A stretch of DNA of 40,058 nucleotides from Candidatus Bathyarchaeota archaeon. GTDB lineage: Archaea; Thermoproteota; Bathyarchaeia; Bathyarchaeales; Bathyarchaeaceae. The stretch lies in contig JAUWDY010000015.1 of NCBI GenBank assembly GCA_030608565.1, positions 1 through 40,058 on the forward strand. The letters run 5' to 3'. Position 1 is the first letter of the stretch; the number at the start of each line of letters is the position of its first letter. The notes under the pieces are model-generated. The model worked only from the letters and a program-made list of their open reading frames with translations, had not been told where the DNA came from and did no database searches. Below, piece by piece: positions 1-40,058 of this stretch. The translations under genes were made by a program, and so were the position numbers.

Positions 1-230
1 GTATAGTTCGTGGTCACTTCGTAGATTCGAGCGAGAGGAGGTTTTTTCTCTTTGAAGTCTTCAAGAAAGTTATTAACGTCGACTTTCTTTCCTTCTACTA
101 CAATCTCTACGACCGCGTCTCCTCGGTTTCGCACATAGCCAACTAACCTATTTTTCACGGCAATACGATAGATAAAGGGTCGAAAACCCACGCCTTGAAC
201 AATACCACTTACTTTGATTTCAGCACGCAA
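1..230 (-). CDS. hypF: Carbamoyltransferase HypF, N-terminal acylphosphatase domain (partial, runs off the left edge)
   Basis: Reading the minus strand from 230 gives about 76 residues with the acylphosphatase signature VSGIVQGVGFRPFIYRIA, followed by GYVRNRGDAVVEIVVEG. The GFRPFIYR wording is typical of HypF rather than of stand-alone acylphosphatases, which usually read GVxFR without the PF-Y. HypF makes the carbamoyl/cyanide ligand donor (with HypE) for the [NiFe] hydrogenase active site in the cytoplasm, which fits the MvhAG hydrogenase encoded later in the window. The start is probably TTG at 230-228: an in-frame TGA lies upstream, and a TATA-like box at about 279-290 would give a short leader. 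The zinc-finger, YrdC and Kae1-like domains expected in a full HypF lie outside the window. A stand-alone acylphosphatase remains possible. Confidence 0.72.
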   Translation of the reverse strand, partial: MRAEIKVSGIVQGVGFRPFIYRIAVKNRLVGYVRNRGDAVVEIVVEGKKVDVNNFLEDFKEKKPPLARIYEVTTNY

Positions 231-278
231 CCAGTGATCGAACTCCTTTCCATAGGCACCTCGAGACTGCTTGCATCC

Positions 279-290
279 AATATATTTTTT
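279..290 (-). promoter_or_regulatory. Putative TATA box of the hypF-like gene
   Basis: On the minus strand the run AAAAAATATATT lies about 50 bases before the proposed TTG start, placing the transcription start near 255. This spacing is normal for archaeal promoters. It is a motif reading only. Confidence 0.4.
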
Positions 291-392
291 GGTTTCGCCT
301 CAAAGTAAGCGTGACTGAGGAAGCATTCTTCTTCAAACATGAAAACACGCAATTTATCATGTTGTCGGTAGAATTCTTTCTGCAAAAGCCTT

Positions 393-413
393 AACAGAAA
401 TCAAAGTTCTGTT
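393..413. promoter_or_regulatory. Perfect 7-bp inverted repeat upstream of tbp
   Basis: AACAGAA and TTCTGTT are separated by seven bases (393-399 and 407-413). The repeat lies in the 261-base gap between the divergent hypF and tbp genes, about 80 bases before the tbp start. It may be an operator or an RNA hairpin. Nothing else recognisable was seen in that gap. Confidence 0.3.
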
Positions 414-491
414 TTACTGGGCCACCAAAAGAGTTATCGTTTGAGGCATTATCATTCCATCATACAACGTGCCGACTCGAGATGAAGCTTC

Positions 492-1055
492 TTGATAGGG
501 AAGAAAGCTCTCATTCGCATTGAAAACATCGTTGCTTCAGCATCCATTAACCAAGCTATCAGCCTGCAGTCTATAGTTAAGGCCTTTCCAACGGTGGAAT
601 ATCGACCGACGGTTTTTCCTGGGCTTGTTTTCAGGTTAAAGAAGCCAAAAACCGCTACTCTAATCTTTAAAACGGGTAAGATGGTTTGTACGGGAGCGAA
701 GTCGGAGAAAGAGGCTAGAAAAGCTTTGAACAAGGTAGTAAAGAAATTAAGGGCTAATGGAATAGCAGTTTTTGGGAAATCATCAATTGAGATTCAAAAC
801 ATAGTAGCCTCTATAAGCTTGGCAGGCGCGATTGATCTTGAAAGAGCGGTTTACAACCTTAAGAGAATTATGTACGAGCCTGAACAGTTCCCAGGTGCAA
901 TTTATCGAATGGCCAGTCCTAAAGTGGTGTTTCTCATATTCTCCACTGGCAAACTTGTATGTGTAGGTGCGAAAAAAGAAGCAGAAGTCTATGAGGCAGT
1001 AGACAAGATTCAGAAGATGCTGGAAGAAAACAATCTCCTTTATTATCAATCATAA
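492..1055 (+). CDS. tbp: TATA-box-binding protein (TBP)
   Basis: TBP binds the TATA element and, with TFB, recruits archaeal RNA polymerase. The 187-residue protein is two imperfect repeats of about 85 residues, as in all TBPs. Repeat 1 has IRIENIVASASI, FPGLVFRL and FKTGKMVCTGAKS. Repeat 2 has IEIQNIVASISL, FPGAIYRM and FSTGKLVCVGAKK. These are the canonical saddle strands and DNA-contacting phenylalanine/valine regions. TTG at 492 is the only start available, because an in-frame TGA lies at 483-485, and it places the first repeat a few residues from the N-terminus as expected. Length is normal. It is flanked by the divergent hypF and the convergent PDCD5-family gene, so it is probably transcribed alone. 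Confidence 0.95.
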   Translation: MIGKKALIRIENIVASASINQAISLQSIVKAFPTVEYRPTVFPGLVFRLKKPKTATLIFKTGKMVCTGAKSEKEARKALNKVVKKLRANGIAVFGKSSIEIQNIVASISLAGAIDLERAVYNLKRIMYEPEQFPGAIYRMASPKVVFLIFSTGKLVCVGAKKEAEVYEAVDKIQKMLEENNLLYYQS

Positions 1056-1095
1056 GGTGCACAGGGCTAAAGTCCCCCTATTCGCAGAAAACTCA

Positions 1096-1470
1096 CTATG
1101 ATTTCGCTTTCAGTTTTTCTTCTATTGTCTTCAGCTCCCCATGCTCTGAAATACGGATACGCGTTTTAAGTCTCACGCTCAAACCTAAACGTTTGAAAAA
1201 CCAGAGCAATTGTGCGCCATTCACTGGTCCTTTTAGTTTCCCTGTAGATATTAGCTGAGCTAAAGCCCTTTCAATTTGAGGGATAGTCTCAGGATACTGG
1301 CGTTCTGCAGCGTCCAAGACTTCTGAGGCCCGACCGATCAGAACTCGGCTTAACACTTTCTTGGGATTTCCTGTTTCCTTTTCTTTTCCAGCCTCTTTCG
1401 CTAGCCAGCGTTTCCTCATCTCCAGCATTTTTCGACGTTTCCACCGCTCTAATTCCTTATCTTCCGGCAA
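1096..1470 (-). CDS. PDCD5-family DNA-binding protein
   Basis: This is a 124-residue basic protein of the archaeal/eukaryotic PDCD5 (TF-1 apoptosis-related) family, a small helical-bundle DNA-binding protein of unclear cellular role. The charged N-terminal helix (ELERWKRRKMLEMRKRW) and the core LSRVLIGRASEVLDAAERQ are family hallmarks, followed by ALAQLISTGKLKGPVNGAQL. The start chosen is TTG at 1470-1468, with GGTGGGA about eight bases upstream. No ATG lies at the expected N-terminus. It converges on tbp and is separated from the next operon by 188 bases holding divergent promoters. Confidence 0.88.
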   Translation of the reverse strand: MPEDKELERWKRRKMLEMRKRWLAKEAGKEKETGNPKKVLSRVLIGRASEVLDAAERQYPETIPQIERALAQLISTGKLKGPVNGAQLLWFFKRLGLSVRLKTRIRISEHGELKTIEEKLKAKS

Positions 1471-1598
1471 ACATGTCCCACCGTCAACACTATGACAAGA
1501 AGTTTCTCCTTTTTCGTGTTTTCACATAAGGCGGTTCATATCTAAAAGTCGTTCGCTACCAGTATGCTTTTCAGCAAGACGTTTAAGAGATTGAAAAT

Positions 1599-1610
1599 AA
1601 CATTTATAGT
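1599..1610 (+). promoter_or_regulatory. Putative TATA box of the hdrA-trxB operon
   Basis: AACATTTATAGT, preceded by an A-rich BRE-like stretch (GAAAATA), lies about 50 bases before the ATG at 1659. A TGGAG ribosome-binding site is at 1646-1650. The predicted transcription start is near 1630. Confidence 0.45.
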
Positions 1611-1658
1611 TCAATTCGTAGAGTTGCTTAGAAGCTGCTGTCCAATGGAGAAGTAAAA

Positions 1659-4043
1659 ATGACCCAAGAAGAAGCGAATGTTGGAGTGTACATTTGCCAT
1701 TGCGGAGGGAACATAAGTGATACGGTAGATGTAGAAAAGGTCAGAGAAGCCGCTGCCGAATTTGAAGGAGTGAAGATTGCGAAAACATACGAATATGTGT
1801 GCAGCGACCCTGGACAAGAAATGATAATAAACGGGATAAAGGAACATGGGCTCAACAGAATTGTAGTAGCGTCATGTTCACCGAGAATGCACCTTGACAC
1901 TTTTAGACGAGCAGTGGAATCAGCTGGTTTGAACCCGTATTTCCTTGAAATGGCAAATATTAGAGAGCAGTGTAGCTGGGTTCACGACGATAAGGAGGCT
2001 GCAACGTCCAAGGCTATTGACCTTATACGCGGGGCAGTGGAGCGCGCCCGTTACCTCGAACCCTTAAAGACGAAGAGCATACCCGTGAATAGAGATATCC
2101 TCGTGATTGGAGGAGGAATCGCGGGCATCATCGCTTCCATTGAGTTGGCGGACAAGGGTTATCAAGTATACTTGGCGGAGAGAAGCCCGAGCATAGGCGG
2201 GCATATGGCCCAGCTTAGCAAAACCTTCCCCACCCTCGACTGCTCGCAGTGCATTCTCACGCCGAAAATGGTGTACGCTGGACAACACCCAAACATAAAG
2301 ATAATCAGCATGGCAGAACCAATAGCCGTCGAAGGTTCTCCTGGCAACTATAGAGTCTTGATCAAAAAGCATCCAAGATTCATAGATGCTTCCAAATGCA
2401 CTGCCTGTGGAGAGTGTGAGAAGTTTTGTCCCGTCAAGGTTCCAAGCGAATTCTCAGCTGGCTTGTTTCCGCGAAAGGCTATTTACACACCGTTCAAGCA
2501 GGCGGTTCCAAGAACATATGTGATTGACAAAGAACACTGTTTATACTTCACTAAGGGAGTCTGTAGGCTTTGCGAAAAATTGTGCAAGGGTAAAGCCATT
2601 GATTTCGACCAGAAAGAAGAAATCATTGAGTTAGATGTGGGAGCAATTATTGCTTGCACCGGATTTGAATTAGTTGATCCGAAAACTTTTGAGGAGTACA
2701 GTTTCGGTTTACATCCAGACATCGTAACAAACCTGCAGTTAGAGATACTCCTGAACCATGAAATGCGTAGACCCTCTAACGGAAAGGTAGCGAAAAAAGT
2801 TGCCTTTATACTCTGCGTGGGTAGCCGAATGATGAACGAGGAACCAGGCGTTGAACATTGCTGCAAGATAGGTTGTATGGCTGCAATCAAACAAGCTATG
2901 ATAGTTCAAAAAATCGTGCCTGACGCCGAGCCATGGATTTTTTACACTGACGTAAGAGCTGATGGGAAAGGATACGAAGAGTTCTACACTACGGCTCAAG
3001 ATCATAACGTACATTTTGTCAGAGGCCGCGTAGCAGAAGTTTTTCCGCAGAGCGATGAAATATTGGTGAGGGCGGAGGACACCCTTCTTGGGGCTCAAGT
3101 AGAGGGAAAATTCGACTTGGTAGTGCTCACCCTAGGCATCATTCCTAGCCCAGGCACTCAAGAATTAGCTCAAAAGTTGGGCATCCAAGTCGGCCCTGAT
3201 GGATTTCTTTTGGAAAGACATTACAAGCTTAGACCAGTTGATAGTCAAAGGGAAGGAGTGTTTATTGCTGGATGTGCCTTGAGTCCAAAGGATGTGAGGG
3301 AAACAGTCTTAGAGGCGATGTCTACTGCTTCAAGGGTTGCAACGTTCGTAGGGAAAGGTGAGGTTTCTGTCTCGCCAGAAGTGGCTTATATTATTCCCGA
3401 AAAATGTGACAACTGTGGGATATGCGTAAAAGTATGTCCCGTTGCGGCGGTGGAAGAGTCTCCTACAGGCTTGAAGATCAACCCGATGTCATGTGTTGGA
3501 TGTGGAATCTGCGTGCCAAGATGTCCTAGAGGGGCTATTGACCTTAAGCACTGTACTGAAGTCCAGTTGGTGGCTCAAATCGACAAAGTGAGTGAAGGCG
3601 GCAAGGTGCCAAAGATCATTGCGTTTCTTGAGAAAGAGATAGCTTATGGAGCTGCTGACTTAGCTGGGCAGTCTAGAGCATCATATCCCCCTAACGTGGA
3701 GATAATCGGCGTTCCCAGCACTGGAAGAGTCGGCTTGAAACACTTGCTGCATGCATTCGCCTCTGGGGCTGATGGTGTAATATTGCTTGAGGACCACGGC
3801 GGCGTGTTCACTGAAGAGGCTTTGAGGAAACATGTTACTGAATTGAAAAAGGAGTTAAGAGGGTACGGCGTTCAATCCCTCCGCCTTATGTCGTTCTCTA
3901 CAACGCTTCCAGAATACAACAAGGTACTCAACACATTCGAAACATTTAACGAGAGAATTTCGAAGATGGGTCCTCTTTCACAAGAAACACGCTTGAAAAT
4001 TAAAGAAAAACTTGAAACGCAACAGAGTTTTTCGGCAGATTGA
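1659..4043 (+). CDS. hdrA: HdrA-type flavin/iron-sulfur protein fused to a cysteine-less MvhD-like domain
   Basis: HdrA is the FAD subunit of heterodisulfide reductase complexes, where electrons are bifurcated. Order in the 794 residues: an N-terminal iron-sulfur domain (about 1-140) with C13, C15, C48, C73 and C105; a thioredoxin-reductase-like FAD domain starting at GGGIAG (151-156), with LDCSQCILTPKM (C195, C198); an inserted ferredoxin (C247/250/253/257 and C294/302/305/309); CVGSR (386) and C401/402/406; two C-terminal 4Fe-4S motifs (from C583 to about 620); then about 645-790, a domain homologous to MvhD. That last domain keeps AYGAADLAGQSR, YPPNV and GADGV, but all cysteines that bind the MvhD [2Fe-2S] cluster are gone. 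It is therefore probably structural only, or a docking surface. The gene is followed 34 bases later by a thioredoxin reductase, presumably co-transcribed, which suggests a thiol-disulfide role. Confidence 0.92.
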   Translation: MTQEEANVGVYICHCGGNISDTVDVEKVREAAAEFEGVKIAKTYEYVCSDPGQEMIINGIKEHGLNRIVVASCSPRMHLDTFRRAVESAGLNPYFLEMANIREQCSWVHDDKEAATSKAIDLIRGAVERARYLEPLKTKSIPVNRDILVIGGGIAGIIASIELADKGYQVYLAERSPSIGGHMAQLSKTFPTLDCSQCILTPKMVYAGQHPNIKIISMAEPIAVEGSPGNYRVLIKKHPRFIDASKCTACGECEKFCPVKVPSEFSAGLFPRKAIYTPFKQAVPRTYVIDKEHCLYFTKGVCRLCEKLCKGKAIDFDQKEEIIELDVGAIIACTGFELVDPKTFEEYSFGLHPDIVTNLQLEILLNHEMRRPSNGKVAKKVAFILCVGSRMMNEEPGVEHCCKIGCMAAIKQAMIVQKIVPDAEPWIFYTDVRADGKGYEEFYTTAQDHNVHFVRGRVAEVFPQSDEILVRAEDTLLGAQVEGKFDLVVLTLGIIPSPGTQELAQKLGIQVGPDGFLLERHYKLRPVDSQREGVFIAGCALSPKDVRETVLEAMSTASRVATFVGKGEVSVSPEVAYIIPEKCDNCGICVKVCPVAAVEESPTGLKINPMSCVGCGICVPRCPRGAIDLKHCTEVQLVAQIDKVSEGGKVPKIIAFLEKEIAYGAADLAGQSRASYPPNVEIIGVPSTGRVGLKHLLHAFASGADGVILLEDHGGVFTEEALRKHVTELKKELRGYGVQSLRLMSFSTTLPEYNKVLNTFETFNERISKMGPLSQETRLKIKEKLETQQSFSAD

Positions 4044-4077
4044 GACAATTAAGAATTCATGTAAAGCGTATGGAACG

Positions 4078-5022
4078 ATGATGAGAATGGAGAGTTGGGA
4101 CTTAATTATCATCGGCGCAGGACCAGCTGGTCTTACGGCTGGTATTTACGGAGTTCGAAGCGGACTAAAAACACTGATTTTGGAGGAAAAAATGGTTGGA
4201 GGCACAACAGCAGACGCCCCGATAATCGAGAATTATCCGGGTTTCCAAAGCATAAACGGACGCGAACTGGCACAGAAAATGGGGGCTCATTGCAGAAGTG
4301 TCGGCGTAGAAATTCACGAGCTAGAAAGGGTTGTCAGCCTAGACCTTGAAGGCGAGAAAAAAATTGTGAAAACCGACAAAGCAACGTATGAAACTAAAAC
4401 TGTTGTTATTGCTTCTGGAAGACGCTACAGCGAACTTGGCATTCCAGGTGAAAAAGAGTTCCGTGGAAGGGGTGTAAGCTACTGTGGAGTCTGCGACGGT
4501 CCATTGTTTAAAGGTAAGCGTGTTCTGGTGGTTGGCGGCGGTAGCTCAGCAGTAATAACAGCCCTTTACATTGCTGAACTGGCATCTGAGGTTAAGCTGG
4601 CTCATCGAAGGGGGATGCTGAGAGCTGAAGAAGCCATTGTGGAAGCGTTGAAGGACAAAAGCAACGTGGAAATTTTATGGAATACAGAAGTAAAGAAAAT
4701 TGAAGGTGCAAACGTGGTCAGCAAGGCATTATTGTTTGATAATAAAACCGGAGAAACTAGAGAAATAGATGTTGACGGCGTGTTTATTCAAGTTGGTGAA
4801 GTGCCGAACAGTCAAATCGCTAACGAAACTGGCGTTGAAGTGGATAAAGGAGGTTACATCATTGTTGACAGTCGTCAGAGAACCAATATAAGCGGTGTGT
4901 ATGCTGCCGGTGACGTAACCGCGAGCCCAGTTAAGCAGATTGGAACAGCCGTGGGGCAAGCCATAATAGCAGCCACTGGAGCGTTTGGTTACATAAAACA
5001 ACCATACTACTACAAGGGATAG
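4078..5022 (+). CDS. trxB: Thioredoxin reductase (NADPH-type)
   Basis: A flavoprotein of 314 residues, normal for low-molecular-weight thioredoxin reductases, which pass NAD(P)H electrons through FAD to a CxxC disulfide and on to thioredoxin. Visible motifs are FAD-binding GAGPAG (13-18), the redox-active CGVC (C136, C139) in YCGVCDGP, a second nucleotide-binding GGGSSA (153-158), then AHRRGMLR, whose HRR favours NADPH. The C-terminal FAD motif GVYAAGDV is also present. Three candidate starts (4078, 4081, 4087) lie close together. A longer reading frame back to 4012 would overlap hdrA and add an unrelated N-terminus, so I use 4078. A decayed copy of its last ~35 codons and downstream flank lies at 11624-11792. 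Confidence 0.93.
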   Translation: MMRMESWDLIIIGAGPAGLTAGIYGVRSGLKTLILEEKMVGGTTADAPIIENYPGFQSINGRELAQKMGAHCRSVGVEIHELERVVSLDLEGEKKIVKTDKATYETKTVVIASGRRYSELGIPGEKEFRGRGVSYCGVCDGPLFKGKRVLVVGGGSSAVITALYIAELASEVKLAHRRGMLRAEEAIVEALKDKSNVEILWNTEVKKIEGANVVSKALLFDNKTGETREIDVDGVFIQVGEVPNSQIANETGVEVDKGGYIIVDSRQRTNISGVYAAGDVTASPVKQIGTAVGQAIIAATGAFGYIKQPYYYKG

Positions 5023-5101
5023 AACTCGTGATTCCTTGCGTTCGTGAGACGCTTGAAGTAAGATTTAAGTTTCAAATTAAGCAGTGGATTACTATCAATT
5101 C
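4924..5101 (+). repeat. Duplicated segment, copy 1 (trxB 3' end plus downstream flank)
   Basis: About 178 bases matching 11624-11792. The segment runs from the last ~33 codons of trxB through about 79 bases after its stop. Shared stretches include GTACTAC/ATACTAC-TACAA around the stop and AGTGGATTACT near the end. The homology stops abruptly after TCAATTC in both copies. The rest of the gap (5102-5270) is AT-rich and holds the promoter of the next gene. Confidence 0.75.
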
Positions 5102-5207
5102 ATGCATGCAATAAATTTAAAGCGAGAATTAATCTAAAACCGTTTTTATGTTCGTTTTATTCTAATTTTCTCATAGAGGCGTGTTTGTACTTGTCGTAGA
5201 AAGTAAC

Positions 5208-5216
5208 ATTTAAAAG
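5208..5216 (+). promoter_or_regulatory. Putative TATA box of the glutamate-synthase-like gene
   Basis: ATTTAAAAG, preceded by the BRE-like GAAAGTAAC, lies about 55 bases upstream of the ATG at 5271. GGTGA just before the start can serve as a ribosome-binding site. Confidence 0.4.
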
Positions 5217-5270
5217 CTTAATTTCTGTATTTCTAATACTCTAGGTTTACAAACGTAAAGGTGAAGTGAA

Positions 5271-6878
5271 ATGCCAGAACGTGTTTCAAGAAACTCTTCA
5301 TATCTAAACAGCAAATCCACAACCGGAACAATGACGCGAGTGAAAGACCTTAGTCCAACAAGTGGTATGTGCCCCATATGCATCCGAGACTGTCCCTTTC
5401 TTTGCGAGATCGGCTTGTCCACTTTCCGAGGAAGAGAAACTCTATATCCTGAGCCTCTGCAATTCGGTTCTAGCACCGCTGGGGCACTGAAAGACTTTGG
5501 GTTAGACTGGTCCCACTTTAACATTCAATCATCAATCTTTGAGGTGCACGGCATCAAAGCAGACTCCGATGTGGCGCTCTTTCCTAACGTGAACACAGAA
5601 ACCAAGATAGCAGGTATCCCCATCAAACTCCCCATTATAGCAGGCGCATTCGGTTCAACCGAAGTGGGCAGGCGAAACTGGGAAGGCTTGGGAATAGGCT
5701 GCGCTCTCTCAGGTATAATCCTAACCGTCGGAGAAAACGTGTGCGGAATGGACAGAGAATCAAAATTCACGGGAGGCAAAGTGACATACTCAAAGGAGCT
5801 GAAACGAAGAGTCGACTTGTTCCGAAAGTTTTGGGATGGAAAATACGGAGACATAGTAGTTCAAACCAATGTGGAAGACCAGCGATTAGGCGTGGATGTT
5901 TACGCTATCTCCAAGCTGGAAGTGAACGTAATTGAGAGAAAATGGGGACAAGGCGCTAAAGCCATTGGAGGGGAAGTTCGAATTCGAAACCTTGACAAGG
6001 CAATTATGCTGAAAAAGCGAGGTTATATCGTAATTCCAGACCCAGAAGACCCAATAGTGCAAGAGGCGTTTAAAGAAGGAGTGTTCAAATCCTTCGAGAG
6101 ACACAGCCGTGTGGGGATACCGAAAGAAAGAGGCTTCATCGAGGATATCGAGTGGCTGAGAAGTCAAGGCGCAAAACATGTCAGTCTAAAAACCGGGGCG
6201 TACAGACCGTCCGCGATTGCCTACACAATGAAGATGGCTTCAGAGGCGAAGATCGAGGCTGTAACATTCGACGGCGCTGGAGGCGGAACGGGTATGAGTC
6301 CCGTGCCTATGATGGATGAAATGAGTATTCCCACGGTGTATCTGGAAGCATGGGTTCTGAAGTGCGCAGAGATTTTACGAAAGAAAGGCCGATTTGTGCC
6401 AGACATCCTTATGGCCGGTGGCTTCATTAGTGAGACCCAGATTTTCAAGACTATTGCTATGAGCAACTTTGGTGACGGGCCATATGTGAAAGGCGTTTTG
6501 ATGGGGAGATCTCCATTAACTGCTACGATGAAAGCTTCATATTTCATGGAATTGGCTAAGGAAGGCAAGTTACCTAAGACTTTTGCGCAACGTTATGGCA
6601 CGACGCCGGAAAAATTCTTCATTGTCGCTCCTGAGCTAAAAGCCAAATATGGAAAGAGATTCAAAGAAATTCCTTGGGAAGCCGTGGGTCTCCACAGCTA
6701 TCTTACCGACCGCATTGGAGTTGGCTTAAAACAGTTGATGGCAGGAGCCCGAAAGTGGAAGCTGAATTTGATTGAGCGTGGTGATTTGATGGCGTTGTCA
6801 AAGAGAGCTGCGGAGGTTACAGGGATCCCGTTAGCAGAAGAGGTAGATGCTGACGCAATCGAGAGAATTCTTGGCTAA
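5271..6878 (+). CDS. FMN-binding glutamate synthase-like protein (GltB central/FMN domain, archaeal short form)
   Basis: The protein of 535 residues covers only the central and FMN (TIM-barrel) parts of glutamate synthase. The glutamine amidotransferase domain and the C-terminal beta-helix are absent. SLKTGAYRPSAIAY, the FMN/oxoglutarate-site motif FDGAGGGTGMSP (about residue 330) and MAGGFISETQIFK support the family. The N-terminus has a four-cysteine motif, CPICIRDCPFLC (C34, C37, C41, C45), suitable for an iron-sulfur cluster and ahead of the barrel. The usual GltS 3Fe-4S motif (CHxNxCPxG) is not visible. Family members may make glutamate from ammonia or glutamine with partner subunits, or may act on other substrates. 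The glutamate dehydrogenase and NfnB-type flavoproteins nearby make a nitrogen role plausible but unproven. Confidence 0.8.
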   Translation: MPERVSRNSSYLNSKSTTGTMTRVKDLSPTSGMCPICIRDCPFLCEIGLSTFRGRETLYPEPLQFGSSTAGALKDFGLDWSHFNIQSSIFEVHGIKADSDVALFPNVNTETKIAGIPIKLPIIAGAFGSTEVGRRNWEGLGIGCALSGIILTVGENVCGMDRESKFTGGKVTYSKELKRRVDLFRKFWDGKYGDIVVQTNVEDQRLGVDVYAISKLEVNVIERKWGQGAKAIGGEVRIRNLDKAIMLKKRGYIVIPDPEDPIVQEAFKEGVFKSFERHSRVGIPKERGFIEDIEWLRSQGAKHVSLKTGAYRPSAIAYTMKMASEAKIEAVTFDGAGGGTGMSPVPMMDEMSIPTVYLEAWVLKCAEILRKKGRFVPDILMAGGFISETQIFKTIAMSNFGDGPYVKGVLMGRSPLTATMKASYFMELAKEGKLPKTFAQRYGTTPEKFFIVAPELKAKYGKRFKEIPWEAVGLHSYLTDRIGVGLKQLMAGARKWKLNLIERGDLMALSKRAAEVTGIPLAEEVDADAIERILG

Positions 6879-6880
6879 GC

Positions 6881-6899
6881 TTTCCCTTTTCCTTTTTTT
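6881..6899 (+). terminator. T-rich transcription terminator
   Basis: Pyrimidine runs TTTCCCTTTT-CCTTTTTTT directly follow the stop codon at 6878. Archaeal RNA polymerase terminates at such T tracts. It lies between two convergent genes. Confidence 0.5.
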
Positions 6900-6904
6900 G
6901 GCTA

Positions 6905-7636
6905 TTACATTTTACCTAATGTAATAGTTAAACCTTCGACTTTGTATTCTCTTCTTTCGTATGTTTGAGGGGCGTATCTTCCACCTGCTTCTTTGATTTG
7001 AAGCGTTAGTTTTTCTTCTTGTTTGTTAAGGTCAATTACAACTTGTGTCATATGTTCTATTGCTGCAAGGAATTCTTTTGGGTGAGCAGATTTCTCTACT
7101 GTCCAGTACGCAAGTGTTTTGTACGCGTAGAGTGCGGGGCATATGTGACCGAAGAACGTTTTTGTGTTTTCTCTTCCCCAGATGTGCTGCATTGCGGTTA
7201 GGCTGTTGAATATCAGTCTGGTTCCTTCGCTTATGAATTCTCTTTCTATTCTTCCGAAGAAATGGTGGAAACGTTCTGGGTCTTTTGAGCTGGGCACTTT
7301 TCTTATCCATTGGGGAGCTTTATCATAGAAATCCGTGAATATCAATTCGCCCAGTCCAGTTGATTCCGAAAAGCAGTCTAAAACTAGAAGTTTTTTCTCC
7401 CAATCTTTGGGCAGTTCTCTTATCAGGGGGTTAAGCAGAACTAGTAGTGCTTGCGGGGGATATATAAAATCTAAATAGATTACCTGATTGTTTTCTTGTA
7501 TACCTTGTTTCATGAATGCACGAAGGAATTCATGGATAAATGTTCCAGTGTCGATTTCCCATAGAACATTTTCACCCAAGATTAGGCCTCCACCTAAAAG
7601 TTTGTCTAAATCCTTTACTCCGGTCGGATAATGCAT
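6905..7636 (-). CDS. KaiC/RadA-like RecA-superfamily protein with degenerate P-loop
   Basis: A 243-residue protein beginning YPTGVKDLDKLLGGGL, the classic opening of archaeal KaiC/RadA-like ATPases. The following Walker A, normally GxxGxGK(S/T), reads LWEIDTGTFIHEF: the invariant lysine and Ser/Thr are missing. A Walker-B-like segment (QVIYLDFIYP) and a later RLIFNSLTAM remain. It is therefore probably not an ATPase, or binds nucleotide differently. Such proteins are often signalling or regulatory partners. The ATG at 7636 follows a GGAG site. It is divergent from the glutamate dehydrogenase gene across 142 bases that hold a perfect palindrome, so the two genes may be controlled together. The function is unknown. 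Confidence 0.7.
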   Translation of the reverse strand: MHYPTGVKDLDKLLGGGLILGENVLWEIDTGTFIHEFLRAFMKQGIQENNQVIYLDFIYPPQALLVLLNPLIRELPKDWEKKLLVLDCFSESTGLGELIFTDFYDKAPQWIRKVPSSKDPERFHHFFGRIEREFISEGTRLIFNSLTAMQHIWGRENTKTFFGHICPALYAYKTLAYWTVEKSAHPKEFLAAIEHMTQVVIDLNKQEEKLTLQIKEAGGRYAPQTYERREYKVEGLTITLGKM

Positions 7637-7703
7637 TGTTTCTCCATCCTGTTGAATGTTAAACTTCCTCGTTCTTCCATTAAAATGTTTGTTCGTTTTC
7701 GTT

Positions 7704-7726
7704 GTTCATTGATGTACACAATGAAC
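7704..7726. promoter_or_regulatory. Palindromic operator between the KaiC-like gene and gdh
   Basis: GTTCATTG and CAATGAAC form perfect 8-base arms around seven bases. The site lies just upstream of a TATA-like GTATAATTG (7736-7744) that would serve gdh, and upstream of TTTTAAT serving the minus-strand gene. Further half-sites (GTTC at 7691, TGAAC at 7743) surround it. The same GTTCA/TGAAC half-sites recur before the regulator at 9676. Confidence 0.55.
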
Positions 7727-7778
7727 ATAACACTTGTATAATTGAACATTACGTTTGTAAAGGTTGAGGTAAAAACGA

Positions 7779-9539
7779 ATGTTGAGCTTAGTCGAATTAA
7801 CTGCGATGGAACTAGGAACGTTCAAGTTGATGGCAGACTTCTTCACAGATGAACCTGAATTGACCACAAAAATCGAGAGTTTCACTTCAGCCCGCTACGC
7901 GCTTGCCACAGCCTTTTCAGAAAACTTCGGAGTTCCTGTTAAAGATTCAATTAAAGTTATTGAAAACTTGGAGAACAAGATTAACGACGCGGATTATGTG
8001 CAAATCGAAACTGTAGGTGCAGATAAAAAGTTTAGATCTCTTTTACGAACAGAACTAGATACGTTAAGAGTGTTCGTTGACTATTTCGCCGAATCACCGA
8101 AAATGAGCGGAGTGAGCGTCATAGCTGATAGAAAAGAGGCGCTTGTCGACGCTTTCCATTGGTTTTTCGGTGGCACTATGGAAGAGGCTAGAGAAACCTT
8201 TGAAAGCTTGATTTCTGAAATTCAAAAAGCGGCATCCATTGAAATTGAAACATTAAAGCCTATCATTCCTGTGCCGAATCCATATGAGACTGCCTTAAAA
8301 CAGCTGGATATTGCCGCGGAAAAATTGAGGTTAGATCCGGCGATTCACCAAATACTAAAGCATCCAATACGATCAATAATTGTAAACATCCCAGTTCTAA
8401 TGGATGATGGAACCCTGCGAGTTTTCACAGGTTATCGTGTACAGTATAATAACGCATTGGGACCGACTAAGGGCGGAATAAGGTATCACCCCGACCTAAC
8501 ATTAGATGAGGTGGTTGCTTTGGCTGCGTGGATGACATTTAAAACTGCTGTTGTTGGGCTTCCATTAGGCGGCGCAAAAGGCGGAATAAGGTGTAACCCG
8601 AAGGAAATGTCGCTTGGCGAACTCGAACGACTTACCAGAGGATATACAAGGGCAATAGCCAAGTTCATTGGCCCTAACATTGATGTTCCAGCTCCGGATG
8701 TCTACACAAACGCACAAGTTATGGCATGGGTAATGGACGAATACAACGAAATTACCGGACAGTTTACTCCCGGAGTAGTTACTGGAAAACCTGTAGAGAT
8801 AGGAGGCTCTCGAGGGAGAAGTGAAGCAACCTCTAGAGGTTTGGTGTACACTCTTATTGAAGCGGCGGAACACCTGGGCATAGATCTTCAAGGCGCCAGA
8901 GTAGCAGTTCAAGGGTATGGAAATGTAGGTTTCAACGCGGCAAGGATACTGCATGAAATGGGAAGTCGAATCATCGCGGTTTCAGATTCGAAAGGAGGAA
9001 TATACAAGCCTGACGGATTCGATCCATTAGACGTAAAAGAGCACAAGAAACAGACAGGATCAGTAGTTGATTTTTCAGGATCAAAGAACATAACCAATAG
9101 TGAACTACTGGAACTCGAATGCGAGATACTAGTCCCTTCTGCCTTGGAAAACCAGATAACCCAAGAGAATGTCCACAAAATAAAAGCGAAAGTAGTTGCT
9201 GAAGGAGCCAACGGCCCCACAACCCCTGAAGCCGACAAAATACTCTACGAAAGAGGCATATTTGTTATTCCAGACATACTTGCGAACGCGGGTGGTGTTA
9301 CAGTAAGCTATTTCGAGCAAGTACAAAACCAGATGAACTACTACTGGACGGAAGAGGAAGTCAGAAACAAACTTGAGGCGATTATGAGTGAAAGTTTCAG
9401 AGGAGTCCTTGCAACATTCCAGGAATATAACATTCCAATGCGAACAGCAGCTTACATGTTGGCTGCAAAAAGAATAGCCAACGTGATCAAGATTCGGAAA
9501 AGAGCAACGGTCATGCCCACACGTATAACAGCAAAATAG
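7779..9539 (+). CDS. gdhA: Glutamate dehydrogenase with duplicated N-terminal extension
   Basis: Residues ~175-586 are a complete hexameric-type glutamate dehydrogenase, which interconverts glutamate and 2-oxoglutarate plus ammonia using NAD(P)H. Seen are GPTKGGIRYHP (about 228-238), the catalytic-lysine motif GGAKGGI (about 264-270), PAPDVYTN, and the Rossmann motif VQGYGNVG (about 376-383). Ordinary enzymes are about 415-450 residues. This one is 586 because of an N-terminal ~170-residue extension that looks like two copies of one ~75-residue module: ELGTFKLMADFF...VQIETVG and ELDTLRVFVDYF...IEIETLK. I do not recognise the module. It could be a regulatory or docking domain. The ATG at 7779 follows GGTTGAGGT. 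It is regulated with its divergent neighbour if the 7704-7726 palindrome is an operator. Confidence 0.93.
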   Translation: MLSLVELTAMELGTFKLMADFFTDEPELTTKIESFTSARYALATAFSENFGVPVKDSIKVIENLENKINDADYVQIETVGADKKFRSLLRTELDTLRVFVDYFAESPKMSGVSVIADRKEALVDAFHWFFGGTMEEARETFESLISEIQKAASIEIETLKPIIPVPNPYETALKQLDIAAEKLRLDPAIHQILKHPIRSIIVNIPVLMDDGTLRVFTGYRVQYNNALGPTKGGIRYHPDLTLDEVVALAAWMTFKTAVVGLPLGGAKGGIRCNPKEMSLGELERLTRGYTRAIAKFIGPNIDVPAPDVYTNAQVMAWVMDEYNEITGQFTPGVVTGKPVEIGGSRGRSEATSRGLVYTLIEAAEHLGIDLQGARVAVQGYGNVGFNAARILHEMGSRIIAVSDSKGGIYKPDGFDPLDVKEHKKQTGSVVDFSGSKNITNSELLELECEILVPSALENQITQENVHKIKAKVVAEGANGPTTPEADKILYERGIFVIPDILANAGGVTVSYFEQVQNQMNYYWTEEEVRNKLEAIMSESFRGVLATFQEYNIPMRTAAYMLAAKRIANVIKIRKRATVMPTRITAK

Positions 9540-9548
9540 CAGCCCTCA

Positions 9549-9562
9549 TTTTCCCTTTTTTC
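9549..9562 (+). terminator. T-rich terminator after gdh
   Basis: TTTTCCCTTTTTTCC begins about ten bases after the gdh stop, before the promoter of the next gene. Confidence 0.45.
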
Positions 9563-9599
9563 CGACGGCTCATTGGCAGCTCAATAGGATGAAATCTAA

Positions 9600-9650
9600 C
9601 TATAAATTTCCATTTTGGTTCAAAATGAACACATTTAAGACTGAGTGAAC
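9600..9650 (+). promoter_or_regulatory. Promoter and GTTCA/TGAAC operator of the ribbon-helix-helix regulator
   Basis: CTATAAATT (9600-9608) is a good TATA box. Ten bases downstream lies GTTCA-AAA-TGAAC (9618-9630), a perfect 5-base-arm palindrome covering the expected transcription start. A third TGAAC is at 9646-9650. The position suggests autorepression by the protein encoded at 9676. Confidence 0.5.
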
Positions 9651-9675
9651 ATAGGGTTCCTTGAAGTGAAATCCT

Positions 9676-11604
9676 ATGCCTGTTCACCTTCACACTACGA
9701 TATCGAGAGAAACTGATCAGATCATCGAGGAACTAGCTAAAACTTACGGAACAAAAAGCAGAGTTATTGAAAAAGCCCTCGAAACGATGTTAAGAGTGAA
9801 AAAAGTAGGTTCATGTGAAGACTGCTCAATCAAGGCACAAATCGAAGAGCAGAATAGATTAAGAGAAACCCTAGACCTAACCTCTGTTAGAAGAGAGATT
9901 CTTGACGAGCTGCTAAAAATAGCAGTTGGTGACCAAACATTTAATGGGTTTTTGAAAATCCAGAGAAACGAGGCACAAAATGTAATCGAACTACTCAGGA
10001 CCTCAATTAATTGGAAAACTCCAACGAGTTTTAGAGAATTGCTAACGGTTGTTGAAAAAATAAGGGATCTAACGAGATTGTACGAAATCACCTCATACAG
10101 TGAACTAGATAACACCGCGATTTTAAGGCCTAGAGTTTTCACGCGCATACCTGAACTTGTTGCCAGTCAATTATCAATTATCCTAGAAGGGATAGAAGTT
10201 CCATTCGATTTGAGATTAATGGGGAAAGACATAATTTTGAAAAAGATCCGAAATGACATTTACGCCTTAAGGAAACCAGATCATAGTCAACAGTTGTTTC
10301 AGCAGATGGAAGAAAGACTTTCACTCTTGAAGCCCTACTTGTCCAAGAACAATTTGGTTTTAGTTGGTCCAGCTTTTATGAACTGGGTTGAAAAAAATCT
10401 TGAAGGCCCCATTGCTGATTTAGGTGCAGTAATTGAAGATATTAGAGCTTTTGTGAAACCTGAAGAATTGCCTGAAGACCCAAACAAGTTTGTAGACGAG
10501 CTTTTCTCCGTAGGAGTGAAAATGAACTGGTTCAAAAATGTTAAAAAAACGAGGGAAACAGATGGAAACCTCAGAATCTCATTTCAAGCATCAACACCTT
10601 CAGTAACTAATATTGCAACAGTGACTTTTTCATTAATATTAGCCACGAAAGGGTGGAAGCTGATTAGTTACTCTACTGAATACGATAACGGAAACATGGA
10701 GATCAAATTTGTTGGAGAGGGAAAAAAGGATGTTTTGGATCAACTTGTGGAGCTTAATCTTTACCGCGTTGTAAGCGAACAATTTCTTGACACAGTTCTT
10801 GTCCCCAGAGACATCTTTGACTCCTTTGCAGCCAAGGTTTTCGAAAGCGATCGAAACAAGTTTGAAGACATATACAAAAACATGGGAGCCAGAATTGCAA
10901 ATGCAATACGTATGCTTGCTAAAAACGACTTGGAAAAAATCGAGCGACTATCAAGAAGCTTCATCCTAAAGAATTTGAATCAAGTCCAACCGGACGCAGA
11001 GATCAGATTTGTTGACAATGAACAAATCACAGTGATTCTTAAGAAGATTGACCCAGTTGTGATAAATAGTCAAAGAGTCTTGATAAAATCATTGCTCAGA
11101 TCTCTAGATTACGAAGTTTCCGTGACCGCATTTCAAAATCTTCTCAACTTCAAAATAAGGAGAGTGGAAAAACCTGCTTTAGAGCCCATACCCCGCAGTG
11201 CAGCGATGCAAACAATAGTAGATGCAATGTCAGCCAACTCGCCTGAAGAAGCCCTTCGACAGGTCAAACCCACGCTCGACGAACTGTTCCCGCTTGACTA
11301 CCCGTGGACAATAAGGGAGGTAGGAGAGCGCTTGATTGACATGTACAGAGAGATGGGAATAGAAGTTGGAATAGAATACTTCCAGGGAGGGTTCACACTT
11401 AAGTACAAAACATGTCCGTACTACAAACTCGTCAAAAACGGACAAAAAACATGGCTATGCAACTTTAGAAAAAAGGCCATAGAGCACATTTTATCTAGAG
11501 TAACACACGGAGGAAAAGGCAGAATAAAAACAATAAAATCTTTACTAAAAAACGAACATCCCTGCGAATATGCAATATTCCTAACGGAATTTCTGAAAGA
11601 ATAA
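9676..11604 (+). CDS. Large ribbon-helix-helix transcriptional regulator of unknown family, with C-terminal cysteine motif
   Basis: 642 residues. The N-terminus (about 1-40; HLHTTISRETDQIIEELAKT then SRVIEKALETML) fits a CopG/Arc-type ribbon-helix-helix DNA-binding fold. It is followed by a CxxC (C47, C50) and a long, mostly helical, unrecognised middle. The C-terminus has cysteines at about 580, 595 and 630 (TCPYYKL, WLCNF, PCEYAI), a pattern like small-molecule or metal-sensing output domains of archaeal regulators. No membrane segment was seen. GTTCA/TGAAC palindromes sit in its own promoter and in the gdh/KaiC-like promoter, so it is a candidate controller of nitrogen or redox genes here. 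The assignment rests on the N-terminal domain; the ligand is unknown. Confidence 0.6.
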   Translation: MPVHLHTTISRETDQIIEELAKTYGTKSRVIEKALETMLRVKKVGSCEDCSIKAQIEEQNRLRETLDLTSVRREILDELLKIAVGDQTFNGFLKIQRNEAQNVIELLRTSINWKTPTSFRELLTVVEKIRDLTRLYEITSYSELDNTAILRPRVFTRIPELVASQLSIILEGIEVPFDLRLMGKDIILKKIRNDIYALRKPDHSQQLFQQMEERLSLLKPYLSKNNLVLVGPAFMNWVEKNLEGPIADLGAVIEDIRAFVKPEELPEDPNKFVDELFSVGVKMNWFKNVKKTRETDGNLRISFQASTPSVTNIATVTFSLILATKGWKLISYSTEYDNGNMEIKFVGEGKKDVLDQLVELNLYRVVSEQFLDTVLVPRDIFDSFAAKVFESDRNKFEDIYKNMGARIANAIRMLAKNDLEKIERLSRSFILKNLNQVQPDAEIRFVDNEQITVILKKIDPVVINSQRVLIKSLLRSLDYEVSVTAFQNLLNFKIRRVEKPALEPIPRSAAMQTIVDAMSANSPEEALRQVKPTLDELFPLDYPWTIREVGERLIDMYREMGIEVGIEYFQGGFTLKYKTCPYYKLVKNGQKTWLCNFRKKAIEHILSRVTHGGKGRIKTIKSLLKNEHPCEYAIFLTEFLKE

Positions 11605-11623
11605 AGAAATCGTTTGATCATCA

Positions 11624-11722
11624 ATCCCGGTTGAGTAGATTAGAACAGCGGTGGGCAAACCATGATGACAGCTACCGAAGCGTTTGACTACCGCAAAAGG
11701 ACCGTACTACTACAAAGCATGA
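11624..11722 (+). pseudogene. Relic of thioredoxin reductase C-terminus
   Basis: Translating from 11624 gives IPVE-stop-IRTAVGKP, against SPVKQIGTAVGQA in the intact trxB (4924 onward). One CAG has become TAG. A one-base deletion then breaks the frame (giving TGA TGA), and a compensating insertion lets the end read GPYYYKA before a stop, against QPYYYKG. The homology runs on past the stop to 11792, into what is the downstream flank of trxB. No intact 5' part is present, because the regulator gene ends at 11604. It is therefore a dead, 5'-truncated duplicate lying directly before an hdrA gene. Confidence 0.8.
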
Positions 11723-11792
11723 TTCCTTTTGTTCGTGCGATACTCAGAGTAAGACTTAAGTCTCCAATTAGGAAGTGGATTACTCTCAATTC
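11624..11792 (+). repeat. Duplicated segment, copy 2 (pairs with 4924-5101)
   Basis: Diverged copy of the trxB 3' end plus about 70 bases of downstream flank, roughly three quarters identical by eye. It ends 18 bases before the TTG of the next gene. There is no transposase or terminal repeat near either copy, so an old segmental duplication is more likely than a mobile element. Confidence 0.75.
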
Positions 11793-11809
11793 GCCAGAGG
11801 AAAATCAAC

Positions 11810-13120
11810 TTGGATAACAATGCCGTACTTGTAGTTGGCGGGGGCATAGCTGGAATACAAGCATCTTTAGACCTTGCCAATCGAGGGCTCACAGTCTATC
11901 TTGTGGAGAAATCCCCAACCATTGGCGGACGTATGGCTCAGCTTGACAAGACTTTCCCAACGATGGACTGTTCCATATGCATACTAGCCCCAAAAATGAT
12001 CGAGTGCTTCCGCCACCCAAACATCAAACTGCTCACGTGCTCAGAGGTTAAAGAAGTTAATGGTTCCGCTGGGAACTTCAAAGCTAAGATTTTGAAAAAC
12101 CCTAGGTTTGTTGACGCTGACAAATGCACTGGTTGCGGTATATGCACTGAAAAGTGCCCAGTTAAGGTACCCAGCGAATTCGACATGGGCATGGGGATGC
12201 GAAAAGCCGTCTACATGCCTTTTCCACAAGCGGTGCCTCGCATAGCCACAATAGACAAGGACCATTGTCTCTTCTTTCAGAAAGGAGTGTGCAGGATATG
12301 CGAGAAATTCTGCCAAGCACATGCGATTAACTTCGATCAAAAACCTGAGGAAATAACGCTTAATGTTTCAAGCATGATATTGGCCACAGGCTTAGAGCTT
12401 TATGATCCAGCGTCGATAACCGAGTATGGTTATAAACGATACAAGAATGTTCTTCTATCACTAGAATTTGAAAGGCTCATCAATGCTTCCGGACCAACCC
12501 GAGGAGAGCTTCTGAGGCCTTCAGACAACAAGCATCCCCACAGAATAGTTTTCATACAATGCGTCGGCTCAAGAACCCAACAAAAGGGATTACCATACTG
12601 CTCAAGCGTGTGCTGCATGTACGCCACAAAAGAGGCAATCCTAGTCAGAGAACACGATCCAAAATGTGAAGTTTACATTTTGTATATGGATCTAAGAGTA
12701 TTCGGGAAACGATTCCAAGAATTCGTCAGCAGAGCCAGAGACGAATGGGACGTTAAATACGTTAATGGGCGTCCATCCGCAATCCTAGAAGACCTTGTGA
12801 CAAAGGATCTTTTGGTTCGATACGTAGACATCATGGAAGGAAAGATTGAAGAGTTGCGTACGGATTTGGTTGTCCTTTGTCCAGCTTTAATTCCAAGAGA
12901 AGACAATAAGGTTCTGGCAAAAATTTTCAATTTAGAATTAAATGAATACGGCTTTTTCAAAACAAAAGATCCGTTACTTATGTCTGTTGAAACAAACGTA
13001 GAAGGAATCTTCGTTTGTGGATATTGTCAAGCGCCTAAGGACATTTCTGAGTCGGTCACGCAAGCCAGTGCGGCGGCCGCTAGAGCCGCGGAGGTAACTG
13101 TATCCGCTATTGTGGGGTAA
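11810..13120 (+). CDS. hdrA: HdrA-type protein, first module (lacks N-terminal domain and C-terminal ferredoxin)
   Basis: Only 436 residues. It starts directly at the FAD motif (VVGGGIAG, 8-15), then has MDCSICILAPKM (C54, C57), an inserted ferredoxin (C106/109/112/116 and C153/161/164/168), CVGSR and YCSSVCCMY, and ends after GIFVCGYCQAPKDISES. This is exactly the extent of the first module in the 1003- and 1006-residue fused HdrAs at 31495 and 35272. With the next gene, six bases downstream, it forms a split version of that bimodular protein. The start is TTG at 11810, with GAGG about ten bases upstream; no longer start restores an N-terminal domain. Role: FAD and ferredoxin-type electron transfer, possibly bifurcation, in a complex with 13127 and perhaps NfnAB. 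Confidence 0.88.
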   Translation: MDNNAVLVVGGGIAGIQASLDLANRGLTVYLVEKSPTIGGRMAQLDKTFPTMDCSICILAPKMIECFRHPNIKLLTCSEVKEVNGSAGNFKAKILKNPRFVDADKCTGCGICTEKCPVKVPSEFDMGMGMRKAVYMPFPQAVPRIATIDKDHCLFFQKGVCRICEKFCQAHAINFDQKPEEITLNVSSMILATGLELYDPASITEYGYKRYKNVLLSLEFERLINASGPTRGELLRPSDNKHPHRIVFIQCVGSRTQQKGLPYCSSVCCMYATKEAILVREHDPKCEVYILYMDLRVFGKRFQEFVSRARDEWDVKYVNGRPSAILEDLVTKDLLVRYVDIMEGKIEELRTDLVVLCPALIPREDNKVLAKIFNLELNEYGFFKTKDPLLMSVETNVEGIFVCGYCQAPKDISESVTQASAAAARAAEVTVSAIVG

Positions 13121-13126
13121 TGCCGA

Positions 13127-15265
13127 ATGGAAACGGGTAAAGAAGAAATAAGAATCGGCGTTTTTGTCTGCCACTGCGGCTTCAACATCGGCTCAGTGGT
13201 TGACGTACCAGCGGTTATGGAGTATGCTAAAACGTTGCCTAATGTTGTTTGCGCCGAAGAAGACCTCTACATGTGCTCATCTGCCGGATTAAATCTCATT
13301 AAGGAATGCATAAAGAAGTATAAGCTCAATCGAGTTGTAGTCGCATCTTGCACACCCGCAACCCATGAACCAGTTTTCAGAAATGCATGCGAAGAAGCTG
13401 GGTTAAACAAATACCTTTTTGAAATGGTCAACATAAGGGAGCACTGCTCATGGGTTCACATGCACCATCCAAAAGAAGCAACAGAAAAAGCCAAAGACCT
13501 TGTCAGAATGGCTGTTGCCAAAGCAAACTTCCTTGAGCCCCAAATAGAGCCTGAACTTGAGATAAATCCTTCAGCATTGGTAATAGGCGGGGGCATAGCT
13601 GGAATGACCGTGGCTATGTCCCTTGCAAGACAAGGCTTCAACGTCCACTTGGTTGAGAAGGAAGCGAAACTTGGTGGAATGCTAAGATACTTGTATAAGC
13701 TGCAGCCTACCGAACGTGACGCCTCAGAAATACTACATGAAGCTATTACAGCCGTCAAGGCCAACAGCAACATACACTTGCACACGTCAACCATCGTTCA
13801 AGAAGTGAAGGGTTTCATTGGAAACTTTGACGTAACGCTTCAAAAGAAGGGTTCAAACGAGCATGAACAAATCAACGTAGGTACAATAATCGTAGCCACA
13901 GGAGCCGAGGATTTCAAGCCGGTGGGAATGTATGGATATGAGGAAAATGAAAACGTTGTGACGCAGCTTGAGCTTGAACAGCTTCTTGAAAGGGGTGAAT
14001 TCAAAAAGCCTAAAAGGGTTGTTATGATCCAATGTGTCGGGGCCAGAGAAAAAACTGGCAGAACCTACTGTTCGAGAATATGTTGCATGGTCGCCCTCAA
14101 CAACGCTCTACTCCTCAAAAAATTGTGTCCAGATGTGGAAATCAACATACTTTTTCGCGACCTGCAAACTTACGGAGAATACGAAGATTTTTACCGTGAG
14201 GCGAGGGCGAAGTTCATCAATTTCATTCGCTACGATCAGGATAAACCTCCAAAAGTCACTTCAAGATCTGATGGAAAACTGACTGTTACAGTTTATGATG
14301 CGTATTTGGACGCTGTGATTGAAATTGACAGTGACTTGATTGTTTTATCAACGCCTTTAATTCAGCATGAAGACGGAAGAAAGCTTTCTCCAATACTTAA
14401 GGTACCTCTAGGTGCTGACGGCTTCTTCTTTGAGGCTCATCCAAAGCTTAGGCCTGTTGACTTTACATCAGAGGGCATATATGTTTGTGGCACAGCCCAC
14501 GGTCCGAAAAATGTTAATGAAAGCATCGCTCAAGCCTGTGCTGCAGCCTCCAGGGCAGCGATTCCGATGGCTACTAAAAGAATAAAGGCCGAAGCCGTTA
14601 AGGCATCAGTTGATGAGGACATCTGTGTTACCTGTGATGCATGTGTAGTTTCATGCATTTTCAACGCCATTGAGGCCTCATCCTTTGGACTGCCCAATAT
14701 TATCGAGGCTAACTGTAAAGGCTGTGGTGTGTGCGCAGCAGAATGCTCTATGGGCGCCATGCAGCTCATTCACTTCACAGATAAGCAGATTGTGGCGGCC
14801 ATTGAAGCGCTGTTCAAACCGAAAAAGCTTGCAGGCTTGGGTGATAGTTTCGAGCCGATTATACTATGTTTTGCATGCCAATGGTGTTCTTATGGTGCAG
14901 CTGACCTCGCGGGTATATCAAGAATTCAATATCCACCAAATGTCCGAATCTTGCGTGTTCCGTGTAGCGGCAGGGTGGATGTACTTCACGTTTTAAAGGC
15001 TTTTCAGAACGGTGCCGACGGAGTTATCATAACGGGATGCCTCATCGGCGACTGCCATTACATAGATGGTAACGTGAAGGCCGAAAGCAGAGTGGAAGTA
15101 ATGAAAAAATCCCTTCCAGCACTTGGCATAAATCCAGAACGGCTTGAAATAGGTTATGCTTCATCTTCTGAAGGGCAGAAATTCGCGACTATGATGACTA
15201 ATTTTGTGGAAAAAATAAGGAAGCTCGGACCGAATCCTTTAAGGGTTGAAGGCGGGGGCGACTAG
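13127..15265 (+). CDS. hdrA: HdrA'-type protein, second module, fused to MvhD
   Basis: 712 residues. The N-terminal HdrA iron-sulfur domain comes first (C15, C17, C50, C75, C107; FVCHCGFN, HCSWVHMHHP). A thioredoxin-reductase-like FAD domain follows (GGGIAG, about 154-159) that lacks both the CxxC-ILAPK segment and the inserted ferredoxin. Two 4Fe-4S motifs come next (CVTCDACVVSC near 500, CKGCGVCAAEC near 530), and then a full MvhD-like domain from about 578 with its cysteines (CFACQWCSYGAADLAG, PCSGRVD, GCLIGDCHY). MvhD normally passes electrons from hydrogenase to HdrA; here no hydrogenase is adjacent, and NfnA starts two bases after the stop. An NAD(P)H-linked rather than H2-linked input is therefore plausible. 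It pairs with 11810 as a split bimodular HdrA. Confidence 0.9.
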   Translation: METGKEEIRIGVFVCHCGFNIGSVVDVPAVMEYAKTLPNVVCAEEDLYMCSSAGLNLIKECIKKYKLNRVVVASCTPATHEPVFRNACEEAGLNKYLFEMVNIREHCSWVHMHHPKEATEKAKDLVRMAVAKANFLEPQIEPELEINPSALVIGGGIAGMTVAMSLARQGFNVHLVEKEAKLGGMLRYLYKLQPTERDASEILHEAITAVKANSNIHLHTSTIVQEVKGFIGNFDVTLQKKGSNEHEQINVGTIIVATGAEDFKPVGMYGYEENENVVTQLELEQLLERGEFKKPKRVVMIQCVGAREKTGRTYCSRICCMVALNNALLLKKLCPDVEINILFRDLQTYGEYEDFYREARAKFINFIRYDQDKPPKVTSRSDGKLTVTVYDAYLDAVIEIDSDLIVLSTPLIQHEDGRKLSPILKVPLGADGFFFEAHPKLRPVDFTSEGIYVCGTAHGPKNVNESIAQACAAASRAAIPMATKRIKAEAVKASVDEDICVTCDACVVSCIFNAIEASSFGLPNIIEANCKGCGVCAAECSMGAMQLIHFTDKQIVAAIEALFKPKKLAGLGDSFEPIILCFACQWCSYGAADLAGISRIQYPPNVRILRVPCSGRVDVLHVLKAFQNGADGVIITGCLIGDCHYIDGNVKAESRVEVMKKSLPALGINPERLEIGYASSSEGQKFATMMTNFVEKIRKLGPNPLRVEGGGD

Positions 15266-15266
15266 C

Positions 15267-16094
15267 TTGTACAACATAGTGACAAAACGGGAACTGGTTC
15301 CCCACATTAACCTATTCGAGTTTTCAGCCAAAGAAATAGCCGTGAAAACCAAGCCAGGACAGTTCATAATCCTAAGGGTGAATGAAAAGGGAGAAAGGAT
15401 TCCCCTTACCATGGCTGATGTGGACCCTGAAAAAGGGACGATAACAGTGGTCTGCCACGAAGTTGGCAAATCAACGAGACAGCTTGGACAGTTAGAAGAA
15501 GGAGATTGCATCCTTGACTTGTTGGGTCCTTTAGGAAAACCCGCTGAAATCGGAAAATTCGGAATCGTACTTTGCATTGGCGGCGGAGTGATGGTGGCTC
15601 CCTTATACTTTCAGGCTAAAGCCCTTCACGAAGCAGGCAACAAAGTCATTGGTGGAATTGGCGCAAGAACTGAAAATCAACTGATTTTCGAAAATGAAAT
15701 GCGAGAAGTATGTGATGAATTCTACGTGGCTACAGATGATGGAACAAGGGGCTACAAGGGACTGGGCTTCCTTGAGGAATTGCTCAAAGAAAGGAAGATT
15801 GACCGCGTGATAACTATGGGACCAATTTTGATGATGAAAAAAGTTTCAGAATTGACTCGTCCCTATAGCGTACCCACAATTGTGAATCTGATTCCAATAA
15901 TGGTTGATGGGATGGGGATGTGTGGAGCGTGCAGAGTAACTGTTGGCGGCAGAACACTGTTCGCTTGCGTTGACGGTCCGGACTTTGACGGGCATCAAGT
16001 TGACTTTGAGGAGTTAATGACTCGGCTGAAAATGTATTCCCCTCAAGAGAAGCTTGCGTTCGTATTTTACGAGGAGGGCGGAAGCAGCCTATGA
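15267..16094 (+). CDS. nfnA: NfnA/SudB-like FAD-[2Fe-2S] subunit (ferredoxin-NADP reductase type)
   Basis: A protein of 275 residues from TTG 15267 (YNIVTKRELVP), matching the usual NfnA start; a longer frame from 15246 overlaps the previous gene. It has the ferredoxin-NADP-reductase fold: KPGQFIILR and RIPLTMAD for FAD binding, GGGVMVAPLY for NAD(H), then a C-terminal [2Fe-2S] region, GMGMCGACRVTVGGRTLFAC (about 214-233). NfnA binds NAD(H) and, with NfnB, catalyses electron-bifurcating transhydrogenation between NADPH, NAD+ and ferredoxin in the cytoplasm. The same fold occurs in the dihydroorotate dehydrogenase electron-transfer subunit, but the following NfnB gene (ATGA overlap) decides the call. 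Its place in the HdrA operon suggests that the two flavin systems exchange electrons. Confidence 0.9.
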   Translation: MYNIVTKRELVPHINLFEFSAKEIAVKTKPGQFIILRVNEKGERIPLTMADVDPEKGTITVVCHEVGKSTRQLGQLEEGDCILDLLGPLGKPAEIGKFGIVLCIGGGVMVAPLYFQAKALHEAGNKVIGGIGARTENQLIFENEMREVCDEFYVATDDGTRGYKGLGFLEELLKERKIDRVITMGPILMMKKVSELTRPYSVPTIVNLIPIMVDGMGMCGACRVTVGGRTLFACVDGPDFDGHQVDFEELMTRLKMYSPQEKLAFVFYEEGGSSL

Positions 16095-17494
16095 GTAAGC
16101 CCAAACCCAAGGTTCGGAAAGAAGTCATTTCCATGTCCAAGCAAGGCCTTGAAGAACGCATCCAAAACTTCAACGAGGTGGCATTCGGCTACGCAGAGGA
16201 AGAAGCCGTGGCTGAAGCTGAAAGATGTCTGCAATGTAAAAAGGCCCCATGTGTGAAGGCATGCCCAGTGGAGGTGGACATTCCGGAATTCATAAGATTG
16301 ATTAAAGAACACAGGTTTGATGAAGCGATAAAGAAGGTTAAGGAAAAGAATAGCCTTCCAGCCATTTGTGGCAGGGTCTGCCCACAAGAGGAACAATGCC
16401 AAGCAGATTGCACGATGGGGAAAATCGGTGACCCGATTTCCGTTGGAAGATTAGAAAGGTTTGTGGCTGATTGGGAAAGAGAGCGTGGCTATGATGTTCC
16501 ACAAAAGTCTGCTTCTACAGGTAAGAGGGTGGCAATTGTAGGTGCAGGTCCGGCGGGTTTAACTGTTGCGGCGGACTTGACCAAGCTTGGACACGAGGTC
16601 GTCGTTTTTGAGGCTCTGAACAAGCCTGGGGGCGTACTTGTTTATGGGATTCCAGAGTTTCGGTTACCTAAAGCAATTGTCGCGGCTGAAGCTGAATACA
16701 TAGAGAAGTTAGGTGTTACTATCAAAACGAATGCAGTGATTGGAAAACTATACACTGTAGAGGAACTGCTTGAATCTTTTGACGCAGTTTTCGTAGGCAC
16801 AGGTGCGGGGCTTCCGCGCTTTATGAGAATACCTGGCGAAAACCTATGTGGGATCTACTCAGCCAACGAATTTCTAATACGTGTTAACCTGATGAAGGCA
16901 TACAAGTTTCCAGAATATGATACACCGGTATGGGTGGGAAAGAAGGTTGTGGTTATAGGTGGCGGGAACTCGGCTATGGACTCTGCGAGGTCAGCCCTTA
17001 GACTAGGAGCAGATGAAGTTTGGGTAGTTTACCGAAGATCGAGAAAGGAAATGCCGACTAGGATGGAAGAAGTAGAAAACGCTGAGGAAGAGGGAATAAA
17101 ATTCAAGTTTCTTTCTAATCCAGTTAGATATTTTGGCGATGAACGTAGCTGGGTAAAAGGAATAGAATGTATTGCGATGGAACTTGGAGAACCAGACGAG
17201 TCGGGACGCAGAAGACCTATTCCGATAAAAGGTTCCGAGTTTATTATTGATGTGGACACCGTGGTTGTAGCTATAGGGAACACTGCAAATCCATTAATTC
17301 AACAAACCACTGAAGGCCTTGAAGTCACTAAATGGGGTACAATAGTTGTTGATGAAGAAACTGGAAAAACCAGTAAGGAAGGAGTTTATGCGGGTGGAGA
17401 CATAGTTAGCGGCGTAGCCACAGTCATTAGCGCCATGGGAGCAGGCAAAAGAGCGGCAAGAGCCATACACGAATATTTGATGAACAAGAGATAG
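16091..17494 (+). CDS. nfnB: NfnB/SudA-like NADPH-ferredoxin subunit (GltD family)
   Basis: 467 residues, the normal NfnB/GltD length. The N-terminus carries the 4Fe-4S region CLQCKKAPCVKACPVEVDIP (C46/49/54/58) and CGRVCPQEEQCQADC. FAD-binding GAGPAG lies at about 151-156 with PGGVLVYGIPEFRL, NADPH-binding GGGNSAMDSARSALRLGA at about 290, then VYRRSRKEMP and the C-terminal GVYAGGDIVSG. All expected domains are present, unlike the truncated paralogue at 29437. As GltD it could serve glutamate synthase. Pairing with nfnA by an ATGA overlap supports the bifurcating transhydrogenase, which holds the bifurcating FAD in this subunit. It is the last gene of the 11810 operon; the next promoter follows at about 17558. 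Confidence 0.92.
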   Translation: MSKPKPKVRKEVISMSKQGLEERIQNFNEVAFGYAEEEAVAEAERCLQCKKAPCVKACPVEVDIPEFIRLIKEHRFDEAIKKVKEKNSLPAICGRVCPQEEQCQADCTMGKIGDPISVGRLERFVADWERERGYDVPQKSASTGKRVAIVGAGPAGLTVAADLTKLGHEVVVFEALNKPGGVLVYGIPEFRLPKAIVAAEAEYIEKLGVTIKTNAVIGKLYTVEELLESFDAVFVGTGAGLPRFMRIPGENLCGIYSANEFLIRVNLMKAYKFPEYDTPVWVGKKVVVIGGGNSAMDSARSALRLGADEVWVVYRRSRKEMPTRMEEVENAEEEGIKFKFLSNPVRYFGDERSWVKGIECIAMELGEPDESGRRRPIPIKGSEFIIDVDTVVVAIGNTANPLIQQTTEGLEVTKWGTIVVDEETGKTSKEGVYAGGDIVSGVATVISAMGAGKRAARAIHEYLMNKR

Positions 17495-17557
17495 CAAAGT
17501 TGCTCCAACTGATTTAGACTGTTGGGAAGGACGTTACAATTCTTCCACGTCGTTTGA

Positions 17558-17569
17558 GTTATATATAAC
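17558..17569 (+). promoter_or_regulatory. Palindromic TATA element before the sulfur-relay operon
   Basis: GTTATATATAAC is a perfect 12-base palindrome about 85 bases upstream of the tusA ATG. The predicted transcription start is near 17595. An AGGAG ribosome-binding site precedes the ATG. Confidence 0.5.
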
Positions 17570-17653
17570 ACATTCTTGATGTACATTCAAAAAGCTTAAA
17601 AGTGCCTTCCTTTTAGAAGGTATGTTTCATAGGAAAAAGGAGAACATCAAGAA

Positions 17654-17896
17654 ATGAGCTCAGATACAAAACCGACTGAAGTTTTGGATGTAAGAGGAGA
17701 AGTGTGTCCATACCCAGATGTAAAGACTCAGAAGAAAGTGAAGAGCATGAAATCAGGCGAGATACTAGAGGTTCTCGTTGATTATCCGCTATCTGCGGAG
17801 CGAATACCGCGATCAATGGAAAAGTCTGGACATGAGGTTCTGAAAGTGGACAAGAAAGGGACGAGCGACTGGAGCATACTAATAAAGGTAAAGTAG
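17654..17896 (+). CDS. tusA: TusA-family sulfur carrier
   Basis: An 80-residue protein with the family signature [18 protein letters not shown]18 in CPYP is the persulfide-carrying cysteine. TusA proteins relay sulfane sulfur between desulfurases, DsrE/TusBCD-type partners and downstream enzymes in the cytoplasm. Here it heads an operon with a YedE transporter and three DsrE-family subunits, the usual sulfur-import and relay grouping. In sulfur-oxidizing prokaryotes tusA and dsrE genes also accompany Hdr-like complexes, and Hdr genes flank this operon on both sides. Length and motif are normal. Confidence 0.92.
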
Positions 17897-17909
17897 AGAG
17901 GTAGAAACC

Positions 17910-18983
17910 TTGACTGATGTAGAACTAATGCTTTATGGGCTAGTCGTAGGGGCAATCTTCGGCTTTGTACTGCAACGTGGACGTTTCTGTATGAACTCAG
18001 CATTCAGAGATATCCTAGTGATGAAAGAATATACGCTGCTTAAGGCGGTTGCACTGGCAATACTTGTTCAGATGATTGGCTTCCACCTCATGGCAACAAT
18101 GGGATGGATTAGCCTAAATCCTAAACCATTGTTGTGGGGTGCAATGATTGTTGGCGGTTTCATTTTCGGAATAGGAATGGTTTTGGCTGCGGGATGTGCC
18201 AGCGGAACAACCTATAGAGTCGGAGAAGGCATGGTGGGATCTTTCGTCGCATTACTCGGCTTAATGATTGGTGCTGTTGTAACCAAGGTAGGCGCTTTGG
18301 CGTGGCTAGCTGCGGACTTGAAATCTGGCATCTTCAAGACGATAACTACAGGTGATTTGGGAGTTGACCCTGGACCTTTACTTAAAGAAGGAAGCACAAG
18401 TCTAACATTAGCCAATATATTCGATTTAGATCCGTGGATTTTCGTGGCGATTATAGCTGTTGTCATTCTGGCTGCTCTAGTATGGAAACGTGGAGGCGAA
18501 GAAACCAAGGTGGAAGGAACACTGTCCGAAAGAATATTCAAGAAAGGTTGGAACTGGTGGGTCACAGGCATTGCTATAGGAATCATTGGCATGATAACCT
18601 TCTGGACTTTCAAGAACTATGCTTTAGGGATTTCCGGTGGATGGTTCGGTTTTCTGAATGCTTTGATAACCGGTGAACTTCACAGATTATCCCCAGAGAT
18701 GCTAAACTGGTTCACGTTCCTAGTAATTGGTGTGGTAGGTGGTGCTGCTATTGCCGCTGTCATCGCTGGTGAGTTTAAGTTAAGGGCACCAGATGCAAGG
18801 CGACTGTTACAACAGTTTGTCGGTGGATTACTTATGGGCATAGGCGCTATCATTGGAACAGCATGCAACATTGGACACATATTAAGTGGCATACCTCAAC
18901 TATCACTAGGCAGCATGCTCGGCGGGGCATTCATCATTCTAGGATGCTGGGTAACCGCTTACATCATGTTCATGAGAGGATAA
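17910..18983 (+). CDS. yedE: YeeE/YedE-family sulfur-compound transporter
   Basis: A 357-residue integral membrane protein with about nine to ten hydrophobic segments. The family-typical half-repeats are visible: GFVLQRGRFCMNSAFRD near the N-terminus, AAGCASGTTYRVGEG in the first half, and GTACNIGHILSG near the C-terminus. The cysteines in these re-entrant loops conduct thiosulfate or related sulfur species in characterised members. The start is TTG at 17910 with GAGGT upstream, 13 bases after tusA. It probably imports thiosulfate, or a persulfide-type substrate, that is handed to TusA. The substrate is inferred from family and context only. Confidence 0.9.
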   Translation: MTDVELMLYGLVVGAIFGFVLQRGRFCMNSAFRDILVMKEYTLLKAVALAILVQMIGFHLMATMGWISLNPKPLLWGAMIVGGFIFGIGMVLAAGCASGTTYRVGEGMVGSFVALLGLMIGAVVTKVGALAWLAADLKSGIFKTITTGDLGVDPGPLLKEGSTSLTLANIFDLDPWIFVAIIAVVILAALVWKRGGEETKVEGTLSERIFKKGWNWWVTGIAIGIIGMITFWTFKNYALGISGGWFGFLNALITGELHRLSPEMLNWFTFLVIGVVGGAAIAAVIAGEFKLRAPDARRLLQQFVGGLLMGIGAIIGTACNIGHILSGIPQLSLGSMLGGAFIILGCWVTAYIMFMRG

Positions 18984-18984
18984 G

Positions 18985-19332
18985 ATGCCAACCCTAGGTT
19001 TCCTCTTTTTTTCAGGACCTTACCAATCTGAAAGTCCAGAAACAACAATCGAACTAGCAAAAGCTGCATTGGAAAAAGGCATGAAAGTCAAGATCTTCTG
19101 CTACATGGATGCAGTTAACTGTGTGAAAACAGGGCAAAAGAAGGTTCCAGGCGTAATGAACATAGAAGAACAATTCAGAGAACTAATTGCGAAAGGAGCA
19201 GAAGTTCGCTTATGCACACTCTGCATGCTTGTACGAGGAACAAGAGACTACATTGAGGGCGCTAAGAGGGCTGGAACACCCGATGTTGCAGACATTGTGG
19301 AAGAATCCGACAGAGTTCTAGTAATCTTTTGA
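18985..19332 (+). CDS. dsrE: DsrE/TusD-like sulfur relay subunit
   Basis: A protein of 115 residues with the DsrE fold opening (LGFLFFSGPYQSESPETTIE), a conserved helix (ALEKGMKVKIFCYMDAV), and RLCTLCMLVRG, where C77 or C80 sits at the active-site position of TusD/DsrE. It begins one base after the yedE stop, so it is translationally coupled. It would accept persulfide sulfur from TusA or pass it on, as part of a DsrEFH-type heteromultimer with the next two genes. Confidence 0.82.
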   Translation: MPTLGFLFFSGPYQSESPETTIELAKAALEKGMKVKIFCYMDAVNCVKTGQKKVPGVMNIEEQFRELIAKGAEVRLCTLCMLVRGTRDYIEGAKRAGTPDVADIVEESDRVLVIF

Positions 19333-19346
19333 GGGGTGGAAGAAGC

Positions 19347-19682
19347 ATGTCTAAAAAGATTGTTGTTATATTGAGGAAGCCTCCACACGGCTCTCTGTTT
19401 CCAGCTGAGGGTTTAAGAGTGGCTGTAGCAATCAGTGCATCTGAAACTAAAGTTGTTTCCATAGGGGACAGCGTATATGCATTTCTGAAAAAAACTGACA
19501 TGACACTTTACAAGCACCATCTAGATTTCTTGAAGGAAACCGAAGTACCAGTACTGATTGACAAGGATTCGCTGGAAGGGCGTAAGCTAACTGAAGGAGA
19601 TTTGGTGGAGGGTGTCACGGTGAAAGAACGTGATGAAATCCTCAACGTAATAGCTGAAGCAGACGCTACGCTAACATTTTAG
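19347..19682 (+). CDS. dsrF: DsrF/TusC-like sulfur relay subunit
   Basis: A 111-residue protein from ATG 19347, with GGGGTGG shortly upstream; a TTG start at 19329 would overlap dsrE and add six residues. IVVILRKPPHGSLFPAEGLR and AVAISASETKVVSIGDSVYA match the TusC/DsrF half of the DsrE superfamily, with VLIDKDSLEGR before the last strand. It contains no cysteine, which is usual for this non-catalytic subunit. Its position between the DsrE- and DsrH-like genes supports the assignment. Confidence 0.8.
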   Translation: MSKKIVVILRKPPHGSLFPAEGLRVAVAISASETKVVSIGDSVYAFLKKTDMTLYKHHLDFLKETEVPVLIDKDSLEGRKLTEGDLVEGVTVKERDEILNVIAEADATLTF

Positions 19683-19692
19683 GTGATGCATT

Positions 19693-19995
19693 ATGGCTAA
19701 GATACTTTATTTCGTAACAGACATGGACCCAATGAGTATGAGACTTGCTTTAGAACATAAAGACAGTGAAGTTGGAATATGTCTGCTGCAAGATGCAGTT
19801 TACTTTGGATGCAAAGGAAGAAAAGGAAATGGAACACTGGTCGAAGCGAAAAAACGAGGTATCCGCGTCTTCGCGGCCAAGAAAGATGTTGAACTGCGAG
19901 GTTTGACGAGCATGCTTTACCCAGATATCAAGGTTCTGGACTATGGCGAAATAATAGACTTGGTCCTCGATTTCGAACGAATAGTCAACATTTAG
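19693..19995 (+). CDS. dsrH: DsrH/TusB-like sulfur relay subunit
   Basis: 100 residues, typical for TusB/DsrH. VGICLLQDAVYFGCKGR resembles the family core, and LDYGEIIDLVLDFERIVNI its C-terminal helix. Third of three adjacent DsrE-family genes, it completes an EFH trio. In characterised systems only the E and H subunits carry functional cysteines; here C31 and C40 are candidates. A T-rich terminator follows at once. Confidence 0.8.
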   Translation: MAKILYFVTDMDPMSMRLALEHKDSEVGICLLQDAVYFGCKGRKGNGTLVEAKKRGIRVFAAKKDVELRGLTSMLYPDIKVLDYGEIIDLVLDFERIVNI

Positions 19996-19999
19996 TCCT

Positions 20000-20051
20000 C
20001 CCTTTTTTCTAAGGGTGCGCAAAAACCTTCGCGGTTTTCTTCGCGTGCACC
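20000..20051 (+). terminator. T-tract terminator followed by a hairpin
   Basis: CCCTTTTTTCT follows the dsrH stop. Immediately after it, GGTGC (20014-20018) pairs with GCACC (20047-20051), and inside them AAAACC-TTCGC-GGTTTT forms a 6-base stem. The tract probably ends the sulfur operon; the role of the hairpin is unclear. Confidence 0.5.
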
Positions 20052-20093
20052 AAATGTCATTGTCTTTAGGTTTATGTTTGGATTAAGCGTTTT

Positions 20094-20132
20094 CTATATA
20101 GAACTATGCGTTTTCGACTTATAATTTATAAG
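20094..20132 (+). promoter_or_regulatory. Promoter region of the mvh-hdr operon
   Basis: Two TATA-like elements are present: CTATATA at 20094-20100 and a perfect palindrome, CTTATAATTTATAAG, at 20118-20132. Either would start transcription inside the longest possible mvhG reading frame, which supports the downstream start at 20220. Confidence 0.45.
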
Positions 20133-20219
20133 CAAACTAACCAAATACCTAATGAAATAAAACAAATACGTTTATACGTCATGCGTGCATTAAACGAATT
20201 TCTCGCGAATGGTGATCCT

Positions 20220-21167
20220 ATGGTAGAGGAAAAACTGAAATTCGCTTTCTACTGGGCTGCTAGTTGCGGAGGCTGCGAAATAGCGGTGTTGGACATAAAC
20301 GAAAAAATCCTAGATGTCGTTGCTAAAGCAGATATTGTCTTTTGGCCAGTCGCTATAGACATCAAATACAAAGATGTGGAAGCAATGCCCGACAAATACA
20401 TAGATGTCTGCTTCTTCAACGGTGCTATTAGAAACGAAGAGCAGGAACACATGGCTAAACTCTTGAGAAAAAAATCAAAGGTCCTCGTAGCCTTCGGCTC
20501 ATGCGCCTGTGACGGCTGCGTCGTTGGTCTTGGAAATCTCTGGGACAAAGAAACAATCTTTGAACGAGCGTACTTTGAAACGCCCTCGACGAAAAATCCT
20601 GAATCAGTGACACCAAAAACTTCCGTCAGAGTCAAAGAAGGAGAGCTGGAACTGCCTGAATTCTATGACACTGTCAAAACCCTAGGTCAGACTGTAGACG
20701 TGGACTATTTTCTCTCCGGTTGCCCACCACCAATTCCTTGCATACTTCAAGCGGTAGAAGCGATATTCAACAATAAGTTGCCTCCAAAAGGATCAAGTTT
20801 GTTGCCGAACAAGTCCATTTGCGATGAATGCCCACGAGAGAAAAAGGACAGAAAGCTTTCTGAAATAAAGAGGATTTACGAAATCGACGACGACCTAAAA
20901 ACTTGTTTTTTGGATCAAGGGGTGATATGTATGGGTCCAGCAACACGAGCGGGCTGCGGCGCACAGTGCCCAAACGTAAACGTTCCTTGCACCGGTTGTG
21001 ATGGGCCAGGCCCTCTAGTAACAGATCAAGGCGCCGCCATAACAAGCGCGCTTGCATCAATCGCCACCGATCTCAAGGTCATTGAGCAGGCAGTGGACCC
21101 CATAGGAACCTTCTACAAGTATTCTCTTGCTAACTCCATTCTCCGAAGGAGAGTGATCAAAAAATGA
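20220..21167 (+). CDS. mvhG: F420-non-reducing [NiFe] hydrogenase small subunit (MvhG type)
   Basis: About 315 residues from ATG 20220, which has GGTGATC four bases upstream and puts the protein directly at KLKFAFYWAASCGGCE, the normal N-terminus. Frames from 20106 or 20181 would include promoter sequence. Cysteines of the proximal cluster (CGGCE, FGSCACDGC, SGCPPP) and of the extra clusters (CDECPREKKD, GCGAQCPNVNVPCTGCDGP) are all present. MvhG carries electrons from the Ni-Fe site to MvhD and HdrA in the cytoplasm. Its stop overlaps mvhA by four bases. The electron acceptor here is presumably the MvhD domain fused to the HdrA at 22631. Confidence 0.93.
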   Translation: MVEEKLKFAFYWAASCGGCEIAVLDINEKILDVVAKADIVFWPVAIDIKYKDVEAMPDKYIDVCFFNGAIRNEEQEHMAKLLRKKSKVLVAFGSCACDGCVVGLGNLWDKETIFERAYFETPSTKNPESVTPKTSVRVKEGELELPEFYDTVKTLGQTVDVDYFLSGCPPPIPCILQAVEAIFNNKLPPKGSSLLPNKSICDECPREKKDRKLSEIKRIYEIDDDLKTCFLDQGVICMGPATRAGCGAQCPNVNVPCTGCDGPGPLVTDQGAAITSALASIATDLKVIEQAVDPIGTFYKYSLANSILRRRVIKK

Positions 21168-22621
21168 AAGAAATAGTCATAAACCCAGTCACAAGACTGG
21201 AAGGCCATGGAAAAATAACAATATTCCTAAACGACGAAGGAAACGTAGAAAACGCCTACTTTCAAGTCCCAGAACTCAGAGGCTTCGAGAAGTTCTGTGA
21301 AGGACGAAGAGCAGAAGACCTACCAATAATAACCACCAGAATCTGTGGCGTCTGCCCAGTTGCTCATCACATGGCGGCTGCAAAGGCCTTAGACGCAGCG
21401 TTCAATGTAGAACCGACTGAAACGGCTAAGAAATTGCGAGAGCTGGAATATTGTGCCTATTTTATCTACGATCACATACTCCATTTCTATTTCTTGGGAG
21501 GCCCGGATTTCGTCGTGGGGCCAGATGCTCCACCAGCAAAAAGAAACATCCTGGGGGTGATAGAGAAGACGGGCTTGGAAATTGCCAAAGAAGTAATAAA
21601 ACACAGAGCCTATGGACAGAAAATCACAGGCATGATCGGAGGCAGACCAACTCATCCCGTGAGTGCATGTCTGCCAGGCGGAATTTCAAAGGCATTGTCT
21701 GAAGAGGAAAGGCAAGAAATCGAAAAAATGCTTAGAAGCTGCGGCGAGTTTGCCAAGTTTTCTCTGAAACTCTTTGAGGATATCGTTCTCAAAAACGTTG
21801 ACTATGTAAACTTGATCAAAAGCGAGCCTTACACCTTAAAGACCTATTATATGGGCACAGTTGATAAAAACAACAAAGTAAACTTCTATGATGGCGACAT
21901 ACGAGTAGTCGACCAAGAAGGTAAGGAATTCGTCAAGTTCACGCCTTCAGAATATTTGAACATCATCGAAGAACATGTTGAACCATGGACCTACGTCAAA
22001 CTGCCATATCTCAAGAAAATCGGATGGAAAGGCTTGGTTGACGGTCCAGAAAGCGGAATCTACAGAGTTGGACCTTTAGGAAGATTGAATGCTGCGGACG
22101 GTATGGCAACACCCAAAGCACAAGAAGAGTACGAGAGGATGTACAAAACCCTCGGCGGAAAACCAGTTCACGCCACCTTGGCTTTTCACTGGGCTCGACT
22201 GATAGAGCTCATGTATGCAACCGAAAGAGCCTTGGAATTAGTCACAGACAAAGGGATAACGAGCAAAGATATCAAGAACAAACCTGGAAAGCCCGGCGAA
22301 GGAGTTGGAATAGTCGAGGCTGCTAGGGGAACCTTGATTCACCATTATATACTGGATGAAAAAGCCTTAGCCAAGAAAGTTAACTTGGTCGTGGCTACAA
22401 CTCACAATGCACCGGGCATTTGCATGTCCGTAAAAAATGCTGCAAAAGGCCTTATACACAACGGTAAAGTCAGCGATGGACTGCTGAACATGGTGGAGAT
22501 GGCCTTCAGAGCCTACGATCCATGCTTTGCCTGTGCAACCCACTTCGCCATCGGTAAGATGCCTTTAGAGGTTAAGATTTACGATAACGAGAAACAGCTC
22601 TTAAAAACGATAAGAAGGTAA
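21164..22621 (+). CDS. mvhA: F420-non-reducing [NiFe] hydrogenase large subunit (MvhA type)
   Basis: 485 residues. The N-terminal Ni-binding motif is RICGVCPVAHH and the C-terminal one DPCFACATH, giving the four cysteines that hold the Ni-Fe centre. LEGHGKI near the N-terminus is also typical. About two dozen residues follow the last histidine (ending LKTIRR). This is the kind of C-terminal extension removed by a maturation protease, so the enzyme is of the processed type. No maturation protease gene is in the window, but hypF begins at its left edge. It oxidises or produces H2 for the adjacent HdrABC. Confidence 0.95.
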   Translation: MKEIVINPVTRLEGHGKITIFLNDEGNVENAYFQVPELRGFEKFCEGRRAEDLPIITTRICGVCPVAHHMAAAKALDAAFNVEPTETAKKLRELEYCAYFIYDHILHFYFLGGPDFVVGPDAPPAKRNILGVIEKTGLEIAKEVIKHRAYGQKITGMIGGRPTHPVSACLPGGISKALSEEERQEIEKMLRSCGEFAKFSLKLFEDIVLKNVDYVNLIKSEPYTLKTYYMGTVDKNNKVNFYDGDIRVVDQEGKEFVKFTPSEYLNIIEEHVEPWTYVKLPYLKKIGWKGLVDGPESGIYRVGPLGRLNAADGMATPKAQEEYERMYKTLGGKPVHATLAFHWARLIELMYATERALELVTDKGITSKDIKNKPGKPGEGVGIVEAARGTLIHHYILDEKALAKKVNLVVATTHNAPGICMSVKNAAKGLIHNGKVSDGLLNMVEMAFRAYDPCFACATHFAIGKMPLEVKIYDNEKQLLKTIRR

Positions 22622-22630
22622 GGGATTAAA

Positions 22631-25051
22631 ATGAACGAAGTAAAAGTCGGAGTATTCCTATCTGACTGCGGAAACCAACTCTCTAAAATTCTAGACTTCA
22701 ACGCTCTAACCAATTATGTGAAAGACGTTTCAGATGTGGTTCTCGTCAAGAGAAACAGTGAGTTTTGGCGTGGCGAAGGATTACGGATCATCGTGGACGC
22801 TGTTAAAGGTGGAAAAATAAACCGAGTAGTCGTTGCGGAGAGTCTCCCGAAGCTAAGCGAAGTGAGCATCGTTCAAGCAGTTGAAGAGGCGGGTCTCAAT
22901 CCCTATCTAGTGGAAGTCATTGACCTCAAAGACCATTGTGCGTGGCCTCATCGGGAAACACCAAAAGAAGCCACAGAGAAAGCCAAGGCCATGCTCCTAG
23001 CCGCCACAGAACGCGCCAAGCTTCTCGAACCCATAGAGAAACTCGAGTTTCCAGCCCTCAAATCTGTCCTGGTCATAGGCGGAGGAATAGCTGGTATGCA
23101 GGCAGCTGTAGATCTGGCGGATTTGGGATTCGAAGTAGACTTGGTTGAAAAAGAGCCGTTTCTCGGTGGCTTGGCTGCTCGTGCGGGCCGATTCTTCCCT
23201 ACGGATGATTGTGCGATCTGTATACAGTCCCCGGCCTCAGATGTGAAAACCATTACTCACACCTCTCGGAAGTGCGTATATCGTTCTGGCTTCACTGAGA
23301 TTCCCAACTTAAACATACTTGCCAATTCGAAAGTCGTTGGTGTTGAAGGGGTCCCTGGGAACTACAAGGTTACGATAGAGAAGAAACCGAGATATGTTAA
23401 CGAGCTGAAATGTGTTCGTTGTGATCTGTGCACTCCTGTTTGCCCCGTGGAAGTGCCAGATGAATACAATGCGAAGTTGAAAACCCGCAAAGCCATTTAC
23501 ATGATCACCCCGAACGTTCATCCCCCTGTCTACGTCATCGATGAAAGCGTCTGCAAATTTCGCGACTGTGCCAAATGTGTTGAGGTTTGTCCGACCGACG
23601 CCATTGAACTGGACCAGAAAATCGAGCGGGTAACCCTGAACGTAGGCAGCATTATAGTAGCCACGGGTTTCCAAGAGTTCGATTCCAGCGTCATAAAGGA
23701 GTATCACTACGGCGACTACCCAGATGTCATAACCAATCTTGAACTCGCAAGGATGATCGACGGCTTCGGCCCCACAGGTGGCACGATAATAAAGCCTTCA
23801 GACCGCAAACCTGCCAAGAAAATTGTTATGGTTCAATGTGTCGGCTCGCGAGACAGGCGATGGAATCCATATTGCTCGAGCATCTGCTGTATGATCTCTC
23901 TAAAACACGCCTCACTGATCAAAACAGCCTATCCCGACACAGACGTTACCGTATGCTACATAGACATAAGAACCACTGGAAGAGAGCACGAATATTACTA
24001 TGAACGGGCCAGAGAGATGGGCGTAAAGTTTGTTAAAGGTAGACCAAGCGAAATCTCACGGGATCCAGAGACGGGCAGGTTAATCGTCGATGTTGAGGAT
24101 GAACTTCTGAAAAGGTTCTTGGAATTAGATGCTGATCTTGTTGTATTGGCCCCTGCTATGGTACCAGCGGAAGGCACGAAGGAGCTAGCCGAGATTCTAG
24201 GCCTTGAGTTGGAGGAAGACGGCTTCTTCAAGGAATATAACGCGAAACTAAGGCCAACAGAGACCAAGCTAAGAGGTATGTATCTCTGCGGAGGAGCAAC
24301 TTTCCCAAAGGACGCACCGACAACTTCACTGCATGCTCACTCTGCGGCTATGAAGGCTGCGAAGTTCTTGATCACCGGCAAGATAGTTAAGGATCAGAGA
24401 ACGGCTGTGGTCAATGAAGAATATTGTGGTGATTGTGAGTTCTGTCCGGTGACTTGTCCTTATGGCGCGATAAGTTTGGAGCCAACGAGTGAAGATCACA
24501 TCGTCGCTCGGATATCTGACCTCCTGTGTGAAGGATGTGGTATTTGCGTGGGAACTTGTCCACTCAACGCTATTGAGCTTAGGCATTCAAGGCCAAACCA
24601 GATGCTAGCTCAGATGAAAGCACTTATGTCCATAAACGGAACATCGAAGCCCTTGATACTGACTATATGTTGTTCAGAATGTGGCCACGCCGCCGTAGAC
24701 TCTTCTGGCATGGCTATGATGCAGTATCCAGCTAACGTAAGGGTCATGAAGGTTCCTTGCACAGGAATTCTGCAGGTTCACCAATTTCTAGAGGCTTTTA
24801 AAGTGGGCGCTCAAGGAGTGATGGTTGTGGGATGCAAAAGTGATGGTTGCCACTACGAGGTCGGTAGCCAGCAGGCTGAAAAGAAGGTGGCGCTTGCCAG
24901 AATGTTGTTGAAGGAATATGGTATAGAGCCAGAAAGGTTGGAGATGTTCAATATGGTGTACATTGAAGGCGACAAGTTCGCTGAGGCTGCGCAAACGATG
25001 ACTGAGAGATTGAAGAAATTGGGTAAACTGCAGTTAATGGAAGGCTCTTGA
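22631..25051 (+). CDS. hdrA: HdrA fused to MvhD, hydrogenase-linked
   Basis: 806 residues. The N-terminal HdrA domain is degenerate: of the five conserved cysteines only those in LSDCGN (C13) and DHCAWPH remain, so its cluster is probably absent. The FAD domain has GGGIAGMQ and the CxxC in DDCAICIQSP, followed by an insertion relative to the other copies. The inserted ferredoxin (CVRCDLCTPVC, CAKCVEVC), CVGSRDR and two C-terminal 4Fe-4S motifs (CGDCEFCPVTC, CEGCGICVGTC) follow. The MvhD domain keeps cysteines in CCSECGHAA, PCTG and GCKSDGCHY. A physical HdrA-MvhD fusion beside mvhGA and hdrCB suggests one H2-driven HdrABC-Mvh complex, bifurcating electrons to ferredoxin and a disulfide-type acceptor. 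Confidence 0.93.
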   Translation: MNEVKVGVFLSDCGNQLSKILDFNALTNYVKDVSDVVLVKRNSEFWRGEGLRIIVDAVKGGKINRVVVAESLPKLSEVSIVQAVEEAGLNPYLVEVIDLKDHCAWPHRETPKEATEKAKAMLLAATERAKLLEPIEKLEFPALKSVLVIGGGIAGMQAAVDLADLGFEVDLVEKEPFLGGLAARAGRFFPTDDCAICIQSPASDVKTITHTSRKCVYRSGFTEIPNLNILANSKVVGVEGVPGNYKVTIEKKPRYVNELKCVRCDLCTPVCPVEVPDEYNAKLKTRKAIYMITPNVHPPVYVIDESVCKFRDCAKCVEVCPTDAIELDQKIERVTLNVGSIIVATGFQEFDSSVIKEYHYGDYPDVITNLELARMIDGFGPTGGTIIKPSDRKPAKKIVMVQCVGSRDRRWNPYCSSICCMISLKHASLIKTAYPDTDVTVCYIDIRTTGREHEYYYERAREMGVKFVKGRPSEISRDPETGRLIVDVEDELLKRFLELDADLVVLAPAMVPAEGTKELAEILGLELEEDGFFKEYNAKLRPTETKLRGMYLCGGATFPKDAPTTSLHAHSAAMKAAKFLITGKIVKDQRTAVVNEEYCGDCEFCPVTCPYGAISLEPTSEDHIVARISDLLCEGCGICVGTCPLNAIELRHSRPNQMLAQMKALMSINGTSKPLILTICCSECGHAAVDSSGMAMMQYPANVRVMKVPCTGILQVHQFLEAFKVGAQGVMVVGCKSDGCHYEVGSQQAEKKVALARMLLKEYGIEPERLEMFNMVYIEGDKFAEAAQTMTERLKKLGKLQLMEGS

Positions 25052-25072
25052 GAGGAAACGAGGCGAACTAGA

Positions 25073-25591
25073 GTGAAGCAAGGAAAAGAAGAAAAAACAA
25101 CCAATCAAGCGTTTTCTGATGTAATTACGAGTCGTTTAGGCGGCGAAACTATAACCCTATGCTACCAGTGTGGAACCTGTGCCAGTAGTTGTCCAGTAGC
25201 CAGAATAACGCCCCGTTTCAATCCTAGAGAAGTCATCAAACTATCGCTGTTAGGAGAAAAGGACGAAGTGCTTTCAGGCGACGCCATTTGGCTATGTTGC
25301 TCGTGTTATAACTGCCAAGAAAGGTGTCCCCAAAAAGTTGAGATAGCTGACGTGATATATGCGTTAAGAAACATAGCTGTCAAAGAGGGCAACATCCCAA
25401 ACATTTATTCAGAGTTTGCAGCCGAGTTAATAAACGAAGGTCGCATAGTTCCAATCTCCAAATTCTTAGAAAAGAAAAGACCTGATCTTGGCTTGCCATC
25501 CCTTAAGCCTGTGGGTGTGGATGCGTTAAGAAAAATTTTTTCCATCACTGGGTTTGATAAGATAAAACAGGAGAAGGCAGAAGCATCATGA
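25073..25591 (+). CDS. hdrC: Heterodisulfide reductase subunit C
   Basis: 172 residues with two 4Fe-4S motifs, CYQCGTCASSCPVAR (about 30-44) and CCSCYNCQERCPQ (about 75-87), followed by ADVIYALRNIAV, the standard HdrC layout. HdrC wires HdrA to the catalytic HdrB. The start is GTG at 25073 (no ATG is available), with GAGGCG upstream. It overlaps hdrB by four bases. No membrane anchor (HdrE/DsrM type) follows, so the complex should be soluble. Confidence 0.93.
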   Translation: MKQGKEEKTTNQAFSDVITSRLGGETITLCYQCGTCASSCPVARITPRFNPREVIKLSLLGEKDEVLSGDAIWLCCSCYNCQERCPQKVEIADVIYALRNIAVKEGNIPNIYSEFAAELINEGRIVPISKFLEKKRPDLGLPSLKPVGVDALRKIFSITGFDKIKQEKAEAS

Positions 25592-26463
25592 CAAGTTATG
25601 CTCTATTTCTAGGTTGTACCATACCGGCTCGTCAGCCAAGCTATGAGGTGTCGGCAAGAAGAGCTCTGACCAAACTTGGAATAGAACTTGTTGATCTAGC
25701 TAACATGACGTGTTGCGCCCCTCCACCTGTGCAGTCTCTAGATTTAGAGACCGGCTTATCCATTGCCGCATACAACATCTGTCTAGCCGAAGAAGCCGAC
25801 CTCAACATAGTTACATTATGTACAGGCTGCTTTGAGTCTCTAGCTATGGCAAACGCCATGCTAAAGGAAAACGAGAAACTGAAGGCAAGGGTAAACCAAA
25901 TCTTGTCTAACGCTGGAAAGGAATTTGAAGGCAGCAAAGAAGTGAAACATTACCTACAAGTCCTGTTGAACGATGTGGGTCCAAATCGCTTAAAAGAGAA
26001 TGTATCCAAAAATCTGAGTAGCCTAAAAGTGGCGTCGTTTTCTGGTTGCCACCTGCTTAGACCAAGTGCACTTCTGAAATTTGATGATCCAGAGAAACCG
26101 TACATCTTTGATGATCTGATTGAGACGCTGGGTGCAAAAAGCATCTGGTACCGACACAAGTTGAAATGTTGTGGAGGGCTTTTAAGGGGCTACGCTGACG
26201 ATGTTGCTCTAGCCCTCGCCCGCGAGAAGATCGTTAATACTACTAAAGCAGGTGCTGACTGTATAGTGACTCTTTGCCCGTTCTGTTTCTTAACATTAGA
26301 CCTAGGGCAGGTGCTTATGAAGTCAACATTTCATGAAGAATACAATATGCCCGTTCTCCATTATTCTGAACTTCTCGCCTTAGCTTTAGGGATAGACCCA
26401 ACAGAGCTTGCGCTCCAATTCCACAAAATAAAAGTGTACAGTGTGCTAAACAAAATCGGCTAA
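25588..26463 (+). CDS. hdrB: Heterodisulfide reductase subunit B
   Basis: 291 residues, normal HdrB length, with two CCG-type cysteine regions that bind the two non-cubane 4Fe-4S clusters reducing CoM-S-S-CoB-like disulfides. The first has FLGCTIPARQPSYE (C10), TCCAPPP (C42, C43) and CTGCF (C78, C81). The second has SGCHLLRPS (C154), KCCGG (C194, C195) and CPFC (C230, C233). In the first, the usual CCG is CCA; the cysteines themselves are kept. With no methanogenesis genes in the window, the true disulfide or thiol substrate is open. Confidence 0.93.
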   Translation: MTSYALFLGCTIPARQPSYEVSARRALTKLGIELVDLANMTCCAPPPVQSLDLETGLSIAAYNICLAEEADLNIVTLCTGCFESLAMANAMLKENEKLKARVNQILSNAGKEFEGSKEVKHYLQVLLNDVGPNRLKENVSKNLSSLKVASFSGCHLLRPSALLKFDDPEKPYIFDDLIETLGAKSIWYRHKLKCCGGLLRGYADDVALALAREKIVNTTKAGADCIVTLCPFCFLTLDLGQVLMKSTFHEEYNMPVLHYSELLALALGIDPTELALQFHKIKVYSVLNKIG

Positions 26464-26656
26464 AGAAATATGAGCAAAGCGGAGAAGCGCTTTCAAGACC
26501 CGCGCGTGTTTTTAGTGGACTTGGCAAATCTGGAAAGCAGGAACAATGGCTGAGGCCAACTTCGGCTTTGCATGAAAGCAAATGGCAAGAAGATGAAACC
26601 TTCGTGTGAAAAGTTAAATGAGTGCAGGGGTATTCATGGTTGAAAGGTGTTTCCTT

Positions 26657-26869
26657 ATGGAAAAAAATGTGAGGAGCTTAGCCAAAAGTGTAACTTGGCG
26701 TGTAGTTGCAACTCTAACTACAATACTTTTAGTGTACTTGTTTACCGGAAATGTAGTTTTGAGTACAAGTGTTGGCGCTCTAGAATTTATGGTGAAAGCA
26801 GTTATTTATTATATACATGAGCGAGTATGGAACATGTCAAATTTTGGCAGAGAGAAATCATGTACATGA
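26657..26869 (+). CDS. DUF2061 small membrane protein
   Basis: About 70 residues from ATG 26657 (EKNVRSLAKSVTWRVVATLTT), the customary start of DUF2061 proteins; ATGs at 26618 and 26636 are also possible. There are two hydrophobic segments (TTILLVYLFTGNVVL and VGALEFMVKAVIYY), and it ends with IHERVW, the family signature. Function is unknown. It overlaps the convergent gene by 12 bases. The 193 bases between hdrB and this start hold nothing I can name. Confidence 0.7.
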   Translation: MEKNVRSLAKSVTWRVVATLTTILLVYLFTGNVVLSTSVGALEFMVKAVIYYIHERVWNMSNFGREKSCT

Positions 26870-27352
26870 AAAAGGGCATGTTTGACATTGTTTACACTTG
26901 CTGAATTCTAAAAGAGAAAATAGAGGTAACTTCACTTTTGGAATGTTGATTTTAAGAATTTCATTATTGCATCTTACAGTCATTTTTTCAACTTGTAAAT
27001 TTTTCATGGGCAGCTTTAGCTTTGTACATTCTTTTGAGCATATTTCTAGGCCGTCTACATGCGTGTGAATTACCACTTCCTGATTATTACAGTGGTGTTG
27101 CATCAAAACTGTAACATATTTGTCATCTTCGAAAACATCAATCAAAGGCTCCTCAGCCTGAGGAAGCGGAATCGTATTATTAGCTGAAGGGTTTGATTCT
27201 GAATGCTCTATAATGTATTTTTTTCTAAGAAGACTTTCAATAGGTTCAACCTTATTTGTTTCGCAGCAATTATCATCTTCAGCAATCTTTTTCACTAATG
27301 TACGGAGAAAAACGTCAATGTTACGTAGCCCTTCTTCAAAATCTTCCATCAA
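26858..27352 (-). CDS. Possible Hsp20/CS-fold protein with cysteine-rich tail
   Basis: 164 residues. The N-terminal third is acidic and helical. The middle (EEPLIDVFEDDKYVTVLMQ, then VDGLEI and EILKINIPKVKLP) has the strand pattern and ILKI-type ending of archaeal Hsp20-like proteins, but lacks a clear family fingerprint. The C-terminal end, CKQCQTCPFSC, is cysteine-rich and unusual for this fold; it could bind a metal or cluster. A further pair, CC, is near residue 30. The start ATG follows GAGGAG. A chaperone-like or redox-sensing role is speculative. Confidence 0.45.
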   Translation of the reverse strand: MMEDFEEGLRNIDVFLRTLVKKIAEDDNCCETNKVEPIESLLRKKYIIEHSESNPSANNTIPLPQAEEPLIDVFEDDKYVTVLMQHHCNNQEVVIHTHVDGLEICSKECTKLKLPMKNLQVEKMTVRCNNEILKINIPKVKLPLFSLLEFSKCKQCQTCPFSCT

Positions 27353-27476
27353 AATCTCCTCAAATATATTCTTCTATTTATTAGTATGTATACATCTGCT
27401 TTTTTAAGCTTCCTAAGCTAAGTTTAACGCAAATATAGCGGAAAAGTAGTTTTCTAGGGCGATGGGCTGTTCTCTT

Positions 27477-28541
27477 CTAGCCTTGCAGTGGTATGGTTCG
27501 TTCATGCTTTCTTATTTTGAGAATTTTTCCGATCTCTTTATCTGACTTCATCAAGGTAGTGTTAATTGCCAGCTTAGCAATCAATGCACCTTTGTCTGCG
27601 ATCTTGCTCAAGTTCGAAACTATTGTTCTCAAATAGGGAATTTCTGGAAGTTCGCGCATCTCTTGTTCAAACGCGCTCTCAAGAACATCGTGCATTTCTA
27701 ACAAGCTGTTTGCAATCTTCAGATCTCTTGTAAAAACGCAGTCTACAGCTTTCTGGAATATTGTTTGTGTCAATTCGCCTAGGTGATAAATCTTTTCAAG
27801 TGTTGCAGTGTTGATTGCCGCTTTGTATTTTTCAAGCTCAATTGCCCGTTTTGCTATGTCTTCAGAATAATCGGCAATCAGTTCGAGAAATTGTAGTATT
27901 AGACAGGTGCAAGGGATTAGAATGAGTTTAGTGAAACCGATTTTTAATGCTAGATCTCGTTTTCGCTGTGCCAAAACAAGCAATCGTGTTGCTAGAAAAT
28001 ATATCATGTCTGCTTCGTCTTCACGGTCAATTGCGTCCTTGGCTAGCGTGGTGTCTTTTTCCAAAAGGGCCTGCATTGCTTCACTATAGATTGTTGAGGC
28101 TATTAGAGATAAGCGTCTAATCAGCATATCCATTTGGAATTTGGTTGGGTCAATGGAGCATTGTATGAGAATGTTTTTCGGAGTTTCTTCTAATATGCCA
28201 AGCCCGATGAGTCTGCGAACGGTGCCCCTGACTTCTTCCACAAGCTCGCTTCTTATTCGATTTGTTGAAGTTATTCTGATGACATCTCGTCCAAGTATAT
28301 AGCTTCCAACAATCAGTCTTTCTAACAATCTTTTCTCGTCGCATGCATCAGCATTTATGATGTATTCCTCTGCCTCTTCTCTTCGAGCTAGATCGCTTGG
28401 TATTATCCGTAAGGTGCCGTCTATTTCCGGCGCGATGAAGACGAGGTCGCCTGGCTTTATATTGTTTCGTTTGATCCATTCGCTTGGAAGCGATACAGTC
28501 GTGGTTGAATAGCCTACCTTTTGAACTTTTCTGCTCTCCAT
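27477..28541 (-). CDS. AbrB-type DNA-binding/PhoU-domain regulator
   Basis: 354 residues. The first ~45 form an AbrB/SpoVT-like swapped-hairpin domain (RKVQKVGYSTTTVSLPSEW, NNIKPGDLVFI). The rest consists of two helical PhoU-like repeats with acidic metal-binding-type stretches (DREDEADMIYFLATR). This is the common archaeal 'phosphate uptake regulator' architecture, usually linked to Pst transport, but no phosphate transporter is visible here. It is divergent from the regulator at 28723 across 181 AT-rich bases containing an imperfect direct repeat, so it may regulate itself and its neighbour. Confidence 0.82.
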   Translation of the reverse strand: MESRKVQKVGYSTTTVSLPSEWIKRNNIKPGDLVFIAPEIDGTLRIIPSDLARREEAEEYIINADACDEKRLLERLIVGSYILGRDVIRITSTNRIRSELVEEVRGTVRRLIGLGILEETPKNILIQCSIDPTKFQMDMLIRRLSLIASTIYSEAMQALLEKDTTLAKDAIDREDEADMIYFLATRLLVLAQRKRDLALKIGFTKLILIPCTCLILQFLELIADYSEDIAKRAIELEKYKAAINTATLEKIYHLGELTQTIFQKAVDCVFTRDLKIANSLLEMHDVLESAFEQEMRELPEIPYLRTIVSNLSKIADKGALIAKLAINTTLMKSDKEIGKILKIRKHERTIPLQG

Positions 28542-28555
28542 ACGATCACCTTGTA

Positions 28556-28677
28556 GTATTTACTATTATATTTTCTGTGCGATTTATTATATATCTTTTC
28601 CCTTTATGCCATTTTTAAATCAAGATGCCTAGAGTATATACTGTTATATTCTCTATATGCACTAACTATATATTTTT
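28556..28677. promoter_or_regulatory. Divergent promoter region with imperfect direct repeat
   Basis: 28556-28599 and 28634-28677 share GTATxTACTxTTATATTxTCT at their left halves (19 of the first 23 bases agree) and AT-rich right halves. TATATAT boxes serve both directions. The two copies, 78 bases apart, could be binding sites for the AbrB-domain protein or for the ribbon-helix-helix protein. Confidence 0.45.
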
Positions 28678-28722
28678 GATTTCCACTATATATCAATCAA
28701 GCCTAAAGGAGACCGATAGAAA

Positions 28723-29316
28723 ATGTCTGAATGGAAAACCGTAAGTATAAGACAAGAACTCATAAAGGAGATCGAAAAAGCACGTAAAACAGGTCGTTAC
28801 CGAAGCACATCAGAATTCGTTTCAGAAGCCATTCGACTACGCTTGGAAGAACTTATGCGTGTTGGAGGAATTCCAGTAGAAAAACGCAAGAGATATCTTG
28901 AAGTGCCGGAGCAGCTGCTTTACACACCGAAACATACGTGGGCGCAAATAACGCCTGAAGGAAACATAAGGGTTGGTCTATCAGACTACGCACAAGGGCA
29001 CCTAGAAGGGATAGCCTACATTTACACAGAACTTATGGGAAAAGAAGTCAAGAAGATGGAGCCCTTTGGTGTGGCTGAAACATGGATGTTCATGTTTGAC
29101 TTGTACGCCCCAGTCAGCGGCAAAATCGTCAAATTCAATGAAAACCTCAGAAATGAACCGCACCTAATCAATGAAAAACCCTACGATGAAGGATGGATAG
29201 TAGAGATCAAACCCAAAAACTCGCTAACTCTGGAGCAGGAACTAAAAGACCTACTCAGCTTAAGGCAATACAAGAAGTGGACAAGTAAGCTTGAAGGCCG
29301 GATACGAGTAAAATAG
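28723..29316 (+). CDS. Ribbon-helix-helix regulator fused to a lysine-less glycine-cleavage-H-like domain
   Basis: 197 residues. 1-45 is a ribbon-helix-helix domain (TVSIRQELIKEIEKA, RSTSEFVSEAIRLRLEEL). From ~66 to 165 lies a clear H-protein/lipoyl-domain homologue: LYTPKHTWAQI, GLSDYAQGHLEGIAYI, DLYAPVSGKIV and the PYDEGWIVEIKP ending. In real H-proteins the lipoylated lysine sits in ESVKAVSD; here the same place reads ETWMFMFD, with M122 where the lysine should be, so it cannot be lipoylated in the usual way. The domain was probably recruited as a sensor or interaction module. It lies between two Hdr clusters, next to a palindrome before the NfnB-like operon. ATG 28723 follows AAAGGAGA. 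Confidence 0.85.
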   Translation: MSEWKTVSIRQELIKEIEKARKTGRYRSTSEFVSEAIRLRLEELMRVGGIPVEKRKRYLEVPEQLLYTPKHTWAQITPEGNIRVGLSDYAQGHLEGIAYIYTELMGKEVKKMEPFGVAETWMFMFDLYAPVSGKIVKFNENLRNEPHLINEKPYDEGWIVEIKPKNSLTLEQELKDLLSLRQYKKWTSKLEGRIRVK

Positions 29317-29325
29317 TGATCTCCA

Positions 29326-29350
29326 ATTTCCCCTTTTTCTTCCCTTTTTA
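29326..29350 (+). terminator. T-rich terminator
   Basis: TTTCCCCTTTTTCTTCCCTTTTTA follows the stop of the ribbon-helix-helix/H-domain gene. Confidence 0.45.
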
Positions 29351-29372
29351 TGCTATACATAAACCAAGAGTG

Positions 29373-29398
29373 ACTGAGATGCATTAATATATCTCAGT
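29373..29398 (+). promoter_or_regulatory. Palindromic operator overlapping the promoter of the 29437 operon
   Basis: ACTGAGAT and ATCTCAGT are perfect 8-base arms around ten bases that include the TATA-like TTAATATA. Binding here would block TBP. The gene begins about 40 bases downstream (GTG 29437). The regulator encoded just upstream is an obvious candidate to bind it. Confidence 0.55.
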
Positions 29399-29436
29399 GG
29401 GGACCAGATAAACTCTAAGCGAAGCTGGGTTTCAAA

Positions 29437-30717
29437 GTGGCAACCAAAAACAGCTTATATGTGAAGAGGAAGTTGCCGCCGTGCAGCGCTGCATGCCCAG
29501 CACATGTAAACGTTCAAGGGTATGTTTCTCTGATTCAAAAAGGCGAATTCAGGGAAGCTGTCGAACTCATAAGAAAAGATATGCCTTTTCCAGCAATTTG
29601 TGGAAGAGTTTGCTTTGCCCCATGTGAAAAAGCCTGTGCAAGAAAAAATGTTGACCAAGCAGTGGCGATACGTTCGCTTAAAAGAACAGTTGCTGACGTT
29701 GAACGAGAACAAGGGCGCGTTAGAGGAGAACCCATACCAAGGAGATATGACAAAAAGATAGCCATTATCGGAGCCGGACCAGCTGGACTTGCCGCAGCTT
29801 ACGACCTTGTCAAGCTTGGTTATCCTGTTACTGTTTTTGAGCGTATGCCCGAAGCAGGAGGAATGGTACGATATCGAATACCTGATGCACTCCTTGAGAG
29901 ATTTGTTGTGGCCAATGAGATAGCATACATTCAAGACTTGGGTGTGGAAATTAGGTGTAATGTTGAATTTGGGAAAGACACAAACCTTGACACTTTGCGA
30001 AACGAAGGATACGCAGCGACATTCATAGCTATTGGAAAGCTGTCGGAAACCTCCTCTTTACCTCCAGAACTTTTGAGTGAAGAATCAGGAACTTCCATAA
30101 TACTGGCTAGTCCAATAACCTTGGAAACCAGAATACGTGGGGTTTTCGCTGGAGGCGACGCAACTAAAACCAAACCTGCAGGCATTATTGAGGCTGTTGG
30201 TGCTGGGAAACATGCTGCTGTACAAATTCATCGTTACTTGAGCAGTCAAGACTTGAGAGCTGGAAGAGAAGAAATTGAGGAGACAGTATGGATTAAAAAT
30301 TGGGAAATACTTGATAAAAAGCCGCGAAGGTACATCGCCAAGAAGGGCGAACCCAAACTAAGAATTAGCTTCGAAGAAGTCGTGGAAGCTCTGGAAAAAG
30401 TCAAACAGAAAGCAAGGTTTGAGGCATTCCGATGCCTCGCTTGTGGACCATGCACCGAGTGCCTCGCAGAGATAGGTCTTTGTGAAACGGATAAGCCGCT
30501 AATCGATGAAAACTTGTGTACTGGCTGCAATATATGCGCGTCAATATGCCCGTTCGGAGCAATAAGCAAGGATGAAAAAGGAGTAGCCCAAGTTGATGAA
30601 GAACTCTGCAAAGGATGTGGAATCTGTGCTGCTCATTGCCCTGAAAACGCAATTACTATGGAACGTCTAACGAACGAACAGATTATGATCTATGCGCTAG
30701 CTGGCTTTCGGGGATAG
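29437..30717 (+). CDS. NfnB/GltD-like flavoprotein lacking the NAD(P)H domain, with C-terminal ferredoxin
   Basis: 426 residues. The N-terminal half is GltD/NfnB-like: PCSAACPAHVNVQGYVSLIQ (C16, C20), ICGRVCFAPCEKAC (C55/59/63/67) and the FAD motif GAGPAG (112-117). After FIAIGKLSE (about 200) the sequence runs almost directly into GVFAGGDATKTKPAG. The ~130-residue NADPH-binding Rossmann domain that normally sits between is missing (compare GGGNSAMDSA in the protein at 16091). A cysteine stretch, CLACGPCTECLAEIGLC, and two 4Fe-4S motifs (CTGCNICASICP, CKGCGICAAHCP) are appended. It therefore looks like an FAD/iron-sulfur relay without pyridine nucleotide. It starts the operon of bimodular HdrAs, so it could feed them ferredoxin-level electrons. 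Start GTG at 29437. Confidence 0.82.
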   Translation: MATKNSLYVKRKLPPCSAACPAHVNVQGYVSLIQKGEFREAVELIRKDMPFPAICGRVCFAPCEKACARKNVDQAVAIRSLKRTVADVEREQGRVRGEPIPRRYDKKIAIIGAGPAGLAAAYDLVKLGYPVTVFERMPEAGGMVRYRIPDALLERFVVANEIAYIQDLGVEIRCNVEFGKDTNLDTLRNEGYAATFIAIGKLSETSSLPPELLSEESGTSIILASPITLETRIRGVFAGGDATKTKPAGIIEAVGAGKHAAVQIHRYLSSQDLRAGREEIEETVWIKNWEILDKKPRRYIAKKGEPKLRISFEEVVEALEKVKQKARFEAFRCLACGPCTECLAEIGLCETDKPLIDENLCTGCNICASICPFGAISKDEKGVAQVDEELCKGCGICAAHCPENAITMERLTNEQIMIYALAGFRG

Positions 30718-30721
30718 TCTC

Positions 30722-31492
30722 ATGAGTTTTGGAAAACCGAAGATTGTTTGTTTCGTCTGCAATTGGGCCTTCACTGAACAGGAATTAGCTGTCAGCAGAA
30801 TACGAAAAGTTGCTGACATGAGTGTTGTCCGGGTGATGTGTGTTGGAAGGATAGACCCTGTCATAATGCTTGAAACATTCATAAAAGGCGCGGACGGTGT
30901 ATTACTGGTTGGTTGCGCTCCTCCGGATTGTCATTTTGTTGAAGGCAATGTTTATGCCGAACTCACAGTTAAAGTGTTAAAGAAGCTGCTTGTTCTAGCA
31001 GATTTAGAACCTGAACGCCTAGAGGTACGTTGGGTTTCACCCGTAGAAGAAGTAAGATTCACCGGAATCATTGAAGATTTTGCCAAGCAACTAAAAAAGC
31101 TTGGGCCTTCACCATTAGCGAAAGAAAAATATGATGTAAACATTCTTGAGGATGTTTCAGCAGCCAAAAACGCGGTTGCAGACTTCCGTCTAAGGGCTTT
31201 GATTGGAAAAGAAAAAGAGTTAACAAGGAGCGTAAATGCTTACGGCGAAAGAATTTCACAAATCGAATTTAACGCTTTGCTGGATGAGGTTGTCAAAGCA
31301 GAGTTCATTAGACACAAGATACTTGTTTTAGCTAGAAAAAAACCGTTTTCAGTTAGAGAATTAGCTGAAGTTCTTAACATAAAACCAGCTGTTGTGCTTC
31401 GACACATTTTGAACATGCGTAGAAAAGGGATGATAGCTTTAGCCAACATTGATGGAGCGACCCCCCTCTACGAAGCCTTGGAGGTTCGATAA
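30722..31492 (+). CDS. MvhD-like iron-sulfur protein fused to a winged-helix domain (variant cysteines)
   Basis: 256 residues. 1-~130 is MvhD-like (VMCVGRIDPVIMLE, GADGVLLVGCAPPDCHF, EPERLEVRWVS). The first cysteine pair is shifted: VCFVCNWAF (C10, C13) instead of CNWC (C13, C16) in the paralogue at 34499, and the SYAGADLAG loop is altered. A linker with helical segments follows, then a winged helix (about 200-256: FSVRELAEVLNIKPAVVLRH, RRKGMIAL). MvhD carries electrons into HdrA. The DNA-binding-like tail could make it a redox-responsive regulator, or be only a protein-docking domain. Five bases separate it from the upstream flavoprotein gene and two from the downstream HdrA gene. Confidence 0.82.
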   Translation: MSFGKPKIVCFVCNWAFTEQELAVSRIRKVADMSVVRVMCVGRIDPVIMLETFIKGADGVLLVGCAPPDCHFVEGNVYAELTVKVLKKLLVLADLEPERLEVRWVSPVEEVRFTGIIEDFAKQLKKLGPSPLAKEKYDVNILEDVSAAKNAVADFRLRALIGKEKELTRSVNAYGERISQIEFNALLDEVVKAEFIRHKILVLARKKPFSVRELAEVLNIKPAVVLRHILNMRRKGMIALANIDGATPLYEALEVR

Positions 31493-31494
31493 AT

Positions 31495-34400
31495 ATGGCG
31501 GACGGAAAAATTGGGGCGGTTCTTGTGGTGGGTGGCGGAGTGGCTGGAGTACAAGCTGCCTTGGACATTGCAGACTCGGGTTTCAAAGTCTATTTGATCG
31601 ATCGGGCACCGAGCATAGGCGGAGTGATGGCGCAACTTGACAAAACATTTCCAACGAATGACTGTTCAATGTGCATTCTTGCACCCAAACTTGTGGAGGC
31701 TGGGAGACAGCCGAATATAACCCTAATAACTAACGCGGAAGTCACGGAGTTAAGTGGCAAGGCTGGAAACTTCGAAGTAAGAATTCGAAAGCAGAGTCGC
31801 TACATAAACGAAGAGAAATGCAACGGTTGTGGGTTATGTGCACAAAAATGTCCAGTCGAAGCAGTGGACGCATACAATAGAGGCCTAAACGATAGAAGTG
31901 CCATCTACATCGAATATCCGCAAGCGGTTCCGTTAAAATACATGATAGACCGGGAAAAATGCATCGGTTGCGGCATATGCCAAGAAATTTGTAGAGCAGA
32001 AGCAGTTGAATACGAACAAGAGGACACGGAGACAACCCTAAAAATAGGCTCGATTATACTGGCTCCGGGCTTTACCTCATTTGACCCTAGGCTCAAAACA
32101 GAATACGGTTATGGACGTTTCCAAAACGTAGTTACAAGCATAGAATTTGAGCGAATATTAAATGCCTCAGGCCCATACGGCGGATTGATTCTGAGACCCT
32201 CAGAGGGTGAAATCCCAAGGAAAATCGCTTTTATTCAGTGCGTAGGCTCGCGTGACGCTCAGCTTGGAAACAATTACTGTTCTGCTGCCTGCTGCATGTA
32301 TAGCATCAAAGAAGCGATTATCGCTAAAGAACATGTTCCCATAGAACTGGAATGTACAATCTTTTACATGGACATAAGGGCATACGGAAAGGAATTCGAT
32401 GCTTATTACAACCGCGCCATGGAAGAACATGGCGTAAGGTTTGTGAGGTCAAGAGTTGCAGACGTGGGGGAAGACCCTCTAACAAGCAACCTTTTCGTGC
32501 ATTATGTGGAAGACGGAGAACCGAAAACCGAAGAATTCGGCATGGTGGTCCTATCCGTCGGAATGCGCCCTCCAGAAAATGTGGAAAAACTGGCGGAAGT
32601 TTTGGGAATAGGACTTAACCGGTACGAATTTTGCCAGACAGATACCTTTTCACCAATAGAAACCTCAAAACCAGGTATATTTGTGTGCGGAGCGTTTGCT
32701 GCTCCCAAGGATATTCCTGAAAGCGTTGCACAAGCAAGCGGTGCAGCAGCAAAGGCGATAGCCGTAATTGCTTCTGAAAGAGGGAAACTAATAACCGTTA
32801 AAGAGTATCCGCCAGAAAGGGATGTAAGCCGAGAAGAACCACGCATAGGCGTATTCATCTGTCATTGTGGAATAAACATAGGTGGAATAGTAAACGTTCC
32901 AGAAGTTGTAGAACACGCCAAGAAACTGCCAGATGTCGTTTATGCAGAAGAGAATCTTTACACATGCTCACAAGACACTCAAGTGAGAATTCGAGAAAAA
33001 ATAAGAGAGCTTAATCTTAACCGTGTGATTGTGGGGGCTTGCACTCCGCGCACCCACGAACCTCTGTTTAGAGAAACACTTCGTGAACAGGGCTTAAACA
33101 CCTACTTGTTTGAGATGGCGAATATCCGTGATCAATGCAGTTGGGTGCACATGCACGAACCAGAGAGAGCAACAGAAAAGGCCAAAGACCTAGTTCGATC
33201 GGTTGTTGCAAAAGCCAGATTATTGGAACCATTAAAAAAGCCGGTAACAAGCGTAATCCCCGTCGGCTTAGTCATAGGCGGCGGAGTATCTGGAATGACC
33301 ACTGCCTTAGAGCTGGCAAGACAAGGTTTTGAAGTTCACCTGGTAGAGAGGGCGAAGGAACTTGGTGGCCACCTACGCCATATCTATTACCTACTAGGAT
33401 CTGAAAACCCGCAGGAAATGTTAAGATCCATTATTGAGGATGTTTCTGAAAATGAGAGGATTCATGTTCACCTCAACACAGCAATCGTAGATGTTAAGGG
33501 ATATGTTGGTAACTTCACGACAATCATTCGTTCTGGTGGAAATGAAAAGCAAATTGAACACGGCATCATCGTAGTGGCAACAGGAGCCACGGAATATGAG
33601 CCAACCGAATACCTCTACGGAATTGATTCCAGAGTTTTGACACAACGAGAATTGGAAGAGAGGCTAGCTAAGGGTCAATTCAACGCCAAAACCGTTGTTA
33701 TGATTCAGTGTGTTGGCTCAAGAAATGAAGAGAGACCAAACTGCTCGCGTATATGTTGTTCTCAGGCGATAAAGAACGCATTAAAAATCAAGGAGTTATC
33801 TCCTGAAACCGAGGTTTATGTACTGTACAAGGACATCAGGACCTATGGGTTTAAAGAGGACTATTACCGCGAAGCGGCAGACAAGGGAGTTTTATTCATA
33901 CGTTATGATGATGAACACAAGCCCCGAGTCACTCGAGAAAATGGAAAGCTGATGGTTTTAGCTTGGGCTCCCATCCTAAAAACATGGGTTCCTGTAGAAC
34001 CGGACATTCTAGCGTTGAGCGTGCCTGCAGTTCCAAATGCCAATAACGAACACTTGGCAAGAATGCTGAAAGTTCCTTTAACCAAGGACGGATTTTTCTT
34101 GGAAGCCCACATGAAGCTCCGGCCACTGGATTTTGCGACAGATGGCATTTTCCTTTGCGGGCTGGCACATTGGCCGAAACCTATCGAAGAGAGCATTTCG
34201 CAGGCGTGTGGAGCTGCGACCAGAGCTGCGACCATACTGTCTAAAAAAACACTAGAAGTTGAAGGGATAGTTGCACACGTTGATGAGGACCTTTGTGTTG
34301 GATGCGGACTTTGCATAACTCTTTGTCCATACAGTGCCATAGAGAAGGATGAAACAGGAATAGCTAGGGTGCAGGAAGTCCTCTGCAAAGGTTGCGGGAC

Positions 34401-34506
34401 TTGTGGAGCAAGCTGTCCTAAGAGAGCTATCACCATGCAACAGTTTACGGACGCACAAATTGTCGCTCAGGGACTTGCCGTTTTAAGGGGGGTTGTCCAT
34501 GGTTGA
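31495..34506 (+). CDS. hdrA: Bimodular HdrA-HdrA' fusion, copy 1
   Basis: 1003 residues, where a single HdrA is about 650-800. Module 1 (1-~430) starts at VVGGGVAG (11-18), with NDCSMCILAPK (C57, C60), an inserted ferredoxin (CNGCGLCAQKC, CIGCGICQEIC) and CVGSRDAQ. Module 2 (from ~450) opens with the N-terminal HdrA domain (FICHCGIN, NLYTCSQD, ACTPRTHEP, QCSWVHMHEP), a second FAD motif (VIGGGVSGM, near 595) without inserted ferredoxin, and ends with two 4Fe-4S motifs (CVGCGLCITLC near 934; CKGCGTCGASC near 964). Two FADs per chain suggest an extra bifurcation or relay site. Its split counterpart is 11810+13127. It overlaps the following MvhD gene by eight bases. Confidence 0.92.
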   Translation: MADGKIGAVLVVGGGVAGVQAALDIADSGFKVYLIDRAPSIGGVMAQLDKTFPTNDCSMCILAPKLVEAGRQPNITLITNAEVTELSGKAGNFEVRIRKQSRYINEEKCNGCGLCAQKCPVEAVDAYNRGLNDRSAIYIEYPQAVPLKYMIDREKCIGCGICQEICRAEAVEYEQEDTETTLKIGSIILAPGFTSFDPRLKTEYGYGRFQNVVTSIEFERILNASGPYGGLILRPSEGEIPRKIAFIQCVGSRDAQLGNNYCSAACCMYSIKEAIIAKEHVPIELECTIFYMDIRAYGKEFDAYYNRAMEEHGVRFVRSRVADVGEDPLTSNLFVHYVEDGEPKTEEFGMVVLSVGMRPPENVEKLAEVLGIGLNRYEFCQTDTFSPIETSKPGIFVCGAFAAPKDIPESVAQASGAAAKAIAVIASERGKLITVKEYPPERDVSREEPRIGVFICHCGINIGGIVNVPEVVEHAKKLPDVVYAEENLYTCSQDTQVRIREKIRELNLNRVIVGACTPRTHEPLFRETLREQGLNTYLFEMANIRDQCSWVHMHEPERATEKAKDLVRSVVAKARLLEPLKKPVTSVIPVGLVIGGGVSGMTTALELARQGFEVHLVERAKELGGHLRHIYYLLGSENPQEMLRSIIEDVSENERIHVHLNTAIVDVKGYVGNFTTIIRSGGNEKQIEHGIIVVATGATEYEPTEYLYGIDSRVLTQRELEERLAKGQFNAKTVVMIQCVGSRNEERPNCSRICCSQAIKNALKIKELSPETEVYVLYKDIRTYGFKEDYYREAADKGVLFIRYDDEHKPRVTRENGKLMVLAWAPILKTWVPVEPDILALSVPAVPNANNEHLARMLKVPLTKDGFFLEAHMKLRPLDFATDGIFLCGLAHWPKPIEESISQACGAATRAATILSKKTLEVEGIVAHVDEDLCVGCGLCITLCPYSAIEKDETGIARVQEVLCKGCGTCGASCPKRAITMQQFTDAQIVAQGLAVLRGVVHG

Positions 34507-35275
34507 GTTTGAACCGAAAATCATAGGTTTTCTATGCAATTGGTGTTCTTACGCAGGCGCAGACCTGGCTGGCGTAAGCCGAATACAATACCCTCCAAAC
34601 ATTAGAGTCATTAGAGTCATGTGTAGCGGCAGAGTCGACCCAGTCATTGTTTTGGAAATGTTCGCAAACGGCGCTGACGGGGTCATGGTGATGGGCTGCC
34701 ACCCGGGAGAATGCCACTATCTAGAGGGAAACCTCTACGCAGAGTGGAGAATCAAAATGTTAAAGAAACTCATGGCGTGTGCGGGTCTTGAACCAGAACG
34801 CCTACGACTTGAATGGGTTTCTGCCGCAGAAGGCTCACGATTCGCAAATATGGTCAAAGATTTCACAAATCAACTGAAAGGCTTGGGGCCATCTCCTCTC
34901 GCTAGTGAAAAACCTGATGAGACCATATTGGCTAGCATAAGAGCAGCCGAAAGAGCAGCGGGCACTTCTAGGCTGCGGACACTGGTGGGGAGGGAGAAAG
35001 AGCTAGCTGAAGAGGAAAACGTTTACGGCGAGAAAGTGACGCAAGAAGAGTTTGATAAGTTGATGGATGAAAGCGTCAAAGAAGAGCATCTCCGAAGCAG
35101 AATCTACCTTCTGACAAAAGACAAGTCAATGTCAGTTAAAGAACTAGCTAAACATCTGAGCGTAGACACACGTGTAGTGTTGCGTCATATAGTTGTTCTG
35201 AGACGCAAGGGGTTGCTTGCAATGGACAGAATCGAAGGCATCAGTCCACTTTATGTCGCATTGGAGGCGAGATGA
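34499..35275 (+). CDS. MvhD-like iron-sulfur protein fused to a winged-helix domain
   Basis: 258 residues from ATG 34499, preceded by a run of Gs. The MvhD part is canonical: GFLCNWCSYAGADLAGVSR (C13, C16), VMCSGRVDP and GCHPGECHY. The C-terminal ~60 residues form a winged helix (MSVKELAKHLSVDTRVVLRH, RRKGLLAMDRIEG), ending LYVALEAR, nearly the same ending as the paralogue at 30722. The linker LRTLVGREKELAEEE also matches it. It should connect the flanking HdrA-A' proteins electronically; whether the tail binds DNA is unknown. Stop and next start overlap (ATGATG). Confidence 0.88.
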   Translation: MVEFEPKIIGFLCNWCSYAGADLAGVSRIQYPPNIRVIRVMCSGRVDPVIVLEMFANGADGVMVMGCHPGECHYLEGNLYAEWRIKMLKKLMACAGLEPERLRLEWVSAAEGSRFANMVKDFTNQLKGLGPSPLASEKPDETILASIRAAERAAGTSRLRTLVGREKELAEEENVYGEKVTQEEFDKLMDESVKEEHLRSRIYLLTKDKSMSVKELAKHLSVDTRVVLRHIVVLRRKGLLAMDRIEGISPLYVALEAR

Positions 35276-38200
35276 TGGTAGATAAGGTCGGTGCGGTACT
35301 CGTAGTTGGTGGTGGAATCGCTGGAATACAAGCAGCCTTAGATCTAGCAGACTCGGGATTCAGAGTCTATGTAGTAGAGGATACGCCCAGCATAGGAGGG
35401 ACGATGACACAGCTGGACAAGACATTCCCCACCAACGACTGCGCTATGTGCATCCTCGCTCCAAAGCTTGTCAGAGCTGGAAGACACGCCAATGTTCATC
35501 TTATAACAAATGCGGAAATAAAGAAAGTTAAGGGTGAACCGGGGAACTTCAAGGTTACTATAACGAGAAGAGCTCGATATGTGGATGAAGAGAAATGCAC
35601 GGGATGCGGCGTTTGTGCCCAAGAATGTCCAGTTGAAGCAATAGACGAGTATGAGCAGGGGTTGAGCCGGAGAAGTGCGGTTTTCGTCAAGTACTTGCAG
35701 GCTGTTCCCTCGACGTTCGCCATTGACAGAGAAAAATGCATTGGATGTGGAACATGCCAAGAAGTGTGTAGAGCCGACGCAATCATATATGAGGAGAAGG
35801 ATGAGGATGTTGAGCTAAGTGTGGGTGCTATTATACTTGCACTTGGGTTCGAAGAGTTCGATCCAAGCCTGAAAAGCGAGTATGGTTATAGCCGATATTC
35901 TAACGTTGTTTCAAGCATAGAATTTGAGCGTATTCTAAGCGCCACTGGACCTTATGGCGGAACAGTTCTGCGTCCTTCTGATGGCGATCTTCCCCGCAAG
36001 ATCGCATTCATTCAATGTGTTGGTTCAAGAGACGCCAAGCTTGGAAACAACTATTGCTCCTCAGCTTGTTGCATGTACGCTATTAAAGAAGCAGTTATAG
36101 CGAGGGAGCACAATCCGAACCTTCAATGTACTATTTTTTTCATGGACATCCGCGCCTATGGAAAAGAGTTTGACGCCTACTACAGCAGAGCAGAAGAGGA
36201 ATACGGAGTTAGATTTGTTCGATCTCGAATTTCCGACGTTAAGAAAGTGCTTGGGTCACAAAATCTCATAGTGAGATATGTAGAAGATGGAGAGCCAAAA
36301 GAGGAAGAGTTCAATCTTGTCGTGCTGTCGGTGGGAATGAAACCGCCAAAACACGTTGAGGAATTGGCGAAAACTATCGGTATCAAGCTGAACAAGTACA
36401 ACTTCTGCTCCACCGAAACCTTCTCGCCGCTAGCCACCTCTCGTCTAGGCGTCTTTGTTTGTGGCGCGTTCTCTTCTCCAAAAGATATCCCCGAGAGCGT
36501 TGCTCAGGCAAGTGGAGCCGCGGCGAGGGCAGGCAGCTTGATCGCCACTGGAAGGGGGAAGCTAACAGTTGCGAAGAAACTTCCACCAGAGATAGAAGTA
36601 TCCGATAAGGAACCCCGTGTCGGAGTCTTCGTGTGTCACTGCGGCACGAATATCGGCGGAATAGTGAATGTACCAGAGGTGGTGGAGTATGCAAAAACCT
36701 TGCCAAGCGTAGTGTACGCAGAGCACAATCTGTACACATGCTCACAAGACACACAAAGGACGATACGAGAGAAGATAAAGGAACATAACCTGAACCGCGT
36801 AGTGGTGGCGTCTTGCACTCCAAGAACACATGAGCCACTTTTCAGAGAAACCATCAGAGAAGCCGGACTCAACATCTACCTCTTCGAGATGGCTAACATT
36901 CGTGATCAATGTAGCTGGGTGCACATGCACGAGCCTGAGAAAGCGACGGAGAAGGCTAAAGACTTAGTTCGGTCGATCGTCGCCAAGGCTCGCTTGCTGA
37001 AACCATTGAAAAAACCGATGATCGATGTTACCCCCGTGGGCTTGGTCATTGGCGGAGGCTTATCCGGAATGACTGCCTCGTTGGAACTGGCGAAACAAGG
37101 CTTTGAGGTTCACTTGGTCGAGAAGGAGAAGGAACTGGGCGGAAACCTACGCCATATACACTATATGCTTGGAAGCGAGGACCCACAAGAACGGTTAAGG
37201 TCAATTATCAAAGAGGTTACTGAAAACGAGAAAATCCACGTTCACCTGGATGCAGAAGTCGCAGATATCGAAGGATACGTAGGAAACTTTGAAACAACAC
37301 TGACTCGTGGTAGCGACAAGAAAGGAATCAACCATGGCATTGTCATAGTTGCTACTGGAGCCGTCGAATATAAGCCAACTGAATATCTTTACGGAATTGA
37401 TTCTAGAGTTTTGACACAACGTGAATTGGAAGAGAAAATTGGAGAGGGCGAATTCAAAGCTAGGACCGTTGTTATGATTCAGTGTGTCGGGTCTAGAAAT
37501 GATGAACGCCCAAACTGTTCGCGGATATGTTGCGTCCAGGCGGTTAAGAACGCGTTAAAGATTAAGGAGTTAAGTCCGGAAACGGATGTTTACATTTTGT
37601 ATAAAGACATTAGAACATACGGGTTTAACGAGGATTATTACCGTAAAGCTGCGGATGAAGGCGTTTTGTTTATACGCTATGATGATGACCACAAACCCAA
37701 AGTTACTCAAGAAAACGGAACCCTCAAAATATTGGCGATGGCACCCGTCTTAAAAACATGGTTCCCGATTGAACCTGATCTTCTAGTTTTGAGCGCAGCC
37801 ACTATCCCCAATCCAGATAATGAACGCATAGCACAAATGTTGAAGGTTCCACTCACTAAGGATAGATTCTTCTTGGAAGCACATATGAAACTTCGCCCAG
37901 TCGATTTCGCGACTGATGGCGTGTTCCTATGCGGATTGGCACACTCACCAAAGCTAATTGAAGAAAGTATTTCACAAGCATGCGGAGCCGCAGCTCGCGC
38001 TGCCACCATATTATCCAAGAAGAGGTTAGAGGTAGAGGGCGCTATAGCCAACGTCAACGAGGACTTGTGCAGCGGATGCAGAATATGCGAGGCAGTTTGC
38101 GAGTATAGTGCCATTGAAATGAAGGAAAAGGATGGAAAACTCGTGTCGAGCGTGCTTGAGGCTTTGTGTAAAGGATGTGGTGTTTGTGGCTCCACTTGTC

Positions 38201-38292
38201 CTACTGGAGCGATAAGTATGCTTCATTTCACAGACGAAGAGATACTTGCTCAAGTTAGAGCAGCATTAAAGGAGGAAAAGAAATATGACTGA
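35272..38292 (+). CDS. hdrA: Bimodular HdrA-HdrA' fusion, copy 2
   Basis: 1006 residues, collinear with the product of 31495. Module 1 has VVGGGIAG, NDCAMCILAPK, CTGCGVCAQEC and CIGCGTCQEVC. Module 2 has FVCHCGTN, SCTPRTHEP, VIGGGLSGM and the C-terminal motifs CSGCRICEAVC and CKGCGVCGSTC. In the first of these the proline after the fourth cysteine is replaced by Glu (CEYSAIE), which is minor. All cysteines of copy 1 are kept, so both copies are probably functional. Differences concentrate in linkers and loops, suggesting distinct partners: copy 1 lies between two MvhD-winged-helix proteins, copy 2 leads to plain MvhD, HdrC and HdrB. Confidence 0.92.
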   Translation: MMVDKVGAVLVVGGGIAGIQAALDLADSGFRVYVVEDTPSIGGTMTQLDKTFPTNDCAMCILAPKLVRAGRHANVHLITNAEIKKVKGEPGNFKVTITRRARYVDEEKCTGCGVCAQECPVEAIDEYEQGLSRRSAVFVKYLQAVPSTFAIDREKCIGCGTCQEVCRADAIIYEEKDEDVELSVGAIILALGFEEFDPSLKSEYGYSRYSNVVSSIEFERILSATGPYGGTVLRPSDGDLPRKIAFIQCVGSRDAKLGNNYCSSACCMYAIKEAVIAREHNPNLQCTIFFMDIRAYGKEFDAYYSRAEEEYGVRFVRSRISDVKKVLGSQNLIVRYVEDGEPKEEEFNLVVLSVGMKPPKHVEELAKTIGIKLNKYNFCSTETFSPLATSRLGVFVCGAFSSPKDIPESVAQASGAAARAGSLIATGRGKLTVAKKLPPEIEVSDKEPRVGVFVCHCGTNIGGIVNVPEVVEYAKTLPSVVYAEHNLYTCSQDTQRTIREKIKEHNLNRVVVASCTPRTHEPLFRETIREAGLNIYLFEMANIRDQCSWVHMHEPEKATEKAKDLVRSIVAKARLLKPLKKPMIDVTPVGLVIGGGLSGMTASLELAKQGFEVHLVEKEKELGGNLRHIHYMLGSEDPQERLRSIIKEVTENEKIHVHLDAEVADIEGYVGNFETTLTRGSDKKGINHGIVIVATGAVEYKPTEYLYGIDSRVLTQRELEEKIGEGEFKARTVVMIQCVGSRNDERPNCSRICCVQAVKNALKIKELSPETDVYILYKDIRTYGFNEDYYRKAADEGVLFIRYDDDHKPKVTQENGTLKILAMAPVLKTWFPIEPDLLVLSAATIPNPDNERIAQMLKVPLTKDRFFLEAHMKLRPVDFATDGVFLCGLAHSPKLIEESISQACGAAARAATILSKKRLEVEGAIANVNEDLCSGCRICEAVCEYSAIEMKEKDGKLVSSVLEALCKGCGVCGSTCPTGAISMLHFTDEEILAQVRAALKEEKKYD

Positions 38293-38716
38293 ATTCGACC
38301 CAAAAATCGTTGGTTTCCTGTGCAACTGGTGTTCGTATGCAGGAGCAGACCTAGCAGGCGTCAGCCGAATACAGTATCCGCCGAACATACGGATAGTGAG
38401 GGTGATGTGCAGCGGAAGAGTTGACCCAGCATTCATCCTTGAAGCATTTAAAAGCGGAGCAGACGGCGTTCTCGTCGCCGGCTGTCATTTACCTGCTGAT
38501 TGCCACTATATTTCCGGCAATTTCAAGGCGTATCGAAGGGTTACACTGTTGAAGAAGCTTTTACAGCAGTTCGGTATCGAGCCTGAACGTCTTAGGCTGG
38601 AGTGGGTTTCCGCATCAGAGGGCGATAGATTCGCAACCATTATTAAGGACATGGTGAAGGAAATTAAGAAACTCGGACCGAATCCATTAAGGGCTGGAGG
38701 TAAGACCAGTGGTTGA
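38285..38716 (+). CDS. mvhD: MvhD-like [2Fe-2S] subunit (plain form)
   Basis: 143 residues, the standard MvhD length, with no winged-helix extension. Cysteines are in GFLCNWCSYAGADLAG (C13, C16), VMCSGRVDPAF and GCHLPADCHY. It ends GPNPLRAGG, close to the end of the MvhD domain fused at 13127. It overlaps the HdrA-A' stop by eight bases and the next start by eight, so it is strongly coupled. MvhD takes electrons from hydrogenase or formate dehydrogenase in known complexes; no such enzyme is beside it here. Confidence 0.93.
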   Translation: MTEFDPKIVGFLCNWCSYAGADLAGVSRIQYPPNIRIVRVMCSGRVDPAFILEAFKSGADGVLVAGCHLPADCHYISGNFKAYRRVTLLKKLLQQFGIEPERLRLEWVSASEGDRFATIIKDMVKEIKKLGPNPLRAGGKTSG

Positions 38717-39266
38717 GACGGAAAAAACGGAGGAAAAGGGAACGGAGCAGAAAATGGTGCTCAAATCAACCGAGATGGATCCTAAATTCAAATATGAGAT
38801 CAGCAAGATTCCTGGCGCAGAGAAGGTTATGCTATGCTTCCAGTGCGGCACGTGTACAGCCGACTGCCCAATATCGCGATTTGACGATTTCTACAGACCT
38901 AGAAAACTCATCCGAATGACTCAGTTAGGCCTGAAGGATAAGCTTCTTTCAAATGACGTCATCTGGCTTTGTTCCACCTGCTTTACATGTATCGACCATT
39001 GCCCGCAAGACGTAGGAATCGCCAGTATTGTACGGGCTCTTCGAAACCTGACTGTCGAACGGGGGCACATGCCTGCCGGCTATAGAGAACAAGTTTCCAA
39101 CATCCTGAAAACAGGGTACGCGTACGTGATTTCAGACCTGCGGCTTAAAAAGAGGCAGCAGAAAGGACTTCCCGCCTTGCCGAAAGCTAACTTAGAAAGT
39201 GTCGCAAAGCTTTTTGATGTCACAGGATTTTCGAAGACGCTTGAAAAAGTGGGGGACGTAAAATGA
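38709..39266 (+). CDS. hdrC: Heterodisulfide reductase subunit C, second copy
   Basis: 185 residues with CFQCGTCTADCPISR and CSTCFTCIDHCPQ binding two 4Fe-4S clusters, then IASIVRALRNLTV. It is longer at the N-terminus than the 25073 copy by a charged ~25-residue stretch. The start is GTG 38709 with GGAGGT eight bases upstream; ATG 38754 is an alternative. The overlap (ATGA) with hdrB repeats the arrangement of the first hdrCB pair. Confidence 0.92.
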   Translation: MVETEKTEEKGTEQKMVLKSTEMDPKFKYEISKIPGAEKVMLCFQCGTCTADCPISRFDDFYRPRKLIRMTQLGLKDKLLSNDVIWLCSTCFTCIDHCPQDVGIASIVRALRNLTVERGHMPAGYREQVSNILKTGYAYVISDLRLKKRQQKGLPALPKANLESVAKLFDVTGFSKTLEKVGDVK

Positions 39267-40058
39267 CGGATCTAAAGTACCTGTTTTTTTTGGGATGTGC
39301 TATCCCGTACAGACTTCCTAGCTACGAAGTTTCCGCCAGAAAAGTTCTAAAAAAACTTGGCGTAGAATTAGTGGAGATGCCAGAGTTTAATTGCTGTGGG
39401 TTTCCACTGGATCCAGTAAACCACGACATGATGCTCACCTTTGCAGCACGAAATCTATGTTTGGCGGAACAACAAAACTTGAACATCATGACCCTGTGCA
39501 ATGGATGTTTCGGTATTCTGAACCATGTAAACAAAGAGCTCAAGGAAGACAAAAAAATCAAGGAGAAGGTTAACGGATACTTGAAGGAAATAGGCATGGA
39601 ATTTAAGGGAACTGTAACGGTTAAACATCTCATTCATGTTCTCGCAGAAGATGTCGGCTTCGAAAAAATAAAAGAGACTGTTAAGAAGCCACTTAGTCAA
39701 CTTCGCGTGGCGCAGCATACCGGATGTCACGTTGTTCGTCCAGCAAAGTACATAGGTTTTGAAGATCCAGAAAACCCCACAATTCTCAAGAAACTGATTC
39801 GAGTAACCGGCGCAAAGTGCTTGGACTATATGGATGAACCGGAGTGTTGCGGTGCACCAATAGTCGGTGTAAATGAGGAAATCCCACTTCAGTTGGCTAG
39901 GGATTTAGCCAGGATAATGAAAGAAATTTTATTCAGGATAAAGAAAAAATTAAATAATCCCCCTTACAATTTTATAATTCATACTGCACCCTCTAAAGAA
40001 TTTACTACCAGAGAATGGCCGGATTTGGATAAGAAATATCATTGGCATATAGAAATAA
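39263..40058 (+). CDS. hdrB: HdrB N-terminal part joined to a GalT-like C-terminus (probable chimera, partial at right edge)
   Basis: Residues 1-~215 are HdrB: FLGCAIPYRLPSYE, NCCGFPLDP, CNGCF, TGCHVVRP and ECCGAP (C195, C196). HdrB should then continue toward a CPFC motif. Instead, from about residue 216 (near base 39905-39926), the frame reads LNNPPYNFIIHTAPSKE and YHWHIEI, the C-terminal signature of galactose-1-phosphate uridylyltransferase. The bases after the join are clearly more AT-rich than the preceding genes. No stop is reached before 40058. The likeliest explanation is a contig-end misassembly joining unrelated DNA; the HdrB part itself is sound and pairs with hdrC upstream. Confidence 0.85.
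   Translation, partial: MTDLKYLFFLGCAIPYRLPSYEVSARKVLKKLGVELVEMPEFNCCGFPLDPVNHDMMLTFAARNLCLAEQQNLNIMTLCNGCFGILNHVNKELKEDKKIKEKVNGYLKEIGMEFKGTVTVKHLIHVLAEDVGFEKIKETVKKPLSQLRVAQHTGCHVVRPAKYIGFEDPENPTILKKLIRVTGAKCLDYMDEPECCGAPIVGVNEEIPLQLARDLARIMKEILFRIKKKLNNPPYNFIIHTAPSKEFTTREWPDLDKKYHWHIEI

Follow-up and report, generated by a model that had tools for sequence, protein, structure and literature searches.

The sHdr system, a sulfur-oxidising Hdr that occurs with TusA, DsrE and LbpA, already brings sulfur carriers together with an Hdr-type enzyme. The nearest published system to the locus described here is the YTD type II cluster, yeeE-tusA-dsrEFH, which according to passages of the source is mostly found with reductive dsrAB (73.9% of genomes), the archaeal cases occurring with dsrMK or qmoAB (PMC13293266). 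Those passages mention no linkage to a [NiFe] hydrogenase-Hdr complex, and the terms 'hydrogenase' and 'Asgard' each occur zero times in the main text (PMC13293266). dsrEFH genes have also been reported from 40 dark-matter MAGs of several phyla, the relevant passages giving no Hdr or hydrogenase link (PMC7495880). A survey of the open-access literature by title, abstract and term counts found no paper that connects either TusA or DsrE to Hdr and hydrogenase in Asgard archaea or Bathyarchaeia.

The window, a stretch of 40,058 nucleotides, is one whole contig (G000:C5) of a 1.76 Mb bathyarchaeial genome (G000) that is 98.5% complete. It contains an operon of five genes, tusA-yedE/tsuA-dsrE-dsrF-dsrH (17654-19995), arranged head to tail on the + strand with intergenic gaps of 1-15 bp, and all five proteins score above the curated cut-offs in a Pfam profile search. 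The sulfur carrier TusA (17654-17896, +; PF01206, 81 bits, E 4e-23) has its catalytic Cys18 in a CPYPD motif, and its best NCBIfam match is YedF (70 bits, cut-off 79). YedE/YeeE, a TsuA-like putative importer of sulfur compounds (17910-18983, +; PF04143, 274 bits, E 3e-81), reaches 307 bits against the TsuA equivalog profile, the cut-off of which is 400; the closest solved structure is Spirochaeta YeeE (TsuA; 6LEO/8J4C, E 2e-65 to 9e-64). Its Cys27, Cys96 and Cys319 align with residues 22, 91 and 293 of 6LEO, which we take to be the functional cysteines of YeeE. Entry 6LEP has an alanine at the second key-cysteine position in the alignment. The DsrE/TusD-like subunit (18985-19332, +; PF02635, 72 bits) carries the active Cys77, aligned with Cys78 of Allochromatium DsrE (2HY5), the functional cysteine of that protein according to a passage of PMC13293266. 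The DsrF/TusC-like subunit (ORF 19329-19682, +, probable start ATG 19347; PF02635, 45 bits) contains no Cys and matches TIGR03010 at E 4e-10, below the cut-off, and the DsrH/TusB-like subunit (19693-19995, +; PF04077, 47 bits) scores 47.3 bits against TIGR03011 (cut-off 49.2).

The key cysteines are invariant in related archaeal cassettes, counted over rows with a recovered ORF: Cys18 of TusA in 29/29, Cys77 of DsrE in 36/36, and Cys27, Cys96 and Cys319 of YedE in 35/35, 36/36 and 36/36. For TusA the count covers 29 rows, the remainder being lost to contig ends or a missed ORF. The cassette genes are of a working type and not chance frames, and the import-and-relay set of TusA, YedE and a DsrEFH-like trio proposed in a sequence-only reading is borne out as five genes with intact catalytic cysteines. 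A scan for sigma-70 promoters and terminators gave none above shuffled expectation, sigma-70 not being the type of promoter to expect in archaea.

As the sequence-only reading had it, the cassette sits among Hdr complexes. Upstream lies an HdrA/Nfn block (11810-17494, +) consisting of an HdrA piece, an HdrA-FlpD piece, an NfnA-like and an NfnB-like gene, and downstream, after a spacing of ~225 bp, a VhuGA-HdrA2-HdrC-HdrB block. The latter comprises the hydrogenase small subunit VhuG (20220-21167, +, start inferred, the longest ORF running from 20106; PF01058; VhuG profile E 5e-67), the [NiFe] hydrogenase large subunit VhuA (21164-22621, +; VhuA profile E 6e-126), in which the C-terminal motif has Cys and not Sec, the flavin electron-bifurcation subunit HdrA2 fused to an FlpD/MvhD domain (22631-25051, +; NF040770, E 1e-233), HdrC (25073-25591, +; TIGR03290, E 1e-37) and HdrB (25588-26463, +; TIGR03288, E 8e-98). 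HdrB matches methanogen HdrB (5ODC chain B) at E 2e-77 and keeps all ten CCG cysteines, but its loop after the second CCG is shortened to CCG-GLLRG, compared with CCGAGGGVR in the five solved methanogen HdrB proteins matched. The long loop is kept in one of 25 aligned genomic HdrB proteins, a further HdrB of G008, and the short loop occurs both with and without the cassette. The shortening thus fits a different substrate, yet gives no pointer to the cassette. The window HdrB also looks mosaic, with an N half like its own family and a C half like family f7; as f7 genomes that have no cassette carry the same C half, this pattern is not tied to the cassette, and a connection between the two was rejected.

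Several expected partners are missing. No mcrA was found in G000, and TIGR03256 matched in none of five bathyarchaeial genomes (0/5) and in both control methanogens. A search for any sulfite reductase (NIR_SIR, PF01077), dsrAB included, was likewise negative in G000 and in 0/5 bathyarchaeial genomes, with matches in 11/14 controls, so that the absence of dsrAB claimed from the window holds for the genome. DsrC/TusE (PF04358) was absent from G000 and from all genomes searched (0/17), Asgard bearers of the cassette among them, the control matching in E. coli only. Without DsrAB and DsrC/TusE, the Dsr route and the tRNA route that depends on TusE are both closed to G000. Rhodanese, for which six of nine genomes searched gave a match, had none in G000. 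Within the window there is no sHdrC1B1A-hyp-C2B2 set with a lipoylated LbpA; a GcvH-like protein encoded at 28723 lacks the lipoyl lysine, as judged by what we take to be the lipoyl-lysine motif. G000 also encodes another TusA and another DsrE, whose operon includes NifU and a class-V aminotransferase (cysteine desulfurase-like) gene.

The cassette is rare among Bathyarchaeia. A close YedE (at least 65% identity) occurs in 3/256 genomes of the class and any YedE match in 16/256, whereas vhuA occurs in 197/256, which shows that the Vhu-Hdr complex is independent of the cassette. In two families the cassette adjoins vhuG on its upstream side: that of the window and that of G143, where the genes run HdrA piece-NfnA-NfnB-[two genes]-tusA-yedE-dsrEFH-AsnC/Lrp-type regulator-vhuG-vhuA-hdrA2-hdrC-hdrB. 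G144, a congener of G143, has a clean empty site, with about 150 bp replacing about 3.5 kb between flanks of 93% and 96% DNA identity. Between these two genomes HdrB is 97% and HdrC 94% identical, so no specialisation of HdrB accompanies the cassette. This near identity, together with the distribution of the short CCG loop, led us to reject a dedicated, remodelled HdrB; the idea that one HdrB is specific for cassette sulfur is not supported, given the same 97% identity and the class-wide occurrence of Vhu-Hdr with no cassette, and the interpretation offered by the sequence-only reading is, as a whole, partly supported. In G003, a congener of the window genome, the HdrA-Nfn block adjoins an inverted vhu-hdr block with no cassette between them, and a different operon, yedE-tusA-rhodanese, is found elsewhere. 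In G177, the third bearer and a member of the same taxonomic order as the window genome, the cassette is flanked on one side by hypF, a [NiFe]-hydrogenase maturation gene, and on the other by genes for a regulator and a ferredoxin and by a complex-I-30kDa-like gene.

Beyond Bathyarchaeia, named genomes were searched with the three YedE proteins; of the 131 relatives recovered, 80 were kept. Asgard YedE loci nearly always include at least one of dsrE, dsrF and dsrH (33/34); vhuG or vhuA is nearby in 16/34, hyp genes (hypD, hypE or hypF, detected by motif) lie within 5 kb in 12/34, and one or the other is present in 20/34. Profiles confirmed hypE-hypD after dsrH in L070 and hypF in L065, and hypE-hypD-hypF extend several Lokiarchaeal cassette operons. 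YedE-DsrEFH loci that lack any vhu or hyp neighbour over about 6-10 kb in both directions also occur (L038, L085). In Chloroflexota an HdrC-like gene lies within 1.4 kb of YedE at 16/21 loci, and four annotated loci have an order of the FlpD-QmoA/B-like-QmoC-like-DsrE2-TusA-YedE type. The other bacterial loci served as a control, and none of the 17 with a readable YedE ORF has VhuA, VhuG, HdrB or HdrC near YedE (25 'other' loci, less six with no readable YedE ORF and the archaeal L033, Bathyarchaeial, and L084, Thermoprotei); L046 has no readable YedE ORF in the locus count.

Since the named loci had been chosen by similarity, the count was repeated on evenly drawn genomes. Any YedE match was present in 42 of 195 Asgard genomes, and a close YedE in 28 (best match of at least 49% identity, E up to about 1e-55; 14 weaker or short matches were left out). 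Among these 28, yedE has vhuA within 10 kb in 14/28 and within 4 kb in 10/28, distances being taken to VhuA matches from about 37% identity upwards, with short pieces counted and less similar matches left out. Given copy number and genome size, 0.17 genomes would be expected to have vhuA within 10 kb (binomial tail 4e-24), a tail probability that overstates certainty because Asgard genomes are related, broken contigs acting in the opposite direction. Linkage of the cassette to Vhu/Hdr is recurrent and not a one-off, adjacency to vhu/hdr or hyp genes being seen again in Asgard archaea and in a second bathyarchaeial family. With this conserved neighbourhood, and with no mcrA in G000, the sequence-only reading escapes the refutation that it had named, the presence of mcr together with the lack of a conserved neighbourhood.

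In the YedE tree, the sequences of Asgard archaea and of Chloroflexota fall into a single well supported group apiece, and those of Bathyarchaeia cluster with one Thermoprotei record (support 98/89); one bathyarchaeial clade is weakly supported (62/13). The VhuA tree, built without L155 (a row of unproven linkage), duplicate rows and six distant rows (L039, L156-L160), nests window VhuA among cassette-free Bathyarchaeia and places G143 VhuA as sister to that of cassette-free G144, the Hodarchaeal and Lokiarchaeal proteins standing apart. It needs six changes of linkage state, at least five of them forced by supported branches. On the simplest reading the cassette joined resident vhu-hdr sets more than once, gains not being separable from within-group losses or transfers. 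Window VhuA is 92-93% identical to that of cassette-free Bathyarchaeia and about 42% identical to the Asgard form; on these identities and the nesting, a transfer of the whole cassette-vhu-hdr block from Asgard archaea to Bathyarchaeia was set aside.

The observed gene content, intact cysteines, absent partners and recurrent linkage suggest that the cassette may be an accessory module for the import and relay of sulfane sulfur, which would supply persulfide to the resident H2:Hdr complex with HdrB as the most likely terminal acceptor, a reading to which we give an even chance. The transport substrate of YedE would be thiosulfate or a polysulfide-type compound. In the putative order of transfer, the sulfane sulfur would first be bound by TusA as a cysteine persulfide and would then pass to DsrEFH, on Cys77 of DsrE. 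The twin non-cubane clusters of HdrB could reduce the persulfide to sulfide with H2 electrons that would reach these clusters through VhuAG, and bifurcation is conceivable, HdrA2 perhaps sending a second electron to ferredoxin. HdrB is considered the most likely acceptor because the genome has no DsrC/DsrAB partner and the window no sHdr set. Counting for this assignment are the intact cysteines, the absence of DsrC, sulfite reductase and mcrA, the vhu/hyp linkage in Bathyarchaeia and Asgard archaea, the bacterial control and the VhuA tree. Counting against it are the class-wide cassette-free Vhu-Hdr, the 97% identity of HdrB in G143 and G144, L038 and L085, and the ~225 bp gap before vhuG, on account of which the cassette could serve assimilation or Fe-S assembly instead.

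That possibility is the main rival, and a rather unlikely one: imported thiosulfate sulfur would be relayed to cysteine or to Fe-S assembly, and the many clusters that hydrogenase and Hdr require would account for the position of the cassette near their genes. E. coli YeeE-YeeD serve thiosulfate assimilation, according to passages of two papers (PMC11073785, PMC13293266), hydrogenase maturation genes are found in the same Asgard operons, and a cassette that is rare and dispensable in Bathyarchaeia is what a nutritional accessory would look like; however, the second TusA/DsrE operon of G000, with its class-V aminotransferase and NifU, suits that task, and it is with Vhu/Hdr and hyp genes that the cassette is linked. 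A role in sulfane-sulfur stress defence or redox sensing, in which excess polysulfide is taken up or disposed of and H2 is only incidentally the reductant, appears quite improbable. AsnC/Lrp-type regulators with Cys-rich tails do adjoin the cassette in L028 and L029, and L034 has an OsmC-like gene (L035 a similar frame), but an importer would be odd in a detoxification set and rhodanese is absent from G000.

Very little probability attaches to selenium supply, by which YedE/YedF-type genes would serve selenoprotein synthesis beside the Sec-containing VhuU of Lokiarchaea. The YedF match of window TusA, although below the cut-off, an in-frame stop codon where Sec would be expected in L037 VhuU and a selD above the cut-off in 9/17 genomes would fit; yet no selD above the cut-off occurs in the cassette bearers G000, G143, G256, G257, G259 and G266, and window VhuA has Cys. 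This explanation was set aside, as the distribution of selD does not track the cassette. A still fainter case can be made for tRNA 2-thiolation of the TusABCD-E-MnmA type. DsrEFH is homologous to TusBCD, but TusE/DsrC is found in 0/17 genomes, an importer lies within the operon, and a close YedE in 3/256 class genomes is unlike a housekeeping tRNA function; this role and a Dsr role were both set aside for lack of DsrC/TusE. A neighbourhood due to chance or hitch-hiking, with no functional link to Hdr, is likewise very improbable: in Bathyarchaeia the cassette directly adjoins vhuG in no more than two cases and Hdr genes are widespread, but the 14/28 Asgard genomes against 0.17 expected (related genomes not being independent) and the five or more linkage changes forced by the VhuA tree speak against it.

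Supply of persulfide to the H2:Hdr complex can be extended to an H2-driven persulfide reductase, in which the TusA/DsrE persulfide would be the physiological high-potential acceptor of Vhu-Hdr. The enzyme would perform flavin-based bifurcation in Bathyarchaeia and Hodarchaeota and would be a simpler VhuGAU-HdrCB, with no adjacent HdrA, in Lokiarchaea, providing a soluble H2/sulfur respiration for non-methanogenic archaea; we put this forward tentatively, as possible and somewhat improbable. A few Bathyarchaeia and many Asgard archaea may thus use H2 for sulfur reduction through an Hdr enzyme, and this would, if true, give the archaea related to eukaryotes an additional H2-to-sulfane route. For bearers of the cassette, its junction with Vhu-Hdr provides a testable candidate for what a non-methanogen Hdr reduces, with the empty-site pair G143/G144 as a natural comparison; the Hdr of many cassette-free genomes is not explained by it.

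Each known system shares a part of this arrangement. The Mvh-Hdr complexes of methanogens (MvhADG-HdrABC, VhuGA-HdrA2-HdrCB) have matching subunits and the same ten HdrB CCG cysteines, but the window genome has no mcrA as a supply of CoM-S-S-CoB, and the HdrB loop CCGAGGG is shortened to CCG-GLLRG. The resemblance to sHdr lies in TusA/DsrE-type donors that adjoin an Hdr-type enzyme, whereas the window set is hydrogenase-linked, with an HdrA2-FlpD fusion instead of sHdr genes and a GcvH-like protein without the lipoyl lysine. DsrEFH/TusBCD of Allochromatium and E. coli is also a three-subunit relay with the Cys78 equivalent kept; the window subunits, in contrast, fall below the equivalog cut-offs and have no DsrC/TusE partner. 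In thiosulfate uptake by YeeE-YeeD (TsuAB) the likeness is in the transporter, YedE matching solved YeeE at E 2e-65 with the three essential Cys kept; the differences are a YedE below the TsuA cut-off and a separate TusA and DsrEFH relay. YTD comes closest, with a YeeE/YedE importer, TusA, DsrE with one active Cys, DsrF and DsrH in one cluster, but the window genome has neither dsrAB nor DsrC and its cassette is linked to a [NiFe] hydrogenase-Hdr complex. The known YTD/DsrEFH sulfur relay is here newly found recurrently joined to an H2-Hdr complex.

Hydrogenase and heterodisulfide reductase genes also occur together in Lokiarchaeal contigs around YedE relatives, where a vhuG-vhuA-(vhuU)-hdrC-hdrB set lies at L037:12388-16702 and sets of the same type are found at L063, L070, L072, L073, L074, L075, L077, L083, and L090. 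No HdrA2-like gene was found within these ten vhu-hdr loci; electron transfer from H2 to HdrB without an adjoining bifurcating subunit would be unusual. VhuG is longer in L037, L063, and L070 (413-438 aa), and the L070 protein carries no FlpD domain. L037 also contains a short VhuU-like frame (15016-15322), in which an in-frame stop, at the expected selenocysteine site, precedes LSCAAH.

In the window, HdrB (25588-26463) has a mosaic appearance in both protein and DNA comparisons: its first half resembles family f1 of the Bathyarchaeia (G003, the window's congener), and its second half family f7 (G143, G144, and G164). A second large array, NfnB-FlpD-HdrA-FlpD-HdrA-FlpD-HdrC followed by an HdrB truncated where the contig stops, occupies 29437-40058. 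Next to this array, 28723-29316 encodes a protein that combines a ribbon-helix-helix at its N terminus with a GcvH domain; it has ETWMFMFDLY, without a lysine, at what we take to be the lipoyl lysine site.

At L065:5911-9355, HdrC, HdrB, and a formate dehydrogenase alpha subunit (above the cut-off) are encoded directly upstream of the sulfur-relay cassette and hypE (tusA-yedE-dsrEFH-hypE). An AsnC/Lrp-type regulator with a Cys-rich tail separates the cassette from the genes that follow at L028:978-1553 and L029:7855-8430; none was observed next to the window's cassette. The congener G003 has a yedE-tusA-rhodanese operon (L030:9427-11306), which is unlike the cassette. In Chloroflexota, a FlpD-QmoA-like-QmoB-like-HTH-QmoC-like-DsrE2-TusA-YedE cluster occurs at L036, L044, L066, and other Anaerolineales loci, and the L036 cluster opens with a partial PUA_2 gene, presumably of the ATP-sulfurylase N-domain type.

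Follow-up and report, generated by a model that had tools for sequence, protein, structure and literature searches.

A gene in the window, by which we mean the whole stretch of 40,058 nucleotides of Candidatus Bathyarchaeota archaeon DNA analyzed here, encodes a ribbon-helix-helix (RHH) segment joined to a domain resembling the H-protein of glycine cleavage (GcvH), and raises the question of what the fold of a lipoate carrier is doing when attached to a DNA-binding domain (Table 1). The open reading frame has an ATG start and a GGAG ribosome site. A first-pass annotation of the DNA had described the product as an H-protein-like domain joined to an RHH domain, and both profile searches and structure prediction bear this out. 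The Pfam GCV_H profile matches residues 65-187 of the window protein with an E-value of 2.9e-28, and the gcvH equivalog profile TIGR00527 gives 101.8 bits, below its cut-off of 115.85. The structure prediction that the annotation had recommended produced an AlphaFold2 model with a mean pLDDT of 83 and values of about 86-94 per block across most of the H part; comparison of this part with lipoylated and apo H-protein structures gave target TM values of 0.78-0.94, mostly 0.83-0.94, which confirms the H-protein fold. The Pfam RHH_1 match in the window protein covers residues 6-43 (E 6.6e-4) at 20.0 bits against a cut-off of 20.5, and the same profile matches 24 of 47 family members at E<0.01, with a best E-value of 4e-6. 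The strand residues K5, T6, S8 (R/K in other clades) and R10 (R or K) are conserved in the family. Two members of f1 tandem pairs, scanned singly against Pfam (L087), gave no RHH match. On these profile matches, we consider the RHH assignment firm at the level of the family.

Table 1. Positions of the features of the RHH-H locus in the window.
Feature	Position	Strand	Remarks
Small protein, third frequent neighbor	26858..27352	-	25 loci; N-terminal helices and Hsp20/CS-like beta domain
AbrB(MazE)-PhoU protein, divergent neighbor	27477..28541	-	41/42 loci with upstream context
Palindrome TAGTATTTACTA	28554..28565	.	Sole exact copy in genome; near AbrB-PhoU start codon
Second operator-like copy, GAGTATATACTG	28632..28643	.	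79 nt before RHH-H ATG
RHH-H fusion gene, 197 aa	28723..29316	+	RHH ~3-46, linker ~47-62, GcvH-fold ~63-190
Ribbon-helix-helix DNA-binding domain, residues 6-46	28738..28860	+	Pfam and family conservation
ETWMF, residues 119-123, former lipoyl-lysine hairpin tip	29077..29091	+	W121 in 47/47, K in 0/47
Oligo-T stretch past RHH-H stop, probable archaeal terminator	29317..29355	+	T-runs recur in relatives
TTAATATAT, conserved TATA box of Hdr operon	29384..29392	+	Inside palindrome 29373-29398
First Hdr-operon genes: GltD-like/ferredoxin protein, FlpD(MvhD)-winged-helix protein	29437..31492	+	Usual downstream neighbors

The residue that would carry lipoate is missing from the whole family. A phmmer comparison with solved structures pairs the segment ETWMFMFD with the lipoyl-lysine segment ESTKSVSD of solved H-proteins, so that Met122 occupies the position of the lipoylated lysine, as the first-pass annotation had proposed. 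The tabulation of this residue over homologues, which it had put forward as a check, gives the same answer: among 47 aligned Lys-less proteins, of which two have no RHH domain, position 122 is M in 34, W in 8, P in 3, L in 1 and N in 1, and K in none, whereas the lipoyl position is K in each of the 19 canonical H-proteins from this class. The tripeptide V-K-A is replaced by W-M-F in the main clade or by W-W-F in the tandem clade, and W121 is invariant. The Glu of the H-E-W motif (equivalent to position 72), which touches the lipoyl arm in the pea H-protein, is found in 14 of 19 canonical H-proteins and is replaced by T, I, V, M or L in all 47 Lys-less proteins. The mean column identity of the hairpin is the highest of any segment (0.81, with 0.915 for ETWMF), and that of the linker is the lowest (0.44). 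With no segment better conserved than the hairpin, this site is under constraint for a new role rather than in decay, and ETW(M/W)F makes up a near-invariant hydrophobic tip at the former lipoyl site.

The window's genome, which is 98.5% complete, has a separate canonical H-protein with the segment ESVKAVSD and a lipoate ligase on contig C41, and the glycine-cleavage P genes on contig C42; this ligase is the only lipoate ligase match in the genome, and there is none in the window. As the canonical H-protein, the ligase and the P genes all lie elsewhere, the capacity for lipoylation is present and it is the normal site that is missing from the fusion. The earlier suggestion that lipoate carriers gave rise to the H domain is supported, and the domain is incapable of lipoylation at the normal site. 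The well-kept fold and surrounding motifs might instead be taken to mean that lipoate is attached to the H domain at another site or that the domain is active in glycine cleavage, with an incidental RHH part; we give this hardly any credence, given that no member has a lysine at position 122, that the arm-cleft Glu is lost, and that the same genome supplies a canonical H-protein.

Some 45 RHH-H fusions were found among 257 Bathyarchaeia genomes; they are confined to a single order, in families f1, f4, f5 and f6, and some stand as tandem pairs. Beyond this order, no full-length fusion turned up in 398 phylum genomes searched with a profile. One fusion, with 60% identity, lies outside Bathyarchaeia in a Candidatus Jingweiarchaeum (DPANN) bin (L048), which belongs to the DRTY-6 sample series, the source of a Bathyarchaeia bin as well. 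In the tree all canonical H domains fall on one side of a branch with 100/99 support and the Lys-less domains on the other. Matches to the ETWMF codon pattern outside the class, in the 398 phylum genomes, were also considered; as none of the nine loci examined showed similarity to H-proteins, we attribute these matches to chance. Two standalone Lys-less H-like proteins have no recognizable RHH domain (L055:7917-8411, with ETWMF, and L102:238-723, with ETWNF). Both sit on long branches of the tree, and they may precede or follow the RHH fusion. Immediately upstream of the L055 protein is TAGTACTTACCA, which has two mismatches to the palindrome of the RHH-H promoter described below.

The constant neighbor of the fusion gene is not Hdr but the divergent gene for an AbrB-PhoU protein, as counted from the gene maps of the fusion loci; its products are 50-86% identical to the window's copy. 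The sole exception among the 42 loci is genome G183, which has no AbrB-PhoU ortholog (best match 29-33%). In the 26 genomes of the order that have no fusion, the best AbrB-PhoU matches are paralogs of at most 33% identity, save for a single match of 53% in G189, and RHH-H and AbrB-PhoU nearly always occur, or are missing, together. The G189 match is a frameshifted AbrB-PhoU remnant beside a shortened Hdr cluster from which RHH-H is gone. At this locus (L222, G189:C13) the remnant lacks the AbrB part and adjoins shortened HdrA/HdrC genes, in an apparent joint decay of the RHH-H/AbrB-PhoU module. The resemblance of the third frequent neighbor to Hsp20/CS proteins is confined to its C-terminal half and is a weak match.

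RHH and MazE/AbrB folds are frequent in antitoxins, going by Pfam names, and the homologous module in the DPANN bin has a different context; the two genes could thus be an antitoxin-like or selfish addiction pair in which the H domain neutralizes. We hold this to be very improbable, as the conserved neighborhood contains no toxin gene, redox genes accompany the module across an archaeal order, and the H domain is strongly constrained.

The promoter between the two divergent genes contains a conserved palindrome, TAGTATTTACTA, with the core GTA-TT-TAC. In the window the copy GAGTATATACTG takes the place held by the motif in most relatives, where the distance from palindrome to RHH-H ATG is about 74-80 nt, or 97 nt in part of f4. 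Sequences within one mismatch of TAGTATTTACTA occur in 14 of 41 upstream regions, compared with 0.4% of dinucleotide shuffles. The exact 12-mer is present as one copy in each of seven genomes (the window's and six relatives), always in this promoter, and is absent from three further relatives. In 19 of 41 loci the motif has 3-4 mismatches, a level that shuffles reach as well, which makes the exact consensus lineage-limited. A regulon search of the seven genomes found no exact second copy, and within one mismatch the window's own genome has five other matches, fewer than the 21 of the reversed control, for which reason a regulon cannot be claimed. As is typical of RHH regulators, RHH-H has a conserved palindrome in the promoter of its own gene; since the exact palindrome occurs nowhere else in the seven family-bearing genomes, its confinement to this locus argues for self-regulation over control of Hdr genes.

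Either protein could be the reader of this candidate operator, and one case separates them: G183, without an AbrB-PhoU ortholog, keeps the variant CAGTATTTACTG at -79, which favors RHH-H. Were the palindrome to belong to AbrB-PhoU, RHH-H would be a recruited accessory and its H domain a docking module for AbrB-PhoU. The near-perfect co-occurrence of the two genes, their divergent layout, their joint loss in G189 and the location of one window copy some 13 nt from the AbrB-PhoU start codon are all compatible with such an arrangement, but the motif holds its usual place in G183 and hardly varies in its distance to the RHH-H ATG, and we consider the arrangement rather doubtful.

The location of the fusion gene between Hdr gene clusters, as first annotated, is correct for the window. 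Among the 43 loci with downstream context, again counted from locus gene maps, Hdr genes follow in 32, either directly or after a permease gene. Of 163 genomes of the order, 31 have both the fusion and the FlpD-HTH gene, 10 the fusion only, 11 the Hdr gene only and 111 neither (Fisher p 9e-16, with genomes taken as independent and phylogeny not corrected). The remaining 11 of the 43 loci have no downstream Hdr genes, and in most of these a TauE/SafE permease comes first. This permease (TSUP family) is the first downstream gene in ten loci, followed by Hdr genes in two and by NuoE/F/G-HoxYH-like hydrogenase genes in several; in the f5 lineage it stands directly after the fusion gene, and a TauE-like gene lies beyond AbrB-PhoU in two more loci (that of L103 judged by eye from sequence). 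In f5 the permease is followed by a conserved 124-aa protein with no Pfam family (L075:8244-8618 and orthologs). A search for HdrA in the Jingweiarchaeum bin, whose completeness is unstated, returned only ferredoxin-domain matches.

The first-pass annotation had named a palindrome at 29373-29398 as the operator through which the fusion would control the adjacent Hdr operon. This palindrome exists, but we reject it as a conserved operator, because its arms are not conserved and it surrounds the Hdr TATA box: the outer arms form 8 of 8 pairs in the window, 7 of 8 in one close relative and 2-4 in most others, and the TTAATATAT core is common to relatives, unlike the arms around it. T-runs follow the RHH-H stop in most single-copy loci, which suggests that RHH-H ends its own transcript. 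The Hdr linkage is therefore real as synteny, is not obligatory, and has no operator behind it; since no regulon with the exact motif extends beyond the locus, the case for control of Hdr genes is one of synteny.

These observations leave as a tentative possibility that RHH-H serves specifically to regulate the Hdr operon next to it, sensing that operon's redox or metabolite state through its H domain. Such a role would account for the downstream Hdr genes in most loci and for the co-occurrence of RHH-H with FlpD-HTH across the order. It is harder to reconcile with the poor arm pairing of the proposed operator in most relatives, with a conserved palindrome in a different place, of which the Hdr promoter holds no second exact copy, with the eleven loci that lack downstream Hdr genes and the DPANN bin without HdrA, and with the T-runs and separate TATA box, which suggest separate transcription. 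Of the original proposal, then, the adjacency to Hdr genes holds in most relatives, while the operator is unconserved and the linkage dispensable; the survey of gene neighborhoods, which the annotation had put forward as a check, was similarly mixed, with Hdr genes downstream in 32 loci and none in eleven.

Any link to sHdr sulfur oxidation would be tentative: the Hdr genes close by are scored as HdrA2/Mvh types, although thiosulfate-transport-like and Tus genes are also present in the window. Just upstream of the window's Mvh-Hdr cluster, at 17654-19995, is a row of TusA/YedF-like, TsuA/YeeE thiosulfate-transporter-like and TusD/C/B-like (DsrE/F/H) genes, which do not recur in other RHH-H loci within the flanks examined. 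Because these genes do not recur, the sulfur theme draws on TauE/SafE and one genome, and the sulfur context of the fusion is suggestive only.

Since the attachment point has been lost, a DNA-binding domain has been joined, and a second regulator and a control site accompany the gene, we read the fusion as a gene regulator built from an old carrier. We put the probability at roughly 0.6 that RHH-H is a one-component regulator whose RHH domain acts on the palindrome, which is autoregulated together with AbrB-PhoU, and which uses its unlipoylated H-fold as a sensor. The N-terminal RHH domain would dimerize and bind TAGTATTTACTA in the promoter shared with AbrB-PhoU, and RHH-H would thereby regulate its own gene and probably its partner's as well. 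The ETW(M/W)F tip may bind a ligand or a partner protein and so switch DNA binding. RHH-H and AbrB-PhoU would work as one module, with the adjacent redox and sulfur genes (Hdr-Mvh, the TauE/SafE permease and the Hox-type hydrogenase) as its likely output. A more specific version, which we think unlikely, is that the hydrophobic tip docks on an enzyme that reads lipoylated H-proteins, and that RHH-H and AbrB-PhoU report the state of this enzyme to the DNA; the enzyme may be a lipoate ligase, a disulfide reductase or an Hdr/sulfur-transfer enzyme. If this were true, a cofactor-carrier fold would have become a sensor through deletion of the site that held the cofactor.

Fused sensors have precedents among RHH regulators, and those of the NikR type combine an RHH domain with a C-terminal ligand-binding domain. 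By analogy, RHH one-component regulators would be the closest systems in their working: the fusion likewise has an RHH domain and a putative C-terminal sensor domain, a palindromic candidate operator and predicted autoregulation, but in place of the NikR sensor it has a GcvH fold. The GcvH-L proteins of macrodomain/sirtuin operons are lipoylated and ADP-ribosylated. Like the fusion they are H-protein paralogs outside glycine cleavage; unlike it they have no DNA-binding domain, and the TM value of GcvH-L (PDB 5a35) to the fusion model is 0.49 when query-normalized. GcvH itself (PF01597, TIGR00527; PDB 1onl, 3klr, 3ab9) shares its fold and sequence with the H domain; the fusion differs in having neither lipoyl Lys nor arm-cleft Glu, in its hydrophobic tip and DNA-binding domain, and in lying on another contig than the P-protein genes. 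LbpA of sHdr sulfur oxidation receives its lipoate from a machinery of its own, sLpl(AB)-LipS1/S2, which is encoded along with the shdr-lbpA clusters (PMC10332631). LbpA and the fusion are both GcvH homologs encoded beside Hdr-like genes, but the fusion has no attachment Lys and the sole ligase match of its genome is on another contig. As the lipoyl lysine, defining for both GcvH and LbpA, was tested for and is absent, the fusion is a member of neither.

In the open-licence papers searched, we found none on GcvH-DNA-binding fusions or on a Lys-less GcvH family, and nothing relevant on TauE of Bathyarchaeia; within this literature the GcvH fold is not described as the sensor of a one-component regulator. 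We have so far found no account of the transcriptional control of electron bifurcation and sulfur flux in Bathyarchaeia, and this control can be tested on the module through a defined protein pair, a specific candidate operator and single residues (W121, M122 and R10).

Two further features of the window deserve mention. A 642-aa protein at 9676-11604, with no Pfam or NCBIfam family match, starts with an RHH-like stretch, MPVHLHTTISRETDQIIEELAKTYGTKSRVIEKALETML. At 30722-38292 there is a tandem duplication of an FlpD(MvhD)-winged-helix gene and a gene for a double HdrA-like protein of about 1000 aa; this FlpD gene, with its own C-terminal HTH, may also be regulatory.
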